A stretch of 62,051 nucleotides of DNA from a virus. Location: the IMG/VR virus record IMGVR_UViG_3300020220_000046, positions 1-62,051 of that record, one strand, 5' to 3'. The translations under genes were made by a program, and so were the position numbers. Positions 1-62,051 of the stretch are shown in pieces (the stretch's first letter is position 1; the number at the start of each line of letters is the position of its first letter). The notes beneath the pieces were generated by a model, which saw nothing but the letters and a program-made list of their open reading frames with translations, was not told the DNA's origin and did not search any database.

Positions 1-1432
1 TACTCCACTTATGATATGTTGCGTTATTACTACTTTCATTTTCATCGGCAATTGTCCCAACATGAACCCATGGGTCTCCACCGTTTGAATCAAATTCAAC
101 ATAAGCTTGGAACGGGGTAGTTCCTGATGTTGGTTGTAACCAGTAATTGCCACTTGTTGTGTAACCCATTTCTTTAAGTAAACGAGCACTTGGTGCTGCT
201 GACGTTGATGAATTACCCAAAACATTACTACCGATAGATGGCGATACATTTGGCATTGAAAATCTTTCTTTGTAGTGTAGATAATTCTTGTGTATTTCTT
301 CAGCATCCAACACTCTATTATAAACTTTAACAACTACAATCTCACCATTATAATGGTATCCACCTGAATTATACGAACCAATAAATTGATTTCCGTTGCC
401 CGTATTCAGGGTATATGATAATCCATCATCAACTTTACATTGTCCATTAACGTAAGTTCTTCTTTGACCTGTTCTAAATGTTCCAACAACATGATTCCAT
501 TGGTTCACCGTCATGTGACTAGTACTACAATATTGACTATTTCCCGCTTGTCGCCAAACAATACTACTACCCTCCATAAACAAACTATATTGACTGTTTA
601 CGGAACCTTTTTCAAACCAAAAACCATTTTGACTAATTGCATACGGTTTAACAACAACTTCTACTGTAACTGTTTGTGTATCAAATAAATTTGATGATGC
701 AACATTTATAAAATCATTTGTTCCATCAAAATAAATTTTTGGTCTTATGTCTGTATTAAATGTAACATTACTTAAATCTAATGAATGAACACCTGTTAAA
801 TCTTTTAATCCTTGTGTTTGACTTCTTGATGAATAAACATATTGTGAAACAGTTGTTGAGTTTAAATCTTCTTTAAATGGTCCCGCCCAATAAATTGTAA
901 TCGGTACATTTAGTGATGCGGTTGCAGGATTAATTGCCCAATACTTTCCATCACTTCTTGTTACAGTATCATACCATAATACATATGCTCTGAACCAACC
1001 ATCCCCCATATCTTCAGGTTGTGTACAACAACTTTGCCATCCACCAATATTTGAATAATGTAAATAAATTGGTGTACTATGCATTGGGACGGTTGGTTTA
1101 AAAAATATCGAATGTCCAGTATATCTATTTGCGATACCTCCACCACCTCCCGTGACAACACCTAAACCTGGATTATTTGCCGCAGTTAACCACGATACAC
1201 CACTACCATCTAATGGGGTTAATACTTGTTTGTAAACGGGGGCACCTCTGTAGTAATCACCATTTAATGTTAAATTAGTAGTTACACTACCCCCAACATT
1301 ATTGTAATTAGACATACTATCACCAAGTAAATTGGTTGTGGGTCTTCCCAAATACGAATTGTATATGTCACCTGTGTCAAAGTGAAATATTAAATCATTT
1401 TTTAATGTTCTCCCATTTAATCTACTAGCCAT
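1..1432 (-). CDS. Tail adhesin with LamG-like and fibrinogen-like domains (partial, runs off left edge)
   Basis: An open frame without stop runs from an ATG at 1432 to the window edge, so the C-terminus is missing. The translation begins MASRLNGRTLKNDLIFHFD, an N-terminal pattern shared with the next adhesin gene. The middle (around residues 230-390) has the features of a concanavalin A/LamG jelly roll: IYFDGTNDFINV, the VNQWNHVVGTF step and the GEIVVVKVYNRVLDAEEI end. The last visible part (SARLLKEMGYTTSGNYWLQP, then YVEFDSNGGDPW) resembles the start of a fibrinogen-related domain. The start overlaps the upstream stop by one base (TAATG), suggesting translational coupling. Probable role: receptor binding at the virion tip. 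The domain reading is by eye; the receptor is unknown. Confidence 0.75.
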   Translation of the reverse strand, partial: MASRLNGRTLKNDLIFHFDTGDIYNSYLGRPTTNLLGDSMSNYNNVGGSVTTNLTLNGDYYRGAPVYKQVLTPLDGSGVSWLTAANNPGLGVVTGGGGGIANRYTGHSIFFKPTVPMHSTPIYLHYSNIGGWQSCCTQPEDMGDGWFRAYVLWYDTVTRSDGKYWAINPATASLNVPITIYWAGPFKEDLNSTTVSQYVYSSRSQTQGLKDLTGVHSLDLSNVTFNTDIRPKIYFDGTNDFINVASSNLFDTQTVTVEVVVKPYAISQNGFWFEKGSVNSQYSLFMEGSSIVWRQAGNSQYCSTSHMTVNQWNHVVGTFRTGQRRTYVNGQCKVDDGLSYTLNTGNGNQFIGSYNSGGYHYNGEIVVVKVYNRVLDAEEIHKNYLHYKERFSMPNVSPSIGSNVLGNSSTSAAPSARLLKEMGYTTSGNYWLQPTSGTTPFQAYVEFDSNGGDPWVHVGTIADENESSNNATYHKWS

Positions 1433-2694
1433 TATAATCCGTATTGTGATTTTGTTCTATTGTAATTATTTTGAATTTCAGTTGCCGTTAATCCTTTTGA
1501 GTATGCTTTAACGCTTCCGATTTTACCAGCAAATAAAGAACCACCCAAACTCCATGTTGCACATCCAATTGCCATGCGACCACCTTGTGGTGTAATTAAA
1601 CCACTTCTGGTTGTTGCATATTCTGTACCATTTAAATAAAATCTATTTGATGTTCCATACCATGTAAATGCAACGTGTGACCATTGATTAGTGGTTGCTG
1701 CAACAATACTATTATAATCTTCTGTACCACTACCGTATGTTACTGTTGACCAGGTCCCACTATTAATTCTAATTGCTCTTGATGCACCATAAACTTGATT
1801 TTCACCAATAGAAAAAACATATCTATCTCCACTTGTGGATGTGGGGTAACACCACGCTTCAATTGTTCCATAAGGTAATTGGTGACCTGTTAAACCGGTG
1901 AATGTCATAAAATCATCACTACCATCTAATTCAAGTTCACCTAAAGTATTAATTTCTAAACCGAAGTTTAAGTGAGCAACCGCAGATGGGTCGGTTGAAT
2001 AGTTTTCATATGCCCATCCGAATGCCTTTCCAACACCAAGTCCCGGTTTTCCAACCAATATCCATTCGGGACGACCCGGTGATGGATTCCATCCTGACAC
2101 ATATGATGGTGCACCTAAATCCATCATCGTATTGACGGTATTGGTATCATATTGGTCAGCAGCGTGTGAACCAATTAAAATAAAGGTACAATTTGGAAAT
2201 CTTCCTCGTATTCTATTATAATCTCTAACCAACCAAACTAAATTATTACCATATCCTGTTTCTGAACCACCATAATTGTCATAAGTATGATTACCATTTG
2301 AGTTTGCACCGTTAAAATATGAATCGGCAACCCATGAATTTGTATCATTGTTCCATACATACATTCCAATACCTCTACCAACACCATATAAGTTGTAATT
2401 ACCTCTTATGTTGTAACCTGTGTGAATACCTTGATACAAAAACCCTAAAGCGTCTGTTCCATAGTTTCCTTCAGGGTATGTTTTTGCACCTGCAGTATAG
2501 TATGTTTTATTTGATAATTTTAATCCGTTAATAAATAAACTTTTAACTTGTGAGATTTGATTTGTAACACCATCAGTACTACCATTATATCCACCACAAC
2601 CAATAGGACTTACACCCGTTGGTATATTGTGAGTATCGATGACAAAATACGCATCGTTTAATCCTGATAATATGGTTCCCGAACGTGATGCCAT
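1432..2694 (-). CDS. Tail adhesin with C-terminal LamG-like domain
   Basis: 420 residues starting MASRSGTILSGLNDAYFVID. The C-terminal part (about 250-420) reads as a concanavalin A-like/LamG domain: LELDGSDDFMTF, TIEAWCYP, the NQWSHVAFTWYG step, FYLNGTEY, and a final KIGSVKAYSKGLTATEIQNN. The central part (about 85-240) contains RGIGMYVWNNDTNSW, a long loop, FILIGSHAADQYDTNTVN and WILVGKPGLGVGKA. This recalls ILEI/PANDER-type domains found in some phage tail proteins, but that match is tentative. It lies between two other adhesin-like genes and probably belongs to the same tail-tip cassette. Confidence 0.72.
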   Translation of the reverse strand: MASRSGTILSGLNDAYFVIDTHNIPTGVSPIGCGGYNGSTDGVTNQISQVKSLFINGLKLSNKTYYTAGAKTYPEGNYGTDALGFLYQGIHTGYNIRGNYNLYGVGRGIGMYVWNNDTNSWVADSYFNGANSNGNHTYDNYGGSETGYGNNLVWLVRDYNRIRGRFPNCTFILIGSHAADQYDTNTVNTMMDLGAPSYVSGWNPSPGRPEWILVGKPGLGVGKAFGWAYENYSTDPSAVAHLNFGLEINTLGELELDGSDDFMTFTGLTGHQLPYGTIEAWCYPTSTSGDRYVFSIGENQVYGASRAIRINSGTWSTVTYGSGTEDYNSIVAATTNQWSHVAFTWYGTSNRFYLNGTEYATTRSGLITPQGGRMAIGCATWSLGGSLFAGKIGSVKAYSKGLTATEIQNNYNRTKSQYGL

Positions 2695-2695
2695 T

Positions 2696-2896
2696 TTATA
2701 TAAATCTTTCTACCTCGATTACATTATAATTTGGGAAATTTCTTATTTGATTTTCCCATCCATCAAAGTAATCTTTTGTGTTATTAAATTCTGTTAATTC
2801 CATTCCTAAATCTTGTTGGATGACGTTATCATTTTCGTCGGTGATAATCTTATCCCAAGTTGTTTCGTGACTTATAAATTTTATTTTTATATTCAT
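2696..2896 (-). CDS. Small protein between adhesin genes, unknown function
   Basis: 66 residues starting MNIKIKFISHETTWDK, with ATG at 2896 and only a few bases separating it from genes on either side. No signal peptide, membrane segment or cysteine is visible. It is acidic with several aromatic residues. Its tight packing in the fibre operon supports a real gene, possibly a chaperone or accessory of the neighbouring adhesins, but nothing in the sequence shows a function. Confidence 0.55.
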   Translation of the reverse strand: MNIKIKFISHETTWDKIITDENDNVIQQDLGMELTEFNNTKDYFDGWENQIRNFPNYNVIEVERFI

Positions 2897-2901
2897 ATTT
2901 T

Positions 2902-3615
2902 TTATTTTATATAAACTGCTCCATAATTATGGTAATCACTACCAGAACTATCCCAATAAGGTGCATCAGCGTATCCTCCTCCGCCAGCAAAATAGTTTCC
3001 TGACCAACAAGCACCATACCACCAAGGATTATTGTTATATAAATTAGAACAGTTGGCTGGATAAGCATCTTGGTCGTTATCGTATGTTGTTAAACTAAAT
3101 CCATTTGCAGCATGATAACCATAAAAACCTGACGAACCTGTACTTGTTTCATCACTTAACGTAGCAACACCAGTGAACGCAAACGTTGTTGTGAAATTTG
3201 AAAATCTCCATCTAAATCTTTTTGTGTGTGAACCGCTCAAAGGAATTCCAAATGTTGGTGCAACAAATTGAACAACAGTGACGTTGCTTGAATCATGACG
3301 TTTACCCAACGCTTCCCAATATTTTGTTCCAATCCATATGTTGTAATTGCTTAATCCTGAAAGATTATATAGCGGTGCCGGTGTTGTGGATGACGATGCT
3401 CGATAATTACATGTATTTATCGCATCATAATATGTTAGATTATTCATTCCACCATTACCTTGTCTATTAGCCAAAACACACACCCATCCACCACCATCAT
3501 ATTCTTGGTCAACATATACCACAACATTATCGTTTCCGAGTTTAATGTTGTAAAATCCACTAGGTCCTGTTATTTGAGATACACTTGTGTATCTTCCTCC
3601 GAAATGCATTGCCAT
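2902..3615 (-). CDS. Fibrinogen-like domain adhesin
   Basis: 237 residues, essentially one fibrinogen-related domain. The N-terminal GPSGFYNIKLGN followed by VVVYVDQEYDGGGWVCVLAN matches the family opening (Gly-x-Tyr, then a Cys/Val-Asp and GGGW). The end, NNPWWYGACWSGNYFAGGG, matches the WWY..C..NxG closing motif. Fibrinogen-related domains bind sugars and acetylated groups in animals and occur in some phage tail proteins, so binding to host surface glycans is likely. The 5' leader carries an ATAAATAC element (3636-3643, plus strand) 21 bases upstream. Placement next to LamG-type adhesins supports a receptor-binding role. Confidence 0.72.
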   Translation of the reverse strand: MAMHFGGRYTSVSQITGPSGFYNIKLGNDNVVVYVDQEYDGGGWVCVLANRQGNGGMNNLTYYDAINTCNYRASSSTTPAPLYNLSGLSNYNIWIGTKYWEALGKRHDSSNVTVVQFVAPTFGIPLSGSHTKRFRWRFSNFTTTFAFTGVATLSDETSTGSSGFYGYHAANGFSLTTYDNDQDAYPANCSNLYNNNPWWYGACWSGNYFAGGGGYADAPYWDSSGSDYHNYGAVYIK

Positions 3616-3646
3616 AAACTAACTATTCTATGATAATAAATACTAT

Positions 3647-4345
3647 TTAGGGTTGTTTCAATGGATTGATTTTGTCTCTAATTAAATGAAATAACTCTTC
3701 GTCTTTTTGAATGTCGGTTTCTGATAGTTTGGATGATACCATAATACTGATACCCTCACCCGCACCACCGACGGTTTTCCCCAATTCGAGGTCAGAGAAA
3801 TCCTTACATAGTTGTAATTTCTCGTAGTGTTCAAAGAATCTATTATAATTGAACCCTATTTTATTAAAAATCAATAGGTGTTCCCATATTGTTTCGTGTT
3901 CGCCATATGATGGGTACATCTTCTCAACATATCTTTTATATGAGTTCCATTCCCCGTGGTCCAAAACCACGTTCTTTATCCATTCTTTTCCCCCGTATTG
4001 ACGTTTTAATGTCTCAAGGTATGTGATTCCATATTTGAACTGATATGTCCTTAAATCCCTTAAAAATGACCAATCATTAATTTCGATGTCAGCATCTAAT
4101 ATAATAGAAATATCGTGATATTTCATCATGTACTTCACCAAAATGAGTTTATCGTGATAGGATTTGAGTGACCTCAAATAAGGTATAATTTTTACAAAAT
4201 TGCTTGAGTAAATTTTTTCAAAATATTCGGTATTGTCGGTTAGAATATAGGGCGCAAAACCTTCATTGAGAATCCTGTTCACTTTCTGTGTTGTATTCTC
4301 AAAATATTCTTTATCTCCAAAACATAGTATTCCAATTCCAATCAT
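3647..4345 (-). CDS. Glycosyltransferase-like protein (GT-A fold)
   Basis: 232 residues. The start, MIGIGILCFGDKEYFENTT, and the later SIILDADIEIN (Asp-Ala-Asp at 84-86) fit a GT-A glycosyltransferase: a nucleotide-sugar binding start and a DxD metal site preceded by a hydrophobic strand. A conserved-looking loop, TVGGAGEGISIMVSS, follows near residue 190. There is no signal peptide, so it acts in the cytoplasm. It sits inside the tail-fibre cassette, so it could glycosylate tail fibres or the Thr-rich virion proteins encoded at 31-41 kb, or modify the host surface. The substrate is not inferable. Fold call moderate. Confidence 0.6.
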   Translation of the reverse strand: MIGIGILCFGDKEYFENTTQKVNRILNEGFAPYILTDNTEYFEKIYSSNFVKIIPYLRSLKSYHDKLILVKYMMKYHDISIILDADIEINDWSFLRDLRTYQFKYGITYLETLKRQYGGKEWIKNVVLDHGEWNSYKRYVEKMYPSYGEHETIWEHLLIFNKIGFNYNRFFEHYEKLQLCKDFSDLELGKTVGGAGEGISIMVSSKLSETDIQKDEELFHLIRDKINPLKQP

Positions 4346-4363
4346 TATAAAATAAATCTCGGT

Positions 4364-4519
4364 TTAAAAATCTTCCAGTATCCTTCCACTAGGGTCAGTA
4401 TCCGGTCCATTACTATCTGAATTACAGGGTCCCCTCCCACCACTAATACTTCTAATTGAAGGATTAATAGAACCAACTAAATCTTGTGTTATCGTTTTGG
4501 GTCCTCTGTGATGTCCCAT
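4364..4519 (-). CDS. 51-residue protein resembling an adhesin N-terminal module
   Basis: An ATG at 4519 opens a 51-codon frame to TAA at 4364. It begins MGHHRGPKTITQDLVGSIN, which resembles the N-terminal segment of many phage adhesins (a RGP-x-x(I/L)-x-x-DL pattern) and the starts of the two LamG-type adhesins nearby. The rest is Gly/Ser/Pro-rich and ends RILEDF. It fills the space between the glycosyltransferase and the next fibre gene with one base to spare. It may be a remnant of a truncated adhesin whose body was lost, or a free-standing attachment peptide. Confidence 0.5.
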   Translation of the reverse strand: MGHHRGPKTITQDLVGSINPSIRSISGGRGPCNSDSNGPDTDPSGRILEDF

Positions 4520-4520
4520 A

Positions 4521-5318
4521 TTATACTACTTGTTGCCAACCTGTACCATCATGGAAATAAAGATGTGAACTTGAAACTGCAAGTGTTCCAACAGTTCCTG
4601 TGGGTAATGGATTTTGTTGTGTTAATTTTATTGTGGAACTTATATTTATTGAACCTGTTATAGTTTGATTACCATTGAATTGATTTGAACCAGTAGTTGC
4701 AATTCCCGCGGTTGCAAGTGTTGACCAAGACGCACCAATACCATCTGTTTTTAAAAGTCTATTGGTATATGAACTACTTATTGCTGGTAATCCACCACCA
4801 ACTGTTGCTGTTGCGTATCCCGATTGTGCAAGTGAAAATGTTATAACTGTTGTGTTAACACTAAACATCTCAATCGATGTGGGTATAACAACATATCCAT
4901 TACTATCGTACACCTGAATAACAGGATATTGTTCACCTAAGTTGTGGTTAAATACCCAACTTGTGGATGGGGTCGATACTGTTAAGAACTGAGTTGCGCC
5001 GGGTACGGATTGAATTGTGAATGCTAAATTCGCATAAGAAGATGATACGGCATAGGATGATGAAATTACATTGGTAACACCCGCGCCATTTCCAACAAAA
5101 TACGATGCGGTAATGGGTCCAATGATGTTTAACGAACCTGTGTTTACCGTATTTGTTGTAATTATTTCCTCAACGGATGCTCCCCCACCTGAACCAGACT
5201 TAGCAAGGAATACCTTACCGTCGGTGGTGTTAATTGCCAATTCACCTAATTGTAGACTGGCATTTGTTGGTTTTTGACCTGATACACTACTTCTACGTAG
5301 TTTTACTATTTGCGCCAT
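4521..5318 (-). CDS. Tail fibre protein
   Basis: 265 residues. The N-terminus, MAQIVKLRRSSVSGQKP followed by LQLGELAINTTDGKVFLAK, is the usual start of phage fibre/tropism proteins that trimerise on the virion. Ser/Thr/Gly-rich beta repeats follow (ISSSYAVSSSYAN; GNQTITGSINISST), and the end, LYFHDGTGWQQVV, is a common fibre tip closure. It is paralogous at its N-terminus to the gene at 5450-7396 (MAQI(I/V)K-x-RR). A terminator precedes it at 5397-5427, so it needs its own promoter; the leader has an ATAAATAC element and two palindromes. Confidence 0.7.
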   Translation of the reverse strand: MAQIVKLRRSSVSGQKPTNASLQLGELAINTTDGKVFLAKSGSGGGASVEEIITTNTVNTGSLNIIGPITASYFVGNGAGVTNVISSSYAVSSSYANLAFTIQSVPGATQFLTVSTPSTSWVFNHNLGEQYPVIQVYDSNGYVVIPTSIEMFSVNTTVITFSLAQSGYATATVGGGLPAISSSYTNRLLKTDGIGASWSTLATAGIATTGSNQFNGNQTITGSINISSTIKLTQQNPLPTGTVGTLAVSSSHLYFHDGTGWQQVV

Positions 5319-5341
5319 ATGTATGGTTCATTATTTTTTTC

Positions 5342-5373
5342 TTGGTATATACCAAATTATAACCTATTTAGGT
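5342..5373. promoter_or_regulatory. Two adjacent palindromes in leader of fibre gene
   Basis: A 14-base perfect palindrome TTGGTATATACCAA (5342-5355) and a 12-base one ACCTATTTAGGT (5362-5373) lie between the terminator and the fibre start at 5318. The second resembles ACCTTTTAAGGT at 19727-19738 upstream of the sigma factor gene. They could be operator sites or short RNA hairpins. Confidence 0.35.
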
Positions 5374-5396
5374 CTATTAATAAATACTTGTTTGGG

Positions 5397-5427
5397 TGAA
5401 ATAAAAAACCCCGATTTCTCGGGGTTT
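5397..5427 (-). terminator. Intrinsic terminator after the 648-residue fibre gene
   Basis: A 9-base-pair stem (AAACCCCGA 5406-5414, loop 5415-5418, TCGGGGTTT 5419-5427) is followed on the minus strand by a T-rich run. It lies 22 bases past the stop at 5450. The flanking AT-rich sequence would let it also work from the plus strand. Confidence 0.8.
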
Positions 5428-5449
5428 AATATGTTTGTGTTTGGTTAAG

Positions 5450-7396
5450 TTAGTAAGTTCCTCCGTCAATAACCGTGGAGAACACTAATCCACCATTGGA
5501 ATTTTTATAACCTAAAATTCCATCAAGAACGTCTGTTGTCTCGGTTGTAGATACATAACCTAAAACATTAGAACTATTTTTAAATACTATTGCAGATGTC
5601 TTTGAGTTAGCGTCAGCTCCTCCAGCAGAACTTAATGTTACATTACCAGCAATTAAAGTTGCACCATTCGAAGATGCTACTGTAAATTTATTGGTATTGT
5701 ATGCTAAAGTTGTTGCATCATCGTACAATAAACTATCTCCGATGTTGTTTGCGCCTGTTGCTTTAGTTATTCTATTTAATATTAAACTAGCTTCAGAACC
5801 ATGAGTTCCCGCAGTTGTACCAACCAACTTACTTGATTGTAAACTTGATGAAACGAACATCCAGTAGTCGTTCTGAGAATCCCATACAAGTGACGCGGAT
5901 ATTCCTGATGAACCTGAATCGATTACCTCAAAACCGGCATATCTTTCAAATGGTGAATATGCGTTTAATCTTATAATATTATCATCCAATTCAATAACGG
6001 ATGAGGATATATGAACTTCAGTCGCACCTCCAAGTAAACTTAAATTACCCGTAACTGTTAAGTCACCACCAATCGATGTTCCACCTGTAATTGTTAAAGT
6101 ACCACCTGTAATATTCGTTGAAATTAAATTCGTTGTTGTTGCACTTGTTGAGGTGAATGATGAACCAGCGCCTAATGCTACGGTTGATGGTAAACTTACT
6201 GTCCAAGTTCTATCACCTGTCAAGTTTTGTGCTCCACCTGTAACTGTAACTTGGTTTGTAGTTCCTGTAACGGTTAAACTTCTGTCGGCTCTAACAGTTT
6301 GAGTGGTACCTGTTGCTTGTGTTCCTAATATAACTTGATTAAATGTGGTTGTTGCGCTTGTTCTAATATCTTGGGCTAAGTCATATTGTAAAGTATTGGT
6401 ATTATCATTAAATGTTGTGGTTAAACCTTTAGCAGCAACACCTGCGAACGTGATTGTTTCAGTTTTAAGCGCAACACTACCGAGATTGGTGGAAGAACCA
6501 TCGGAGGCGGTTACAAATAATGTAGATACGATACCTGTCAACTGAGAACCATCACCTATAAACGAACCTGTAAATGTTGATGCGGATACTGCACCTGTTA
6601 AATTAGCTGAACCCTGAACATTTAATGAACCGGTTATTGTTACAACATCACCACTATTATCACCGAGATTTGTGTTACCTGTTACAGTTAGATTGTTTGT
6701 TGTTATACCACTTGCAACATATAGATTTCTCCATTGTTTGGATGATGAACCAAGGTCGAATGCATTGTTTACGTCAGGAATGATAGAAGAAGAAACTTCG
6801 GCGCCAAAAGTAATATAGTCGGTATTTGCATCACCCACGGTGATGTTACCACCTAAAGTGATATTACCGTCGATTACCGCATTGCCTGTTAATTTTAAAT
6901 TTGAACCGGTAATATTTCCTGTAACTTGAGAATCACCACCCACGGTAAGATTATTGGTTACCCCTACAAAGGAACCAGTTAAAGACGTTGTAAAGTTACC
7001 GGTACCTCCCGTAATATTTGTTACGTTGGCATTTGTACCTGTTAAACTTGTAATTGTAACATTGGCAATGGTATTACCTTCAATGTTACCCGTTAAATCT
7101 ATTTTTCTATTACCTCCAGCCGCTAAAACATACAACGCTTCGTCTGTTGTTGAGTAGAATGGCGTACCATCAACTGTGGTTCCGAATGAACCAGCAGCAA
7201 TTGTTGGTACGGTTGAACCCTCATAAATTTTAGAAATGGGATTATATCCACCCGCAATTTCGTCCGCGCCAATGAATACCCACGGGCCGTTCATTGTACC
7301 GATTGAGCCGGTGGCGACCACCACTTCACCAGACCTAGCAGTTACGTTTTTGAGTTGTGTGATACTACCCCTTCTGTGCTTAATTATTTGTGCCAT
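5450..7396 (-). CDS. Long tail fibre protein
   Basis: 648 residues, rich in Thr, Ser, Gly and Asn. The start, MAQIIKHRRGSITQLKNVT, is the usual fibre attachment motif. Residues about 95-330 are beta-helix-like repeats built around GNITGSNLKLTGN, TGNTNLGD and ITGSLNVQGSANLTG. A conserved fibre motif (ELDDNIIRLNA, then SLVWDSQNDYWMF) lies near residues 485-535 and is repeated in the next gene upstream. The end, LDGILGYKNSNGGLVFSTV, is a compact tip. Likely a trimeric fibre shaft. A terminator lies just downstream. Confidence 0.75.
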   Translation of the reverse strand: MAQIIKHRRGSITQLKNVTARSGEVVVATGSIGTMNGPWVFIGADEIAGGYNPISKIYEGSTVPTIAAGSFGTTVDGTPFYSTTDEALYVLAAGGNRKIDLTGNIEGNTIANVTITSLTGTNANVTNITGGTGNFTTSLTGSFVGVTNNLTVGGDSQVTGNITGSNLKLTGNAVIDGNITLGGNITVGDANTDYITFGAEVSSSIIPDVNNAFDLGSSSKQWRNLYVASGITTNNLTVTGNTNLGDNSGDVVTITGSLNVQGSANLTGAVSASTFTGSFIGDGSQLTGIVSTLFVTASDGSSTNLGSVALKTETITFAGVAAKGLTTTFNDNTNTLQYDLAQDIRTSATTTFNQVILGTQATGTTQTVRADRSLTVTGTTNQVTVTGGAQNLTGDRTWTVSLPSTVALGAGSSFTSTSATTTNLISTNITGGTLTITGGTSIGGDLTVTGNLSLLGGATEVHISSSVIELDDNIIRLNAYSPFERYAGFEVIDSGSSGISASLVWDSQNDYWMFVSSSLQSSKLVGTTAGTHGSEASLILNRITKATGANNIGDSLLYDDATTLAYNTNKFTVASSNGATLIAGNVTLSSAGGADANSKTSAIVFKNSSNVLGYVSTTETTDVLDGILGYKNSNGGLVFSTVIDGGTY

Positions 7397-7443
7397 GTTT
7401 GTTTATAATTTTTCTTCTTTTATATAAATACTTAATTTTTCCT

Positions 7444-8130
7444 TTAAAAGAACCCTCCGAGGTCGATTTCTGTCATTGCAGTTGGGCTGGAAAAAGTACC
7501 CAATCCTTGAATATTTAAGGAGGCGGAAATAATTTGAGCTCCGATTAAGTTTTCAACTACTTTCATTGCTCCCGATACAATTAATGATTCTGATGCTGGG
7601 TTATTCTTTTGAACCAAGGTTGTTATTCCCTCAACAATAAGGTCACCTTTAATTGTTGTCGCACCACTCATGGTAATCATAGAACCATCGTCAATGATTC
7701 TTGAATCTTCTAATGTAGTACCATTACCATTTAATTTTTGAAGGTGGTTTGTGGTTCCGGACATACTAACTAAAGTAATGGTTTGCTCGGAACCTAAGGG
7801 ACCGGCAATCCATCTATCATTAATTGAATCCCATAAAAGACTACCTGACACAAGGGTCGGAGCTGTTGGGTCTTTCACCAATAAGCCACCGAAAGCATTT
7901 GCTGTCCCGTTTAATTCGATAATATTATCGCCAAGGCTAATTGTATTTGATTCAATTATGGTTGTTGTACCATGAACAGTAAGATTACCCCCGATGTCTA
8001 AAGAACCGGAAATATCCATATCCTTTACGTAAATTCCATCTAGGGGGAAAGGGTCACTACCCAAAACCACCGTTGTACCCGAAGGTGGTACGGTATTTAT
8101 TTGGGTCCAATTAATCTGCTGTAATGCCAT
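7444..8130 (-). CDS. Tail fibre protein, paralogue of the long fibre's distal part
   Basis: 228 residues. The central block (SLGDNIIELNGTANAFGG, then SLLWDSINDRWIAG) parallels ELDDNIIRLNA...SLVWDSQNDYWMF in the adjacent 648-residue fibre, so the two share a duplicated module. The flanks are fibre-like (SGSLDIGGNLTVHGTTT; SGATTIKGDLIVEGITT). The end, MTEIDLGGFF, is short and has no obvious tip domain, so it may be a proximal or connector fibre. The leader has a 7-bp inverted repeat abutting the ATG and an ATAAATAT element 21 bases upstream. Confidence 0.68.
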   Translation of the reverse strand: MALQQINWTQINTVPPSGTTVVLGSDPFPLDGIYVKDMDISGSLDIGGNLTVHGTTTIIESNTISLGDNIIELNGTANAFGGLLVKDPTAPTLVSGSLLWDSINDRWIAGPLGSEQTITLVSMSGTTNHLQKLNGNGTTLEDSRIIDDGSMITMSGATTIKGDLIVEGITTLVQKNNPASESLIVSGAMKVVENLIGAQIISASLNIQGLGTFSSPTAMTEIDLGGFF

Positions 8131-8150
8131 GTAAAAGTAAAGTCTTTTAC
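8131..8150 (-). promoter_or_regulatory. Hairpin abutting the fibre start codon
   Basis: GTAAAAG (8131-8137) and CTTTTAC (8144-8150) form a 7-bp stem with a 6-base loop ending directly at the ATG (8128-8130). On the mRNA it would leave the start codon at the stem base. Similar arrangements are seen at 13101, 13598 and 20964. Confidence 0.4.
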
Positions 8151-8193
8151 ATAAATATTTTATAATCGTTTATGCGCATAAAAAAAGAAGATT

Positions 8194-8484
8194 TTACCCA
8201 TCTTTTTCTTCTGTAATGTATTTTCTTATTATTCCGACCGCCTCATCTTCACCTTTAAAATCCCTTGTGGGACAAAAAACTGGACCATTATTACTACCCT
8301 CCTGTCTAACAAAAAAAGTTGGTAAATAATCTAATTTAGTCTGATTTACCACTTGGTCCCACAATTTCTTGTTTGAATTTACCTCATATTCGGTAAATGG
8401 TAGTGATTCCTTTCGAAGTCTTTCTTTTAATGTTTTACAAGCACCACAACCATTTAATGTAAATAAGATTAATTTATTAGGCAT
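8194..8484 (-). CDS. Glutaredoxin-like protein
   Basis: 96 residues with a thioredoxin-fold start (NKLILFTLNGCGACKTLKE). The active site is C-G-A-C (C13, C16). LDYLPTFFV supplies the cis-proline loop. The length is typical of glutaredoxins. It overlaps the end of the thioredoxin gene by eight bases, so the two are co-translated. Probable role: electron donor for the class Ia ribonucleotide reductase encoded at 51.8-55.2 kb, or general disulfide reduction. CGAC differs from the usual CPYC, so specificity is uncertain. Confidence 0.78.
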   Translation of the reverse strand: MPNKLILFTLNGCGACKTLKERLRKESLPFTEYEVNSNKKLWDQVVNQTKLDYLPTFFVRQEGSNNGPVFCPTRDFKGEDEAVGIIRKYITEEKDG

Positions 8485-8797
8485 TTTGTTCAGTCAATTG
8501 TGATAAATATTTTTTATAAATATCGTCTGGTAGGACCCCTGTCAACTGTCCTTTAAATGATGACCCATTGAAAAAAATAATTGTTGGTATTGAACGAATA
8601 CCCATATCCATAGTATAACTACCATTTTGGTCTACGTTTACCCTAACGAATTTAACATCGGGATACTCAGACTCAAGTCTTTCTAATCTTGGTATCAACA
8701 TCTTACAAGGTCCACACCATTCCGCATAAAAACCCACTAATAATTTTTCTCCATGGGATTTCAATCTTTCCAATTCTTCACTCGTTACGTTCTTCAT
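8477..8797 (-). CDS. trxA: Thioredoxin
   Basis: 106 residues with the canonical WCGPCK active site (C28, C31) after VGFYAE. KFVRVNVDQNG and the cis-proline loop SIPTIIFFNG also match the family. Full length for a thioredoxin. It reduces disulfides in the cytoplasm and can serve ribonucleotide reductase. It sits between the glutaredoxin-like gene (8-base overlap) and the AAA ATPase gene (4-base gap), consistent with one transcript. Confidence 0.9.
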   Translation of the reverse strand: MKNVTSEELERLKSHGEKLLVGFYAEWCGPCKMLIPRLERLESEYPDVKFVRVNVDQNGSYTMDMGIRSIPTIIFFNGSSFKGQLTGVLPDDIYKKYLSQLTEQNA

Positions 8798-8801
8798 TTT
8801 T

Positions 8802-9878
8802 TTATATATTAAAACCTATTTGACTTTTATTATCGCTTCTATATAACTCTTCGTCTATATTGTAAATATCCGCTAAACACATTCCTTTGTCAACATTATT
8901 ATATTTACCAATAGATTTTAATAATTTTTTGGTATCGTCAATTGACAGATTTTGGAATTTGTGTTCTACAATCAATCTTCCTTTTCTAAGAAGAGCACTA
9001 TCTATCTTTTCTCTCTTCATATTAAAGGTTGCAATAATTTGTATGTTTAGACAATCCCCAAGGATTCCGTCTGTTAAATTAAGTATATTAGATACTCCAG
9101 CGGATGAACCATTAGTTTCTCTATCTGCAATCACTCTCTCTGCATCTTCCACAATGAGGATTGAGTTTTTGTGTTCCATCAAAAACGGAATAATGGATGG
9201 TTCAGATAATGATTCCGCCATTGATGGTGGAATGAATAGAATTTCTTTATCGATGATTAATCGAGTAAGATATTTGATGTATGATGTTTTACCTGTGCCG
9301 GGGTCTCCATGAAAAAGAATTATTCCCTTATCATTTGGGGTATTTAATCTTTTTAAAATTACCTCGTGTATTTTTAAAAACTCTTTTCCGTAGTTTAGTT
9401 CTAAATTCATATCGGGAACATTTAAATCATATTCCTCAATATCCAAATGCCCCATATCGGACTTAACCAAATTAATTCCCGATTTTTTTAATTCAATTAC
9501 AAACTCATCGAGTTTAAACAAATCAATATAAAAAGACGAGTCTCCACACCGAGCATCATAATTCATAACAATCTCAAAGTACTTTCCTTGACTTTTGTCG
9601 TTTGTACTTCTAAGGGTTATAATGACATGTTCTTTATTATGAATTAAAACATATGTGTTTGATGGCTTATCGTATCTTTTTCCTGTGATTATGTGTTCAC
9701 ACACACTCTTGAACCCACTTAAAACTAAGTATGGAAAAATGTCTGGACCATATTTTTTTACTCCGCTACTCATTTTCGATGGTAGTGCATCGAACTTATG
9801 AACAAAGTATTGTTCAACAGGTAATTCGTTTCCATATCCTATTTCGTGTAACGGGTAGTTTGATGGTAATTTATTCAT
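8802..9878 (-). CDS. BCS1-like AAA ATPase
   Basis: 358 residues. The AAA core is in the C-terminal half: Walker A GDPGTGKT at 191-198, Walker B ILIVEDAE around 240-247, a sensor-1-like IQIIATFNM and the arginine-finger-like DSALLRKGRLIVEHKF. The phrase LNLTDGILGDCLNIQ before sensor 1 is typical of BCS1/ClpX-like AAA proteins. The first 160 residues are a separate alpha/beta domain with no recognised family. BCS1 relatives remodel proteins, so it may be a phage unfoldase or chaperone; the target is unknown. It is packed against thioredoxin downstream and a 95-residue unknown upstream. Confidence 0.75.
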   Translation of the reverse strand: MNKLPSNYPLHEIGYGNELPVEQYFVHKFDALPSKMSSGVKKYGPDIFPYLVLSGFKSVCEHIITGKRYDKPSNTYVLIHNKEHVIITLRSTNDKSQGKYFEIVMNYDARCGDSSFYIDLFKLDEFVIELKKSGINLVKSDMGHLDIEEYDLNVPDMNLELNYGKEFLKIHEVILKRLNTPNDKGIILFHGDPGTGKTSYIKYLTRLIIDKEILFIPPSMAESLSEPSIIPFLMEHKNSILIVEDAERVIADRETNGSSAGVSNILNLTDGILGDCLNIQIIATFNMKREKIDSALLRKGRLIVEHKFQNLSIDDTKKLLKSIGKYNNVDKGMCLADIYNIDEELYRSDNKSQIGFNI

Positions 9879-9879
9879 C

Positions 9880-10167
9880 TTATTTTAAATAAAATTTTAT
9901 ATGATTCGGTATATATTCGTATATCGAATCGTCTTCTTTTTCCCCTTCTGTAAATTCCTGCAAAGTTATTCTAACTAATTCGAATTGTGCTCTTGTTAAT
10001 TGTGGTTCCCCACTCTTTTCATAATTAACATTTGCAATGTCTTTAATTAAATCATAAAACGAATCCTCATCATTACTCCCAATAAAATAGTTTTTTGCTT
10101 CGATATTGTTTTCAATATAATTTTTTACATTCTGTAAATAAACCAAAACATTAGTATGTAAATTCAT
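9880..10167 (-). CDS. Unknown small protein
   Basis: 95 residues, acidic, probably helical, starting MNLHTNVLVYLQNVKNYIE and ending YEYIPNHIKFYLK. No motif is recognised. It is separated by one base from both the methylase gene and the AAA ATPase gene, so it is translated from the same message. It could be a partner of the AAA protein, but only proximity suggests that. Confidence 0.6.
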   Translation of the reverse strand: MNLHTNVLVYLQNVKNYIENNIEAKNYFIGSNDEDSFYDLIKDIANVNYEKSGEPQLTRAQFELVRITLQEFTEGEKEDDSIYEYIPNHIKFYLK

Positions 10168-10168
10168 T

Positions 10169-11056
10169 TTAGTAATTCATAATTAATAACTCAATTCCGT
10201 CATTTTGTGTACCATCTTTTTTAGAACCAGCAGCCTTTTTAAAAATTTGTCTTCCCCAACGATAATTTTTTGTAAACATTGATAGTTGCCCATTCTTATC
10301 AACACTTGTGGTGTAGACAGGAAACCACTCATGTAGTTGAGAAAATTCATAGTATGATAAACTAAACTTACCTTGAATTTTTGTTAATGTTTCGGCAAGT
10401 CTTTTATGGTCTTTAGAATCAAAATCATGATTTGAGTAATAGTTTTCTGTTTTCCAATATGGTGGGTCCATATAAAAATAGGTCTTTTCTGAATCATATT
10501 TTTCAAGTACCTGTTGGAAATCTAAATTTTCAACAAATGTTATTTTGTCTATATGTTGTCTATATTTGGGATGTTTTAATTTATCCATTAATATTAAAAC
10601 TTTACATCTATATTTTCCCTTGTAATCTGTATAGTTTGATGTTTCGGGTTTTGAACCTGAGAATACTTGTGTCAATACATAAACATATTTTGCGGCGGCC
10701 TCAAAATTAGGTTCGTCTCCGATTACGTAATCATCGGCAAAGACTTCTCTCTGATATTGGCTAAACATTTGTTCATATTCTGGCGGTGTATTTGTTACAC
10801 CAAGTTGTTGACACGGATATTTTGCCAGTTCATCCCACAATCTATCATAGTGTTTTGCGCATCTGAATAGATTGGTATTCAGCTTATTAAAATCATTATA
10901 AACTACCGTCTTTAGATTGGGGTAATCTTTTAACTCCATATTGAAAAAAACCCAAAACATTCCTGAAAATCCTTCCACATACGTTTCAATGTCTTTGGGT
11001 ATGAATGGTACTATCCATTTGCCAATTCTGGCTTTGCCACCAATATAAGATATCAT
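10169..11056 (-). CDS. dam: DNA adenine N6-methyltransferase (D12 class)
   Basis: 295 residues. Family motifs are in order: YIGGKARIGKWIVPFIP (N-terminal GGK), YVEGFSGMF (AdoMet-binding motif I, 26-34), VVYNDFN, and the catalytic DPPY at 197-200 followed by W. It would methylate adenine N6 using S-adenosylmethionine, protecting phage DNA from host restriction or marking it. The recognition site cannot be read from sequence. No partner restriction enzyme is adjacent. It is the first minus-strand gene left of the divergent intergenic region at 11057-11189. Confidence 0.88.
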   Translation of the reverse strand: MISYIGGKARIGKWIVPFIPKDIETYVEGFSGMFWVFFNMELKDYPNLKTVVYNDFNKLNTNLFRCAKHYDRLWDELAKYPCQQLGVTNTPPEYEQMFSQYQREVFADDYVIGDEPNFEAAAKYVYVLTQVFSGSKPETSNYTDYKGKYRCKVLILMDKLKHPKYRQHIDKITFVENLDFQQVLEKYDSEKTYFYMDPPYWKTENYYSNHDFDSKDHKRLAETLTKIQGKFSLSYYEFSQLHEWFPVYTTSVDKNGQLSMFTKNYRWGRQIFKKAAGSKKDGTQNDGIELLIMNY

Positions 11057-11154
11057 ATTTGATATTAGTATTAAGTATTTTATTGTTATTATAAATTATA
11101 ACCAAAAAAGTCGAAAAAAAGAAGGGGTCGCTTATGTTTTATTGGAAATAAATA

Positions 11155-11183
11155 TTGACTATACTCTTTAAATTTCGTAGATT
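11155..11183 (+). promoter_or_regulatory. Sigma70-like promoter for the plus-strand gene pair
   Basis: TTGACT (11155-11160), a 17-base spacer and TAGATT (11178-11183) form a near-consensus promoter on the plus strand. The GTG of the first gene (11190) is only six bases past the -10, so transcription would start at or near the start codon, giving a leaderless or nearly leaderless message. Prediction from spacing and consensus only. Confidence 0.5.
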
Positions 11184-11189
11184 TAATTT

Positions 11190-11342
11190 GTGTCATGCTC
11201 AGAATGTAAAAAGAAACAAACCATCAAAAAGGAAATGATAGAGAGTTCCAAATTTGTTAGTAATGGAGTAATATGGTTTGTTGTTATATGGAGTGGATTT
11301 GCCATATATGGAATCATAACCCTTATAAGTAAATTGTTATGA
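11190..11342 (+). CDS. Small membrane protein with CSEC motif
   Basis: 50 residues from a GTG at 11190 (an in-frame TAA lies two codons upstream, so GTG is the first possible start). The N-terminus carries C-S-x-C-x-x-C spacing (VSCSECKKK), a possible metal-binding knuckle. A single hydrophobic helix follows (VIWFVVIWSGFAIYGIITLI). The stop overlaps the next ATG (ATGA at 11339-11342), strong support for translation and coupling. A Cys-knuckle plus membrane anchor suggests a small membrane-associated regulator. Function unknown. Confidence 0.6.
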   Translation: MSCSECKKKQTIKKEMIESSKFVSNGVIWFVVIWSGFAIYGIITLISKLL

Positions 11343-11977
11343 GGAGTGGTAAGTATTTTATAGTATTATTTTGTAATAATAAAAAGTTAAAGGTTTTATA
11401 TCGTTGTCAAACAATCAAAACACTATATGAACATTGGAGAGAATACAAAACACAAAGACAGCCGAGGTTTATGAAAATACAAGGGGGTAAAAGAAACAAA
11501 GAACTTGTGTTTGAATTAGCCCTTATTTTTCCAAATAATAGATGGTCGAAGAAAACCTTTGTAAAAGATGGTTTAGGTAGAAACATTGAAGCTCAAATGG
11601 AGGATGATAAGTTTCGTATAAAAGAACTCATCCCGTATTGGAAAGAAGAATACATATACAATTTTCAAATAAAGGACCGCGTCAGATATCACAATATGAT
11701 GGATGAGATTTTGAAAATAAGAGATGTGGCACAGGTTTTCACATTGAACAATAAACTATTTGTTCAAAATGAAAATGACATATGGTTGTATGGAAACAAA
11801 AACCTAAAAGACGCTGAAAGGTTGTTTAATTTAGTAAGAGAAGATTTACTAAACAAAAAGAAGAACAACTTTATTTTTGTTAGAGACGTAACAACCGCAC
11901 AAAGAAAATCACTATATACCCTGCTTGAATCTAAAGGGTTTAAGAGGTCTGAGCTTTTTCGGCATTACTCTTATTAA
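11339..11977 (+). CDS. Unknown basic protein, second gene of plus-strand pair
   Basis: 212 residues, Lys/Arg-rich, coupled to the preceding membrane peptide by a 4-base overlap. Visible stretches are YFIVLFCNNKKLKVLYRC, a central WKEEYIYNFQIKDRVRYHN, and a C-terminal VRDVTTAQRKSLYTLLESKG. No family is recognised. The basic character is compatible with nucleic-acid binding, which is speculative. Its 3' end overlaps the 3' end of the minus-strand gene at 11940-12191 by 38 bases, a convergent overlap. Confidence 0.65.
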   Translation: MRSGKYFIVLFCNNKKLKVLYRCQTIKTLYEHWREYKTQRQPRFMKIQGGKRNKELVFELALIFPNNRWSKKTFVKDGLGRNIEAQMEDDKFRIKELIPYWKEEYIYNFQIKDRVRYHNMMDEILKIRDVAQVFTLNNKLFVQNENDIWLYGNKNLKDAERLFNLVREDLLNKKKNNFIFVRDVTTAQRKSLYTLLESKGFKRSELFRHYSY

Positions 11978-12191
11978 AAACAATATCAACAAATCCAATA
12001 CGAACGGTAAATGAATTACCGGGTTTTGTTGACCTCCTATTTTGTTTTTTATTAATGTAGTCGAATGTATTAAGAAATTCTTTTTCGGATAACTCAAGAA
12101 CAATGGCGGCGCTTTCAGATTCAATATTCATTTTTTCAACTAAGTCACTTATAATAGCCAACTGATTTAATAAATCACCCTTTTTTTCCAT
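11940..12191 (-). CDS. Unknown small helical protein
   Basis: 83 residues from ATG at 12191 (an upstream TTG at 12197 is less likely). MEKKGDLLNQLAIISDLVEKMN begins a helix; the middle has SAAIVLELSEKEFLNTFDYI and the end GNSFTVRIGFVDIVFNKSN. The start overlaps the upstream small ORF by 17 bases. The 3' end converges with, and overlaps, the plus-strand gene. No family recognised. Confidence 0.55.
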   Translation of the reverse strand: MEKKGDLLNQLAIISDLVEKMNIESESAAIVLELSEKEFLNTFDYINKKQNRRSTKPGNSFTVRIGFVDIVFNKSNAEKAQTS

Positions 12192-12387
12192 AACCAAATA
12201 TTATTAGTATCCTATTAAATATACCTATCTTTTTCTTTTCAGGTGCTTTGAACATCTCATCTTTGTTCCAAGATTTGATTTCCTCAATCATCTTCCTCTT
12301 GTGATTCTGTATCTCCGATTGGTCCTTCTCCGTTTCCTTCTTCAACCAATTTAATTCCTTTTGTATCTTCTTGTTGTTCTTTGACAT
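12175..12387 (-). CDS. Small coiled-coil protein overlapping its neighbour out of frame
   Basis: 70 residues from ATG at 12387. A charged helical N-terminus (MSKNNKKIQKELNWLKKETE) is followed by KAPEKKKIGIFNRILIIFGY, a short amphipathic or hydrophobic end. The first 104 bases lie inside the 3' end of the gene at 12284-12745 in another frame, an unusually long same-strand overlap. Both frames look protein-like, so either this is dual coding or this start is wrong. Function unknown. Confidence 0.42.
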   Translation of the reverse strand: MSKNNKKIQKELNWLKKETEKDQSEIQNHKRKMIEEIKSWNKDEMFKAPEKKKIGIFNRILIIFGYGKKG

Positions 12388-12745
12388 TTTCAATAAATGA
12401 TAAGTCTCTTAATTTATCCAAGGATTGATGTTGAAATAAAATATGAAGTTCTTTAATTTTTGCTTGTAATAATCTATCCTTTTCTTCCAATTCTTTATTT
12501 GTGTCAATTATTTCTTTTGCACATGCAAATGCGGTTTCATAACCATTCGATGTCGATTGAGTTATAATTGAAACCAATGTAAATTTTTCGTTCTTGTCCT
12601 GTACTTTATATTTGATTGACTTATATGGCGCCATGATATGTTCAAACTTCCATGTCATTGGTAGTTTGATGTCCAAACTAACATTGTTATCAATCTCTCT
12701 AAGAGAAAAAAAGTAAGGTCTAAGATATTTTACTAATTCAAACAC
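12284..12745 (-). CDS. Unknown protein with helical middle and acidic tail
   Basis: 153 residues from a GTG start at 12745. The first half looks like a beta domain (NNVSLDIKLPMTWKFEHIM; FTLVSIITQSTSNGYETAF). Residues about 85-120 form a helix with coiled-coil character (ELEEKDRLLQAKIKELHIL). The end is highly acidic (GDTESQEEDD). It lies just downstream of a small membrane protein gene. No family recognised. Confidence 0.6.
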   Translation of the reverse strand: MFELVKYLRPYFFSLREIDNNVSLDIKLPMTWKFEHIMAPYKSIKYKVQDKNEKFTLVSIITQSTSNGYETAFACAKEIIDTNKELEEKDRLLQAKIKELHILFQHQSLDKLRDLSFIENVKEQQEDTKGIKLVEEGNGEGPIGDTESQEEDD

Positions 12746-12749
12746 GTTA

Positions 12750-12929
12750 TTATAGTATAATAAAGGTGATTATGTATGAAACGGCAAGGTATAGAAACAC
12801 TTCCTCGGTCTTTCCAGCTTTCATTGGTGCTGGTTCTTCCTGAAATAGTTTTAAAGAAAATTCAATTATGAACCTCAAACAAAAAACTATACTCAAGACA
12901 AAGAGTAAAAGTTTAATTTGTTCAATCAT
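12750..12929 (-). CDS. Small two-helix membrane protein
   Basis: 59 residues from ATG at 12929. Two hydrophobic segments are visible: IKLLLFVLSIVFCLRFII near the N-terminus and VFLYLAVSYIITFIIL at the C-terminus, joined by a charged linker with EEPAPMKAGKTEE. The start overlaps the histone-like gene's stop by eight bases (ATGATTGA), implying coupling. It resembles a holin-sized hairpin membrane protein, but nothing identifies it as one. Confidence 0.55.
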   Translation of the reverse strand: MIEQIKLLLFVLSIVFCLRFIIEFSLKLFQEEPAPMKAGKTEEVFLYLAVSYIITFIIL

Positions 12930-13101
12930 AATGTTTAATTTCTTCTAAAATTTCTTTTCTATACTGAGCAATTAATATTTTTATTTCTTGAGCGTATTTT
13001 CGAGCACGAATCGATGCGCTTCGGTTTCCCTTTTCATATACTTTAGCGGTGTCGACAGACATTTTCTCCACTAACTCTTTTATTTTCTTTAGTGTTTCCA
13101 T
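12922..13101 (-). CDS. Histone H1-like (Hc1-type) small nucleoid protein
   Basis: 59 residues from ATG at 13101. METLKKIKELVEKMSVDTAK, then YEKGNRSASIRARKYAQEI and ending in a Lys-rich helix, follow the layout of the short histone-H1-like proteins of Bacteroidota: a helical start, the core (F/Y)-x-KGN-x-(A/S)-(A/G)-x-R-x-RK and a helical end. Those proteins are DNA-binding and basic. In a phage it could compact DNA, modulate the host nucleoid or help packaging. An inverted repeat fills the space before its ATG, and it is coupled to a membrane protein downstream. The assignment rests on motif recognition. Confidence 0.68.
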   Translation of the reverse strand: METLKKIKELVEKMSVDTAKVYEKGNRSASIRARKYAQEIKILIAQYRKEILEEIKHYD

Positions 13102-13138
13102 ATTTTTTCCGTTTTTATTACCAATATACGGAAAAAAT
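13102..13138 (-). promoter_or_regulatory. Inverted repeat abutting the histone-like gene start
   Basis: ATTTTTTCCGT (13102-13112) and ACGGAAAAAAT (13128-13138) are perfect complements with a 15-base loop. They occupy nearly all of the gap between the stop at 13140 and the ATG at 13099-13101. No T-run follows the stem on the minus strand, so a translational role is more likely than termination. Confidence 0.45.
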
Positions 13139-13139
13139 T

Positions 13140-13598
13140 CTATTTTTTCAAGTTTTGTTCCAACAATTTGTAAACTTCCGTGAGCATATCAAGTTCAGAC
13201 CTTGATTTTCTGTGCCTAAAGTCGAATAACTTAAAGAAATATTCCCCTATCCTTGTGGTTTTTTTATCCATTTTTGTTTCATAATATGCCTCATAAAAGA
13301 AATTCCACATGTACTCATAGTGAGTACCCCTTTCTTTAAAGTGTATCTTTTCCTTTGTAAAATTATCGAGTAGTTTACTCCAACACCAATTGAAGTGGTT
13401 TCGTTGGTCCGATTCGTTATATAAAACGTCGATACCCAAAAACGTTGCGTCTACTAAATCATGTAATGAGCTTAAGAAATCGTAAAATAGTTCAATCTTT
13501 TCACGATGAATATTGTATGCTCTATACCAAACGTCGATTTGATGTCTGTACTTTTCGGTGGTTTCGTACTCAATATAATAATCCTCTCTCTTTTCCAT
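13140..13598 (-). CDS. Unknown aromatic-rich helical protein
   Basis: 152 residues, starting MEKREDYYIEYETTEKYRHQ and unusually rich in Tyr, Phe, Trp and His (WYRAYNIHREKIELFYDFLS; YMWNFFYEAYYETK). It looks all-helical and soluble. No catalytic motif is seen. An inverted repeat (TTCCTTA/TAAGGAA at 13601-13625) ends two bases before its ATG. It lies next to the histone-like gene and downstream of probable structural genes. Function unknown. Confidence 0.6.
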   Translation of the reverse strand: MEKREDYYIEYETTEKYRHQIDVWYRAYNIHREKIELFYDFLSSLHDLVDATFLGIDVLYNESDQRNHFNWCWSKLLDNFTKEKIHFKERGTHYEYMWNFFYEAYYETKMDKKTTRIGEYFFKLFDFRHRKSRSELDMLTEVYKLLEQNLKK

Positions 13599-13600
13599 GG

Positions 13601-13625
13601 TTCCTTAATACATAATAATAAGGAA
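13601..13625 (-). promoter_or_regulatory. Inverted repeat next to a start codon
   Basis: TTCCTTA (13601-13607) and TAAGGAA (13619-13625) form a 7-bp stem with an 11-base loop, two bases from the ATG at 13596-13598. It is one of four such start-adjacent hairpins in the window. Confidence 0.38.
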
Positions 13626-13647
13626 AGAAAAGAATAAAAATAAGAAT

Positions 13648-14841
13648 TTACTGAGTTCTTTCGTCGTATCCCAAAATATTCTTCATTCTTTTGATTTCTT
13701 CTTCAAAAATTGAAAACATTTTAGGTTTTTCAGATTCTTTAACCACACTAACCTTTGCTGGTACTTTCCAACGATGGCCCCAACTTACCTCAGGTTCTTT
13801 AGCTATTTTCTTAGCCTTTCTTTCTATCTTTTTACCTATTTTCTTTCCTAAATCACTTTTTATAACGTTTGCCGCGTCTTGTGAGTTACCCATTGTTGTG
13901 TCACCTTCTAATGCTTTCTTTAATCTTGCTTTAAATCTTTTAGATGGTTCATAACCATAATTGAGGTCTTCCAATCCTTCACCTCTAAAATCATCTATAG
14001 TTTCATTCTCATCTTCAGTTGTTCTATCAGCTACGGTATCACCCTTTACAATGGCTTTTGGAAATTTTGGATTGTCGTTACCATCAAAAGATGAGATACC
14101 CTTTAATTTTTTCTCAACATCTGCCATGTGAGATTTTGAATCACTACCTGAAATTTTTTGAGCTTTTTTAGTTACCACTAAACCCGGTACTGACTCATTT
14201 ACTATTTTAGAAATCAAAGAAACTAACTCACTTTCTGTAAGTCTTAAAGTTGTTTTTTTAGATTCTTCCATTTTACGCGCACCACATTCGTTACAATTAC
14301 CCTCTTCATTCATAATACCGCCACATTCATTACAAAAACCATGACCTTCTTTAACATCTTCTTTTTTAGTTTTATCTTTCTTTTCTGCCCCTCCACACTC
14401 TTCACATTGAGATTCCATTTCCTCAAGTTGCTTCCATGCTTCGTCAACATTAATGGTTTCGGTTCCAATTTTAAATTCTTTGAGACCTTTCTCTTTAGCA
14501 TCAAGAACTGCTTGAGCTACGTTTTTTACTTTTATTGATTTTTTTTCCATGGTTTTTGTTTCGTTTACTTCTAATTTTTCTCCTAATTCTTCCAATTTAT
14601 CTATCATTTCAGAATAGGAGTTATATGATGCTTTTTCAATTATAAATTCTTTTTCAGGATGCTCTTTCTTATAAATATCTAAATGTTTGTGTGCTTCATC
14701 TTCAGAATAACAAGTCTGAACAGGTTCACCTTCACAGGTTATATGAAATACCTTTTTACCATCCTCTTTTTCTTCAAGAATAGCTCTTCTAACCTCGTTT
14801 AATAACGACTCATTTATAATATTATTCAAATTATTTTCCAT
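13648..14841 (-). CDS. Zinc-ribbon-containing protein, probable virion or core component
   Basis: 397 residues, strongly charged. N-terminal helix MENNLNNIINESLLNEVRRA. Cysteine pairs CEECGG (about 148), CNECGG (about 173) and CNECGA (about 186) form one or two zinc ribbons between charged linkers. After residue 195 come LTESELVSLISKIVNES, Lys-rich segments (GKKIGKKIERKAKK) and a helical end FSIFEEEIKRMKNILGYDE. The LTESE...ISKIV and (E)EIKRMKNIL(G) phrases recur in marine phage structural or core proteins as I recall them. The gene abuts the ParB-like gene and is followed by an intergenic inverted repeat. Function not established. Confidence 0.55.
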   Translation of the reverse strand: MENNLNNIINESLLNEVRRAILEEKEDGKKVFHITCEGEPVQTCYSEDEAHKHLDIYKKEHPEKEFIIEKASYNSYSEMIDKLEELGEKLEVNETKTMEKKSIKVKNVAQAVLDAKEKGLKEFKIGTETINVDEAWKQLEEMESQCEECGGAEKKDKTKKEDVKEGHGFCNECGGIMNEEGNCNECGARKMEESKKTTLRLTESELVSLISKIVNESVPGLVVTKKAQKISGSDSKSHMADVEKKLKGISSFDGNDNPKFPKAIVKGDTVADRTTEDENETIDDFRGEGLEDLNYGYEPSKRFKARLKKALEGDTTMGNSQDAANVIKSDLGKKIGKKIERKAKKIAKEPEVSWGHRWKVPAKVSVVKESEKPKMFSIFEEEIKRMKNILGYDERTQ

Positions 14842-14842
14842 C

Positions 14843-15763
14843 TTATTGTATAAATATCTTATTTATCTCATTTAATACAATTTTCTCTATTTCAGAATAT
14901 GGAATTCCGTATTTTTTAGATGCCAATCGTATTGATTCTTTTAGTCCATCTACCTCTAATAATTCAATGGCGTTTATGTCACCCTGATTACAATATGGAA
15001 ACCTCTTACACTTTTCTTTTATTTTGATAAACTTACCCTCAGGTCCACCCCACTTAGGGAACTTCTTATCCTTTACCGCCCTACTACTCTTTATACTTTC
15101 GGGACCCCCAATACTCAATGGGTTCTTGCGGTTTTTAGATGGGAATGGAACATCATAATAACCTGATGCATCTGCGGTTACCGCTTCCTCTATATCCTCT
15201 TCCTCTTTAAGATTATGAATCTTATTAATCTTTTTTTTAATGATTGGAGCTCCGAGTGCGGGTGCGAATGCACCGGCAGCGTCTGCTCCCGTAGCTTCTG
15301 TTGTATCTTTCTTTTTTCCTTGACAATGTGCCCTTTGGCTAAAACCTTTTGGATTTGAACAATCGATTGAATCTTTGTATTTTTCACTCCACTTTTCATT
15401 CATCTCAACTTTCTGTGTCATATCAACAACCCATAATTTTGGGTTAATTCCTTTATTTATCAATCCCGCCAATCTTGTATTCCCACCTAGTAAATTATAA
15501 TTATTTTCACTAAACTTGACCACTATTGGTATTTCAATTTCACCCTTCTCAAATGAATCTTCAAATCTCTTTTTCTTGTCATCCTCTAATGTATTGTAAT
15601 CTAAATCGACATTATATAATACATCTTCTATTTTTTCAAAATTCGTGATATCGTAATTTTTATTTGCAACATTTAACCACCCCTCTTTACCCATTTTTTC
15701 AAACACACGGTAACGTAGGGCTTCCATCCATTCATTATCAAAATTAGGTTTAACGTATTTCAT
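14843..15763 (-). CDS. ParB-like domain protein with cysteine motif, probable virion-associated
   Basis: 306 residues. Residues about 75-115 (EIPIVVKFSENNYNLLGGNT, then RLAGLINKG) match the ParB/sulfiredoxin-like core: a strand followed by GG(N/H)TR. Then comes DCSNPKGFSQRAHCQGKKK, a short cysteine motif seen in several large-phage proteins, an Ala/Gly linker and VTADASGYYDVPFPSKN. The final part, KCKRFPYCNQGDINAIEL, with closely spaced Cys, also recurs in marine phage virion proteins as I recall. It lies between small structural candidates. A nuclease or nucleotide-hydrolysing role for the ParB-like part is possible but unproven. Confidence 0.58.
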   Translation of the reverse strand: MKYVKPNFDNEWMEALRYRVFEKMGKEGWLNVANKNYDITNFEKIEDVLYNVDLDYNTLEDDKKKRFEDSFEKGEIEIPIVVKFSENNYNLLGGNTRLAGLINKGINPKLWVVDMTQKVEMNEKWSEKYKDSIDCSNPKGFSQRAHCQGKKKDTTEATGADAAGAFAPALGAPIIKKKINKIHNLKEEEDIEEAVTADASGYYDVPFPSKNRKNPLSIGGPESIKSSRAVKDKKFPKWGGPEGKFIKIKEKCKRFPYCNQGDINAIELLEVDGLKESIRLASKKYGIPYSEIEKIVLNEINKIFIQ

Positions 15764-16002
15764 TACTTAACTGTTTTCAACGCACCTTCCCAAAATGACT
15801 TTCTCTGCCACAGGGTTTTGAATAGTTCAACAACAACCTTTGTAGATAGGTCCACTATTTTATCATCTATATTTTTTGTACCTAACTCCTTTTGAATTAT
15901 CTTAACAACAATATTATGGGCTTGGGTCGTCTCAAGAAAGTCTTTCATCTCCTTCCTTGATATTTTTTCAATCTCTTTAATATCTGCGTTAGTCAAAGCC
16001 AT
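15763..16002 (-). CDS. Small helical protein in structural cluster
   Basis: 79 residues, starting MALTNADIKEIEKISRKEMK and ending LFKTLWQRKSFWEGALKTV. It is all-helical with a Trp-rich C-terminal segment (LWQRKSFWEG). Short proteins with this MALT(N)-x-(D)-I-K start and a W..R..W end accompany structural genes in other large marine phages, from memory. It overlaps the next gene's start by one base. Function unknown. Confidence 0.55.
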   Translation of the reverse strand: MALTNADIKEIEKISRKEMKDFLETTQAHNIVVKIIQKELGTKNIDDKIVDLSTKVVVELFKTLWQRKSFWEGALKTVK

Positions 16003-16003
16003 G

Positions 16004-16567
16004 TTATGATATTCTTCTATTTCTTAGAATTGGTTCCATTGCTGAAGCGAATGTTGGTTTAAATTTTAGTAACTTATCAAACATCAGCAACGTATCATCT
16101 TCGACTTTTAACATATCTGAATTAACGTACAAACCACTATCTTCGCCAGCAATAATGACAAAATTTATGTCTAAATCGGTAATAGAACCATCGAGTCTGA
16201 TTTCAGATTCGTCTATGGTGATACCGGGGTTTAAATCGGCTAATTGAGATACTTGTTGTCTAAAAGAATCGATGAGTTGGCTTATTGAACTCTTCTCATC
16301 ATCTTTTAATTTCACATCCTCTTGGTCAGTTGAAATTAATTTTATCTCAACGTCATTAACAACCTCAACATTATCAAATTTATCTTCTGAGGATTGTGGT
16401 GATGGTACGTCGTCACCGGGTTCAATAGGCTGTGGCCGCGGTTGTTGTGGTTCTGCTTCCTCTATTAAAAGAGAACTTAATTTTGTTATTTTAGACGCAT
16501 TTATGGTTCTCATTGTATTGAGCATCCCTTTTATCTGGTCATAAGCTGTTTGTTTCTTTGTATTCAT
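16004..16567 (-). CDS. Acidic protein in structural cluster, possibly core or scaffold
   Basis: 187 residues. A helical N-terminus (MNTKKQTAYDQIKGMLNTMR) is followed by a Pro/Gln-rich linker (EPQQPRPQPIEPGDDVPSPQ), a very acidic middle and a compact C-terminal domain (ITDLDINFVIIAGEDSGLYV; LLMFDKLLKFKPTFASAM). Its acidity and position between virion-like genes would suit a scaffold or core protein, but no homology is recognised. Its 5' end overlaps the 3' end of the amidase-fold gene by 29 bases. Confidence 0.5.
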   Translation of the reverse strand: MNTKKQTAYDQIKGMLNTMRTINASKITKLSSLLIEEAEPQQPRPQPIEPGDDVPSPQSSEDKFDNVEVVNDVEIKLISTDQEDVKLKDDEKSSISQLIDSFRQQVSQLADLNPGITIDESEIRLDGSITDLDINFVIIAGEDSGLYVNSDMLKVEDDTLLMFDKLLKFKPTFASAMEPILRNRRIS

Positions 16568-17162
16568 CTTTAAAAAATATTCTAAAATTAAATGAAGGGT
16601 TTATATCTGTATAAATATTTGAAAAATTCGATTTACAGACTATTCCTTCGAATTTTAGAACATTTTCAAGATACCCCTGAGATGGTACAACTTGGAATGG
16701 AATATTACGAGTTTCGCAAAGGTGTTTACATAGGTTAACCACGGAGTCCATTTGACTCTCATTATACTTATCCCAAAAGCAATAGTTCCTCCAAGTTCTT
16801 GCAAATGGTTCAGACCTATGTGGGTCACCTATCCAATTATTCATGAACCCCGTAATCGTGTTCTTACTTAACCAACCAAGGTTCTCAATTGCTATCTTAA
16901 TAAATTGTTTATCGACCTTAGGTTCGTTAAAAGTATTGGAGTAATAATCTGTATCAAAAATCTGATAAATTGTGCCGAGTTTGGTTACAATAAAATGTGG
17001 GACCTCATCATAAGTCCCATTATTTCTGTATCTAATCTTATTCAAAAAATCCTCTGTTCTTCTCCCCGTATCGTATAAAAATATTTGTGTCTTCTTTGAT
17101 TTTCTTTTAGATATGTTTAGATTCTTATTATCTAAACCTTCTACGTTGTGTATTTCCAACAT
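16539..17162 (-). CDS. Amidase_2 (T7-lysozyme/PGRP) fold protein lacking zinc ligands
   Basis: 207 residues. The fold is readable: KTQIFLYDTGRR (first strand), a helix, VPHFIVTKLGTIYQIFD (the Y/PHF-x-V-x-x-x-G-x-IYQ core), IKIAIENLGWL (the IAIEN strand), a helix NESQMDSVVNLCKHLCETRN, and GIVCKSNFSNIYTDINPSFNF (the GIV-H-...-DPG-x-F end). In active amidases the first and last segments give zinc-binding His; here those places are Tyr (FLYDTG) and Lys (VCKSNFS). It is therefore probably not an amidase, but a structural or binding protein that kept the fold. It lies among probable structural genes, not beside a holin. Confidence 0.68.
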   Translation of the reverse strand: MLEIHNVEGLDNKNLNISKRKSKKTQIFLYDTGRRTEDFLNKIRYRNNGTYDEVPHFIVTKLGTIYQIFDTDYYSNTFNEPKVDKQFIKIAIENLGWLSKNTITGFMNNWIGDPHRSEPFARTWRNYCFWDKYNESQMDSVVNLCKHLCETRNIPFQVVPSQGYLENVLKFEGIVCKSNFSNIYTDINPSFNFRIFFKDEYKETNSL

Positions 17163-17338
17163 TTCTTACTATAATTTTCCTCATCGGAGCAACCCTCGGT
17201 GTAGATGTACCTTCGGGTACTTCGTTATTGTCGGATTCCCAATAGATTGGGTCAGACTCAATAGAATCCTCGTTTTCCAAACCATAGTTTTGAGTACTTT
17301 GATTGGGTTGGGACTCTATTTCTAATACTTTTTTTTTT
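17128..17338 (-). other. Candidate -1 frameshift site and 63-codon open -1 extension of the membrane-protein gene
   Basis: The gene ending at 17322 runs into ten consecutive A's on the coding strand (17329-17338), then a TAT TAG stop. Slipping back one base at this run gives a frame open for 63 more codons to TAA at 17128-17130. The peptide looks protein-like: KVLEIESQPNQSTQNYG, then DPIYWESDNNEVPEG and VAPMRKIIVRNVGN, with an Arg-rich end. It continues the Glu/Pro-rich composition of the upstream tail. It overlaps the next gene's start by 35 bases. It could be programmed frameshifting, a real one-base deletion that shortened the gene, or a homopolymer sequencing error. Confidence 0.5.
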
Positions 17339-18602
17339 CTTCCTCTGGAGTCTCCGTTGGAAGTTGTGTTTCTTCTATTTCAGGTGTATCTATTGGGGAA
17401 ATCTCAACTGTTAATGGTTCGGATATTGGGGTTGGTTCCCCAATTATTTCCGGTTGGGGTTCTTCAATAATTGGCGTTGGGGTTAGTTCAGGAATAATAC
17501 CTTTTAATGCCCTATCTAACTCTTCGGTGTAATCAAAACCATATGGTTTTTCTTCATCAACTTCTTCGGTTTGGATTACCTCGGGTTCTACCATTGGAAG
17601 TGGTTCGTCTTGTGTGATTGGTGTTACTTCTTGAATTGTACTTTCAGGTTCCTCAATTACTTCAGGATTTACCCTATCTGTCTCTATAACTTGTATCACC
17701 TCAATTTGGGATGTTGGTGTGTTTTCAGGTATTGATATCTCTGTTGGTGTTTCAATAGTTGGTTCGGGTGATTTAATTTCTATTATTGGTAAACCATCTT
17801 CCTCTTCTTCTACCAAATCAAATTTTCTTTCCCATTCATCCATAAACATTAGTCTGATTTCTTCGTCAGAAAGAGCTGGCGTTATCGGTTCTTGTTTTAA
17901 TTTGTCAAGAATCTCCTTAGATAGTTCTGTCTTTTCTTCAATTTTTTCTTTATGTTGTTCTGCCGCCCTTACAAGATTATCGTTTGGCGTTGGTCTATTA
18001 TTTAAAATTTTTTCAAGAGTTTCTAGGTCCCTATCACTTAATCTAATTCTTGAAACTTCACCAACAATATCTTTTGCTTCGACTACAGGAGTTTCTTCCT
18101 TCTTCTCTTCTTCAATTACGTCATTTATTTTCAACCTATCTTCTTCTGTGAATTTAACTAACAAATGAAGAAACGACAGGGAAATGATTGGTAACATACC
18201 TCCAGCAAAAAAGGCAAGGAAACGTTTGTGTCCGACTAAGTCAGTTGGTTCCACCCCTAAAATTTCAAGAAGTGGAGAAACCAATTCGACCCACGACATA
18301 AATAATGGAGTTGTTATGTCAATATAAGAATAGGAAAAGTATATATTACCAATAAATTGGACCAAAGTAACAATCCCAAATGGAAAGTAAATTTTTCTTC
18401 CCATGTTTGCCGAGATTGCCGCAAGTGCAGATAATGCCGCAATTTCCACACCAATAGAAAGATACACCGCCCATGTTATAGGGTTAGATATACCATACCA
18501 TTTTGTTACGTGGGAAATAGAAACAACCGCAACCGTTATAATCGGAACAACAAACGCCGATATGATAATGGTTTTATAATTCCTATTAATCCAATTCTTC
18601 AT
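17322..18602 (-). CDS. Four-helix membrane protein with long Glu/Pro-rich cytoplasmic tail
   Basis: 426 residues. Four hydrophobic segments are visible in the first 150 residues: IIISAFVVPIITVAVVSI (about 12-29), WAVYLSIGVEIAALSALAAI, IVTLVQFIGNIYFSY and FLAFFAGGMLPIISLSFL. A charged helical region follows (IRLSDRDLETLEKILNN). From about residue 285 the chain is low-complexity Glu/Pro/Thr/Ile (EVIEEPESTIQEVTPITQDE). The end coincides with a ten-A run and a possible -1 extension. It is coupled to the next upstream gene (TAATG). It could be a membrane anchor or lysis-related protein; no family identified. Confidence 0.62.
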   Translation of the reverse strand: MKNWINRNYKTIIISAFVVPIITVAVVSISHVTKWYGISNPITWAVYLSIGVEIAALSALAAISANMGRKIYFPFGIVTLVQFIGNIYFSYSYIDITTPLFMSWVELVSPLLEILGVEPTDLVGHKRFLAFFAGGMLPIISLSFLHLLVKFTEEDRLKINDVIEEEKKEETPVVEAKDIVGEVSRIRLSDRDLETLEKILNNRPTPNDNLVRAAEQHKEKIEEKTELSKEILDKLKQEPITPALSDEEIRLMFMDEWERKFDLVEEEEDGLPIIEIKSPEPTIETPTEISIPENTPTSQIEVIQVIETDRVNPEVIEEPESTIQEVTPITQDEPLPMVEPEVIQTEEVDEEKPYGFDYTEELDRALKGIIPELTPTPIIEEPQPEIIGEPTPISEPLTVEISPIDTPEIEETQLPTETPEEEKKKY

Positions 18603-18886
18603 TAAAACTTAGATTCCAATAAATTTATCTGTTCGTCTATCTCAGTTTGTCTTTGTACATCGAGCATTTTTCTATCAGTTGCCTGAATCATTCTCTTCTC
18701 CGACTTTAACCCTTCAACTTGTAAACGAATATCTAATTGTGTCTTATTATATGTTGACTCCCTAATTGTCTGGACTTCTTTTCTCAATTTGGTAAGTTCT
18801 CTTGAGTCACCGCAACTCTTGAATAGAGTCAATACTGCAATGACAAAGACTATTACAACGAAATTATTTTCAACAAACTTTTTCAT
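18602..18886 (-). CDS. Membrane-anchored coiled-coil protein
   Basis: 94 residues. An N-terminal membrane helix (NNFVVIVFVIAVLTLF), then Cys-Gly-Asp-Ser, then a long charged coiled coil (RELTKLRKEVQTIREST; LKSEKRMIQATDRKML) to the end. The layout is that of a small inner-membrane protein with a periplasmic or cytoplasmic coiled coil, such as an Rz-type spanin subunit or a septation/holin accessory; it is not distinctive. Its stop overlaps the start of the four-helix membrane protein by one base. A TATTTAT element lies 14 bases upstream, at the sigma gene's stop. Confidence 0.6.
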   Translation of the reverse strand: MKKFVENNFVVIVFVIAVLTLFKSCGDSRELTKLRKEVQTIRESTYNKTQLDIRLQVEGLKSEKRMIQATDRKMLDVQRQTEIDEQINLLESKF

Positions 18887-18897
18887 ATTTTTTTAAT

Positions 18898-19707
18898 TTA
18901 TAAATAGTTTAATAATCCATAACTATCGTTTCTTAGTTTTTTCAGGGCCTTGTCACGTAGTTGTCGGATTCGTTCTTTGGTGCACCCAAACTCCTCGCCT
19001 AAGTCCTCTAAATTCATTTCTACACCACTTAATCCATAAGACCTATCGATGATTACCTTTTCCCTATCGTCAAGTATGGACAACATTATGTCCACTCTTT
19101 TTTTGACTTCATCGGGATTGTTAAGAAACGATTCGGGGTCGTCAGCGTCTTTATTAATGATAATATCAATTAACGTATCACCCTCTTCATTTATCTCATC
19201 ACTTAGATTTACGCAATGTGGTAAAATGATTTCAGAACCTTTATCTTCATAGTTGATGAAGAATTGGTCATCGGGTTTTGGTTCGTTCTTTATTTTCTTC
19301 TGATTCTCTTGAATGATGTTTGATGGGAGTCGAATCATTCGGGCATTATCATTTAATGATGACATGATTGACTGCTTCACCCACCATACGGCATACGAAA
19401 TAAATTTATACCCACTTTTAGGGTCAAATCTTTCAGCCGCTTTTATCAGACCAATGTTACCTTCAGAAATCAAATCAAGTATATCCATACCCTGATTTTG
19501 ATATAATTTGGCGACGGAGATTACGAATCGTAAGTTTCCTACCACCAATTCGTCTAATAATTTTTGTTTCTCAAACTTAGACAGGACAACACTTTTAAGT
19601 GATGTGAAGATTTCTTCTTGTCTTTCGTGAGTGATTACTTTGATTTTGCGGATATCCTTAATGTACTTTTGGATTTCCTCTGTGTTGATTAAACTAAATT
19701 TGCTCAT
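18898..19707 (-). CDS. RNA polymerase sigma factor, sigma70 family
   Basis: 269 residues. Region 2 is complete: LVVGNLRFVISVAKLYQNQG, DLISEGNIGLIKAAERFDP, YKFISYAVWWVKQSIMSSL. The short region 3 starts RMIRLPSN. Region 4 ends the protein: LDDREKVIIDRSYG and LEDLGEEFGCTKERIRQLRD with the helix-turn-helix. There is no region 1.1, so it is a short group 2/3-like factor resembling Bacteroidota RpoD. It probably redirects host RNA polymerase to middle or late phage promoters, perhaps those carrying the TATTTAT element. A palindrome sits upstream of its start. Confidence 0.9.
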   Translation of the reverse strand: MSKFSLINTEEIQKYIKDIRKIKVITHERQEEIFTSLKSVVLSKFEKQKLLDELVVGNLRFVISVAKLYQNQGMDILDLISEGNIGLIKAAERFDPKSGYKFISYAVWWVKQSIMSSLNDNARMIRLPSNIIQENQKKIKNEPKPDDQFFINYEDKGSEIILPHCVNLSDEINEEGDTLIDIIINKDADDPESFLNNPDEVKKRVDIMLSILDDREKVIIDRSYGLSGVEMNLEDLGEEFGCTKERIRQLRDKALKKLRNDSYGLLNYL

Positions 19708-19726
19708 GTAAATAGTTGTTCGCTTG

Positions 19727-19738
19727 ACCTTTTAAGGT
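19727..19738. promoter_or_regulatory. Palindrome upstream of sigma factor gene
   Basis: ACCTTTTAAGGT, a 12-base perfect palindrome 20 bases upstream of the sigma ATG. It resembles ACCTATTTAGGT at 5362-5373. A regulatory site is possible. Confidence 0.3.
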
Positions 19739-19750
19739 AACGAAAGTATT

Positions 19751-20215
19751 TTAATTTTCAAAATTATCCAAGAACTTTTTTTCGTCTTCTGTGAGACTTT
19801 CTATGCCACTTTGTTCGATTTTTTCCAATATGACATCCAAATCTAAGCCACTTGTGGTAACTCTGTTTTCTGAAGTAGTTGTTTTTTCATACTCCACACG
19901 TAATGATGTGTGCTCATCAAATGGTTTAAATATGAAATCCTTCATTTGTACAGGTAGGTTAGCACTATAAATGGAGTCCCTTTCAAATAGGAAGTAAAAC
20001 TTCACAACGTCATTTGTCATAACGCTGTGAAGGTTTTCCGATAACTCTTTTCTTTGTAAATCAGATTCAAATATAATAATGATATTTTTATCGTTTTCAA
20101 CGACGTATCTAACCGCCTTGACCGCTCTACAACCACCTATGACCTCCAAACAGAAGTATTCAATGTCTTCGTGGTCTTCAAATGTCCCATAAAGAAACAA
20201 TAAAAATGTCTTCAT
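19751..20215 (-). CDS. Unknown protein with a Bacteroidota-type C-terminal motif
   Basis: 154 residues. The N-terminal two thirds look like a small alpha/beta domain (MKTFLLFLYGTFEDHEDIEY; AVRYVVENDKNIIIIFESD; VMTNDVVKFYFLFERD). The C-terminus, LDVILEKIEQSGIESLTEDE then KKFLDN, matches the short LD-x-ILDKI-x-x-xG-x-xSLT-x-EEK-x-FL motif (DUF6576-like) found at the ends of Bacteroidota rhomboid and other proteins. It is separated by one base from the signal-peptide protein gene. The motif supports the host assignment; function unknown. Confidence 0.6.
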   Translation of the reverse strand: MKTFLLFLYGTFEDHEDIEYFCLEVIGGCRAVKAVRYVVENDKNIIIIFESDLQRKELSENLHSVMTNDVVKFYFLFERDSIYSANLPVQMKDFIFKPFDEHTSLRVEYEKTTTSENRVTTSGLDLDVILEKIEQSGIESLTEDEKKFLDNFEN

Positions 20216-20216
20216 A

Positions 20217-20633
20217 TTATCTAATTAGGGTTAGTACACCTAATCCTAAAATTAATGCGCCGCCAACAAAACTTTTGAACTTACTTTTTACCTTTTCTTT
20301 CTTTAGTTTTAGTTCAACTGACTTTGTATATTTATCAAGTGTACTAAACTTCTCTTCGTGTGCAACGATAATGGTTTTGTAGATTTCTTCCTTCTTTTGC
20401 ATCGTAACAATTACACTATCCTTCAATGAAACTTTTTGTTCCAATTTACCAACCTGTTCATTAACGAGTTTTAATTCTGCTTTCGCGGAGTCTCCTTTAA
20501 TCAAATCCTGTGCAATCTGTCTAAATGTTGAAACCGGTAAACACTTTACAGGTGTTTTATTACTTGTATCTGTTTGCGAAAAAGCTGTCAAGCTCAGGTT
20601 CAGTAAAATTGCTAGCGCGAATAATCTTTTCAT
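20217..20633 (-). CDS. Exported coiled-coil protein with C-terminal hydrophobic segment (spanin-like candidate)
   Basis: 138 residues. A signal peptide (MKRLFALAILLNLSLTAFSQ) with a likely cleavage after AFS is followed by TPVKCLPVSTFRQIAQDLIK, a coiled coil (KAELKLVNEQVGKLEQK) and a final hydrophobic helix (FVGGALILGLGVLTLI). No lipobox is visible. The gene overlaps the preceding membrane/coiled-coil gene by 74 bases in another frame, an arrangement reminiscent of Rz/Rz1 spanin genes. Similar signal-peptide plus coiled-coil plus C-terminal helix proteins are common in Bacteroidota phages, from memory. Role in lysis is an inference. Confidence 0.55.
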   Translation of the reverse strand: MKRLFALAILLNLSLTAFSQTDTSNKTPVKCLPVSTFRQIAQDLIKGDSAKAELKLVNEQVGKLEQKVSLKDSVIVTMQKKEEIYKTIIVAHEEKFSTLDKYTKSVELKLKKEKVKSKFKSFVGGALILGLGVLTLIR

Positions 20634-20964
20634 GGTAAATTTCTTTTACTATTGTTTTTTTTGCGTTTATCTTATCAATGTCTTTATCAACTTCATTGAT
20701 TTCTTCGTTTATTTTGTCAATCTTGTCATCTAAGATTTGTTGAGATTTGTGCACCTCAATAATCAAATTGTTAAGTGAGTCGATATCGGCTTTCGCTTGA
20801 GCCGACATGTTCATTTTTGGAGTAAGTACAAACATAATCCAGTATAAAATGAACAACCCAAATAACCCCATGAGTATGGTTTTATAATGTTGACCAATAA
20901 ACAACACAGAAGTTTCAAGGTTCTTTTTTGCGTTTTTGGACGCGGTTTTTACCTTTTGATTCAT
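20560..20964 (-). CDS. Inner-membrane coiled-coil protein (Rz-like candidate)
   Basis: 134 residues. A basic N-terminus (MNQKVKTASKNAKKNLE), one membrane helix around residues 30-50 (TILMGLFGLFILYWIMFVL), then a long coiled coil (ADIDSLNNLIIEVHKSQQIL; EINEVDKDIDKINAKKTI) and a short end FFANRYK. The N-in, coiled-coil-out topology is that of inner-membrane spanins. Its last 74 bases overlap the start of the signal-peptide protein gene. The leader carries a TATTTAT element and a TATAGT/ACTATA hairpin touching the ATG. Confidence 0.55.
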   Translation of the reverse strand: MNQKVKTASKNAKKNLETSVLFIGQHYKTILMGLFGLFILYWIMFVLTPKMNMSAQAKADIDSLNNLIIEVHKSQQILDDKIDKINEEINEVDKDIDKINAKKTIVKEIYHEKIIRASNFTEPELDSFFANRYK

Positions 20965-21016
20965 ATAGTTATTTTACTATAAATATGATAAACATGGTTT
21001 ATTTTACCTCATAACC

Positions 21017-21709
21017 CTATTTCTTCTTCTTGATAATTTCATCAATGATACCGTAGGACAGTGCGTCCTCCGAGGATAACCAAAGGTCTCTGGAAGCATC
21101 ACTTTTAACTTGTTCAGAGGACTTATTACAATATGAACCGAGTAATTCGAATAGTGTTTCGTTTAACTTTTTCCATTCTACCATATCAATCTCCGCATCT
21201 TGAATGTTGCCTCTGAATCCACCAGAAGATTGGTGTAACATTGTTCGAGAAAATCTAAGAGAACATCTTTTCCCCTTAGTTCCCGCACCCAATAGGATTG
21301 AACCCATAGATGCTGCAATTCCTGTGTTAATAGTACGGATGTCTGAAATAACATATTCCATTACGTCCACCATTGAAAGTCCGGATTTTACGGAACCACC
21401 GAGAGAATCGATGTGCATTGTGATATCATTACCATCCAAGCTATCCAAAAACATAAGTTGAGCTTGAACCACTGTTGACATTGAGTCGTTAATCTCTCCT
21501 GCCACCCAAATAATTCTTTCCATCATCAAACGTGAGAATACATCCATCACAGTAACATTCATACTTCTTTCTTCAAGAATGTATGGGGTCATACTACTCT
21601 CTATTCGTTGATTATGGTAGTGTAGGTTGAGTCCACTAATCCCTTTATCCTTTGCGTACAATTTGAAATCTTGATAATCTTTTGATGTCATATCTTTTAT
21701 GTTTATCAT
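21017..21709 (-). CDS. clpP: ClpP-family serine protease
   Basis: 230 residues from ATG at 21709 (the longer frame would need TTG). Family features in order: RIIWVAGEINDSMSTVVQAQ, MHIDSLGGSVKSGLSM (oxyanion GGS), GIAASMGSILLGAG with catalytic Ser134, MLHQSSGG with catalytic His159, and RDLWLSSEDALSYGIIDEI with the Asp. It is full length for ClpP, so it may form the double-heptamer chamber with host ClpX/ClpA or act as a head maturation protease. It is not beside capsid genes in this window, and no ClpX is seen; the BCS1-like ATPase at 8.8 kb is remote. Confidence 0.85.
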   Translation of the reverse strand: MINIKDMTSKDYQDFKLYAKDKGISGLNLHYHNQRIESSMTPYILEERSMNVTVMDVFSRLMMERIIWVAGEINDSMSTVVQAQLMFLDSLDGNDITMHIDSLGGSVKSGLSMVDVMEYVISDIRTINTGIAASMGSILLGAGTKGKRCSLRFSRTMLHQSSGGFRGNIQDAEIDMVEWKKLNETLFELLGSYCNKSSEQVKSDASRDLWLSSEDALSYGIIDEIIKKKK

Positions 21710-21749
21710 ATTAACAAATATAACCAAATTGTTCCAAAAAACAAAATGG

Positions 21750-24092
21750 TTAGGAAATTCCCTTGGTTATAAAGTCGACAGATGAAACGTTGTCTTCTTT
21801 CTTAACCATAATAATGTTATCTGACCAGTTACGGATTAAAGAATTGTGTGAGATTACAAAAATATGGTCGAAATAAATTTTTATTTTCTTAAAGAGTTCC
21901 CCAACCATTTCTAAGTTCTCGTCGGCAATCTTACCAAATACTTCGTCCATAACCACTATATTTGGTTTAGGCAATGAAGAGATTTTGGTTAACACACTTC
22001 TAAGTGCTAGTGACGATATTGTTCTTTCATACCCCGAACCCGAAGCAAGTGGTTTTACTACTCTTGTTCCCGAATCAATCATAATAAACTCAACCTCATT
22101 CTTATCGTTCACATTTAATTCTAAAATGAAATGACAACTATCAACTAATAATCTGTATAACTCTTGATTTATAAGTGGTACCATGTTTTTCAAAATAACT
22201 TTAGAGATACCGTTCTTTCCAAAGATGGTCAAGTATATTTTGAAAATGGATTGGGTTTCGTTCTCTACTTTAATTTTCTTTATTAAGTCCTGATTTATTT
22301 TTATTTTTTCGTTCAGGAGATTAATATTATTTCGTAACCTTTCTATTGTACTATTATTAACTCTGATGTTTGCATTAGCAGTTTCGATTTGAGTTCTCAA
22401 CGCAATAAGTTCAGCATCGATTTTTATATTTTCATCTAATTTCTGCTTATTGCGGTCATAGTTACTGAGTTTGACTTGTAGTTTATCAATTTCATTTTGT
22501 TTCTGTTCCGACTCCAATTCATATTTTGCTTTTCTTAACTTGTTCTTTTCGTAATCGTCGTATTCTTTTTTAAGAATTGAAAATTGTCTTTCTTTTTCTG
22601 TAACCTCTGCTAACTTTTTTTCATTCTCTATCTTAATTTTTTTAAGTTTCTCAATCCCTTCCTTAATCTTATTGATTTCCTCTGTATGGTCAACTTGGTC
22701 TAATGCTCTGTTACATGTTGGACAAATGGAACCCTTTTCTAATTGTTCAACTAAGTTTTCCTGTCTCTTTATTGTATCATTATTAACCCTAACCTCAACA
22801 ATTACTCCGTTAACTTCGGAGTTTATTTTGTCATGTTCGTCTTCAAGATAATATTGTGATGGTTCTTTAACCTCTACCAATTTAGCATTATCTAAAGAAA
22901 GGTTCTTAGATTTAGTTAAATCATTAATATCCCTATTTATTTGGTCGGGATTTGTTTTAATCAGTTCTTGGTCAATGTCGTTGTTTCTTCTTCTTAATGC
23001 GTCTTCCTTTTTTAATTCAAGCGTACCAAGTGTTTTCTCATTCTCCCACAATTCATTCTGTTGTTTCTTTATTTCATCATCAGATGTTACAATTTGTTGG
23101 TGGAAATCTTCAATGTCAGACTCAAGCTGAATTATATTGTGTTGATTAGATATTAATTTCTTACTCCACTCGGATTGAATATTTTTACAAATTTCTTCCT
23201 TTTCTTTTAGGTTTTCCAACCCTAAGAACTTTGTTAGAATCTGACCTCTCTCTGTTGGTTTTGATTCAATTAGTTGTTCTAAATTATAACTAGTGGTAAG
23301 AATAGTAGATAAAAAATCTTCTTCAGTTCCAATTGCAGATTTAATAAAAGCTTCGGTTTCTTTTCTTTGTTCACCATTTAAGTTATGTGAATTACCATCC
23401 GAATCTATCTTATAAAACTCTAATGGATTTGTATATGTGTATTCACCACTTCTTCCCTTTTTTCTCTCCGCGTTTCTTTCAATAATATACTCTTCGTTAT
23501 CTATGGTCATATAACCTTTAACAAAGACATTATCAATATTGGTGAATCTATTAAAAACTTCAGAAATGGTTTTTGTTTTAGTTGTCTTATTAAAAAATAA
23601 GAACATCAATAGGTCAACGGTTGCGGTAGATTTACCACCAAAGTTTTTAGGTGTTGATTCAACTACAGTGATACCGGGTAAATCGGTAAAATCAATTGAA
23701 TTGTCTTGAGCATATGAAAGAAAGTTTGAGAATTCTACTTTTTTTATATACCACTTGTTATACTTTACCTTGGTTCCTGACCTTTGAACTAAAATTTCAT
23801 TTACTTTATTATCCAATCTATCAATAGACCCCCATTTGGTATCAATCTGATTTTCCTTAATAAAATCTTTTATCAAACTTTTCTGATATTCCAAATCGGA
23901 TATGTTATCAGAAATGTCCAATGACTTCAACCTAGTTTGTTCCGTATTGGATACAACTTTTGTTACTATTTGAACATACTTTGTGTTAAATTTCTTTTGG
24001 AAATATGTTTTTACACGACTTATTTTTTCAGCGGTGAAATTCTCTGGGGTGTCCTGCCAAGTCACCTTTATGTAAGGATTAATATAAGACAT
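21750..24092 (-). CDS. 46: Rad50/SbcC-like recombination nuclease ATPase subunit (gp46-like)
   Basis: 780 residues. Walker A is ESTPKNFGGKST (about 145-156), preceded by FSNFLSYAQDNSIDFTD. Two long coiled-coil arms flank a zinc hook CPTC near residue 457. The signature ASGSGYERTISSLALRS and Walker B IVVMDEVFGKI are near the C-terminus, with a closing HNSLIRNW. Together with the gp47-like nuclease at 25572-26375 it would resect DNA ends for recombination-dependent replication. An N-terminal extension of about 115 residues precedes the ATPase domain, which usually starts near residue 1. Confidence 0.88.
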   Translation of the reverse strand: MSYINPYIKVTWQDTPENFTAEKISRVKTYFQKKFNTKYVQIVTKVVSNTEQTRLKSLDISDNISDLEYQKSLIKDFIKENQIDTKWGSIDRLDNKVNEILVQRSGTKVKYNKWYIKKVEFSNFLSYAQDNSIDFTDLPGITVVESTPKNFGGKSTATVDLLMFLFFNKTTKTKTISEVFNRFTNIDNVFVKGYMTIDNEEYIIERNAERKKGRSGEYTYTNPLEFYKIDSDGNSHNLNGEQRKETEAFIKSAIGTEEDFLSTILTTSYNLEQLIESKPTERGQILTKFLGLENLKEKEEICKNIQSEWSKKLISNQHNIIQLESDIEDFHQQIVTSDDEIKKQQNELWENEKTLGTLELKKEDALRRRNNDIDQELIKTNPDQINRDINDLTKSKNLSLDNAKLVEVKEPSQYYLEDEHDKINSEVNGVIVEVRVNNDTIKRQENLVEQLEKGSICPTCNRALDQVDHTEEINKIKEGIEKLKKIKIENEKKLAEVTEKERQFSILKKEYDDYEKNKLRKAKYELESEQKQNEIDKLQVKLSNYDRNKQKLDENIKIDAELIALRTQIETANANIRVNNSTIERLRNNINLLNEKIKINQDLIKKIKVENETQSIFKIYLTIFGKNGISKVILKNMVPLINQELYRLLVDSCHFILELNVNDKNEVEFIMIDSGTRVVKPLASGSGYERTISSLALRSVLTKISSLPKPNIVVMDEVFGKIADENLEMVGELFKKIKIYFDHIFVISHNSLIRNWSDNIIMVKKEDNVSSVDFITKGIS

Positions 24093-24100
24093 CTACTTTT

Positions 24101-24604
24101 TTACTTTTGTAACACCCATTTTCCATTTTCAAAATCATAGGTATCAACATCGGTTTTTTTGAAGGACATCCAATTCTCAACTTCATCATTGTTGTTTGCC
24201 TTAAACGTTGACCAAATGATTTTACTCTTGTTCTTGATTGTTGTTGGTTTGATTACTATTGCTTGCGTAAAATCTTTGTTTGTTCTAATGAATATATGTT
24301 TCTTTTTGTTTGGTACATACGATTCGTTTACATTATCATACCAATACTTTGTTTTTCTAATAGGAATATTAATAGTTTCAAATCCAAGATTACTGATTAA
24401 AGAATATTTTTTATTTGTCCAAAAATCTCCCTCCCATCCACCGGCTTCCATTTCAGCTCCAAAGTCCGAATTATCACAACTAATTAAATCGATTGCAAAC
24501 TTGTTTGGATGTGAGATGAAAGCATATCCCATGTTTTCTTTTATAAATTTAATTCCAAATTCTCTAACAGGTGTGTCATCATAATTTCTTTTAATAAATG
24601 CCAT
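24101..24604 (-). CDS. Possible PD-(D/E)XK-like nuclease or unknown
   Basis: 167 residues. KFAIDLISCDNSDFGAEMEA followed by GGWEGDFW has an Asp, then a Glu-x-Glu and Trp, resembling a PD-(D/E)XK active-site layout (compare D...ExE). A lysine-rich second half follows (IFIRTNKDFTQAIVIKP) and the end NGKWVLQK is short. It lies between the gp46-like gene and a membrane gene, in the DNA metabolism block, which fits a nuclease, but the motif is partial and the call weak. Confidence 0.42.
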   Translation of the reverse strand: MAFIKRNYDDTPVREFGIKFIKENMGYAFISHPNKFAIDLISCDNSDFGAEMEAGGWEGDFWTNKKYSLISNLGFETINIPIRKTKYWYDNVNESYVPNKKKHIFIRTNKDFTQAIVIKPTTIKNKSKIIWSTFKANNNDEVENWMSFKKTDVDTYDFENGKWVLQK

Positions 24605-24638
24605 TAATAATTAATTGAAAAAATCCACCATAGGTGGT

Positions 24639-24950
24639 TTATTTGAGTCTGCCTTCCTCGAAGAACTCAATTATGGAGTTAATTGCCCAAACTATACCGG
24701 CAGTAAACATACCATCAAAGAATATAGAGAAAATCCAGTGAATGTCAAGTATTGCAGTTGCTAAACCTCCAAACATAATTGACATAAAAAATCCAACCCA
24801 TGTGGATGTGCAAAGCGTACAACTAACTAAGTCTCCCAAAAATTTTGATTTTGACTTAATCCATACTCTTTGCTTTTCAAAAATAGTGCCCCATACAATA
24901 ATTGAGGACATTCCATATGCAATGAACGCCCATAACATTAGTTTTTCCAT
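24639..24950 (-). CDS. DUF1360-like membrane protein
   Basis: 103 residues from ATG at 24950 (a longer frame would need TTG). The first hydrophobic helix is MLWAFIAYGMSSIIVWGTIF. The cysteine motif LVSCTLCTSTWVGFF matches the LxxC-x-x-C-x-x-W-x-G pattern of DUF1360 proteins. Two further hydrophobic segments follow (MFGGLATAILDIHWIFSIFF; GMFTAGIVWAINSII). An inner-membrane protein; similar genes occur in phages and spore formers. Function unknown. Confidence 0.6.
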   Translation of the reverse strand: MEKLMLWAFIAYGMSSIIVWGTIFEKQRVWIKSKSKFLGDLVSCTLCTSTWVGFFMSIMFGGLATAILDIHWIFSIFFDGMFTAGIVWAINSIIEFFEEGRLK

Positions 24951-24997
24951 AGAAATATATTTTATAAAATATAAATAAACTAAATGAAAAAAACAAA

Positions 24998-25603
24998 TCA
25001 ATCGTCATATAATGATGACATGTTACTATTTTTCATCATCTTTCCTTTTCGACCAACCCCACCAATTGACTTTGTAATTGTGTCAATTTTTTCTTTTAGT
25101 TTTATGTTTTCTTCTCTAAGTGAGTTAATCTCATCTGTGTTGATAACCTCTTTAATTACCTCTACAGGAACTTGTACTTCTTTGATTATTTCTATCGGCA
25201 CTTCGACCTTAACTTCTTTTATAACCTCTTTGGTTATAATTTGAGTTTTGCCTTTAATTTCAATAGGAACCTCTTTAATCACTTCTACCGGTACCTCTAT
25301 TCTAATTTCTTTAATGGTCTCAACCGGAACTTCTTTTATAACTTCTTTAATAACTTCAACAGGTACTTCTACTTTTTTTTCTATAATCTTTTCAACTTCT
25401 TTTATTATTTCCTTCTCAACAATGATTTCCTTTTCAATTATTTTAGTATCGGATTTTAATCCGCTTGGCGTTTCACCATACTTTAATAACGAAAACCCCC
25501 TTTCAAATAGTTGTTTGGCTAATTTATCTGGGTCGGAAATATTATTTAACTCACAGTACTGGGTGAATTCTTTATCTAATGTTAAGGAGGTTTTCTTCTT
25601 CAT
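24998..25603 (-). CDS. Helix-type N-terminal domain followed by Val-Glu-Val-Pro repeat protein
   Basis: 201 residues. The start, TSLTLDKEFTQYCELNNISD, is a short beta-helix-helix segment recalling ribbon-helix-helix DNA-binding domains. From about residue 55 the chain is a degenerate repeat alternating charged and aliphatic residues: (I/V)-E-K-E-(I/V)-I-K-E-V and VEVPVEVIKEV, with about eight copies up to residue 158. A coiled coil (LREENIKLKEKIDTITKS) and a basic, Ser/Met-rich end follow. The repeats could form an extended beta or helical rod. Its start overlaps the gp47-like gene by 32 bases. Function unknown. Confidence 0.55.
   Translation of the reverse strand: MKKKTSLTLDKEFTQYCELNNISDPDKLAKQLFERGFSLLKYGETPSGLKSDTKIIEKEIIVEKEIIKEVEKIIEKKVEVPVEVIKEVIKEVPVETIKEIRIEVPVEVIKEVPIEIKGKTQIITKEVIKEVKVEVPIEIIKEVQVPVEVIKEVINTDEINSLREENIKLKEKIDTITKSIGGVGRKGKMMKNSNMSSLYDD
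25150..25440 (-). repeat. VEVPVEVIKEV-type amino-acid repeat tract
   Basis: The coding sequence alternates GAA/GTA/ATT codons with recurring VP(V/I)E(V/I/T)IKE blocks. The repeat is degenerate at the DNA level, not an exact tandem repeat. Confidence 0.6.
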
Positions 25604-26375
25604 TTTCTATGTCTGCGATATCAGATATCGAGAAGTGTAAGAATGGTTGTTGGTTCTTTATGTCATATGTGGAATAATCACCACTACTAACATCATAAAT
25701 ACCATACCCATGATAGTTTACCGTTTCTCCAAAGTTTTGTTGTATAAAAGAACCAATCATAATTGCCTTTCCACCACCGGGTAAATCAAACATTTGTCGT
25801 TTGTGAATATCACCACATAGTAATAAATCTAAATCGACAAAATTTAATGGTGAAAACGCTGAATCAAATTCAAAACCTAAGTCGGTTGATAAACCTTGTA
25901 TAGGTCCGTGAAATAAACCTACATAGAACCCACCTTCTTTTGTGTATTCTGGTTTTTGATTGTGCTGATAGAGTGAGTAAACAACCCATTTAATATTATC
26001 ATCCTCATACACCCCACTATCCTTATAGTATTTTATTTCATCATGACTTAACAATTCTACAATTGGTGTTATACTATCTAATCGTTGTACGTTATTCTCT
26101 AAGAAGTCATGATTGCCGGGTATTATTATAACCCTACCAACATTATCTGCAAGTTCCTTAATGAACCAAGAGGTTAACACCATTTGTTCATTAGAAATAT
26201 TAATCTTTTGGTGTGCAATATCTCCAGCAATTACAACTCTAACTTCTTTATAATCATAATCAGATAATTTCTTTCTAACATCTTCTAAAAATAATTCAAA
26301 TTGTTTTTTGTACATCTCATGATACTGATATGTACGAATATGTAAATCGGCAATATGTATAATTTTCTTTATCAT
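25572..26375 (-). CDS. 47: Mre11/SbcD-like nuclease subunit (gp47-like)
   Basis: 267 residues from ATG at 26375 (MIKKIIHIADLHIRTYQY), which overlaps the upstream stop as ATGA. Metallophosphoesterase motifs are in order: ADLHIR, VIAGDIAHQ, IIPGNHDF, LFHGPIQG and CGDIHKRQ, supplying the two-metal site. Shorter than T4 gp47 (339 residues). It pairs with the gp46-like ATPase nearby. Overlaps by ATGA with the RecB-type exonuclease gene. Role: DNA end resection in recombination and replication. Confidence 0.88.
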   Translation of the reverse strand: MIKKIIHIADLHIRTYQYHEMYKKQFELFLEDVRKKLSDYDYKEVRVVIAGDIAHQKINISNEQMVLTSWFIKELADNVGRVIIIPGNHDFLENNVQRLDSITPIVELLSHDEIKYYKDSGVYEDDNIKWVVYSLYQHNQKPEYTKEGGFYVGLFHGPIQGLSTDLGFEFDSAFSPLNFVDLDLLLCGDIHKRQMFDLPGGGKAIMIGSFIQQNFGETVNYHGYGIYDVSSGDYSTYDIKNQQPFLHFSISDIADIENEEENLLNIR

Positions 26376-27229
26376 TTTTTCATACATTTTTTTACATCCA
26401 TTTTAAGGATTGTTTGTATGATTTCATATGGTACTTTGTATTCTTCAAACATACCATCTTCTTTCAATAAAACGACAACACATCCTAATAACTTCAAATC
26501 TGAAAATTTAGTCTCATCTAACATTTTTAATAGTAACTTTCCGTACAATGGCAATTGAATGTGGTAATGATTTAGTGATGTGTTATGATAGTTGTTGAAC
26601 GGTGATAACATCATATCTGTATATGGTTGTACTTTGAAATTTTTTGGTTGGTTTGTTTTCCAGTCTGTAATTACAATACCAAAACCATCTTGCTTTTTGT
26701 TTTCCATCAACCACATTTTATCGGGTTGACCTGTGTATCCTAACTCAGGGTCACCTATCACCATTTCGGTGTCTAATAATACTGCATTTCTCTCCGCCAT
26801 TAAATCAAGAAACTTACTTCCCGCTTCAACCATCTTATCACTCTTAACAATCTGACTGTGGTCGCATTGAAATGCTGGTTTCCTCACATTTTTATACGAA
26901 CCATAACGACTAATGGCCTCACATTCCAATAGATAGTGAACACGACTACCCATATTTGTTGAGTGTTTGCCCGATTGTTTCCATTGTTCAAGTAACGCTT
27001 GTTGTTTTTTTACGTCACCACCTGAAAGTTGTAATGATTTACCTTCAGCATCAAATGGGATATAAAAATTCTTTACGACTTTAGACACCGAAGGGAAGTT
27101 TTTCTTCAGTTTCCCATTAGTATCTCTCATGAAGTAAACGTGGTCTTCTTCAATGAATGTTAATTCTAATTGTTCTCTTCTTTTATCGAGAGCATCTCTT
27201 ATTTCTTGTGTTATTCCTACTAAATCCAT
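26372..27229 (-). CDS. PD-(D/E)XK exonuclease (RecB/Cas4-like)
   Basis: 285 residues. GYTGQPDKMWLM (Asp), then IVITDWKTNQPKN (D-x-K motif) and HIQLPLYGKLLLK (motif with Gln/Tyr) reproduce the RecB nuclease core. The N-terminal GSRVHYLLECEAIS supplies the preceding histidine-containing helix. It processes DNA ends in recombination. No four-Cys iron-sulfur cluster like Cas4 is evident. It lies directly between the primase gene (4-base gap) and gp47. Confidence 0.78.
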   Translation of the reverse strand: MDLVGITQEIRDALDKRREQLELTFIEEDHVYFMRDTNGKLKKNFPSVSKVVKNFYIPFDAEGKSLQLSGGDVKKQQALLEQWKQSGKHSTNMGSRVHYLLECEAISRYGSYKNVRKPAFQCDHSQIVKSDKMVEAGSKFLDLMAERNAVLLDTEMVIGDPELGYTGQPDKMWLMENKKQDGFGIVITDWKTNQPKNFKVQPYTDMMLSPFNNYHNTSLNHYHIQLPLYGKLLLKMLDETKFSDLKLLGCVVVLLKEDGMFEEYKVPYEIIQTILKMDVKKCMKK

Positions 27230-27233
27230 TATA

Positions 27234-28172
27234 CTAATCTAATTTAAATTCAGGATACTCTATAAGGTTACCCTGAAGGTCGGCGATATCTTTATCTTTT
27301 GGTAATTTAACAATATAAACCTTACCCATTAGGTTTCCACAATTGATTTTGTGATATAATCTCTCCGCATCGCCCCAAGCGTCTCCATCCAAAATAATTG
27401 TTAAACTATCTGCGTTTTCATAAACTTTTTTGAATAGTAAATCACCAATATACTTACCCAACATTGGTATAGAATTGGGTAAAAATATGGAATCAAATAC
27501 ACCCTCAACCAAGCATACTCTTTTTTTCCAATCAATCAAGTGTTCATTCCATATAATATTCTCTTTTTGTACGTCAGGGTTTTTATATTTCATCTTAGTT
27601 CTCGACAAATATGAACGTGCAATGAAATAATTGACATACTTGCTCTCATCATATGAAGGTATAATTATTCTATTTGCGTATGGACCATCATAACAGAATC
27701 CGATATTATATTTTTGAATCATCTCTTCATTGATGTTTCTACTTTTAAGATACCCAAACGCTTGTTTGTGGTGATGAGTAAGTTTTAGACCGGGTGACAC
27801 ATCTAATATTGGTATAAACTCTTTTGGTAATCGTATAATTTTCTTTACATTTTGTGCATATTCAATATCTTCCGGCTTTAAAAGTTCATATCTTTTAATG
27901 TGTTTTTGTGTCCCATATTTTTTTATTAGTTTGTGTAAGGACCCGTGTGTTTCGTGTGTTTCCGCACATGACCAACATTTAAAAACACCTCTTTTATAGT
28001 TTATTTCAAGGTTACCTTTACCATCACCACGCTCAAGTCCTTTAATGTCATATGAACATACAGGACAATCAAAAGATATCTGACCTTTGTAATCATTGTG
28101 CATACGATAATCACCAAGGATATCCTCGATGATTTCAATTATTGGTTTGTATTCCGCAGACACAGATGACAT
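27234..28172 (-). CDS. DnaG-like DNA primase (zinc finger plus Toprim)
   Basis: 312 residues from ATG at 28172. The N-terminal zinc finger has Cys36, Cys39 (CPVC) and Cys66, Cys69 (CWSC). The Toprim core follows: VCLVEGVFDSIFLPN (motif with E), LTIILDGDAWGDAERLYHK (DxD-like) and the end KDKDIADLQGN. It synthesises primers with the gp41-like helicase of this phage. Compact for primases, like T4 gp61. Upstream lies the structured intergenic RNA and terminator; downstream the RecB-type gene. Confidence 0.85.
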   Translation of the reverse strand: MSSVSAEYKPIIEIIEDILGDYRMHNDYKGQISFDCPVCSYDIKGLERGDGKGNLEINYKRGVFKCWSCAETHETHGSLHKLIKKYGTQKHIKRYELLKPEDIEYAQNVKKIIRLPKEFIPILDVSPGLKLTHHHKQAFGYLKSRNINEEMIQKYNIGFCYDGPYANRIIIPSYDESKYVNYFIARSYLSRTKMKYKNPDVQKENIIWNEHLIDWKKRVCLVEGVFDSIFLPNSIPMLGKYIGDLLFKKVYENADSLTIILDGDAWGDAERLYHKINCGNLMGKVYIVKLPKDKDIADLQGNLIEYPEFKLD

Positions 28173-28213
28173 ATGGAATAATATAAGAAAAAAAAGTGAA
28201 AAAACAAACGAGC

Positions 28214-28247
28214 AAAAAAAGGACGGGGGTTACACCGTGCCCCCGCC
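28214..28247 (-). terminator. Strong intrinsic terminator at the end of the candidate RNA
   Basis: On the minus strand a GC-rich stem (GGCGGGGG...CCCCCGTCC, about 8 pairs including one wobble, loop of ten bases) is followed by seven T's (28214-28220 on the complement). It ends transcription entering from the resolvase gene or from the RNA candidate, just before the primase start at 28172. Confidence 0.85.
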
Positions 28248-28345
28248 TATACGGCTCCACCATTGTTACCAGTATATCCTGGCAACAAATATTTCAGGTT
28301 TTTGGGTTGGTTGACCAACCACGTATATTTCTATACGTCCCGTAC
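28214..28345 (-). ncRNA. Candidate structured RNA of four consecutive hairpins
   Basis: Between the resolvase stop and the primase start, minus-strand sequence folds into: an ACGTATA/TATACGT stem with a GAAA loop (28321-28338); a directly adjacent GGTTGG/CCAACC stem (28305-28320); a TTGTTGCCAG/CTGGTAACAA stem with one G-T pair (28263-28288); and the terminator stem. GC content is well above the surrounding sequence. A sigma70-like promoter precedes it. Its arrangement is like a small independent RNA or a leader of the primase message. It has no open frame of note. Folding was done by eye. Confidence 0.55.
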
Positions 28346-28352
28346 TTAAATA

Positions 28353-28380
28353 AATATAATTAAAATTTTTTTAAAATCAA
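28353..28380 (-). promoter_or_regulatory. Sigma70-like promoter in front of the structured RNA
   Basis: On the minus strand TTGATT (28375-28380), a 16-base spacer and TATATT (28353-28358) lie about seven bases before the G that would begin the RNA. The -10 region overlaps a TATTTAT element (28351-28357), the same element found upstream of many genes here. The -35 overlaps the last codons of the resolvase gene. Confidence 0.45.
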
Positions 28381-28985
28381 TAATGTTTTGTGGTTTTTTG
28401 CATATTAACATATCCTATGACCGCGGTTGCTGCGTCACTCATATCATAATTTTCTTTTTTTAAGTTACCTGTTTTACCATATAACCATTTTATTTCAGGA
28501 CAAACTTCGTTTACGTGTTCCCATATGATATGTTTTTTGTCTATATCTTTTGGTAGTCCACCAAATAGTACATTTTTTCCTTTATCGTTTTGTCCAACTA
28601 AACTTGGAAACGCAAATTTTCTTGCATTGTATGTGGAAATAAATATTGGTATAACACCCAATACATCATAACACGCCCTTAATATCAAAGTGTTGTATCT
28701 TAAAAGTGTACCAATCGTATAGATATTGTTTGATTGTAATAATGGTTCCTCAATTACCACTTCAGTAATTCCAACATCTTTATAATTTTCTATATGCTTT
28801 TTAAACGCATCTGATTTTTTTACCAACTCTTCAATCTTCTCTTCGGGTTGTGGTTTTATTTTGGGTGAAAAGTGGGTCAATTCCAATAGTTTAGAAGAAT
28901 TGATATCAAACAAAGCCCATCCTATTGTTTTTGTAGAAATATCTAACCCCAAAATTTTTGGGGCATTTTTTAATTTTAAACTCAT
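28377..28985 (-). CDS. RuvC-like Holliday junction resolvase
   Basis: 202 residues with an RNase H fold: KILGLDISTKTIGWALFD (Asp15), a middle EVVIEEP with the acidic residue, and YDMSDAATAVIGY supplying the final Asp. The NARKFAFPSL helix and TLLRYNTLIL resemble phage and organelle RuvC relatives. It would cleave Holliday junctions and branched DNA before packaging, the role of T4 gp49 by a different enzyme family. A separate message likely ends at the terminator beyond its stop. Confidence 0.78.
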   Translation of the reverse strand: MSLKLKNAPKILGLDISTKTIGWALFDINSSKLLELTHFSPKIKPQPEEKIEELVKKSDAFKKHIENYKDVGITEVVIEEPLLQSNNIYTIGTLLRYNTLILRACYDVLGVIPIFISTYNARKFAFPSLVGQNDKGKNVLFGGLPKDIDKKHIIWEHVNEVCPEIKWLYGKTGNLKKENYDMSDAATAVIGYVNMQKTTKHY

Positions 28986-29024
28986 ATAAAAATATATAGA
29001 GAATATTTTGGAAATAGTAAAGTA

Positions 29025-31172
29025 TTAGAAGTCTAGATTTACAGAAAATACTTGAGTACCAACTCTTTTAACGGGATTAACTGCTTTTGCAACCACTAAT
29101 GGTTCTTTATTACTATTGAGTAAAACAATTTCAGTTATTCTTTTATCCATACCCGTCACATAGGTTGGATTTTGTGTAACATTAAATTGTGATGTTGGTA
29201 AATTAACTAAGAAACTCATTCTTTCCACATCGATTGCTCTTACTACTCTTACACTACCAGGGAATGGTTGTTCATCTCCAAATTGTGGAAGTGTCGATGG
29301 TTGGTCGGGTACATTATCCAAAAATGTCTCAATATCATATGGGGTTGCGCCTGTGTACATTGGGTTAGTAATGATAATTGAGTTACTTGTTAATCCTGTT
29401 TGGTTAATTAATTGACCAACAGTATGTCCTGTAATAAAAGATGTATAATTGATTCTTTTCCAAGCATCGTGTGTTGGTAAGTCATTTAATGATGTTATTT
29501 GAACAAGAACTTGGAATTCATTTGCAATGTGACCAGTTGTTGCACCATTACATAAAGTTGTTGACTTTAAGAATGGAAAACTTCCATTATCAAAATTGAT
29601 GTACAATTGTGATGGTCTAACCAAACATGGGTCATCGGATTGAACATCTACTCTTGAAAAATAATTACATGGTAGACCATTTAGCGCGGTGTCTCCCGTG
29701 TAGTTAAACATATATGTTACCCAAACGGTTTGACCCGATGTTGAACCCGTGAAGAACGATTGAGTGGCACTTGCATCACTTGGTACCAATGCAACTTTTG
29801 GTGCCGGTAATGTATATTTTCTATTCGATTTATAATCAAGTACCGCAACCAATTCTTGGTCATCAAATACAATAGTTTTGTTATTTACAAATACTTTACC
29901 AACTCCATAACCTTGTTCGTCTAAAAGATATCTGAACTTCAATAATTGATTTGAATTTTTTAAAGACTTCATAAAATAATCGGTAGTATCCATTGAGAAC
30001 ATTGCTCCGATTGTGGTTCCTGTGTTTCTGTGATATTGAATAAATGGTATGTAAACTTGGAAATATTCTAAATCAGTAATTTCATTGCCTAAGTCGTCTT
30101 CCAATAATGCATCCGCGGGAACGTTATTTGTACTGCTGTAATCGTCATATTTGAAAAATCTCTCTGTGTCATTTTTTAAATCACCCAACTCAGAATAATG
30201 AATAATTGCCACACATCTTTGTTCTTCAGGTTTTACAATTATCTTTTCATCATAAGCATTATAGAAAGATGTTACACCAGTGATTGTTCCACCCGTTGCA
30301 TTCACCCAAGTTTGCCCACTTGAAGTTGTGTATCCTAAAAATTGTTTTGTTGAAACGTATTTGTTTGATGTGAATCCGGTTAAACTTTCATCCGTTGTTG
30401 GGACATCAAATCCAATTGGTTTTTTACCCCAAACAACGTTTAATGTCCATGAATTAAGTTGTTGGGATGGGTCAATCTCTTGTGGTCTACAATTAGAGTT
30501 AATTGGTTCTACTGGATATTCGTTTTCACAAGAATTACAAATTACTTGTGCGTTACCACTACAAGATGAAAGATTAGGTAAATTTCTGTCAAGTGTAATT
30601 GTGTTTCCACTTACACTCATTACCTGATATATCAAACTATTTGATTGTCCTGAAATAACAGGATGAAGTGGGTCTGTTCCTGTAAACGTTGTAAATGCAA
30701 TTGTAATAAAATCACAATCATTAAAACTTGAACCCGTAGGTACAACAATTGTGTTTGTTCCTGTAATTGCTGAGAGTGGAACTAATTGTGTTGTACATTC
30801 TATTGTTGTTCCTGTACATCCTACAGCATCATAATCTTTATATTCCGTAACAAATCCTGCAGGACCCATTACATTTCTTATTGTCTCTGTTGTAGAAAAT
30901 TCAATCGGTACACCATATGTTGTTGTACCTGTGGCAGAATCTAACTTATACGGGTATTTTACCCCCCCTTCTTTATCAAAAGGTGAGAATACCGATTGAT
31001 GGGGTACACCCGCCAATCCAGTAAGTCCTGTAAATGGGTTTGTGTAATCAAACTCGGAATCTCCGATTTGGAAATAAGATATGACAAAATTACCCTTAGC
31101 AATAGAATTTCTTCCCTTTTGGGTTATTCTTGCTGATAAAAATTCCGAATTATTATTACTTAAAAAACTCAT
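29025..31172 (-). CDS. Large tail or baseplate structural protein
   Basis: 715 residues, Thr/Gly/Asn-rich and mostly beta. It starts MSFLSNNNSEFLSARITQK followed by NFVISYFQIGDSEFDYTNPF. Many TGTT and FTGTTxG segments occur, and paired cysteines (SCSGNAQVICNSCENEYPV). The end, KRITEIVLLNSNKEPLVVAK, is beta. It is adjacent to the Thr-Pro-rich genes and in the block holding gp6-like and gp25-like proteins. Marine Bacteroidota phage tail genes start similarly as I recall, but no specific name can be supported. A TATTTAT element is nine bases upstream. Confidence 0.6.
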   Translation of the reverse strand: MSFLSNNNSEFLSARITQKGRNSIAKGNFVISYFQIGDSEFDYTNPFTGLTGLAGVPHQSVFSPFDKEGGVKYPYKLDSATGTTTYGVPIEFSTTETIRNVMGPAGFVTEYKDYDAVGCTGTTIECTTQLVPLSAITGTNTIVVPTGSSFNDCDFITIAFTTFTGTDPLHPVISGQSNSLIYQVMSVSGNTITLDRNLPNLSSCSGNAQVICNSCENEYPVEPINSNCRPQEIDPSQQLNSWTLNVVWGKKPIGFDVPTTDESLTGFTSNKYVSTKQFLGYTTSSGQTWVNATGGTITGVTSFYNAYDEKIIVKPEEQRCVAIIHYSELGDLKNDTERFFKYDDYSSTNNVPADALLEDDLGNEITDLEYFQVYIPFIQYHRNTGTTIGAMFSMDTTDYFMKSLKNSNQLLKFRYLLDEQGYGVGKVFVNNKTIVFDDQELVAVLDYKSNRKYTLPAPKVALVPSDASATQSFFTGSTSGQTVWVTYMFNYTGDTALNGLPCNYFSRVDVQSDDPCLVRPSQLYINFDNGSFPFLKSTTLCNGATTGHIANEFQVLVQITSLNDLPTHDAWKRINYTSFITGHTVGQLINQTGLTSNSIIITNPMYTGATPYDIETFLDNVPDQPSTLPQFGDEQPFPGSVRVVRAIDVERMSFLVNLPTSQFNVTQNPTYVTGMDKRITEIVLLNSNKEPLVVAKAVNPVKRVGTQVFSVNLDF

Positions 31173-31201
31173 ACTTTATTATAAATATTTTATTCCACAT
31201 T

Positions 31202-31984
31202 TTATAGAGATAGGCAATCTCCGTCAATTGTACAATTTGTAAGCTCATTTGTCCAACTAAGTGGTGATGGGCAATCAATTAAAATATTATTTTGTACACA
31301 TACAGGTGCTGGGTACAAACCTCCTGGATTTACACAAATAAATGCAGTAAATGTCCCGTTACCATTATCATAAGTAAAAAGATTACTTATCAAATTGGTG
31401 ATTGTTCCTCCAGAACATGGTGAATATCTAACATATAGGTCAAAAGGTAATTGAGCTGTAGTATATGTCATGCTAAAACAAATGCATGGTGTTGTTGGTG
31501 TATTAGTTAAGGTTATTGTAGGTGTATTTGTGGCTGTTAATGTTGGACTATTTGTTGGTGTTAAAGTTTGTGTATTTGTGGCTGTTAATGTTGGGGTATT
31601 TGTTGAGGTGGCGGTTGGTGTTTGAGTATTTGTTGCAGTGACAGTTGGGGTTGGAGTATTTGTTGCACCAACACCATAATCACAACATTCATCAAGGTTT
31701 ACTTTAAATACCTGTTCACAACAACCAATACAAATCATTTTAACATATACTTCAAGTAATGTTGGAGTCAATCCTGATAGGTTTATGCTACCTCCTGTTA
31801 TCGATGTAAATGGTGTTGCACCTGTTATTGTATTTTCTGTTAAACCCGTATATACCGCACAATCGGTATAATCTGAACCCGAATTTAAATGTATCAGTAC
31901 CCCTTTTGGTGTTGCGGTATCAGGTACACAAGGTCCGGGTGTATTTGTTGGTGTACTTGTTAAAGTAGGCGTACTAGTGGGCAT
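31202..31984 (-). CDS. Thr-Pro-repeat (mucin-like) virion protein with Cys-rich domains
   Basis: 260 residues. A short [14 protein letters not shown] start is followed by a beta domain with paired cysteines (VKMICIGCCEQVFKVNLDEC), a T-x-T-x repeat tract of about 60 residues, and a second Cys-rich domain (CICFSMTYTTAQLPFDLYV; VCVQNNILIDCPSPLSW). No signal peptide. Its repeats and domain plan match the next three genes, so the four form one family. Likely a decorating or adhesive virion protein; the host target is unknown. A TATTTAT element lies 19 bases upstream. Confidence 0.62.
   Translation of the reverse strand: MPTSTPTLTSTPTNTPGPCVPDTATPKGVLIHLNSGSDYTDCAVYTGLTENTITGATPFTSITGGSINLSGLTPTLLEVYVKMICIGCCEQVFKVNLDECCDYGVGATNTPTPTVTATNTQTPTATSTNTPTLTATNTQTLTPTNSPTLTATNTPTITLTNTPTTPCICFSMTYTTAQLPFDLYVRYSPCSGGTITNLISNLFTYDNGNGTFTAFICVNPGGLYPAPVCVQNNILIDCPSPLSWTNELTNCTIDGDCLSL
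31486..31668 (-). repeat. T-x-T-x repeat tract (Thr at alternate positions)
   Basis: Consecutive dipeptides of Thr with Ala, Asn, Pro, Leu, Gln or Ser (unit such as TATNTPTL). At DNA level blocks like TTAATGTTGG and GTATTTGT recur on the plus strand. Confidence 0.8.
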
Positions 31985-32071
31985 TTGCTATTAATATATT
32001 AGATAAATAGTTATTTGTAAATTTTATTAAAAAATTAATAATATCAAGGTCCAGATGTGGCTTACTAGAAA

Positions 32072-32869
32072 CTAACAACTTCCTAAAACTATAATATTTC
32101 CTGAACCGCCCGTTTGTACAACGGTTCCTGTTTCAGCACATATTGTAATGCCACCTGCACCAACGGTCTGCGTGAAGAATGAACCACCGCAATCAAACCA
32201 TTCAATACTTATAGATGGAGTTCCTACCACATAATAGTAATTACAAGCAATAGACGTAGTTGGTGTTGGTGTATTTGTAGGTGTTTGTGTTGGCGTCTCA
32301 ATTTGGGTTGGATTTTCAGTATTTGTAGGTGTTAGTGTTGGAGTACTTGTTAGTGTTGGTTCTTCAGATGTTAGTGTTGGAGTACTTGTTAGTGTTGGTG
32401 TATTTGTAGCTGTAAGTGTTGGCGTCTCAGTTTGGGTTGGAGTCGGAGTTTCAGTATTTGTTGGTGTCGGTGTATTTGTTGTCGTAGTCGTTGGAGTTTC
32501 GGATGGTGTACCTGTAGGTGTATTACTTGGTGTTTGCGTTGATGTAGGTGTTGGTGTAGTGGAAACAGATATACAATCATCACATCTTAAATCAACCAAG
32601 ACAACTTGGTATCCTCCCTGTAATTTTGGTGTACTTGTTGGTACAGAATTAATATGATTATCACAATGTTCGATAAACAGATAAACGTGTGTATATGTAC
32701 TATCAACACTTAAACTAACTGTATATCCAGAAATATAGGATGCCGATACTGTACTAACAAATGTTGCAGTATTAATATCATGTGTTGTTCCCGAAAAAAC
32801 ATCAAAGTTTGTACAAGGTGTTTTACTTGTAAATTTTGATATTTGAACTTGATATTGTAAGTTTGGCAT
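32072..32869 (-). CDS. Thr-Pro-repeat (mucin-like) virion protein
   Basis: 265 residues. An N-terminal beta domain ([37 protein letters not shown]) with paired Cys (DLRCDDC) leads into a T-x-T-x tract of about 105 residues, including an odd [14 protein letters not shown] insertion. A C-terminal domain ([35 protein letters not shown]) with Cys ends it. Same architecture as its neighbours. It could be a tail-tip adhesin. The SEE insertion is shared with the 2375-residue gene, pointing to exchange between repeats. Confidence 0.62.
32250..32566 (-). repeat. T-x-T-x repeat tract with SEE insertion
   Basis: Thr alternates with Pro, Asn, Leu, Ser, Ala, Gln and Glu; a TSEEPTL block interrupts it around 32355. 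The same DNA block recurs at about 34145 in another gene. Confidence 0.8.
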
Positions 32870-32890
32870 ACGTTTTTTTATTTTTATTTA

Positions 32891-33643
32891 TTAACATCCA
32901 CTTCCTAAAAGACATTCAATTTCTACGCTTAACCCTGTTGAATGATATATGTACGTATTAACAAGTGGTTGATATGTGAAAAAGCCAAGAAATGATGTAT
33001 TCAAAGACGATGTGGTATAAATCGCAGTGGTACTATCTAATAAGTTAGTTACATTACAATCTGTATAAACAGTTGTTGGTGTGGTATCTATACATTGACA
33101 AACCCCTCCACTACATGTTGACGAACAAACACCAATTGTCCATGCTTTGTACGCACAAGTTTCAGTGGGTGTACTAGTTAGGGTTATTGTGGGTGTACTT
33201 GTTAAAGTAGGCGCACTAGTTTGAGTTGGGGTTTGTGTTGTACCCAATGTTGGGGTATTTGTTAATGTAATAGTTGGGGTATTTGTTAATGTAATAGTTG
33301 GGGTATTTGTTAATGTAATAGTTGGTGTTGGAGTTGGTGTAGTGCCTGTTAAACATATAACATCAATATTAAAACATATTGTGTCATAACACGAAAATGC
33401 TTTACTATCATTTGTATAAATGTTTTTTATAATGTATCGACCTGTTGTTTGGTCAATCATTTTTATCCAATATTGAGTATCAAACGTTAATCCTGAAATT
33501 TCAACAGTGGATGAGGTTAAACCACTCGCATGTAATGTGAATGTTGTATTATCATATTCAGGCCAAGGATTTACACCACTTTTGTACCTTATGGTGTAGG
33601 GTCCATCTGAAACTATATTATATAATCGAACATTTAATCCCAT
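32891..33643 (-). CDS. Thr-Pro-repeat (mucin-like) virion protein with FN3-like start
   Basis: 250 residues. The N-terminal 100 residues look like a fibronectin type III or similar beta sandwich (MGLNVRLYNIVSDGPYTIRY; ISGLTFDTQYWIKMIDQTTG), then a short Cys pair, a T-x-T-x tract of about 60 residues with three exact copies of TITLTNTP, and a Cys-rich C-terminal domain (CSSTCSGGVCQC). It begins nine bases after a TATTTAT element. Like its neighbours it is probably displayed on the virion. Confidence 0.62.
   Translation of the reverse strand: MGLNVRLYNIVSDGPYTIRYKSGVNPWPEYDNTTFTLHASGLTSSTVEISGLTFDTQYWIKMIDQTTGRYIIKNIYTNDSKAFSCYDTICFNIDVICLTGTTPTPTPTITLTNTPTITLTNTPTITLTNTPTLGTTQTPTQTSAPTLTSTPTITLTSTPTETCAYKAWTIGVCSSTCSGGVCQCIDTTPTTVYTDCNVTNLLDSTTAIYTTSSLNTSFLGFFTYQPLVNTYIYHSTGLSVEIECLLGSGC
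33160..33348 (-). repeat. T-x-T-x tract with exact 24-base tandem repeat
   Basis: Within 33240-33325 a 24-base unit encoding TITLTNTP is repeated three times exactly (plus-strand core GGGGTATTTGTTAATG). Exact copies make it prone to length change. Confidence 0.75.
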
Positions 33644-33670
33644 ATTATATCATAAATACTTTTATTTATT

Positions 33671-36600
33671 TTATATACAATGTCCAACAGCGGCGGTTAT
33701 GTACACAGTTGAATTGCAAGGTATATCCACATCATAAAACACAACTGTACTTCCACCAGTATTCAACGGATAAAAACATTGTATTCCATAATTAATGGCA
33801 ATATTTTGTCCAGCTAAACACGGACCATAGTCAATTTCAACCGTTACATTTGAACCATTAACATTGGATGTGAAGAACCCAACCCCATCACCTTGCCCAA
33901 TCGGGAAATTAGCACCACTTGAGTAAGTTATATTATTGGAATTGAATCTAACTCCGAGTATAGTAACATTATTACTATTTTGTGTAGTTACCTCAACAAA
34001 TGCAAATGGACAAGAAAATGTACTAGGTGTACTAGTTAATGTTGGTGTTAGTGTTGGTGTATTTGTTAGTGTTGGTGTGTTTGTAGCAGTTAAAGTTGGT
34101 GTATTTGTAGCAGTTAATGTTGGTGTATTTGTTGCAGTTAATGTTGGTTCTTCAGATGTTAGTGTTTGAGTACTTGTTAGTGTTGGTGTATTTGTAGCAG
34201 TTAATGTTGGTGTAGCAGTTAATGTTGGAGTACTTGTTAGTGTTGGTGTATTTGTAGCAGTTAATGTTTGAGTACTTGTTAAAGTAGGTGTATTAGTAGC
34301 CGTTAACGTTGGCGTATTTGTTGCAGTACTTGTACTTGTTAAAGTAGGCGTATTTGTCAATGTAGGTGTATTTGTAGCTGTAAGTGTTGGAGTATTTGTT
34401 GCAGTACTTGTACTAGTTAGTGTTGGTGTATTTGTGGCTGTAAGTGTTGGAGTATTTGTTGCAGTACTTGTACTAGTTAGTGTTGGTGTATTTGTAGCCG
34501 TTAACGTTGGCGTATTTGTTGCGGTACTTGTGCTGGTTAATGTTGGGGTTTGAGTTGCTGTAAGTGTCGGAGTCTCAGTTAATGTTGGCGTATTTGTTGC
34601 AGTAAGAGTGGGTGTATTGGTTGCAGTACTTGTACTAGTTAATGTTGGCGTATTTGTTGCAGTTAGAGTAGGTGTATTGGTTGCAGTACTTGTACTAGTT
34701 AATGTTGGGGTTTGAGTTGCAGTTAGAGTAGGTGTATTGGTTGCAGTACTTGTACTAGTTAATGTTGGAGTATTGGTTGCGGTAAGTGTCGGAGTCTCAG
34801 TTAGTGTTGGAGTATTGGTTGCGGTAAGTGTCGGAGTCTCAGTTAGTGTTGGTGTATTTGTGGCAGTTAATGTTGGAGTATTTGTTGCAGTACTTGTGCT
34901 AGTTAAAGTAGGTGAATTTGTTGCAGTAAGAGTGGGTGTATTTGTGGCAGTACTTGTACTTGTTAAAGTAGGCGTATTTGTTGCAGTTAATGTTGGAGAG
35001 TTGGTTGGTGTTAATGTTGGTGTTTCAGTTAGTGTTTGAGTATTAGTCGGCGTTAATGTTGGCGTTTCAGTTAACGTAGGTGTACTAGTTGCTGTAAGGG
35101 TCGGTGTTTTAGTTAATGTTGGAGTATTAGTTGAACTTAATGTAGGGGTATTGGTTGCGGTTAATGTTGGTGTATTTGTTGCAGTAAGAGTGGGTGTTTG
35201 AGTACTTGTTGATGTAACAGTAGCGGTTGGTGTGGGCGTTGGACAATCTGTTGAACTATTTGCAATTGCCAAACCACTTCCGTTATCTTCAACAACAAAT
35301 AGTATTGAAGTGCTTGGTGGGTTTACATAAAAGATGGTTGATGACGAATTTGTGATAAGTTGTAAATCTGCAATTGTGTATGGATTTGTTGCTGTGTTAT
35401 CTTCGTATAATATTTCACCAACAGATAAATCGTCTTGTGCATAAATTGTTATAGAATTTTGACAAGAACATGCACTACTAATTGTAATATCAATACAATA
35501 GATTGCTCCATCTAATAAATTAGTAAGAGTTGGAGTATTGGTTGCGGTAAGGGTTGGTGTCTCCGTTAATGTAGGTGTATTCGTAGGTGTTTGAGTTTGA
35601 GTCTCTGTAGGGGTATTAGTTGCCGTTAATGTAGGTGTACTTGTTGCAGTTAACGTCGGAGTATTGGTTGGTGTTTCGGTTGGTGTACTTGTTGCAGTTA
35701 ACGTCGGAGTATTTGTTGATGTACTTGTTGCAGTTAACGTCGGAGTATTTGTTGATGTACTTGTTGCAGTTAACGTCGGAGTGCTTGTACTAGTTAAAGT
35801 AGGTGTATTGGTTGCAGTAAGAGTGGGTGTAGCGGTAAGGGTTGGAGTTTCAGTTGAAGTTAATGTTGGTGTATTTGTTGCTGTAAGGGTTGGAGTTTCA
35901 GTTGAAGTTAACGTAGGTGTTTCTGTTAACGTTAGTGTATTTGTGGCTGTTAATGTAGGTGTTTCAGTATTTGTAGGTGTAAGTGTTGGTGTATTTGTTG
36001 CAGTGCTTGTACTAGTTAAAGTAGGTGTATTGGTTGCAGTAAGAGTGGGTGTATTTGTTGCAGTGCTTGTACTAGTTAGTGTTGGGGTTTGAGTTGCAGT
36101 AAGAGTGGGTGTATTTGTTGCGGTACTTGTGCTGGTTAAAGTAGGTGTATTAGTAGATGTAAGTGTTGGCGTATTTGTTGCGGTACTTGTGCTGGTTAAA
36201 GTAGGTGTATTTGTTGCAGTGCTTGTACTAGTTAAAGTAGGTGTATTAGTAGCTGTAAGTGTTGGTGTATTTGTTGCAGTGCTTGTACTAGTTAAAGTAG
36301 GTGTATTGGTTGCAGTAAGAGTAGGTGTATTTGTTGCGGTACTTGTACTAGTTAAAGTAGGTGTACTTGTGGCTGTTAGTGTATTAGTTGATGTTGGCGT
36401 ACTTGTGGATGTAAGAGTTATTGTTGGAGTACTAGTATAGGTTGATGTATTCGTGTTTGTTAATGTTGGAGTACTTGTTGATGTGATAGTAGGAGTTGGT
36501 GTTAGTGTTTGTGTGCTAGTTGGTGTGGGTGTGTTTGTGGGAGATTGGTCGCAATCAAATGGTGATTCAGATAAATCATTATTGGTTGGTGGTGTTGCAC

Positions 36601-39600
36601 AATGTACGGGGTCACTATAATATTGACCTAAATCAAAATCAATATTTGGATGTTTATTGTATAGATGTTTCATCAAAATTTGTTCATTTGAATTACCATC
36701 AAATACAACAATAAATGTATCAGTCAATGGTGAACCATTTTTTTGAACATTTAAGTTAAAATATAAACCAGTGTCACAATAATTTAGGTCAACCGCTAAA
36801 ACTTCTATTGGATAACCATATTGGTTAATTAGAAAATCTCCTTTATCATATAATTCTTTGGAGTGGTCGCAGCAAGGTTCGATGAAATCAATCGGTCTTA
36901 TTTGTAATTCTTCAGGGAATCTATCATCAAAGTGATATGTTCCATTCGTTACAGAACCGAAATTCTCAATAAATTTATTTGTATAAACCCTTAATTGAGT
37001 TGTAGGTAAAACTTCAAATATTTCAATACTATTTGTTGTTGTTTCACCTGTAATTCTATTTTTCTTAACAGAACCAAGACATTCTTTATCAGTAACTAAA
37101 AGTTTTTCATACGAATACGTAAATGAATATCCACTTTGAGATGCATTTTGGAATTGTTGATTCGTAAATCCTGAACAAGGAAGATAATTTGCACTTAAAA
37201 TGTATTCACCTACTTGTAAACCATATACAGATTTTTCTACAATCGTACCACCTGTTAAATATGAATTAATTTGTGAACTTGTTGTTGAACTATTAATTGT
37301 TAAACCTGAAGGAACCACTAAAACTATTGAACTATCTTTTAAACCATAATTAAAGTTTGATTTATACTCAACTTTTGGTTGGATGGTATATCCAGTATAA
37401 TTGTCACAAAACGTTGCTCCTGATATTTCAGATATAGTATTTGAACCTTGATATCCTTGAAGTACAAATAGTTCTGTGTGACTCTTTCCGCTTGGCATTG
37501 GACATGGGTCGTGTTCTATTTTAGCTTGTAATCCTTCTATCTTGAATTTAACTTCGTTGTTTGCGGCATCAATAATATTAAAATCTATTACATCAAATTC
37601 AGTAACTCCAGTTAGTTTAAATTTACAATCATACCCCGCAACTTTTTCAATGTAAACGTCAGCATTTTGACTATGACCACTTGTACAATTTGCATAAATG
37701 TAAAACGGCCATGTGTGATTTTTTTGAACCCCGAATTGAGCACCAATAACATCAATATAGATGTCACTAACCATAATACACGATGCTGGCTCTTCACAAT
37801 AAAATTCACCATTACCACTAACTTGTACACTTAATCTATCATTTGATTTTATTGTCTGATAATCCGCCTCAAATCTATAATCAAAATAATCTTTTACCGA
37901 ACAATTCCCAATACCATATTTTATGGATGAAAACTTAATCATTTCTTCACCATTTTCATCTGTAAAGATTTCATAACTTACCATTGGTAAAGTTTCGGTT
38001 ACATATGTTTGTCCGGTTGTTCCTGTGAATGGTGCGTAAGCATAGTAACCTGAACCATATCTTGATATTGTTATTGAACCAATAAGATTAGTCAACGCTT
38101 CAACCCATAGTTGTTTAATTTTAACAATATCAGGTTCTAAATAATCTTTATAATCACAAATAAGTGCAAGATTTACAGGGTCATTACTCACTAAGTCGGT
38201 ACATCCCGTCATTGGGAATGGGTCATATAACTTAGCACTATTTGTTGTATTTGATGTACCGCTAACCACAACAGTCATTCCTGTTGTTAAACCTGTATAT
38301 GATGGACCACCATAAATAACCCCATCAATTTCGATTATTGGATAGTATGTTACACCAGTCAAGTTTATTAATCCTCTAAAATTATTTTCTTCACCGAGTA
38401 AAGTTTCAACGTCTTCTTCAATTGCGGTTTCAAAATCGGGATATAAGTCCTCGATAAATTCCATTGGTTGGCAATCAAATATGTATGGATATTTCGGTCT
38501 ACCAAATAAATTGTTTTCTATTAGATTACCTCCTGTCCACAGTGTAGTTGCGGGAACCAATTGTTCTACTAATTGAACCCAATAAGGGCTGATTTTATTT
38601 ACAAATTCAGCAGCATCAATAAACGTATATGGTTTGAATGAAGTTTGAGAAAAATAATCTCTATAGATATCTTCAAGAACAATATAATTCTTTTTATATC
38701 TAATTGTATGAGAGTTCTTTATTACTTTGTGAATAAAATTGTTTGTAAATTGTGCAAACGTTACCCCTGTTTGTGGTGATAATAAATTTGTTGAACCGAA
38801 TGAAATTTCTAAATCTCTACTTTTTCTAAATAAATCAAAATTAATCGCGTTAGACGCTGAAATATGAATATTAATATTTTTTCTATTCAAAATTAAAGAC
38901 GAACCATCCAATACATCGTGAGCTTTTGTATTGTCAATATCTGTTTGTAAACCATAACCCGTATCTAATCCGGGTAGTTTTCTGAACACGTTAAAATAAT
39001 CCTCACCATAAGTAAAAGGTTTATTTTTTGTTTTAATTGTTTTTGTTCTACCAGTGAGAATTGAGTTTTCGGTATCTATAATCGTTGGTGAGCGGTGGTC
39101 TAATGTAATATCATACCATCCCGCACCTTTTTGGAAGAAAATGTCTTCAGTAAGACTAAACGCTTTTCTTGGTAACCCTGTGTCAGGGTCAACAGGATAA
39201 CCTTCTCTATCAAATCCTGTTGAGCCAGTGGTGGTAATCTTAGTATATGTGTACCCTGTTGTATTAAATTGACCCGTTATAAAAGTTTTTTCTCCAACAA
39301 TAACATTGTATATGTCTTGTTCTAAATCAAAACTCACGGGCATTGATGTTACTTGATAGACATACTCATTAATTTTTATTAATGGTTCGGGAGCTCCTAA
39401 GAATTTTAAGAAGAACTCAATAGATGCTCTTGTTCCTTTTGATTTAAAGATATATGCAAGATTGACTAATAATCTTCTGTAGAATTCATGTTCGGCATCA
39501 ACTAAATTAAAACCAGTGGATACTCCACCATAAGACGAATCTAAACGAGTATATAATACATCGTCTAATGATTTTTCATCAAATAGATTTGTAGTTGATA

Positions 39601-40798
39601 ACCCGAGATTCTCAGATAAATTCTTTAATAAAATATCGGGTAAGTTATTAATACCATCATAACTCACATTTCTCATGTAAGCAATGTTGTCTATGTATTT
39701 TTTTACTTGGTCAAAACTTTGTCCGTAAAGTTGAAATACACTTTGAGCTCTTTGGTCTGCGGTGTCAAATTCTAATAATTGTGGTGATGTTAAAAATCTA
39801 ACAATTGTGTTTGATTTAAATGTATCAATCTCATCACAAACATCTTTTAAACTTTGTACATATAATTCATAGTCAAGACCATAAATTTGTATGTTCCATC
39901 CATCCCCTAATGTTGGCCAGCTAAACTCAACGTTTTGAATTGTAACCTTTGAACCATCGGGACTATCTCTCGGAATTCTAAAATTTGATGTGTATGTTGG
40001 GCTTGTATCTCTATTGAGTAATGAAGATTCAACATCATCTAATCCATTGTAAAATTCTTCAACAATACCATCATTTGGTCTGATTATAAAGTTTGTTGTA
40101 CTTGTAGAACCTGTAAATGGTTGACCAATTACAACAAAAACTATTTCATTTGAAGAATTTGGCTCTGTATATTGAAATACAGGGTACGATTCGCCATTTA
40201 TATATAAAACATACTTATTGTTTGATGAATATAGATTTCTTAATTCATTTTCACTTGTAGGTTTAATCGCACTATTTGGTTCAGATAAAATAATTCCAAA
40301 TGGATTTGAAACTTTACTTAACTGAATTGTGAATGTTGTTCTGTCTAAACTATTACTATATGAAATATTAAACGCTGAGAATAAGTTCACACCTATAGGA
40401 CTATCGGCAATTACTTGTAATGCTGCGGGGAATTTTTTTATAATTTTGGTAATCGATACCAAAATTCTTTCTCTTAAAGAACCATATAAAGACTTATCTG
40501 CATTTTGTTTATCGTTACGAAATCTTATCGATTTACTTCTTTTGGCCGCAGAACTTGTAGGTTGCTGAGTTGTTACGTCTGTTTTAGTGTCTTCTTTTTT
40601 TATATTATCTAAAGTAAGAAACTCAGAAAATGGATTTTTTCTAAAACTTTTAGAATCTTTATCAGGTATAGTTTTATCAATGTCAAATGAGGTATTAACA
40701 AGCGCCGAACTTCCGTTGGTAATTTGTCTACCAACAAGATTATCATTAAATGTTGCCGCGCCACTTGGCGCTTGGCTTGGTACCTTTCTTTTCGCCAT
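33671..40798 (-). CDS. Giant baseplate/adhesin protein with gpI-like region and two mucin-like tracts
   Basis: 2375 residues. N-terminal part: [20 protein letters not shown], then beta domains. Around residues 330-480 comes a helical gpI-like region: [15 protein letters not shown], then [20 protein letters not shown] and [11 protein letters not shown], matching the ELA-LGL...LYKSKGT...L-x-x-LG pattern of phage tail protein I. More beta domains follow to about residue 1420. Then come a first T-x-T-x tract (about 340 residues), a Cys-containing beta domain of about 95, a second tract (about 400) and a final domain ending ITAAVGHCI. Probably a wedge protein fused to a long flexible arm. Its start overlaps the next gene's stop by one base. 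Confidence 0.65.
34025..35235 (-). repeat. Second, longer mucin-like T-x-T-x repeat tract
   Basis: About 400 residues in which Thr occupies nearly every other position with Ala, Asn, Pro, Leu, Ser, Glu or Gln between. Common longer units are TATNTPTL and [12 protein letters not shown]. The SEE block occurs once near 34145. Confidence 0.85.
35525..36540 (-). repeat. First mucin-like T-x-T-x repeat tract
   Basis: About 340 residues with the same alternate-Thr pattern, separated from the second tract by a globular Cys-containing domain (35240-35525). Exact stretches of tens of bases recur between copies. Confidence 0.85.
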
Positions 40799-41715
40799 TA
40801 TTCGGTAATCGTATCAAAGTTTAGTGTCTCATCTATGTCAGTCCTTTCTTCACGAACTTCATATAATGTCTCATTAAATTCGTCTTTGACTTCGTAAAGA
40901 TTGTACTGTTTGTATATGTTATTATTATTGTCATAAATGGTGTAGATACCTTGTGAAACAGCTTTAGTTTGATTACCATACAATGCGTTAGCCAATGTAC
41001 CTGCATCGTGTTCAACCATTTCAACCTCAATTGTTGTTGGGTTAAAAAATGTATTTGTTAAAATAATTTTTTGTGATGGTGTACCAATAAAGGGAACCGT
41101 ATTTGGTTTATTTGATGGTGCTGAGGATGGTGTAACAGTCAAAAACATCAAATTTGTTGCTTGTTCACTATATTGATATCTGATGGCTTTTTGTGAAGTG
41201 CTTGTTAAGTTAGACACAATTGGAGTACAATAAAATGAAGATGTTACAACTCTGTAGAAGTTGGTGATTTTCTTATTATCCGACGTGTTAATATATTCTA
41301 TTCTATAACCAACCAAACCTTGTGGAGTAAACTTATTCCTGTCTGCGGCTGGTACATTACTTAAATCAATAACCAAACCTCTAACAGAAGGTAATGATGC
41401 CAAAATACCACAATCCGTGATTGTTGTACGTATCTGTTTAGGTCTAATATGTAGGGTATATATTCCCAATTCAGAGAAATCTGAAGAAGCTAACTTTAAG
41501 TTATACATACCACCCAAAATCTCAACGTTTGGTGCCGCGGCATCATCAGTTGTATTTGAATTGTGAAAAACGGGGGTTAAAACATCGGCTGAACTTAACC
41601 TTTTAAGGGTTGCAGTTGCACTATTTGTTCTACCTGAAACGTAGTGATAATATATTTCTACGTCCTCGGGTGATACATCTGCCGGTCTAATTATTCCATA
41701 ACTACCTACTGCCAT
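40798..41715 (-). CDS. Baseplate-region structural protein, unknown
   Basis: 305 residues. Beta-rich: [60 protein letters not shown]. The C-terminal segment repeats [20 protein letters not shown]. No family recognised. It is one base overlapped with the giant baseplate gene and sits in the wedge block, so it is likely an assembly partner or wedge component. A TATTTAT element lies 13 bases upstream of its start. Confidence 0.6.
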
Positions 41716-41740
41716 GATTTTTTATTAATAAATATAATTT

Positions 41741-42844
41741 TTATTGTTTTCTTATGTTAAAATACCCATTTCCATAGATATCTAATTCCCCCGTATTGTC
41801 TATTTCGGTCAACCTAAGTATTTTTTCCATTACACCCTGTTTACCCCTTTCAACAAATAAATCAGAAAATATGGTTGGTTCGTCTATAAAACCTAAAAAG
41901 TGTTCGTTCCTTGTTAACACATAATTTATAACCTCTTCCTTTGTAAAACCAGTTGTTGTACCCGTAATCGTTGTTACCCCATCCGAGAAATCCATATAAT
42001 GTAGATTGTCTATAGTATATGCACTGAAAGTTACACCGGATAGGGTTCCGGTAGTTACTCCACTATATGTGTTTGAGCCATATAATTTTTTTTCGTCAAT
42101 TCTACTATTTCCGATTGCTGCGTATGTGAAAGTAGTATTTCCCGTTGTGGTTGTATAGTCAAGATTATTAAGATAATTCAACGTTTGACCTGTTATGTTT
42201 GTATACGGAATGGTAAACCCGGTCAATGAACCTAGTGGGTTAGGAACACTTACGTTTGCGGGTACGGTTACCTTTTTCTGCAATTTAAAGTTTAACCAAG
42301 GCGTGTTTAATGAAATTGATATGTTTTTTACACCCGCAGTTCCATACGTCTTGGTTGTGGAGTTAAGGGTAGTTCCGGTGTGAGTTGTTAACGTTGATGT
42401 TGTGGCATCCCCCCAATCAACTGTGAAGTTAACTGTAAGTATTTCAGATACTTTAGTTGAATCCACCGTATTGTAAACCTGAACGGTGTTTCCTGTCTGA
42501 GTGTATGAAAAATTACATATTTGTTCAACTTGTTCCATATATCCATCAAACCCAACCATTACCCCCATTTCATCAACTGACGATTCTAAAAATAGTGGGA
42601 CATCGTGACTACCGACAGCAGTTGCTTCGGTTATCGAAGACCACGCACTACCTGTCCACTTATAGTATCCTGTTGCAAGACTACCTGTGACATTATAGAC
42701 AACATCTCCTGTGACGGGTGGTAATGTTGTAGAACCTGACCATGGGACCCAATTACCAAAATAGTCATACCAAAATTGACCACTTAGAGAATGTAGTCTA
42801 ACATTTGGAATGTTCTTCCTTAATATTTTATAAGAATTTTTCAT
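41741..42844 (-). CDS. Structural protein with PKD-like domain
   Basis: 367 residues. An N-terminal region with WYDYFGNWVPWSGSTTLPPV and GYYKWTGSAWSSIT resembles fibre or adhesin surface segments. Residues about 130-190 (LTVNFTVDWGDATTSTLTTH, then STTKTYGTAGVKNISISLNT) have the WGD and following Tyr of PKD domains, an immunoglobulin-like fold. The rest is Thr/Gly-rich and ends NTGELDIYGNGYFNIRK. It overlaps its upstream neighbour by 17 bases. Probably virion surface or baseplate-attached. Confidence 0.62.
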   Translation of the reverse strand: MKNSYKILRKNIPNVRLHSLSGQFWYDYFGNWVPWSGSTTLPPVTGDVVYNVTGSLATGYYKWTGSAWSSITEATAVGSHDVPLFLESSVDEMGVMVGFDGYMEQVEQICNFSYTQTGNTVQVYNTVDSTKVSEILTVNFTVDWGDATTSTLTTHTGTTLNSTTKTYGTAGVKNISISLNTPWLNFKLQKKVTVPANVSVPNPLGSLTGFTIPYTNITGQTLNYLNNLDYTTTTGNTTFTYAAIGNSRIDEKKLYGSNTYSGVTTGTLSGVTFSAYTIDNLHYMDFSDGVTTITGTTTGFTKEEVINYVLTRNEHFLGFIDEPTIFSDLFVERGKQGVMEKILRLTEIDNTGELDIYGNGYFNIRKQ

Positions 42845-43679
42845 AAAAAACTATTGGGTCATTTGTTTCACCTATTCTTGAACCAACAGAACCATTAAAT
42901 TGAAATATTTGATATGAGAAATCACTCCTATCAATTACAACTTTATAGTATAAGTCATTTTCTTCGACAATTGTATCGTTAGGTGTCTTTGTTTTATTTG
43001 TAAAATCAAAAATTTCACTTGTCTTTGCATTATAAAATTTGGCGGTCATGTAAAATGTATTTCCAGTCAAATTTGTTTCATCAAATGGCGTATCGTCCGT
43101 AAACCAAAAGAAATACATATTCTCTTTATTTCTATAATTTGAACCCATAAAGACAGGGAAATATATGTAATCATTCATCGGTATTGTTGAACCGGATGTT
43201 GTTCCTGTATAAAATATTTTTTCACCCAATGGAAGTGCTATGTTTTTAGCAAAAACCATTCTTTTATTTGTATTGTTAGGAGCAACATCATTTGGTGTTT
43301 TATAAAATTCTAATCTAAAAAAACTTTCAGTTGATTGTTTTAACATTAAAGCGTTTTCTTGTAATGTTATATCCATTAACTGATAATCTTGTTTAAACGT
43401 CACACCCGTAATAATTGGATTTGCGGGGTTTGAAGTATTATACTGATAATCACCAAAGTAAAAGTAGAACCAAATGTCTGTTTGACTAAATCCACTAACA
43501 TTTGTATATGGTTTATGTATGTATCTCACCGTCTCATAATTCTCTATTGGGTTTATAATCTGATAAAGAATTTCTTTTTCCATGATTTCGGCGGACTCGG
43601 TCCACCCCAAATCAGTTTTAAAATTTTGAATTGGGTCTACAATTAAATTTTGGTCAATATTTCTTCTAACTAATTCCAC
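42828..43679 (-). CDS. Baseplate-region structural protein, unknown
   Basis: 283 residues. MELVRRNIDQNLIVDPIQN, aromatic beta stretches (DIWFYFYFGDYQYNTSNPA; IYFPVFMGSNYRNKENMYFF), and a C-terminal YKVVIDRSDFSYQIFQFNG. No recognised motif. It is separated by one base from the next gene upstream and overlaps the PKD-like gene by 17 bases. Its context is tail structure. Confidence 0.58.
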   Translation of the reverse strand: MELVRRNIDQNLIVDPIQNFKTDLGWTESAEIMEKEILYQIINPIENYETVRYIHKPYTNVSGFSQTDIWFYFYFGDYQYNTSNPANPIITGVTFKQDYQLMDITLQENALMLKQSTESFFRLEFYKTPNDVAPNNTNKRMVFAKNIALPLGEKIFYTGTTSGSTIPMNDYIYFPVFMGSNYRNKENMYFFWFTDDTPFDETNLTGNTFYMTAKFYNAKTSEIFDFTNKTKTPNDTIVEENDLYYKVVIDRSDFSYQIFQFNGSVGSRIGETNDPIVFYEKFL

Positions 43680-43680
43680 T

Positions 43681-45423
43681 TTAACACTTAAATCTTTTTA
43701 TTTTATACTTTCCATCTTTTTTATTGGTATATTGTTGTTCATTACGTAAATAGAAATTAATATCATTTTTTACATAATGAATATTATTAATGTAAGGATG
43801 GTTTGTGCCAAATCCATCTGGGTCTATGAACCCATGGTCATAAACATCTCTCCATTTCCATAACAACTCCTCGGAAAAATACTTAGCGTTTTGAGGTAAC
43901 CCATATATTTGATTTGTTGTAGATGTCTCAACATAAGGAGATAACTCTCTAAGTTTCACTCTATGATGTGGTTGATAGTAGATACCAAATTTATTATTTA
44001 CCGACGCTCCCGAATATGATGTTGGGTCATCTTGGTTATGGTCGAATATTGTTGTTGGTGATGTAATCTTATGATACGCCTCACTAACAACTCTTTCTTT
44101 TAATTCTGACCTATTATATTCTATAAATGCGCCAGTTAATGTTGTGCCTGTCGTAATCGTACCACCAGAAATAAAAGTATTTCCTGATTTTGTAAACGTA
44201 CCATAAGGTACTGACGTTTCTAACGATGTTGTTCCACTAAAATGTTGGTCAATCCACGTATCATGGAAATTAAACTTATAACCAACCTTATAGGGGTAAT
44301 CAAAATATCCGTTTTTGTTTTTAAAAACAATAGACACATACACATCAGTTGGTAGGTATCCGAGATTATTTGTTAGACCTGTTAATGTAAATGGTTGTTT
44401 AAAATCATAAACTAATGATTCCATTCTGTTTCTTACAACTAATACGTCGTTATCACCAACACTATTTTCAAAAACTAATTTCTTTTCATTTTCCCAAACT
44501 GAAGATTCAAAACCAATCTTATCTAAAATAAATGCGTCTCCCATGGTCAACACTTTATGTTTATGGACATAATATGTTGAAATTGTTTCGGTTAATCTGT
44601 TTCTGTTAATGCATCTCTTACCAAGGACAACTGTGGATAACGTAGTACCAGATGGAACTTCTGATTTGCTTATTTCTAAAACATAATTTTCAGAATTAAA
44701 CTTTTCATTACCAACCGAAGTAACCGAAAATGTTCTACCTGATTGTGGTACTGTGTTATTTAATGTGCCTCCCGATATCACAATATATTCTCCCTTACTA
44801 ATACCATGTTCAACTGGACTTGTTAGATAATATGATGACCTGTCTTCTGTAACTCTAAATGGTATTCCATCTTGAGCAGTAAAACTATAGACGGTATTAC
44901 CACTCAATGTATATTTCATTTGGTGAGATGGGTCACCAGAATAGATATATGATAAACAAATATTCCAATTGTGAAATGGTGCTGTGATTGGTGTGACTTC
45001 AACATGGTCTGTTTGTCCGGTCACTATTATATTTTGAGTAAACGCAGAAAGTACACTTGTGGAAATAGGGTCGTTGGTTTCTCTTTTAACATCATCTCTT
45101 AAAAATGCAAATTCATTGTATGGTAAAAAACCATCAAATTGATTACCATCATCAAAAACTAAATATAAATTCTTCTTTAATGGTTGATATCCTGTAGTTC
45201 CACTATACAGATTTCTGAAAACCATTTTAAGTTTTCCATGTATTTTATAATGTGGACTTTCGTTTCTCTCTTTTGCAAAAAGTATTGATGTGTCAAGAAT
45301 GATTGTTCTATCACCTTCTCTAAGCAAATTTTTACTTTCATCTAAATTTATTTTTAGACTCAAATCTTCATTAATCGCTCCAAAGAATTTTTTAGTTGGT
45401 AATATGACTTTTTTCTTTTCCAT
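43681..45423 (-). CDS. Baseplate-region structural protein, unknown
   Basis: 580 residues. Start MEKKKVILPTKKFFGAIN; several SGTT-type beta segments (LKMVFRNLYSGTTGYQPLKK; GGTITTGTTLTGAFIEYNRS). The C-terminal portion has HHRVKLRELSPYVETST and WKWRDVYDHGFIDPDGFGTN. No family recognised. It overlaps the 1303-residue gene by one base. Likely a wedge or tail-tip component. Confidence 0.58.
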   Translation of the reverse strand: MEKKKVILPTKKFFGAINEDLSLKINLDESKNLLREGDRTIILDTSILFAKERNESPHYKIHGKLKMVFRNLYSGTTGYQPLKKNLYLVFDDGNQFDGFLPYNEFAFLRDDVKRETNDPISTSVLSAFTQNIIVTGQTDHVEVTPITAPFHNWNICLSYIYSGDPSHQMKYTLSGNTVYSFTAQDGIPFRVTEDRSSYYLTSPVEHGISKGEYIVISGGTLNNTVPQSGRTFSVTSVGNEKFNSENYVLEISKSEVPSGTTLSTVVLGKRCINRNRLTETISTYYVHKHKVLTMGDAFILDKIGFESSVWENEKKLVFENSVGDNDVLVVRNRMESLVYDFKQPFTLTGLTNNLGYLPTDVYVSIVFKNKNGYFDYPYKVGYKFNFHDTWIDQHFSGTTSLETSVPYGTFTKSGNTFISGGTITTGTTLTGAFIEYNRSELKERVVSEAYHKITSPTTIFDHNQDDPTSYSGASVNNKFGIYYQPHHRVKLRELSPYVETSTTNQIYGLPQNAKYFSEELLWKWRDVYDHGFIDPDGFGTNHPYINNIHYVKNDINFYLRNEQQYTNKKDGKYKIKRFKC

Positions 45424-48400
45424 TATTCAGATGCGGGAAACGCCCCTAAAGGACCAAATCTTTTTATAAATTTATCAACACCAGTATTGCCGGGTCTTAA
45501 TCCAAAATAAAATTGGAATGGTGTGGATAAAATTTGTTTATATTCCGAATAATAATCTTGTGTTTTTCTAATGATAAAATCCATACCACTATTCCAACTT
45601 AACGTGTGCCAAGTACCCGCAGTACCATACCTCGTATATAATATACCCGCGGTTGGCGTTGTGATGGTACCACCTGTAACAAATAAATAAGTAAATCCGG
45701 GATATTGTGTATCATATGATGTGTGGTTATCTGTTACTGACGCTTCAACAACATCAAATTCAACACTATTTGTCACGTTCAAACCTGTTATTGATAATCC
45801 GCTATATGTATAAGTCATTGGTAATAACAAGTATTTATCTGATGGGTCATTAGTTCCACCAGTCAATGTATATCCATATGTCATACCCTGTAATGGTTGT
45901 GACTGAATATTTTTATAATCCCACGATTGGTCATCTTTAGTGTCGTCGTCATATGGTCCGAAACCTGTTCCTTGTTTATCCCATAAAAAGAATGGGACGT
46001 TTTGAGATGATTCTGTTAATCTGCCTGGTTCATTTAAACAAGCTCGAACTCTTTGACCATCCGCATCAAAATCAAATGTTATCGGTGTTGGTCCCCACAC
46101 ATCGGTTCCATTTTTAAAAACCGCAGGATATGTTTCAGGGTCAAGAATTTGATACGAATAACCTAAATATTTTGGACTTTGTAGGTTGAATTCTTCAATA
46201 CCCGCTTCATTATTAATTGAAATTAATTGTAGAATATCTCCGTCCAATACTTTTTTTCCATAACCACATTCTTCAAATCCTCCATTATCAAAAAAATCAT
46301 CAAGACTAAATCCGTCATTTGCTTCGGTATCCATTCTATAGTTTATAATTAAACCTAGTAGTTCGCCAAAACTTTGAAATGACGATGGTCCAATAGACCT
46401 TACAACAGAGCAATTTGGGTCAAGTGTTGGGTCAGTACATATTTCTCTAATAAATTCATCTCTTGGTCCTAAATCAACTAATGTAGTCGGATGACCAATT
46501 CTTTTAAATGTATCAGGGTTTCCATTAATATTAACATATGTATATGTTTTACCAATGAATGTTCCTGATGAGTTTGATAACGTAGAACGATAATAAAATC
46601 TTTTTACAGGAAAACCAGTAGTCTCTTCTTTTGCTTTATATATAACTAAATCTTTGCAGTAATTTGTACGACCAACATTTAAATCTAATGTTTTTTCATC
46701 ATTCCATCTAACTCTAGCTTTAAATTGAAAGAAATATAATGAACCGCTTAGCCAGTTATCTAAGAATCCATAATTAACAATTCCTCCACAGAACATTGTA
46801 CCAACTCTTTTTCTTCTTCTGTATTCTTTAAGAATTGCAAATATTCTAGTGGCACTTTGTGTTCCGGGTATAAAATAAAACACTCCATTACTAAATTCTG
46901 AAAACGCGTAGGACCCACCAGAGTTAGGACCATCTGCCGGTGTATTTGGTGAGAACGACGCTCCTAGATATGAAATTGGTAATCCGAACTCATTTCTATC
47001 TGATATTCTTGTTGCGGTTATATCTGCACCTGCCGGTAAAGAACCTGGATTGTATTGTGTTCTACCTGTACCAACAAAGTATTTAGAAACTATGTTTTCA
47101 TTATATGGAACATCATATAACTCACATTCAGATTCAAGTTGTGCCGTTATTACTGACGCAGGATTTACAGGTGAATTTTTATCTCTAATTTCACAATTAT
47201 ACTGAATTGTTTCGATAAAGAATCCATCTGGGTCATCAAATGTTAAAACATAACTCAGACAATCTTCCGGTGGGTCAGGGTTTATAGTAACACTAATATT
47301 AAATGTACCACCCGTACCTCCCAATGGAATTATTGTTGTTGTACCATTAGATGTATATGTTAAAACATAATTTGATTGATTATTAACAAAATCCTCTGCT
47401 CTTTCACATAGGGTAGGACCTACTATTAACATGGCCCCCGTACATGGTTGGGATGACCCCGTATACCCCGTATATGGATTGGTTTGGAAAAAATCATCAT
47501 TTGATACAGTAAAGCCTGTTCTCGGTGTTTCAACACTTGAGCCGTGTACTGTTATTGAACCAACTTCGCAATATTCAATTTCAGCTAACCCACCTTGAGC
47601 TGTACCAAATTCGTTTTCACCATTACATTCTTCACATTCAGGATAGTTTATTAAATATAATTTTCTTTGTGTGGCGTCCTGAATTATATATGCCGCTTTT
47701 TTGACTCTACTTGATAATCTTGTAGTCGGCCAGCCATTAAACGCATTAGCTAAATCATGTAAAAAGTTTGCAAGTGCATTTGTTAAAAGAAATGTAAATA
47801 AATTTATTAAATGTTCAAATAAAAGTAAAACATCCGCAATTAGTAATTGAAATGTATAATTTTTAAATCCATAGTTTACCGGTGGGGTTACTGCACTTGA
47901 AGCACAATCTTCCTCCTCTGAAGGTACCAACTCTTTTAAACCGAGATATCTATCTTTTGTAAATGTATTTCCTACGAAGTATGAACCTTGAAATGATGAT
48001 ACGGTATAAACCTTGTTATATGTTACTCGATAAAAATAATCTCTCGGATAATAAAAACCATCGGTAGAATTAAGTATAAAATTTTCTACCGCGTGTTGTG
48101 GGTAGTCATCAAAATTAATAGAAAAGGCGTACGATTTTTCTTTATCATTTGGACTTCCTATTCCTAATTCATTTTGATATTCTCTAATGTTTGGTACTAA
48201 GTAGTCTGCGTTAGTTCTAATTCTTTCCATTCCATCATCCGATAAACTTATTCTAAATCTATAACATGATGATGTTGGAATTCCTTTATTTGGGTCATTT
48301 GTGTATTCATTTTCACCGAATTCATTTGTGTACAAATAATCCATGTTCATTGGGAGTGCAACAATGAATGAACCATCTTCGTCTATATCCTCATTAATTG

Positions 48401-49334
48401 GTAATTCCTCTAATATTGGTCTTAACTTAACATCCTTTTGACTTGTAAATCTTATCGCCTCTATCCTACCTGTCTTTGTTGTAAGGTCACATTTACGCCC
48501 CATTTTTCTTCTTGGAGCACAATTTTTATTTAATGCAGATTTTCCTGTATCGGTATATGTACCTCCGATTAGATACGCTTTAGGTTCAATCTTTACACCC
48601 TTGTTCGATAAATCAAAATCGGTTCTTGTTATTCCAATTTCACATATATCTTCATTTCCCCAAAACGGGAAAACGTCTATCGTTTGATTAAAAGAAACAA
48701 TGTGAGGTAATGAATCAATATCTTCTGAAGCTTTAAATGTGTATTCATTTTTAAATTGGTCAACACCCATACCTTGACGAATAAAATCATCGGGTCTAAG
48801 TGAGAAACAACCTATGTCGGATAAATCAACATCAACGTGAATGGTTTGATTACCTGTAGGTATTCCCCAAATCATGAAATCGCCCGCATCGTTAGTCTTT
48901 GCTGTGTATTTGTAATATTTCTCGTAAACTTCGAGAACCTCTTCTCTTGTTAAGATATCTTTTTGGTCAGGGAGTGTTCCTGTTGGTTCGTGTCCTCCGT
49001 GTTGTTTCCTTGATGGTAAAAGGTTGTATCTATAACCCTTTTCATCTTTATCGTTTACTGAAGTAAATGGATATAATGCGGATATTACGGGGTCTTCACT
49101 ATCCTCATCCGTTATGGGAATAAAAATAGACACTCTAGCATTAGGAACACCAAATCCGTTATTAACTGATATCCTACCAACAACAACCCCATAATCTGAG
49201 CACATCGAAGCATAGACATCACTTTGGGTGAATTTTAGAGACAAAATCTCCAAGAGGTCATAGTCTTGTTTTAAGTCGACTGTGACTCTTTGGTCTCTAC
49301 CAATATTTGTGGAAATTCTATGCTTCTGAATCAC
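45423..49334 (-). CDS. Large baseplate protein with CarboxypepD-like domain and hydrophobic segment
   Basis: 1303 residues, GTG start (49332-49334), with a TATTTAT element eight bases before. The N-terminal 250 residues read as a split carboxypeptidase-regulatory-like beta domain: GVVVGRISVNNGFGVPNARVS, then later TNDAGDFMIWGIPTGNQTIHV. A strongly hydrophobic stretch near residues 490-535 (LLIADVLLLFEHLINLFTFL, then TNALANFLHDLANAF) stands out in an otherwise soluble protein. The C-terminal half has Cys pairs and beta segments. It lies between the gp6/J-like gene and the wedge block. Possibly a baseplate spike or hub component that inserts into the cell envelope. Confidence 0.55.
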   Translation of the reverse strand: MIQKHRISTNIGRDQRVTVDLKQDYDLLEILSLKFTQSDVYASMCSDYGVVVGRISVNNGFGVPNARVSIFIPITDEDSEDPVISALYPFTSVNDKDEKGYRYNLLPSRKQHGGHEPTGTLPDQKDILTREEVLEVYEKYYKYTAKTNDAGDFMIWGIPTGNQTIHVDVDLSDIGCFSLRPDDFIRQGMGVDQFKNEYTFKASEDIDSLPHIVSFNQTIDVFPFWGNEDICEIGITRTDFDLSNKGVKIEPKAYLIGGTYTDTGKSALNKNCAPRRKMGRKCDLTTKTGRIEAIRFTSQKDVKLRPILEELPINEDIDEDGSFIVALPMNMDYLYTNEFGENEYTNDPNKGIPTSSCYRFRISLSDDGMERIRTNADYLVPNIREYQNELGIGSPNDKEKSYAFSINFDDYPQHAVENFILNSTDGFYYPRDYFYRVTYNKVYTVSSFQGSYFVGNTFTKDRYLGLKELVPSEEEDCASSAVTPPVNYGFKNYTFQLLIADVLLLFEHLINLFTFLLTNALANFLHDLANAFNGWPTTRLSSRVKKAAYIIQDATQRKLYLINYPECEECNGENEFGTAQGGLAEIEYCEVGSITVHGSSVETPRTGFTVSNDDFFQTNPYTGYTGSSQPCTGAMLIVGPTLCERAEDFVNNQSNYVLTYTSNGTTTIIPLGGTGGTFNISVTINPDPPEDCLSYVLTFDDPDGFFIETIQYNCEIRDKNSPVNPASVITAQLESECELYDVPYNENIVSKYFVGTGRTQYNPGSLPAGADITATRISDRNEFGLPISYLGASFSPNTPADGPNSGGSYAFSEFSNGVFYFIPGTQSATRIFAILKEYRRRKRVGTMFCGGIVNYGFLDNWLSGSLYFFQFKARVRWNDEKTLDLNVGRTNYCKDLVIYKAKEETTGFPVKRFYYRSTLSNSSGTFIGKTYTYVNINGNPDTFKRIGHPTTLVDLGPRDEFIREICTDPTLDPNCSVVRSIGPSSFQSFGELLGLIINYRMDTEANDGFSLDDFFDNGGFEECGYGKKVLDGDILQLISINNEAGIEEFNLQSPKYLGYSYQILDPETYPAVFKNGTDVWGPTPITFDFDADGQRVRACLNEPGRLTESSQNVPFFLWDKQGTGFGPYDDDTKDDQSWDYKNIQSQPLQGMTYGYTLTGGTNDPSDKYLLLPMTYTYSGLSITGLNVTNSVEFDVVEASVTDNHTSYDTQYPGFTYLFVTGGTITTPTAGILYTRYGTAGTWHTLSWNSGMDFIIRKTQDYYSEYKQILSTPFQFYFGLRPGNTGVDKFIKRFGPLGAFPASE

Positions 49335-49388
49335 TTTTACTATAAATAGAAATTTATAGATTTTCCAAAAAAATACGGAAAATAAAAA

Positions 49389-51221
49389 TTAAAATGTAGT
49401 CGAACCGAGAGTTCTTACTCTTATTTTGACATCTTTATTTGGAAATCTAATCTGAAATATCTGATTGGATTTCATATAGATTGTCATATCGGATTGTAAG
49501 ATTTGTTTGGTGGTTGTATCTGAATAATCTTGTGCAACTTCTGCGCTTGAATATTCACCACCTGTTAGGTTAAATACTCTAACGTCAACCACATTTACCA
49601 CGCCAGTAACTTGACCTATTAATCTATTTAAATCACCCACAAGTAATGGGTCTCCCATTTTTCTTTTTTCAATGGCGAAATAGTCAATAATGTCTTCAAT
49701 ACTATTTCTTATAATCTCAGTTTGATTTCCGTTTTTATCAATAACCAAATCTATCTCTAATCCTAAATCAATTACCTGACCGCTTTCAATGTCAACGTAG
49801 TCATTAATCATTCTATATTCGGACAAATAATTTAAAATATTACTCTTTAGTGTTGTAGATACTGTATCTGAAAGATTACCATTTTCATCATAAGATAACA
49901 ACTTGATTTTCACTTTGTTATCTTCTTCAATCACATTTACTTTTGCTGGTGCACCATAAGTAGATGGCATTGTCTCAATCAATGATTTATAATCGTTTAA
50001 GGTTACAGCTCGATTTTGTGCCGCAAAATTGTAAGCAATCATGTTTCTGATTTCTTCAATTGTTGGTTGGTCTGCTCCTCCAATTGCCGGTGTAACGTTT
50101 GTTACAATTAGTGATTGAGTTACCTGAGTATTAATAGACGAATTTGGTCCATTAATTACGAAATCAATATCATCAACACTTGTAATAACATCTACACCGA
50201 TGTTTGTGTCTTTACCACCACCTATTCTATATTTTATGAATAATGTTGTACCAACTTTTGGTAAAGCACCTAAAGACATATTATTTAGATATGTTCCAAG
50301 ATTAACTTTTAATGACCCGTTCATGTAGTCATCTAAGTTATCCATTGGGTCAACATTACCACTTCCAAATGTTACAGAAAAATAACCCTCTGGTGTATAT
50401 TCTGTAATAAATTTATTAGCAACACTTACGTATTTTCCTGCGGTAAAATTGTCTCTGTCAGATGCATTTGTCGAATCGGGTACGAATACTTTATCTTGCA
50501 TTAAAGATTTAACTTCATACCACTTATTTGTTCGGTCTAAAAATTCTGAGTTTGATGGGTTACCAGCAAAAGAAGTACCATCCTTGTGTATAATTGATGT
50601 TACACCCAAAACATTTTGTTCGGGTAGATAAAGTTTTAAGAATGGTTTTTGGTCTAATTCGGTAATTACTTTTCTGAAAATTCTTGATGCACCACTAACA
50701 ACGGCTTCTCTTTTTACAATAGTATAAGATAATAAACGATTGTTACCATCAAAATTAGGAATCTTCAATCTATTCGGTTCTCCCTTACTATTAAAAGGAT
50801 TTGAAAAATCGATGTTCTCGATTGCTTCAAATGCTTGTCCTCCACCGCTAATTTGTGCACCCGCCTTAATCGTACCTAAATAACGTTCATCTTCCTTATC
50901 GCCTCTAACAGGTACATTTACACTAAAATCACATAACGCAACTGATGGTCTTGTACCTGGTAGTCTAATACCATATGTTTTTGCGATATGAAATAGAGAT
51001 TGTCTTTGTTGGGCAAAATCCAACATAGTCTCTTGCCACACTCTATCAATATGATAATGTAGATTATCGGTAACTGCGGCATTTAAATCTAATAGTACAG
51101 AATAAATTGATGCGTCATTAGTATTCTTAACTAAGTCAGGATAGTATTCCTTTGTTAGGTTTACTAATTCTTGTCTCAAACCTGCAAAGTCTCTTGTTGC
51201 GTATGAAATCTTTTTTCCCAT
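49389..51221 (-). CDS. 6: Baseplate wedge protein, gp6/Baseplate-J family
   Basis: 610 residues. An N-terminal helical part (DFAGLRQELVNLTKEYYPDL, AVTDNLHYHIDRVWQETMLD) and a centre with IRNMIAYNFAAQNRAVTLND followed by YKSLIETMP match the baseplate J/gp6 conserved block. The C-terminal domain carries LSEYRMINDYVDIESGQVID followed by LGLEIDLVI. Forms part of the wedge that links the baseplate to the tail tube. Adjacent to gp25-like, the order seen in contractile tails. Confidence 0.85.
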   Translation of the reverse strand: MGKKISYATRDFAGLRQELVNLTKEYYPDLVKNTNDASIYSVLLDLNAAVTDNLHYHIDRVWQETMLDFAQQRQSLFHIAKTYGIRLPGTRPSVALCDFSVNVPVRGDKEDERYLGTIKAGAQISGGGQAFEAIENIDFSNPFNSKGEPNRLKIPNFDGNNRLLSYTIVKREAVVSGASRIFRKVITELDQKPFLKLYLPEQNVLGVTSIIHKDGTSFAGNPSNSEFLDRTNKWYEVKSLMQDKVFVPDSTNASDRDNFTAGKYVSVANKFITEYTPEGYFSVTFGSGNVDPMDNLDDYMNGSLKVNLGTYLNNMSLGALPKVGTTLFIKYRIGGGKDTNIGVDVITSVDDIDFVINGPNSSINTQVTQSLIVTNVTPAIGGADQPTIEEIRNMIAYNFAAQNRAVTLNDYKSLIETMPSTYGAPAKVNVIEEDNKVKIKLLSYDENGNLSDTVSTTLKSNILNYLSEYRMINDYVDIESGQVIDLGLEIDLVIDKNGNQTEIIRNSIEDIIDYFAIEKRKMGDPLLVGDLNRLIGQVTGVVNVVDVRVFNLTGGEYSSAEVAQDYSDTTTKQILQSDMTIYMKSNQIFQIRFPNKDVKIRVRTLGSTTF

Positions 51222-51222
51222 G

Positions 51223-51675
51223 TTATATATTAATAATTATAAAGTCAGAAGAACTAAATGGTTCATTATTAATCTCGTAATCAATTCTAACTTTTGCGGT
51301 ATATGGTTTTGTGGCATTATTTGATACCCTGAACAATCTTGAATCTGAATCCTCACTTACACTTGATGGTTCTTCGGTGTCTTGGTCTGCGGGAGTTATT
51401 CTTATTGAATTTATATCGAGATTTGGAATAAACTTTTTAACTGTTGTTCTTATTTCATCCTCAATCGTTTGGAATGTCACCGCGTCATTTGGTTCAAATA
51501 TGAACTCGTATAGTCTTGTTCCAAAGTCAGGTAAATAATATCGAGTACCTCTTCTTGTTAAAATAAGATGTAACAAATTTGCTCTGATTTCTCTATCAGG
51601 AGCTTCTGTCATATTAAGAAACAATCCTTTCCTACTCTCTCTAAATGGAAAATCTATACCATACGTTGCTGCCAT
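51223..51675 (-). CDS. 25: Baseplate wedge protein, gp25-like
   Basis: 150 residues from ATG at 51675 (the longer frame would begin at TTG). It has IRANLLHLILTRRGTRYYLP, then DFGTRLYEFIFEP and the IEDEIRTTVKKFIPNLDIN block typical of the GPW/gp25 family, which forms the inner wedge. The acidic linker EEPSSVSEDSDS is unusual for the family. It lies between the RNR terminator and the gp6-like gene, with a TATTTAT element five bases before the start. Confidence 0.88.
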   Translation of the reverse strand: MAATYGIDFPFRESRKGLFLNMTEAPDREIRANLLHLILTRRGTRYYLPDFGTRLYEFIFEPNDAVTFQTIEDEIRTTVKKFIPNLDINSIRITPADQDTEEPSSVSEDSDSRLFRVSNNATKPYTAKVRIDYEINNEPFSSSDFIIINI

Positions 51676-51715
51676 ACAAATAAATATAAACAAAGATGAA
51701 ATACTAATAAATGAA

Positions 51716-51737
51716 AATCCCGACTTCGGTCGGGATT
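51716..51737 (-). terminator. Intrinsic terminator after ribonucleotide reductase
   Basis: A 9-bp stem AATCCCGAC/GTCGGGATT with a four-base loop (CGAA on the minus strand, 51725-51728) followed by T-rich sequence on the minus strand. It separates nrdA (stop 51762) from the gp25-like gene, so that gene needs its own promoter within about 40 bases. Confidence 0.78.
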
Positions 51738-51761
51738 AACACCATATTTCGGTAATATATT

Positions 51762-54197
51762 TTAGGAACCACAACCTTCACATTCAAATGGTGAGTCTGT
51801 TGGTTTTGGTGTGTTTAGCATTTCAGTCATCTTAACCTCTTCAGATGTATCCTGAATAAAATTATTAGTAGTTGGTACTTCGACAGACTCAACCACCGGT
51901 TTTACTGTTGATGTATCGATTCCAAGTCCTTTTAGTGGGTCAACAGCCGCTCTTGTTCTTAGGTAGTACATACCAGTTTTTAAACCAAGTTTCCAACCAT
52001 AAAGGTGTGCGGCTAATACTTTTTGTTTACTAGCATTATCGATAAATAAATTTAATGATTGTGATTGGTCAATATAGATTGAACGATTGGCAGCCATAGA
52101 TAAAATCTTCTTCTGAGACATTTCCCAAACAGTCTTAAATACCTCTTTGATATCCGTTGGGATTTCAGGGATATTTTGAACTGAACCATTTTCCATGATT
52201 AGTTTATTTTTAATGTCGTCCGACCATATGTTTCTTTCAAGTAATGCTTTAACCAAGTGCTTGTTGACCACGATAAACTCACCACCAAGTGTTCTTCTTG
52301 AGAATATGTTTGAAGTAAATGGTTCAAACGATTCGTTATTACCTAAGATTTGTGCGGTAGACGCTGTTGGCATCGGTGCAACCAATAAGGAATTTCTAAC
52401 ACCGAATTTAACAACCTCTTTTCTCAGAGATTTCCAATCCCAACGACCACTTGTGTCTTTATCGGTTTTACACCACAATTGATATTGAAAAATACCTTCA
52501 GATAATGGTGAGCCCAGAAAACTTTCATATGCCCCATTTTCTTTTGCAATGTCTTTTGATGAAACAAGTGCTGCGAAGTAGATAGTTTCAAAAATTTCAG
52601 TTTGTAGTTTGTCGGCGCCCTCACTTTCAAATGGAATTGATAACATACAAAATACATCTGCTAATCCCTGTACACCTAAACCAACGGGTCGGTGTCTCAT
52701 ATTTGAAAGTTTTGTTTCTTCAGTTGGGTAGAAGTTTAAATCAATTACATTGTTTAAATTCTTTACCAATTGGTACACGTATCCATATAAAAGTTGATGA
52801 CTGAATTCGCCATCAACAATATATTTTGGTAATGCAATTGACGCTAAATTACAAACAGCCTGTTCTGTTGGACTTGAGTACTCAATAATCTCAGTACATA
52901 AATTTGAAGATTTGATTGTGCCTAAATTCTTTTGATTTGATTTGTAATTTGCGTGGTCCTTATATAACATATAAGGTGTTCCTGTTTCAATTTGTGCAGT
53001 CAAGATTGCATCTATTAGTTTTCTTGCTTTTACAACCTTTCTCGCTCTTCCTTCTTTCTCATATCTTTCATACAATTCGGTAAATTCTTGAGTGAATGAA
53101 AATGGGTCATCGTATTTGTCAGATAAACCCGGTGCTTCATCAGGTGAGAATAACGACCAATCACCATCTTCTTCGACTCTTTTCATTAACAAACTTGGGG
53201 TCCACATTGCTAAGAATAAATCTCTTGCACGTAGTTCTTCTTTACCATGGTTTTTTCTTAAATCGATAAATTCAAAAACATCTGAGTGCCATGGTTCAAG
53301 ATAAATCGCGAAAGAACCTTTTCTTTTACCACCTTGATTAATCCAACGAGCAACTTCATTGTACGTTTTCATCATTGGAAGTAGTCCGTCTGATTCACCA
53401 CCTGTTCCTTTAATATATGAACCCTTAGCTCTAACGTCATGAACATGTAGTCCGATACCGCCAGCCCACTTTGAAATTTTAGCAACGTCTTTAATTGTGT
53501 CAAACAAACCATCAATGTCATCGCCTTTATTACCAATTAAGAAACAAGAAGACATTTGTGGTCTACAAGTACCGGCATTAAACAATGTCGGAGTTGCGTG
53601 AGTGTAGAAATGTTGTGATAAATCATCATAAACTCTCAAAGCCATTTCTAAATCTCCATTACAAATACCAACGGCAACCCTCATATACATATATTGAGGT
53701 CTTTCAACAATTCTTTTACCAATCTTCAAAAGATATGAATGTTCCAAAGTTTTAAATCCAAAATAATCAAAATCCAAATCACGTTCTTGTCTAATTGCTC
53801 CGTCTAATGCTTCTCTATTTTGAATTACAAATTGATATACCTCGTCAGAAATCAATGAGGACTCTTTACCTGTTTTAGATTCAATGAATGAGTGTAACTC
53901 TTTTATACATTGTGAAAACTTCTTAGGGGTTGTCTTGTGTAGATTAGATACCGCAAGTCTACCAGATAATTTAGCATAATCGGGATGTGTGGTAACAAGA
54001 GACGCTGCGGTCTCGGCAGCAAGAATATCTAATTCTACTGTCGATATACCGTCGTAAATTCCTTGAGTTACTTTTAATGTAACAAGTGTTGGGTCAACAT
54101 ATTCTATATTCAAATCATCACAGAAATATTGCATTCTTTTTGTGATTTTATCATATCTCATCTCCTCAAAGGAGCCGTCTCTTTTTTTAACTTTCAT
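51762..54197 (-). CDS. nrdA: Ribonucleotide reductase class Ia, large subunit
   Basis: 811 residues. An N-terminal ATP-cone (MKVKKRDGSFEEMRYDKITK). Catalytic segments in order: MSSCFLIGNKGDD (active-site Cys), NLCTEIIEYSSPTEQAVCNL (radical-transfer and active-site Cys), MPTASTAQILGNNESFEPFT and SQSLNLFI. The end CEGCGS carries the shuttle cysteines reduced by thioredoxin or glutaredoxin, both encoded at 8.2-8.8 kb. Makes dNTPs for phage DNA. Upstream of nrdB and the replication block; a terminator follows. Confidence 0.93.
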   Translation of the reverse strand: MKVKKRDGSFEEMRYDKITKRMQYFCDDLNIEYVDPTLVTLKVTQGIYDGISTVELDILAAETAASLVTTHPDYAKLSGRLAVSNLHKTTPKKFSQCIKELHSFIESKTGKESSLISDEVYQFVIQNREALDGAIRQERDLDFDYFGFKTLEHSYLLKIGKRIVERPQYMYMRVAVGICNGDLEMALRVYDDLSQHFYTHATPTLFNAGTCRPQMSSCFLIGNKGDDIDGLFDTIKDVAKISKWAGGIGLHVHDVRAKGSYIKGTGGESDGLLPMMKTYNEVARWINQGGKRKGSFAIYLEPWHSDVFEFIDLRKNHGKEELRARDLFLAMWTPSLLMKRVEEDGDWSLFSPDEAPGLSDKYDDPFSFTQEFTELYERYEKEGRARKVVKARKLIDAILTAQIETGTPYMLYKDHANYKSNQKNLGTIKSSNLCTEIIEYSSPTEQAVCNLASIALPKYIVDGEFSHQLLYGYVYQLVKNLNNVIDLNFYPTEETKLSNMRHRPVGLGVQGLADVFCMLSIPFESEGADKLQTEIFETIYFAALVSSKDIAKENGAYESFLGSPLSEGIFQYQLWCKTDKDTSGRWDWKSLRKEVVKFGVRNSLLVAPMPTASTAQILGNNESFEPFTSNIFSRRTLGGEFIVVNKHLVKALLERNIWSDDIKNKLIMENGSVQNIPEIPTDIKEVFKTVWEMSQKKILSMAANRSIYIDQSQSLNLFIDNASKQKVLAAHLYGWKLGLKTGMYYLRTRAAVDPLKGLGIDTSTVKPVVESVEVPTTNNFIQDTSEEVKMTEMLNTPKPTDSPFECEGCGS

Positions 54198-54209
54198 TTT
54201 TAAAAATAA

Positions 54210-55184
54210 TTAAAAATAAATGTCATCAATGTTTGTTATGTCTTCAATAGACGATGTTGTTGCCACACCCGCTTTTTGATATTCGGCAACTCTTTTTTCA
54301 AAGAAATTTGTTTTACCTTGAATTGCAATATTCTCCATAAAATCAAATGGGTTATTTGAATTACATACTTTAGGTACACCCAAAGACATTAACAATCTGT
54401 CGGTAACGAACTCCAAATACTGAGACATCAAATCTGAATTCATACCAATTAAACGAACCGGTAGTGCCTCAAGAATAAACTCTTTTTCAATCTCTAATGC
54501 GCTACAAATGATTTCTTTTATTTTAGTCTGTGTAAGTTTCTTTTGAATATGATTGTTATACAAATGACAAGCAAAGTCACAATGCATTCCCTCGTCACGA
54601 GAAATCAGCTCATTTGAGAACGTTAATCCTGGCATTAAACCACGTTTTTTGAGCCAAAAAATAGAACAAAATGAGCCAGAAAAGAAAATACCCTCAACTG
54701 CAGCAAACGCGACAAGTCGTTCAACGAATGAGTCAGCGTTAATCCACTTGATTGCCCATTCTGCTTTTTTCTTGATAGCGGGTACAGTTTCAATCGCATT
54801 AAATAAACGATTCTGTTCTTCTTTATCTTTAATATATGTATCAATCAAAAGTGAATAGGTTTCACTATGAATGTTTTCCATCATGATTTGGAAACCATAA
54901 AACATTTTAGCTTCTGTGAATTGAACTTCGTTAATAAAATTCATCGCCAGGTTTTCATTTACGATACCATCCGATGCCGCAAAAAACGCCAAAACGTGTT
55001 TAATGAAATGATGTTCATCATCATTTAATTTGTTTCCCCAGTCATTGATGTCTTGTGCTAAATCAATTTCCTCGGCCGTCCAAAAACACGCTTCTTGTTG
55101 TTTATAAAGCTTCCATATATCGTGGTGTTCGATTGGAAAGAGGACAAAACGGCCAGGATTTTCTTGTAAAATCTTTTCTTTCAT
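54210..55184 (-). CDS. nrdB: Ribonucleotide reductase class Ia, small (radical) subunit
   Basis: 324 residues. Di-iron ligands: [15 protein letters not shown] (Asp/Glu), [13 protein letters not shown] (Glu, His and the radical Tyr in the E-x-x-H-x-x-x-Y arrangement), [10 protein letters not shown] (Glu) and [11 protein letters not shown] (Glu, His). The C-terminal DDIYF tail fits large-subunit binding. It generates the tyrosyl radical for NrdA. One gene upstream of nrdA, 12-base gap. Confidence 0.93.
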
Positions 55185-55201
55185 TTATTAAATTTATAGG
55201 A

Positions 55202-56575
55202 CTACCGATTAAGTAACTCTTGTCGTCTCTTAAATGCGTCAGCCGCCCTTTTGGTATTTGTTTTTACTTTTTCTTCTTGGTGACCGAGAAGTGTTGTTTG
55301 ACTTTCAGTATCAATTTTTAGATATTTGTTATCAAACTTGCAGTTGTTCCAAATAATACCATCTTGACCAATACGTGATTTAAGAAGTGTCATTGTTGCC
55401 AGGTTGTGTTCTTTTTGTTCAAGTGTTTTACCAACGGATAATACAACGTGACCAATCTGTGCCTTTTTGATTGACCCACCCATTTGGTCGGCAGTAACTA
55501 CTTCAGATGAGATTGATTCTCTATTTCCTTGAGTTGCTGTCCATATTGCAATATCAAATTCATGGGTCATAGCCTCAATACTTCTCATAACAGAACCCTC
55601 ACTTTTCCATTCTTCACCGAAAATACATCTTTCAGGTGAAATACAATCCACGTAATCGATTACCAAAAGGTCTAACTTTTTACCATCAGACAAGTGTTTT
55701 CTTATTCTTGATTTAATTTCAGAAATGGTGACAGAGTCACTTGGTAACTTCATTGTACTAAGTGAACCCGTATTTACTTCTTTAATTTCCTCAATAATTT
55801 TCTTAACCTCATCTTTTCTTTCGGATTGTGCATCTGACTCAATTCCTGTCCAAATGGTAAAGTGTTTTCTTTTGATATTTGATGGATTGTCCTCGAAGAA
55901 TATTTGAAGTACGTTAAAATTATGATTGTATGCTGTGTTTGAGAATAATGTTAATAATGTTGTCTTACCTGTTCCGGTAGGTGCTAATACAACCCCAAGT
56001 TCACCTCTACCTAAACCACCTTTAAGAACATTATCAACTCCTGTAATTCCTGTTGGAATTGCTTGTCTATTATCTTTTTCTAAAGTGGCATCAATATCAT
56101 GAAATACGTCCATTGATTCTTCAGGAGGAAGTCCTACCTGCATCGCCTTCTGAATAATAGTTTCAATCTTTGGGTAGTCTTGGAATGCTCCGTTTTCGAT
56201 GATGGTATTGATTTTCTTTAATTCCTTCTTTAGGTTCTGTTGTTTACAGAAATTCAACGCTTCGTCCTTAACAATAGAATTATCTTGTGTATTTGTTTTG
56301 ATGGATTCAAGTGTATCTAAGTGAATTTTTGCATTCTCTCGAGACCCCATCTCTGCAATAATTTTAATTGCCAAACTCTGATAGTCTGGTAATTTGCTGT
56401 GCGTCTTATAATATTCTTTAATGCACTCTGAAATGAATTTGAACGATACGTTGTCGAAATATTTACTTTCGATTACATCGATAATTTGTTCTCCATATTT
56501 TTTATCCTCTATAATTGACCTTAATAATGCTTGTTGAAATGACGTTCCTAACGTACCAAAATTCTTTTCATTCAT
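55202..56575 (-). CDS. 41: Replicative DNA helicase, DnaB/gp41-like
   Basis: 457 residues. RecA-type ATPase: Walker A APTGTGKTTLLTLFSN (198-206 core), KLDLLVIDYVDCISPE (Walker B) and WTATQGNRESISSE (motif with Gln). The N-terminal helical domain (SFQQALLRSIIEDKKYGEQI) matches the DnaB-type primase-binding region. The tail (TLLGHQEEKVKT) is short. It unwinds DNA at the fork; works with the primase at 27.2 kb. It lies between the RNR genes and the duplicated-domain protein gene. Confidence 0.88.
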   Translation of the reverse strand: MNEKNFGTLGTSFQQALLRSIIEDKKYGEQIIDVIESKYFDNVSFKFISECIKEYYKTHSKLPDYQSLAIKIIAEMGSRENAKIHLDTLESIKTNTQDNSIVKDEALNFCKQQNLKKELKKINTIIENGAFQDYPKIETIIQKAMQVGLPPEESMDVFHDIDATLEKDNRQAIPTGITGVDNVLKGGLGRGELGVVLAPTGTGKTTLLTLFSNTAYNHNFNVLQIFFEDNPSNIKRKHFTIWTGIESDAQSERKDEVKKIIEEIKEVNTGSLSTMKLPSDSVTISEIKSRIRKHLSDGKKLDLLVIDYVDCISPERCIFGEEWKSEGSVMRSIEAMTHEFDIAIWTATQGNRESISSEVVTADQMGGSIKKAQIGHVVLSVGKTLEQKEHNLATMTLLKSRIGQDGIIWNNCKFDNKYLKIDTESQTTLLGHQEEKVKTNTKRAADAFKRRQELLNR

Positions 56576-56595
56576 TGTATATATATATTATTTTT

Positions 56596-57039
56596 TTATA
56601 ATTTATGGTTCAAGTATCTTGTTTCCAGTTCTTCAGATGATAAAATAGCGGTTAACTCCGCCAAATATCTCTTCAGGTGGGGACGAATGTCCACCGTATA
56701 TCTCGTTTTTGGATGAAAGAAATACGCGGGGAACACCCTTTGAATAAATACTTCGTCACCCATCTTAATTTCCAACAAAAAAGTTTCTTTCGAGGTATCT
56801 TCCGTGGCTTCTGCAGACCCCAAACCATAAAAATATTCACGATTTTCGTAGAGATAATCCGAAGTTTTTATTTTTAAATCTTCAAAAATTTCGTCACAAA
56901 TATTTTTCACATAATAATGCATGTTGAGTGAACGACGAGATTTTGGGTTATGACCCCTGACATTAAAATAACGTTGGCAAATAATGTTTCCTTCAAGAGT
57001 TAAAAGAAATTCGAATTTAGTTACATCTTGATTAGTCAT
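56596..57039 (-). CDS. Unknown protein with internally duplicated domain
   Basis: 147 residues. Two halves align by eye: FEFLLTLEGNIICQRYFNVR (about 9-28) with FLLEIKMGDEVFIQRVFPAY (about 87-106), each followed by P-K-(S/T)-R and a helical part. A conserved core of F-x-L-x(5)-(I/V)-x-QR-x-F...P-K-x-R is present in both. It overlaps the RNase H gene by eight bases. It sits in the replication block between the helicase and RNase H-type genes, so it may be a helicase loader or a replication accessory (T4 has gp59 there), but that is speculative. Confidence 0.58.
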   Translation of the reverse strand: MTNQDVTKFEFLLTLEGNIICQRYFNVRGHNPKSRRSLNMHYYVKNICDEIFEDLKIKTSDYLYENREYFYGLGSAEATEDTSKETFLLEIKMGDEVFIQRVFPAYFFHPKTRYTVDIRPHLKRYLAELTAILSSEELETRYLNHKL

Positions 57040-58051
57040 TGGTTTTTATTTTAATTATTTTTTTATTTTTTTCTTTTCTTGTTAATCTTAAAAAGGGGTT
57101 TAAGAAGTTTATCCATGCATCATCTAACTTGGGAAGGAGAAGGAAGATTCCGTCTTCTGTCATCATTTTCATCATATTCTTATATGAACGTCCTTCGGGG
57201 TCTAATCGGTCGTTTATTAAGGAAATAATCGACTCCTTTGCTTCATCCGTTAGGAATGGTTCGTCAAGACTCACAATTCTATTATTGACATCAAAAAATT
57301 CCTCTCCAAATACTCCGTATTTGGTCACTCCAGTTAGAAGATTAGTGATAAGACGATTATCCTTGTCTTCCTCAAATAAGATGTTAAATCGGTCTCTAAT
57401 GAAGTCTAATGTAATTCCCTCGGTCTTTAGTTCGGGAACCATGGTGAGAAGTCTTCTGACACCAAGATTCTTTATACCTGCAATATTATCAGATGGGTCA
57501 CCACATAACATCTTTACAATTTTGATGTTCTCTATTCGAATCTCCTCGTGGTCATAGACAAACATATCGTTAGGTTGATACATTCGACTATGTGTGGGAT
57601 TGAATAGTCTTGTGTTCTCCGATACAAGTTGGGTAAGGTCTCCGTCAGATGAGAATATAATTATACCTTCATTTGAGTGTTGGACATAATATGCTATGGA
57701 ATCATCTGTTTCACAATAGTCGTATTCTCCTTGTCTCACAAACAACTCTTCGAGGTATTGTTTTACTCTATTTCGTTGTTGTCCGTAAGAGTGGACTTGT
57801 TCCTCACTTCTAATTCGTTCCCTTCTGTTTTCTTTATAGTGGTGGTAGTATCTTCTGCGAGATGATGAACCTTCTTTACCATCCCAAAATACCACTACCT
57901 TATCTAATCTATGTGTCTCAATAGCTCTTCTAAGAGTATTGATGAAGTGGTATAATCCACCAATATGATTACCCTTGTAAAAGTGATTCTTTAATCCAAA
58001 AAAACCAATGGTTAATAAATTATCTCCATCAACCAATAAAATATTAGACAT
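57032..58051 (-). CDS. rnh: 5'-3' exonuclease/RNase H of the FEN family (T4 Rnh-like)
   Basis: 339 residues. The N-terminal MSNILLVDGDNLLTIGFFGL begins the FEN core with Asp residues; VVVFWDGKEGSSSRRRYYHH, IIIFSSDGDLTQLV and CGDPSDNIAGIKNLGVRR (the acidic and helix-hairpin-helix region) follow. Removes RNA primers of Okazaki fragments. Longer at the C-terminus than needed for the core (LPKLDDAWINFLNPFLRL, basic end). Next to UvsX and gp32-like genes, as in T4. Confidence 0.85.
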   Translation of the reverse strand: MSNILLVDGDNLLTIGFFGLKNHFYKGNHIGGLYHFINTLRRAIETHRLDKVVVFWDGKEGSSSRRRYYHHYKENRRERIRSEEQVHSYGQQRNRVKQYLEELFVRQGEYDYCETDDSIAYYVQHSNEGIIIFSSDGDLTQLVSENTRLFNPTHSRMYQPNDMFVYDHEEIRIENIKIVKMLCGDPSDNIAGIKNLGVRRLLTMVPELKTEGITLDFIRDRFNILFEEDKDNRLITNLLTGVTKYGVFGEEFFDVNNRIVSLDEPFLTDEAKESIISLINDRLDPEGRSYKNMMKMMTEDGIFLLLPKLDDAWINFLNPFLRLTRKEKNKKIIKIKTND

Positions 58052-58082
58052 TTCGTCTTATGTAATTTTCCGTTAAACAATA

Positions 58083-59114
58083 TCAATCTTCAGTATCTTC
58101 GTCAGCTATAGGTTCAAACTTAATATCTGTAACATTTGTAACTGATTCTCCGAATAGTTTACTTATGTAATCAAGATGTTCCTTAATATAATTTTCCCTT
58201 GAAATCTTTTCTTCTGCTGTTTCTTTTGCTCTCATGAATCCGTGTGGCGTTACCATAATTTTTCCATCTGCGAACGCAATACCATTAACATGATTCTTCA
58301 TTACTGAAATTTTACTTCTGGTTGCGATAGTAATGGTTCTCTTATTTTTTGTGATAGAGATTTTGGTAATACCAGCATTTTTCTCATTTCCAAAACGGAA
58401 AACCAGTGTTGAGTTTAACCAAATTGATTCGCCCCCTTTAGCTTTGATTTTTGGTTGTTCCCATGGGTTACTTGGAAGTTCTACCCAAGGTTGATTTACA
58501 ATCACAAGAGTATTCGTGTTTGTCTTATCCGCTCTTCTTGAACCTGAAATACGTTGGTTAATACCCATACCAATTTTATCAGAAAGAACTGATGCGTTGT
58601 GTTGTTTACCACCTTTACCTTCCCAGGTCATCTTACATGGTACAGAACCAACAGAATCCCAAAGGAACAATAGGTCATATGGTATTTCACCATTTTCTTG
58701 TGCATCAATCATTTCATTAATAAAGTCAGTAATTTGTTCAATATACTCGAAATCATTTCTAAAAATGAAATCACCTGTGAAAGTAATTTCACCTGTATCG
58801 GTATTAACATCTTCTTTAACCGGAACGCCCATAATCTCTGCGTGTTCAAAGTTGAACTTTTGTTCTGTAATAATGAAGATGGGTAATATACCCTTTTTAA
58901 TTGCGTCCGCAGCTGCCGCCAATAATGCGGTTGTTTTACCTGTATCCGTGTGACCAAGGAACATGTTAATGTGTCCAAGAGCAGGACCAGGTAAACCCGT
59001 TGCGTCCAAAAATGCGTTACCCAAATCTAAAAACCTATCAGGTTTGTAGGTCATTTTACTTGAGTATTTGGATGTTATACTAGAAATTGAAAAATCTTTT
59101 TTCTTAATAACCAT
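58083..59114 (-). CDS. uvsX: UvsX/RecA-like recombinase
   Basis: 343 residues. Walker A GHTDTGKTTALLAAAA (54-69), IFIITEQKFNFEHAEIMGV, Walker B LLFLWDSVGSVP and a loop with SRRADKTNTNTLVIVNQ. Binds ssDNA and drives strand exchange for recombination-dependent replication, working with the gp32-like protein encoded next to it and the gp46/47-like nuclease. The start ATG at 59114 is A-rich upstream and without a Shine-Dalgarno sequence. Confidence 0.9.
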   Translation of the reverse strand: MVIKKKDFSISSITSKYSSKMTYKPDRFLDLGNAFLDATGLPGPALGHINMFLGHTDTGKTTALLAAAADAIKKGILPIFIITEQKFNFEHAEIMGVPVKEDVNTDTGEITFTGDFIFRNDFEYIEQITDFINEMIDAQENGEIPYDLLFLWDSVGSVPCKMTWEGKGGKQHNASVLSDKIGMGINQRISGSRRADKTNTNTLVIVNQPWVELPSNPWEQPKIKAKGGESIWLNSTLVFRFGNEKNAGITKISITKNKRTITIATRSKISVMKNHVNGIAFADGKIMVTPHGFMRAKETAEEKISRENYIKEHLDYISKLFGESVTNVTDIKFEPIADEDTED

Positions 59115-59182
59115 ATTAATATTTTTTAAAAAGGACTACTCTCAAGGACAAGATGTCCAAGAGAGAGTCCTGTATATTGTTC

Positions 59183-60031
59183 TTAGAATGGGAGGTCATC
59201 ATCCGCGCCATCACTTTCTTGTGGGTCTACTGGTTTTGTAGTTGTAGGCGAAGAGGGGGGCATGATTGTTCCACTTTCTTCTAAATTAGAAACCCATTTT
59301 TTGGTTTCACTATCCCACTTTGGAACTTCACCTTTGGCAACCATTTCTAAATATTCTTCGGGTTTTTTAGAATATACATCCGCCCATGTCAAATCATCGT
59401 TTACCCATGAGTCAGAAGTCCCCTTATCTGTGTGTAGTGGATTTTGGTCTTCGGGGATGATAGATGTGATTGTAGTATACTCTCGACCATTACCGGCTTT
59501 GGTTAATCCCAAAGTAATGATAAGGTCACGACCAATGTTTACATCGGTGATATCGCCTTTGTTTTTAAATAAAGGAAAGATTTTATCTAATACACCATCA
59601 CCTCTACTATTGTGTTTGAAACGCCAGAACTTAACACCATCCGGTTCGTTCTCTCTATCGATAACTTTTACAATATAGAACTTACGAGCTCTGTATTGAC
59701 GAGCAAGAACCTTGTCGGATTCAAGTCCTGTCATATTGAGTGCATCGTACACCTCGTTTAGGGGTGAACGTTTACCATCCTGTTTTGGGTCATATAGTTT
59801 AACCCAATTACCGTCCACCTGAACCTCATGGAAATACACCTCTTTAAATGGTGAACCACCATCTGTGGTAGGTAGGATTCTAATACGTTTTTCACCACTA
59901 CGGGCACCTTTTGGTAACAGGGTAGTAAAATACTTCTTTAATCGTTCTTCTTGTGAAACTTTGTTTGAACTGCCGCCAGCGGCTTGTTTGTTTTTCTCAT
60001 ACTGAGCTAAAACTGCATCAAATGTAGACAT
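59183..60031 (-). CDS. 32: Single-stranded DNA-binding protein, gp32-like
   Basis: 282 residues. N-terminal QEERLKKYFTTLLPKGARSG, basic loop RQYRARKFYIVKVIDRENEP, VKFWRFKHNSRGDGVLDKIF and GRDLIITLGLTKAGNGREYT fit the gp32 core. No cysteine is present, so the zinc site of T4 gp32 is missing. The acidic end DGADDDLPF resembles the SSB C-terminal tip that recruits partner proteins. First gene of the replication run; a terminator precedes it, so it is expected to have its own promoter. Confidence 0.88.
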   Translation of the reverse strand: MSTFDAVLAQYEKNKQAAGGSSNKVSQEERLKKYFTTLLPKGARSGEKRIRILPTTDGGSPFKEVYFHEVQVDGNWVKLYDPKQDGKRSPLNEVYDALNMTGLESDKVLARQYRARKFYIVKVIDRENEPDGVKFWRFKHNSRGDGVLDKIFPLFKNKGDITDVNIGRDLIITLGLTKAGNGREYTTITSIIPEDQNPLHTDKGTSDSWVNDDLTWADVYSKKPEEYLEMVAKGEVPKWDSETKKWVSNLEESGTIMPPSSPTTTKPVDPQESDGADDDLPF

Positions 60032-60074
60032 AAAATAAAATTTAAATTGGTTATATGTAAAATATAGTAAAAAA

Positions 60075-60098
60075 AAACCGGATTACAAAATCCGGTTT
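60075..60098 (-). terminator. Intrinsic terminator upstream of the gp32-like gene
   Basis: AAACCGGAT (60075-60083), loop TACAAA, ATCCGGTTT (60090-60098): a 9-bp stem followed on the minus strand by T's. It ends the message of the genes at 60120-62035 before gp32 begins. Confidence 0.82.
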
Positions 60099-60119
60099 GA
60101 AAAAAGTTTGAAAAATATT

Positions 60120-60494
60120 TTACTCTAAAGTTAAAAGATACAAAAGTTTGTTTAACAAACCAAGCATCTCATCCCTTAGGTTTAAAAGGTCTGTGTCTTT
60201 GGATGGGTCTAAGTCTTCTGTAAATTGGATGATACCTTCGACACATACTGTAATCATGTCTTTTGGATTCATCTCCGACAGGTTTATAAGTTTTATATTA
60301 TTAGTCTCATCATCTAAAACAAATCTACCATACTTACCCATAGCAATCTCAACGAATTCATCAATTAATTCTGTGAAATCATTATAAGTATTACCAAACG
60401 CTTCGTGTCTTGCGATACCCTTTGTTTGCCAGTGGTTAATTTTTAATTGTAGATGTAGTCCTAATAAAAAATTTACTTTAGAACCTAAATTCAT
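60120..60494 (-). CDS. DUF5856-like four-helix (ferritin-like) protein
   Basis: 124 residues. The start MNLGSKVNFLLGLHLQLKIN then HWQTKGIARHEAFGNTYNDF contains the H-W-x-TKG-x-x-H-x-A-x-x-x-x-Y pattern of phage ferritin-like DUF5856 proteins. LIDEFVEIAMGKYGRF and a final helix (LRDEMLGLLNKLLYLLTL) complete four helices. The His/Glu positions are reminiscent of Dps/ferritin-like folds, but metal binding is not shown. Likely a virion-associated or core protein; it overlaps the next gene by 17 bases. Confidence 0.6.
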   Translation of the reverse strand: MNLGSKVNFLLGLHLQLKINHWQTKGIARHEAFGNTYNDFTELIDEFVEIAMGKYGRFVLDDETNNIKLINLSEMNPKDMITVCVEGIIQFTEDLDPSKDTDLLNLRDEMLGLLNKLLYLLTLE

Positions 60495-61155
60495 CTTGGT
60501 CGTCTTGTTTATTAAACGTATCTCTTATTGTTTCTTGTGAATAATTCTGAATATCGTCTTTGGTTAAGACATACTCATTTTTACCACTTGCCCTCATTTC
60601 ACCTTGTTTTTGTGAAAAGAACTCTTGTGGGTTTTGATTAAAGGGATATGAATCTAATGAACGCATCTCAAGTCTTTCTTGAGGGGTTGGTTCTTTTACT
60701 TGTTCAATCTTAGAGCCCAATTCGTCAATCTTAGCCATAACAGCATCCATATCTGCCAATTTTTGTTCTAAGTCGTTCAATTTAGTGAACACATCGTCCA
60801 TCTTAGAAACAACTCCTTGGTTCTCACCCCTGCTATTGTCCAAATCCTTTTTAATTGATTTGGTCATATTAACTAAATCGGTGATATCGATTTCTTCGGT
60901 TGTATCTTCTCCTCCCCCAACTGGTGGCGGTGCTCCAGCACCGGCATCCATAGGTGGAGGGGTGGGTGCTCCAGCACCGGCATCCATAGGTGGAGGGGTG
61001 GGTGCTCCAGCACCGGCATCCATAGGTGGAGCCACTGCCGCAGGGTCCGCTGGAGGGGGTGGAATTTCCTGTTCGTTCATTAATTTAGTTGCGTATTTGT
61101 TGATTTCTTTAAATCTAGCAACTTCTTCTAATAGTTTTTTTTCTAATTTACTCAT
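60478..61155 (-). CDS. Proline-rich coiled-coil protein, probable virion or core component
   Basis: 225 residues. An N-terminal helix (MSKLEKKLLEEVARFKEIN), a Pro/Gly/Ala segment with three copies of MDAGAGAPTPPP, a long coiled coil (NDLEQKLADMDAVMAKIDEL) and a C-terminal segment RSLDSYPFNQNPQEFFSQKQ followed by RASGKNEYVLTKDDI. The latter resembles C-termini of virion or scaffold proteins from marine Bacteroidota phages, by memory. The Pro-rich segment is DNA-level tandemly repeated. Context: small probable structural genes. Function not known. Confidence 0.58.
   Translation of the reverse strand: MSKLEKKLLEEVARFKEINKYATKLMNEQEIPPPPADPAAVAPPMDAGAGAPTPPPMDAGAGAPTPPPMDAGAGAPPPVGGGEDTTEEIDITDLVNMTKSIKKDLDNSRGENQGVVSKMDDVFTKLNDLEQKLADMDAVMAKIDELGSKIEQVKEPTPQERLEMRSLDSYPFNQNPQEFFSQKQGEMRASGKNEYVLTKDDIQNYSQETIRDTFNKQDDQDEFRF
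60929..61036 (-). repeat. 36-base tandem repeat, three copies
   Basis: Copies start at 60929, 60965 and 61001; the first two are identical over 36 bases and the third over the first 30. Each encodes MDAGAGAPTPPP or its start. Located within the coiled-coil protein gene. Confidence 0.8.
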
Positions 61156-61159
61156 GGCT

Positions 61160-61363
61160 TTAATCTTGTAATAGTTGTCTACCGTCTTCGGTAATAAATT
61201 TTTTATTGATTCTTTCTACGATTCCATCTTTAATCCTGATGACATAACATTCGCCTGTCTGTAAATCACACTCTTCTCTTTCCATACCATCCTGAGAAAC
61301 ACTTTTGGTTTTGGTTGGGGAAATAAAATTGTCGAGTGCGTTATTTAATTTTTCGTTACTCAT
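61160..61363 (-). CDS. Small unknown protein with paired cysteines
   Basis: 67 residues from ATG at 61363 (longer frames start at non-AUG codons). It starts MSNEKLNNALDNFISPTKTK; the centre has EECDLQTGECYVIRIKDGI, with Cys spaced seven apart; the end is KKFITEDGRQLLQD. It looks like a short helix plus a small beta hairpin. A TATTTAT element lies 14 bases upstream. It lies between two probable structural genes; function unknown. Confidence 0.55.
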   Translation of the reverse strand: MSNEKLNNALDNFISPTKTKSVSQDGMEREECDLQTGECYVIRIKDGIVERINKKFITEDGRQLLQD

Positions 61364-61411
61364 AGTATTTTCTTTTATAAATATCAAAGAAATGATAAAA
61401 TATACCGATTG

Positions 61412-62035
61412 TTAAGACATTTTGAAGTATATTACTTCACCTGTATCTATTTTAAGTTCATCCATTAGTTTTGGCGACATACCCATACCATATCCCTCTA
61501 CTTTTGGACCTACCGATATTGGCCCTTGTACTGATAAGGGTCCTGAACCCGGTACTAATTGATAACTTGGTTGTAATGTATATGTTTTACCATTCTGAGG
61601 GTTTTTGAATTCTGTTTTTGCGGTTCTTATTTTTTGAGCATTCGCAGTACCGAGTTGGAACTTGGTATTGTAAAACTTCATATCTGAACCACTAACATCA
61701 GACCATTTGATTCCTTCCGCAACGTTCATGGTTGTTCCTGATTCAATAGGATATTTTTCCCCTCCCATTTTAATTACAATAGCCCTAAGCCAAGTTTCTG
61801 TTCCACTACCTGATGTGTAATCAACCTTTTGAATATCGGGTTCGTTATCATATCCGTTATATGGTACACCAAACTCTGTTATACCCACTTTTGGTGTTGA
61901 TTTTGTAAAGTCTTCTCCTTCTATTGATTTTGTCCCCATATTTGTAAAATATGTGACACCGTCAAATACAACTGTCTTGGTTGTACCCTCGATTGCCTTT
62001 TTTTGTTTTAATACCGATTTAGCCTTACTTGTCAT
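61412..62035 (-). CDS. Unknown protein at window edge
   Basis: 207 residues from ATG at 62035 (MTSKAKSVLKQKKAIEGTTK). A GTG at 62050 in the same frame is also possible, and the frame stays open to the window edge, so the true start may lie beyond. Beta-rich middle (KVGITEFGVPYNGYDNEPDI; WLRAIVIKMGGEKYPIESG) and a Gly/Pro-rich region near the end (QLVPGSGPLSVQGPISVGPK). No family recognised. Adjacent genes suggest a structural context. Confidence 0.55.
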   Translation of the reverse strand: MTSKAKSVLKQKKAIEGTTKTVVFDGVTYFTNMGTKSIEGEDFTKSTPKVGITEFGVPYNGYDNEPDIQKVDYTSGSGTETWLRAIVIKMGGEKYPIESGTTMNVAEGIKWSDVSGSDMKFYNTKFQLGTANAQKIRTAKTEFKNPQNGKTYTLQPSYQLVPGSGPLSVQGPISVGPKVEGYGMGMSPKLMDELKIDTGEVIYFKMS

Positions 62036-62051
62036 TTTATCAAATAACACT

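Follow-up and report, generated by a model that had tools for sequence, protein, structure and literature searches.

A short Hc1-domain protein of a large virus of predicted Bacteroidota bacteria: domain boundary, candidate promoter and possible DNA-architectural role

What does a large phage do with a histone H1-like protein, and how much does that name say about its function? The question is raised by one small gene in the virus record IMGVR_UViG_3300020220_000046, positions 1 to 62,051 (the window, meaning the whole stretch of 62,051 nucleotides analysed). This 62-kb record comes from a large virus of predicted Bacteroidota bacteria and carries a T4-like gene set: a sigma factor, a head maturation protease, an SbcC-like (gp46-type) protein, a baseplate wedge protein, ribonucleotide reductase, a DnaB-like helicase, and UvsX-like proteins. 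At 2-2694 (minus strand), the window also encodes a pair of neighbouring proteins with Laminin_G_3 (concanavalin A-like) domains, probably tail or capsid decoration or adhesion proteins; a related 310-kb contig contains a long run of genes resembling this pair. A scan of IMG/VR returned 96 relatives, the best 80 of which were kept for locus comparison. The locus counts in the following list of genes refer to the best 80 of 96.

12922..13101, minus strand: Hc1-domain (PF07432) protein gene, 59 aa, ATG to TGA
12750..12929, minus strand: 59-aa protein with two hydrophobic segments, 79/80 loci
12284..12745, minus strand: conserved operon gene, 153 aa, GTG start, 80/80 loci, mean identity 58%
12175..12393, minus strand: conserved operon gene, 72 aa, TTG start, 80/80 loci
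11940..12197, minus strand: final gene of the putative Hc1 operon, 85 aa, TTG start, 80/80 loci
13140..13598, minus strand: upstream co-directional gene, 152 aa, 80/80 loci, mean identity 64%

The sequence-only reading had proposed a 59-residue ORF at 12922-13101, and this ORF is indeed present on the minus strand, running from ATG to TGA. Its product, METLKKIKELVEKMSVDTAKVYEKGNRSASIRARKYAQEIKILIAQYRKEILEEIKHYD, has a mass of 7.0 kDa, a net charge of +4, and a pI of 9.4. The check suggested with that reading, a profile search for the Hc1 family, gave a match to Pfam PF07432 (E=2.8e-16, 59.6 bits) well over the curated cutoff of 23.5 bits, aligning residues 1-54 to positions 1-54 of the 57-position model. 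Against the NCBIfam equivalog for chlamydial HctA/Hc1 (NF051889), the protein scored 21.6 bits, below the equivalog cutoff of 100; residues 2-52 aligned to positions 5-54 of 121, that is, to the N-terminal part only. The protein ends in ...EEIKHYD and has no Lys-rich C-terminal tail, and most relatives are likewise 59-64 aa long. At the level of sequence, the N-terminal dimerisation domain of Hc1 is thus the sole part matched; the protein does not have the Lys-rich tail with which chlamydial Hc1 binds DNA. The label "H1-like of Bacteroidota type" holds as far as the PF07432 match and the length and architecture of Bacteroidota copies go; it implies less than it seems to, because only the N-terminal half of Hc1 is there, and the name alone predicts no DNA compaction. 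A PHROGs search returned no matching Hc1 family (best E=0.019 over 20 residues).

The gene was intact and syntenic in 80/80 viral loci (best 80 of 96), with 75-90% identity. Its mean identity to the window, 82%, is the top of its block, the other members of which range from 37 to 77% (best 80 of 96). The block runs in the order endolysin-like, 187-aa, 79-aa, 306-aa, 397-aa, 152-aa, Hc1, 59-aa membrane protein, 153-aa, 72-aa, and 85-aa genes, followed by opposing genes, a methyltransferase, a 95-aa gene, and an AAA ATPase; some loci are without a few members, owing to contig ends or missing genes. The 306-aa protein (14843-15763, minus strand) has a ParB-like N-terminal look by eye (GGNTRLAGL) and no PHROGs match. 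Among 104 usable pairs of Hc1 genes, the median dN/dS was 0.10, indicating purifying selection, and ten related contigs, 199-311 kb in size, have exactly one copy apiece. A chance ORF is ruled out by the PF07432 match, the 80/80 syntenic loci (best 80 of 96), and the dN/dS of about 0.10.

AlphaFold2 predicts a helical hairpin with a mean pLDDT of 97.2, in which helices 2-24 and 27-58 flank a turn at KGN; the core (KGNRSASIRARK) and the helical flanks described from the sequence are thus both present. Residues G25, A29, R32, R34, and R48 are invariant among 41 diverse phage Hc1 sequences, and K20 is nearly so. The pI is basic in all groups of Hc1 proteins (group medians 9.2-9.6). Searching a structure library with the predicted hairpin returned generic hairpins only, none at E<=0.001, and a sequence search found no solved relatives (best E=0.25).

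The reading we favour, and to which we give about an even chance of being correct, is a small, probably dimeric DNA-architectural protein made in early to mid infection from a sigma-A-type promoter. In this scheme, a phage-lineage member of the short (tail-less) Hc1/PF07432 family would make a small helical hairpin that, by analogy with the N-domain of chlamydial Hc1, would dimerise or oligomerise and would associate with DNA through the invariant R32, R34, and R48 and the nearly invariant K20. The gene would be transcribed early to mid infection from a host sigma-A-type promoter, heading a small operon with the membrane protein, and the product would organise DNA, with the phage genome a more probable target than the host nucleoid or both. 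The PF07432 match, the Bacteroidota-like core, the invariant arginines, and the basic pI count for this reading, as do the 80/80 synteny (best 80 of 96), the dN/dS, and the host-type promoter described below. Counting against it are the missing Lys-rich tail, the net charge of only +4, and the lack of a structure match at E<=0.001.

The missing tail and the generic nature of the hairpin fold would also suit a role away from DNA, in which the hairpin acts as an adaptor whose partner is a protein, possibly the membrane protein coupled to it. The start of the gene for that membrane protein overlaps the Hc1 stop by 8 nt (ATGATTGA), making translational coupling likely. It adjoins Hc1 in 79/80 loci (best 80 of 96), and the coupled small membrane protein of the sequence-only reading, with its two hydrophobic stretches, is borne out. 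However, the arginines are conserved and the pI is basic in every lineage, and in other phage lineages the neighbours differ, so that the membrane protein is no general partner; we consider the adaptor role very unlikely. Neither this 59-aa protein (12750-12929) nor the 153-aa protein (12284-12745) had a Pfam or PHROGs match. The last gene of the putative operon, the 85-aa gene at 11940..12197, ends abutting convergent genes.

The timing of expression bears on what the protein could do. The sequence elements considered upstream of the Hc1 start are the following.

13123..13128, minus strand: candidate -7 element TATATT (TATATTGG), compare Bacteroidota sigma-A TAnnTTTG
13149..13151, minus strand: candidate -33 element TTG, 20 nt upstream of the -7 element
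13102..13138, minus strand: inverted repeat beside the Hc1 start codon, 11-bp stem, 15-nt loop
14849..14856, minus strand: TATTTATA, candidate late-promoter motif of the phage, preceding the 397-aa gene that lies upstream of Hc1

TTG is the -33 box of Bacteroidota sigma-A promoters. The -7 box of Flavobacterium sigma-A has the consensus TAnnTTTG (PMC9723704). The element TA[TC]A[TC]T, which is similar to this box, is found 23-32 nt before the Hc1 ATG in 49/49 distinct upstreams, and the complete pattern TTG-N17-21-TA[TC]A[TC]T in 44/48. The same pattern occurs 0-6 times before each of the other block genes, except for an opposite-strand 50-aa gene (24/38). The -33 TTG falls within coding sequence, at the 3' end of the gene upstream, and may thus owe some of its conservation to the protein encoded there. 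At Hc1 loci with a different upstream context, the -7-like element is kept, and TTG or TTTG is kept in several.

The surrounding genes carry another motif. The window has 11 copies of TATTTATA on the minus (coding) strand and none on the plus strand, and 10 of the 11 lie within 60 nt upstream of a start. Every distinct upstream of the 397-aa, 187-aa, and 228-aa genes has TATTTAT (43/43, 41/41, and 13/13, respectively), whereas just 3/48 of those of Hc1 do. TATTTAT(A) is strand-specific, with copies such as those at 14849-14856, 8150-8157, and 31180-31187 (minus) placed shortly before virion-type genes; it does not occur directly ahead of the genes for replication and nucleotide metabolism at 51762-59114. 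In the related 310-kb contig, TATTTAT was found in 64/357 upstreams against 9.9 expected, and TTG-N-TAyAyT in 29 upstreams against 2.9 expected. The portal and terminase (TerL) genes of this contig carry TATTTAT, and the host-type pattern precedes members of a cluster of small genes as well as Hc1 and the sigma factor of the phage.

From these distributions we infer that TATTTAT is a phage late promoter and that Hc1 would be expressed before the late genes from the host-type, sigma-A-like candidate promoter. With a sigma-A-like promoter at Hc1 and TATTTAT at the surrounding late genes, early or middle expression is likelier than late expression. Hc1 may also be transcribed by read-through from the upstream late genes.

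In the related 310-kb contig, a K-rich motif of the type [ILV]TE[SN] stands at the N-terminus of five proteins, each encoded by a gene that carries TATTTAT. The genes with this motif are on the minus strand (L306: 9980-11110; L307: 10859-12178, 12666, 13554-14498, and 15251-16303). The association between the two motifs has a Fisher p=0.0025, with two further non-N-terminal matches counted. The N-terminal motif is possibly a virion-targeting signal.

The earlier reading had also noted a hairpin adjacent to the start. It is real in the window (-13.7 kcal/mol, z=-3.84); however, the last 50 nt before Hc1 in the relatives have a median MFE of -3.1 kcal/mol (49 distinct upstreams), and the hairpin is weak or absent in most, so it is not a conserved part of the feature. 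The inverted repeat is probably incidental. As a conserved regulatory element it is ruled out by these 49 upstreams, and as an intrinsic terminator by the absence of a T-run after the hairpin.

If Hc1 were instead a virion or packaging protein, it would be made late and packaged with the genome or placed on the tail or baseplate, where it would condense head DNA or aid ejection. Such a role has been proposed for moraphages (PMC12619734). The window offers some support, because Hc1 directly follows two co-directional genes, the farther of which carries the late motif. More comes from other lineages. In a T4-like marine group (53 loci, L162-L216), Hc1 is flanked in most loci by a gp5-like gene on one side and gp25 on the other, with each neighbour present in 44; the gp5-like neighbour has a Gp5_OB match just below Pfam's cutoff. 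From the gene order, Hc1 looks to be part of a baseplate operon in this group, which would fit a virion role and counts against the DNA-architectural reading. In a cyanophage-like lineage, Hc1 is found near a phage-tail-lysozyme gene. However, TATTTAT is absent from 45/48 Hc1 upstreams, which have the host-type promoter instead, and Hc1 heads an operon made up of a membrane protein and unknowns rather than recognised virion genes. The suggestion of a packaging role through co-expression with late genes is therefore weakened, a verdict that the T4-like baseplate operon qualifies, and we regard a virion role as unlikely.

Host copies of Hc1 came from a family search across the phylum, in which 118 Bacteroidota genomes were sampled; this search was used because a second genome scan covered Sphingobacteriaceae only. 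PF07432 was found in 68/118 genomes and was absent from the other 50; at about 58 aa, the copies are similar in length to the phage protein. In a tree of 99 rows, the phage Hc1 clade to which the window belongs is monophyletic (100/98), has a long stem, contains no host sequence, and is separate from all 39 sampled host copies; the tree has only 60 columns, and its deeper placement is uncertain. A genome scan with phage-clade patterns found no encoded relative. Because the phage copies make up a single clade that is old and has a long stem, recent host capture is disfavoured, as it is by the genome scan.

These results also weigh on the idea of a decoy, in which the dimerisation half would pair with the host's own Hc1 in a dominant-negative manner and disturb the host nucleoid. 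The presence of the N-terminal domain alone, the frequency of Hc1 in the host phylum (68/118 genomes), and a host-type promoter suited to early takeover are compatible with it. However, the host copies are just as short, and the phage protein is therefore not a truncated form of theirs; the sampled hosts are distant from the phage clade; 50/118 of the sampled Bacteroidota genomes have no Hc1; and a cyanophage carries the domain as well. We judge the decoy to be improbable. The proposed takeover or mimicry of the host nucleoid fares no better where recent mimicry is concerned, given the long-stemmed phage clade apart from the 39 host copies.

The Hc1 domain is encoded by further phages: all 15 Lak records, LR756500, LR756502, LR745206, cyanophage S-SRM01, where the gene is annotated as histone H1, and two marine single-cell virus contigs. 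Hundreds of IMG/VR contigs carry Hc1-domain proteins, and representative Lak, S-SRM01, jumbo, and T4-like sequences score above the PF07432 cutoff. In S-SRM01 (L083), the Hc1 gene is at 3941-4129, and a gene for a Dps-type DNA starvation/stationary phase protection protein (7187-7621) lies about 3 kb downstream. A more general proposal, which we offer tentatively and think doubtful as it stands, is that tail-less Hc1 hairpins form a widespread, largely unrecognised family of phage chromatin proteins acting on the intracellular phage genome, expressed here before the late genes from a host-type promoter. If DNA binding is true, several unrelated lineages of large phages have kept a chromatin-like protein, which would bear on the organisation and protection of very large phage genomes inside the cell and would open an experimental route to the short Hc1 proteins of Bacteroidota. 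The half of Hc1 to which the H1-like name refers is absent here, and compaction should not be assumed.

Compared with known systems, the closest published case is that of the moraphages: Perez-Hernandez et al. 2025 (PMC12619734) reported PF07432 in four complete genomes of these aquatic jumbo phages with predicted Bacteroidota hosts and suggested a genome-packaging role for the histone H1-like protein. The Pfam family, the aquatic jumbo phages, and the predicted Bacteroidota hosts are shared, so a phage Hc1 in predicted Bacteroidota viruses is not new in kind. The likeness consists of size class, predicted host type, PF07432, and, in the related contig, TerL, portal, DNA polymerase, and sigma factor. 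The main text of that paper likens the protein to linker histone and contains no analysis of promoters, synteny, domain boundary, or gene tree; the present analysis adds the extent of the domain, the promoter classes, a gene tree, and a broader distribution among phages. Eukaryotic linker histone H1 has a winged-helix globular domain and a Lys-rich tail, whereas the phage protein is predicted to be a two-helix hairpin and has no tail. Chlamydial Hc1 dimerises through its conserved N-terminus and binds DNA through its Lys-rich C-terminus (PMC2848022); the phage protein has the N-terminal domain in common with Hc1/HctA (residues 5-54 of the 121-position model) and is without the Lys-rich, nucleic-acid-binding C-terminal half. 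The Hc1 proteins of Lak phages, the huge phages LR756500, LR756502, and LR745206, S-SRM01, and the marine T4-like phages are all phage-encoded and have the same domain, but they are found in other genomic contexts and at separate positions in the tree. For the short Bacteroidota Hc1 proteins, the literature searched held no relevant study of function. The phage protein matches them in length, in the KGN-x-(A/S)-A-x-x-R-x-R core, in its basic pI, and in having no tail; it differs in belonging to a distinct clade with a long stem, and in having KGNRSASIRARK where the host proteins have KGNKAAGTRARK.

Follow-up and report, generated by a model that had tools for sequence, protein, structure and literature searches.

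The DNA analyzed here (the window) comprises the full 62,051 bases of IMG/VR virus record IMGVR_UViG_3300020220_000046. It contains T4-like replication and structural genes encoding gp46/gp47-like SbcC/SbcD, a RuvC-like resolvase, a DnaG-like primase, a DnaB-like helicase, a UvsX-like recombinase, ribonucleotide reductase, and a baseplate wedge protein. A 2375-aa ORF and three smaller ORFs (33671–40798 and 31202–33643, minus strand) are rich in threonine/proline repeats and are probably surface or tail proteins. Elsewhere, a strong hairpin (GGACTCTCTC...GAGAGTAGTCC) lies ahead of a T-run at 59170 on the minus strand. The resolvase gene (28377–28985, minus strand; phrog_159, E 8e-8) and the primase gene (27234–28172, minus strand; phrog_47 DNA primase, E 1.4e-36; Pfam DNAG_N, E 6e-7) flank a predicted small RNA of ~132 nt, including its U-run (28214–28345, minus strand), for which we infer a 5′ end at ~28345. 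The RNA lies outside the resolvase gene, and the primase gene is directly downstream. No tRNA or tmRNA was detected in the resolvase–primase stretch.

A preliminary description of this DNA proposed four consecutive hairpins on the minus strand, and all are present as described between 28345 and 28214. Hairpin 1 (ACGTATA-GAAA-TATACGT, 28321–28338) is abutted by hairpin 2 (GGTTGG-TCAA-CCAACC, 28305–28320), identified from its sequence and pair probabilities. Sequence and predicted fold also define hairpin 3 (28263–28288), a 10-bp stem with one G-T pair, TTGTTGCCAG-GATATA-CTGGTAACAA. The fourth is an intrinsic terminator (28214–28247), assigned from sequence and the family alignment described below, with a GC-rich stem (28247–28222), a loop CACGGTGTAA containing the family-invariant GGUGU, and seven T's (28220–28214). 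The proposed excess of GC over the AT-rich flanks was confirmed (0.42–0.47 at the RNA locus versus ~0.30 around it). A 141-nt stretch folds at −51.4 kcal/mol, compared to −37.0 ± 3.6 kcal/mol for dinucleotide shuffles (z −4.0), and none of 200 shuffles folded as well. The preliminary description overlooked one part of the structure: in the minimum-energy fold, a closing stem formed by GTACGG (28340–28345) and CCGTAT (28249–28254) encloses hairpins 1–3, with pair probabilities of 0.88–0.97 calculated from a single sequence.

Homologous loci were obtained via the resolvase, via the primase, and via a DNA pattern, and were read directly. In a group of uncultured relatives whose primases are 62–74% identical to the window primase, the gap preceding the primase gene holds a short RNA-like element, with a two-hairpin RNA of 65–75 nt directly upstream of the same gene. 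Type A members (65–75 nt) are composed of GGACGGGAC, hairpin 1, GUUUGGUUGG, a terminator hairpin with the loop GUGGUGU, and a T-run; their hairpin 1 loops are GNRA-type, UUAAAA, or other sequences. Type B members have a hairpin 1 unrelated to that of type A and a terminator loop of UUGGUGUA or similar. GGTGT is invariant across the alignment of type A and the window and is present in eight of the nine type B sequences, and the terminator is the one part common to all types. At two loci (L001 and L002, on the same contigs as L209 and L202, respectively), another gene follows the resolvase and the RNA stays beside the primase, so the RNA accompanies the primase, not the resolvase. Its initial placement between resolvase and primase genes holds for the window, but the association itself is with the primase.

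The specificity of this association was evident from a context-free pattern, built solely from the linker, loop, and T-run irrespective of neighboring genes, which found 103 stretches. Among the 80 readable pattern loci, 74 directly precede a primase of this group; the remaining six have neither hairpin 1 nor the terminator stem and look like chance matches. Whole records contain one convincing copy of the RNA each. A match at 36169 in G004 (22.9 bits) was not counted as a second copy, as it is missing the GGUGU loop.

Compensatory changes, which the preliminary description had named as the check on homologous intergenic regions, are abundant in both type A and type B. The type A set comprised 17 distinct sequences, with 500 shuffles and slid alignments as controls. 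In this set, 97.5% of cells were paired, versus 73% in shuffled and at most 52% in slid controls; changes on both sides occurred in 13 of 21 pairs, and the covariation score was 0.62 versus 0.17 for shuffles, none of which (0/500) scored as high. All nine terminator pairs covary around a constant loop. Hairpin 1 has four pairs changed on both sides and 99% of its cells paired; its apical half covaries and its basal half is nearly invariant, with G-U pairs at columns 2–31, 6–27, and 7–26. For the nine type B sequences, the covariation score was 0.42 versus 0.21 for shuffles, with a count of further pair types that did not exceed shuffles. Read on the opposite strand, the invariant G-U pairs would turn into A-C mismatches, which identifies the minus strand as the folded, transcribed strand; these pairs also make folding as RNA more likely than folding as DNA. 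Collectively, the substitution patterns indicate that the element is selected as a folded RNA.

A covariance model (R1) built from type A, with the window excluded from training, matched window hairpin 1 at 28345–28287 (28.3 bits; E 2.8e-5 in 415 kb searched); the window terminator part was matched more weakly (8.9 bits). Consistent with the earlier statement that no known family was recognized, a search of the window against Rfam 15 returned no family at the gathering cut-off, and the best match in a permissive search (E 2.2) was far below it. Neither the window region nor a type A RNA had a DNA match in the phage record collection, and the genome collection contained no primase relative and, among the pattern matches read, no family member. 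No such RNA lies upstream of the Flavobacterium phage immuto primase (34% identity) or of the more distant primases of loci L246–L259 (47–51% identity). A different common block, AAACTTGTGAAGnTTGATTA, lies ahead of the primase genes in L246–L259. No description of the RNA turned up in a search of open-licence literature. The RNA represents a real, conserved, and apparently undescribed family of viral small RNAs, and its carriers, as judged from their sequences, are a large group of uncultured T4-like phages comprising dozens of related phages.

The window member departs from type A by ~65 extra nt after GGTTGGT. The first inserted bases, CAACCAACC, pair with GGTTGG, and the later CCGTAT pairs with GTACGG; both strands of the usual basal stem are thereby re-partnered, giving a multi-branch structure that encloses three hairpins (pair probabilities 0.88–1.0, for one sequence). 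Hairpin 2 accordingly combines a 5′ arm of conserved GGTTGG with a 3′ arm of inserted sequence seen only in the window. No homologue with this insertion, and none carrying hairpin 3, was found among the pattern matches and loci read, and an exact-match search with the hairpin 2 16-mer gave otherwise unrelated readable matches. One locus, L519, has the same hairpin 1 as the window followed by GGTTGG (an exact pattern match), and two more pattern scans for close kin of the window form returned L519 only. Of the four hairpins originally described, the family features are thus limited to hairpin 1 and the loop of the terminator; hairpins 2 and 3 belong to the window genome alone.

Upstream of the RNA, the letters of the TTGATT-16-TATATT promoter proposed in the preliminary description are present, but they are better read as a −7 box of the TAnnTTTG type than as an E. 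coli-type promoter. Flavobacterium sigma-A promoters have a TAnnTTTG −7 element at −12 to −5 (PMC9723704); the corresponding box in the window is TATATTTA (28351–28358, minus strand), and a TATATTT box is located 6–9 nt ahead of the RNA in most distinct homologous loci. Given the resemblance of the RNA box to the Flavobacterium element (PMC9723704), the hosts of the RNA-bearing phages are probably Bacteroidota. GGCAAC starts exactly 35 bp before the TATATTT box in at least 20 of the 28 distinct loci, and it can be recognized by inspection in a few further loci, for which the script picked another box. No record tested has more than one copy of the GGCAACTAA...TATATTT arrangement, and the GGCAAC element is absent in the window. 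The primase has a promoter box of its own, TATATTA in the window (~28179–28185, minus strand; 13 nt before the ATG), and in nearly all RNA-bearing loci a similar motif lies after the terminator, 10–15 nt before the ATG. This position predicts a primase message with a very short leader, for which the RNA promoter would not be needed. By sequence motif, the RNA has both its own promoter and an intrinsic terminator, as a phage small RNA should. A separate shared block, TTTATGTAAAAGACTTTAC(A/T)TTTACATG, precedes genes at window position 8130 and at 226505 in G004 and is possibly another promoter class.

The preliminary description offered two interpretations, an independent small RNA or a leader regulating the primase gene. 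The compensatory changes and the conserved promoter and terminator support this pair of options without fully separating them. The possibility of a regulatory switch was addressed by a duplex test of 17 rows, four of which had been cut at an incorrect GGTGT and were left out for the 5′ arm. Hairpin 1 folds stably by itself, and the duplexes that upstream sequence forms with the terminator arm are weak and lack conservation. Some members have a G-rich terminator arm and others a C-rich one, with no matching change in the base of hairpin 1, so there is no conserved antiterminator pairing. Because of this, and because the primase has a separate conserved box, an independent small RNA is favored over a leader. 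We consider it probable that the RNA is transcribed independently, from its own promoter to its own terminator, and acts in trans as a phage small RNA. In the proposed mechanism, a phage-encoded RNA of a new family would be transcribed independently and terminated intrinsically, and would act through two elements, the GGUGU loop exposed on the terminator hairpin and the hairpin 1 base with its invariant, G-U-rich pairing. Through these elements it may pair with a host transcript or bind a protein, supporting phage DNA replication. A more specific proposal is that the RNA is near-universal in a large phage group, is driven by the dedicated GGCAAC/35-bp element, binds host machinery or the phage primase via the GGUGU loop, and so controls the start of phage DNA replication; we regard this as unlikely, but if true it would define a new kind of phage replication-control RNA.

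Candidate targets and motifs were also considered. A loop-based search of phage genes found no conserved mRNA site. An endolysin-like gene (window 17162, minus strand) ranked first as a target in the window and in G002, 12th in G004, 247th in G003, and 189th in G006, and was unconvincing once the number of gene families was taken into account. Near the endolysin-like gene in G002, a site at 174656 has a very long complement to that genome's own terminator and is its strongest non-self site; a match of this length was seen in G002 alone, it was treated as chance, and the window terminator does not single out the site genome-wide. A G-quadruplex reading was dropped since conservation fails in one of the G tracts (TTTAGTTGG forms).

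Several points count against an independent RNA acting in trans: no conserved phage target site was found, the GGCAAC element is lacking in the window, the promoter boxes are assigned by motif, and the strict position ahead of the primase would fit a cis-acting element as well. A cis-acting leader is the main rival reading. In such a leader, the upstream promoter would drive the primase gene, and binding of a protein or other factor to hairpin 1 or to the conserved loop would override an attenuator terminator. Promoter, short leader, terminator, and gene form the classic attenuator layout, and every true locus has the RNA immediately ahead of this primase. Given the conserved promoter box between terminator and ATG, the lack of a conserved alternative pairing, and the location of the conserved loop in the terminator hairpin itself, a cis-acting leader is nonetheless rather unlikely. 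That no conserved mRNA target was found in the phages would also suit a decoy or sponge, an RNA that copies a motif of a host or defense RNA and thereby sequesters a host RNA-binding protein. Protein sites often look like the conserved parts, which are a short loop and a helix containing non-standard pairs, but the RNA resembles no Rfam family, and a decoy role appears distinctly unlikely.

A role as a replication-origin element, in which the transcript, an R-loop, or hairpins in single-stranded DNA would give a start site for the adjacent primase, has the appeal that there is one copy per genome, beside the primase. T4 origins couple a promoter and a short transcript to replication. In phage lambda, the pO promoter matters for replication (PMC12197685). 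Against an origin role, the invariant G-U pairs favor RNA over DNA folding, a primer needs no strong terminator, and GC skew does not turn at the RNA in G002, G004, or G006; G003 has a turn near the RNA, but a strongly skewed stretch adjoins it just upstream. We judge an origin element very unlikely. Finally, the sharing of the terminator by all types would be explained if it alone were conserved and the other hairpins had arisen by chance. The covariation of hairpin 1, its invariant base, and the conserved promoter make that explanation hardly tenable.

The RNA is ordinary in kind, as a phage small RNA; what is unusual is to find a fixed position, a promoter element dedicated to the RNA, and conservation of the terminator loop together. 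Roles are known for few phage small RNAs, and most of the characterized examples encountered in this analysis are from temperate phages of well-studied hosts. The RNA has been retained, always in the same place and with a conserved promoter element and loop, while the primases differ by about one third, and it is therefore a clear candidate for an RNA important in infection. A covariance model of the RNA now exists for metatranscriptome searches.

Several known systems share features with the RNA. The T-box antiterminator sequence is AGGGUGGNACCGCG, and the loop region of some members of the RNA family contains AGGGUGGU; unlike in a T-box, only GGUGU is invariant and the loop varies outside it, there is no specifier domain, and Rfam gave no match. 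Membership in the T-box class, which calls for a specifier loop and the conserved T-box sequence, was rejected. Attenuators and riboswitch leaders likewise place a promoter, a folded RNA, and an intrinsic terminator ahead of a gene, but the primase-RNA has no conserved antiterminator pairing and the primase has its own promoter box. PreS (LPR1) of phage lambda is a small RNA of ~88 nt that acts on host dnaN and needs Hfq (PMC12197685). Both are phage-encoded small RNAs linked to DNA replication, but their genomic contexts differ, the primase-RNA being beside the primase in phages of probable Bacteroidota hosts. The OOP RNA of lambdoid phages, a short RNA of the replication region with a promoter of its own, is antisense to cII (PMC12197685). 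The primase-RNA is also a short RNA with its own promoter in a replication region, but opposite it lie small mechanical ORFs only and no credible gene. PreS and OOP are the nearest functional comparisons for the primase-RNA in the review consulted (PMC12197685), and nothing in this comparison points to a shared origin with either.
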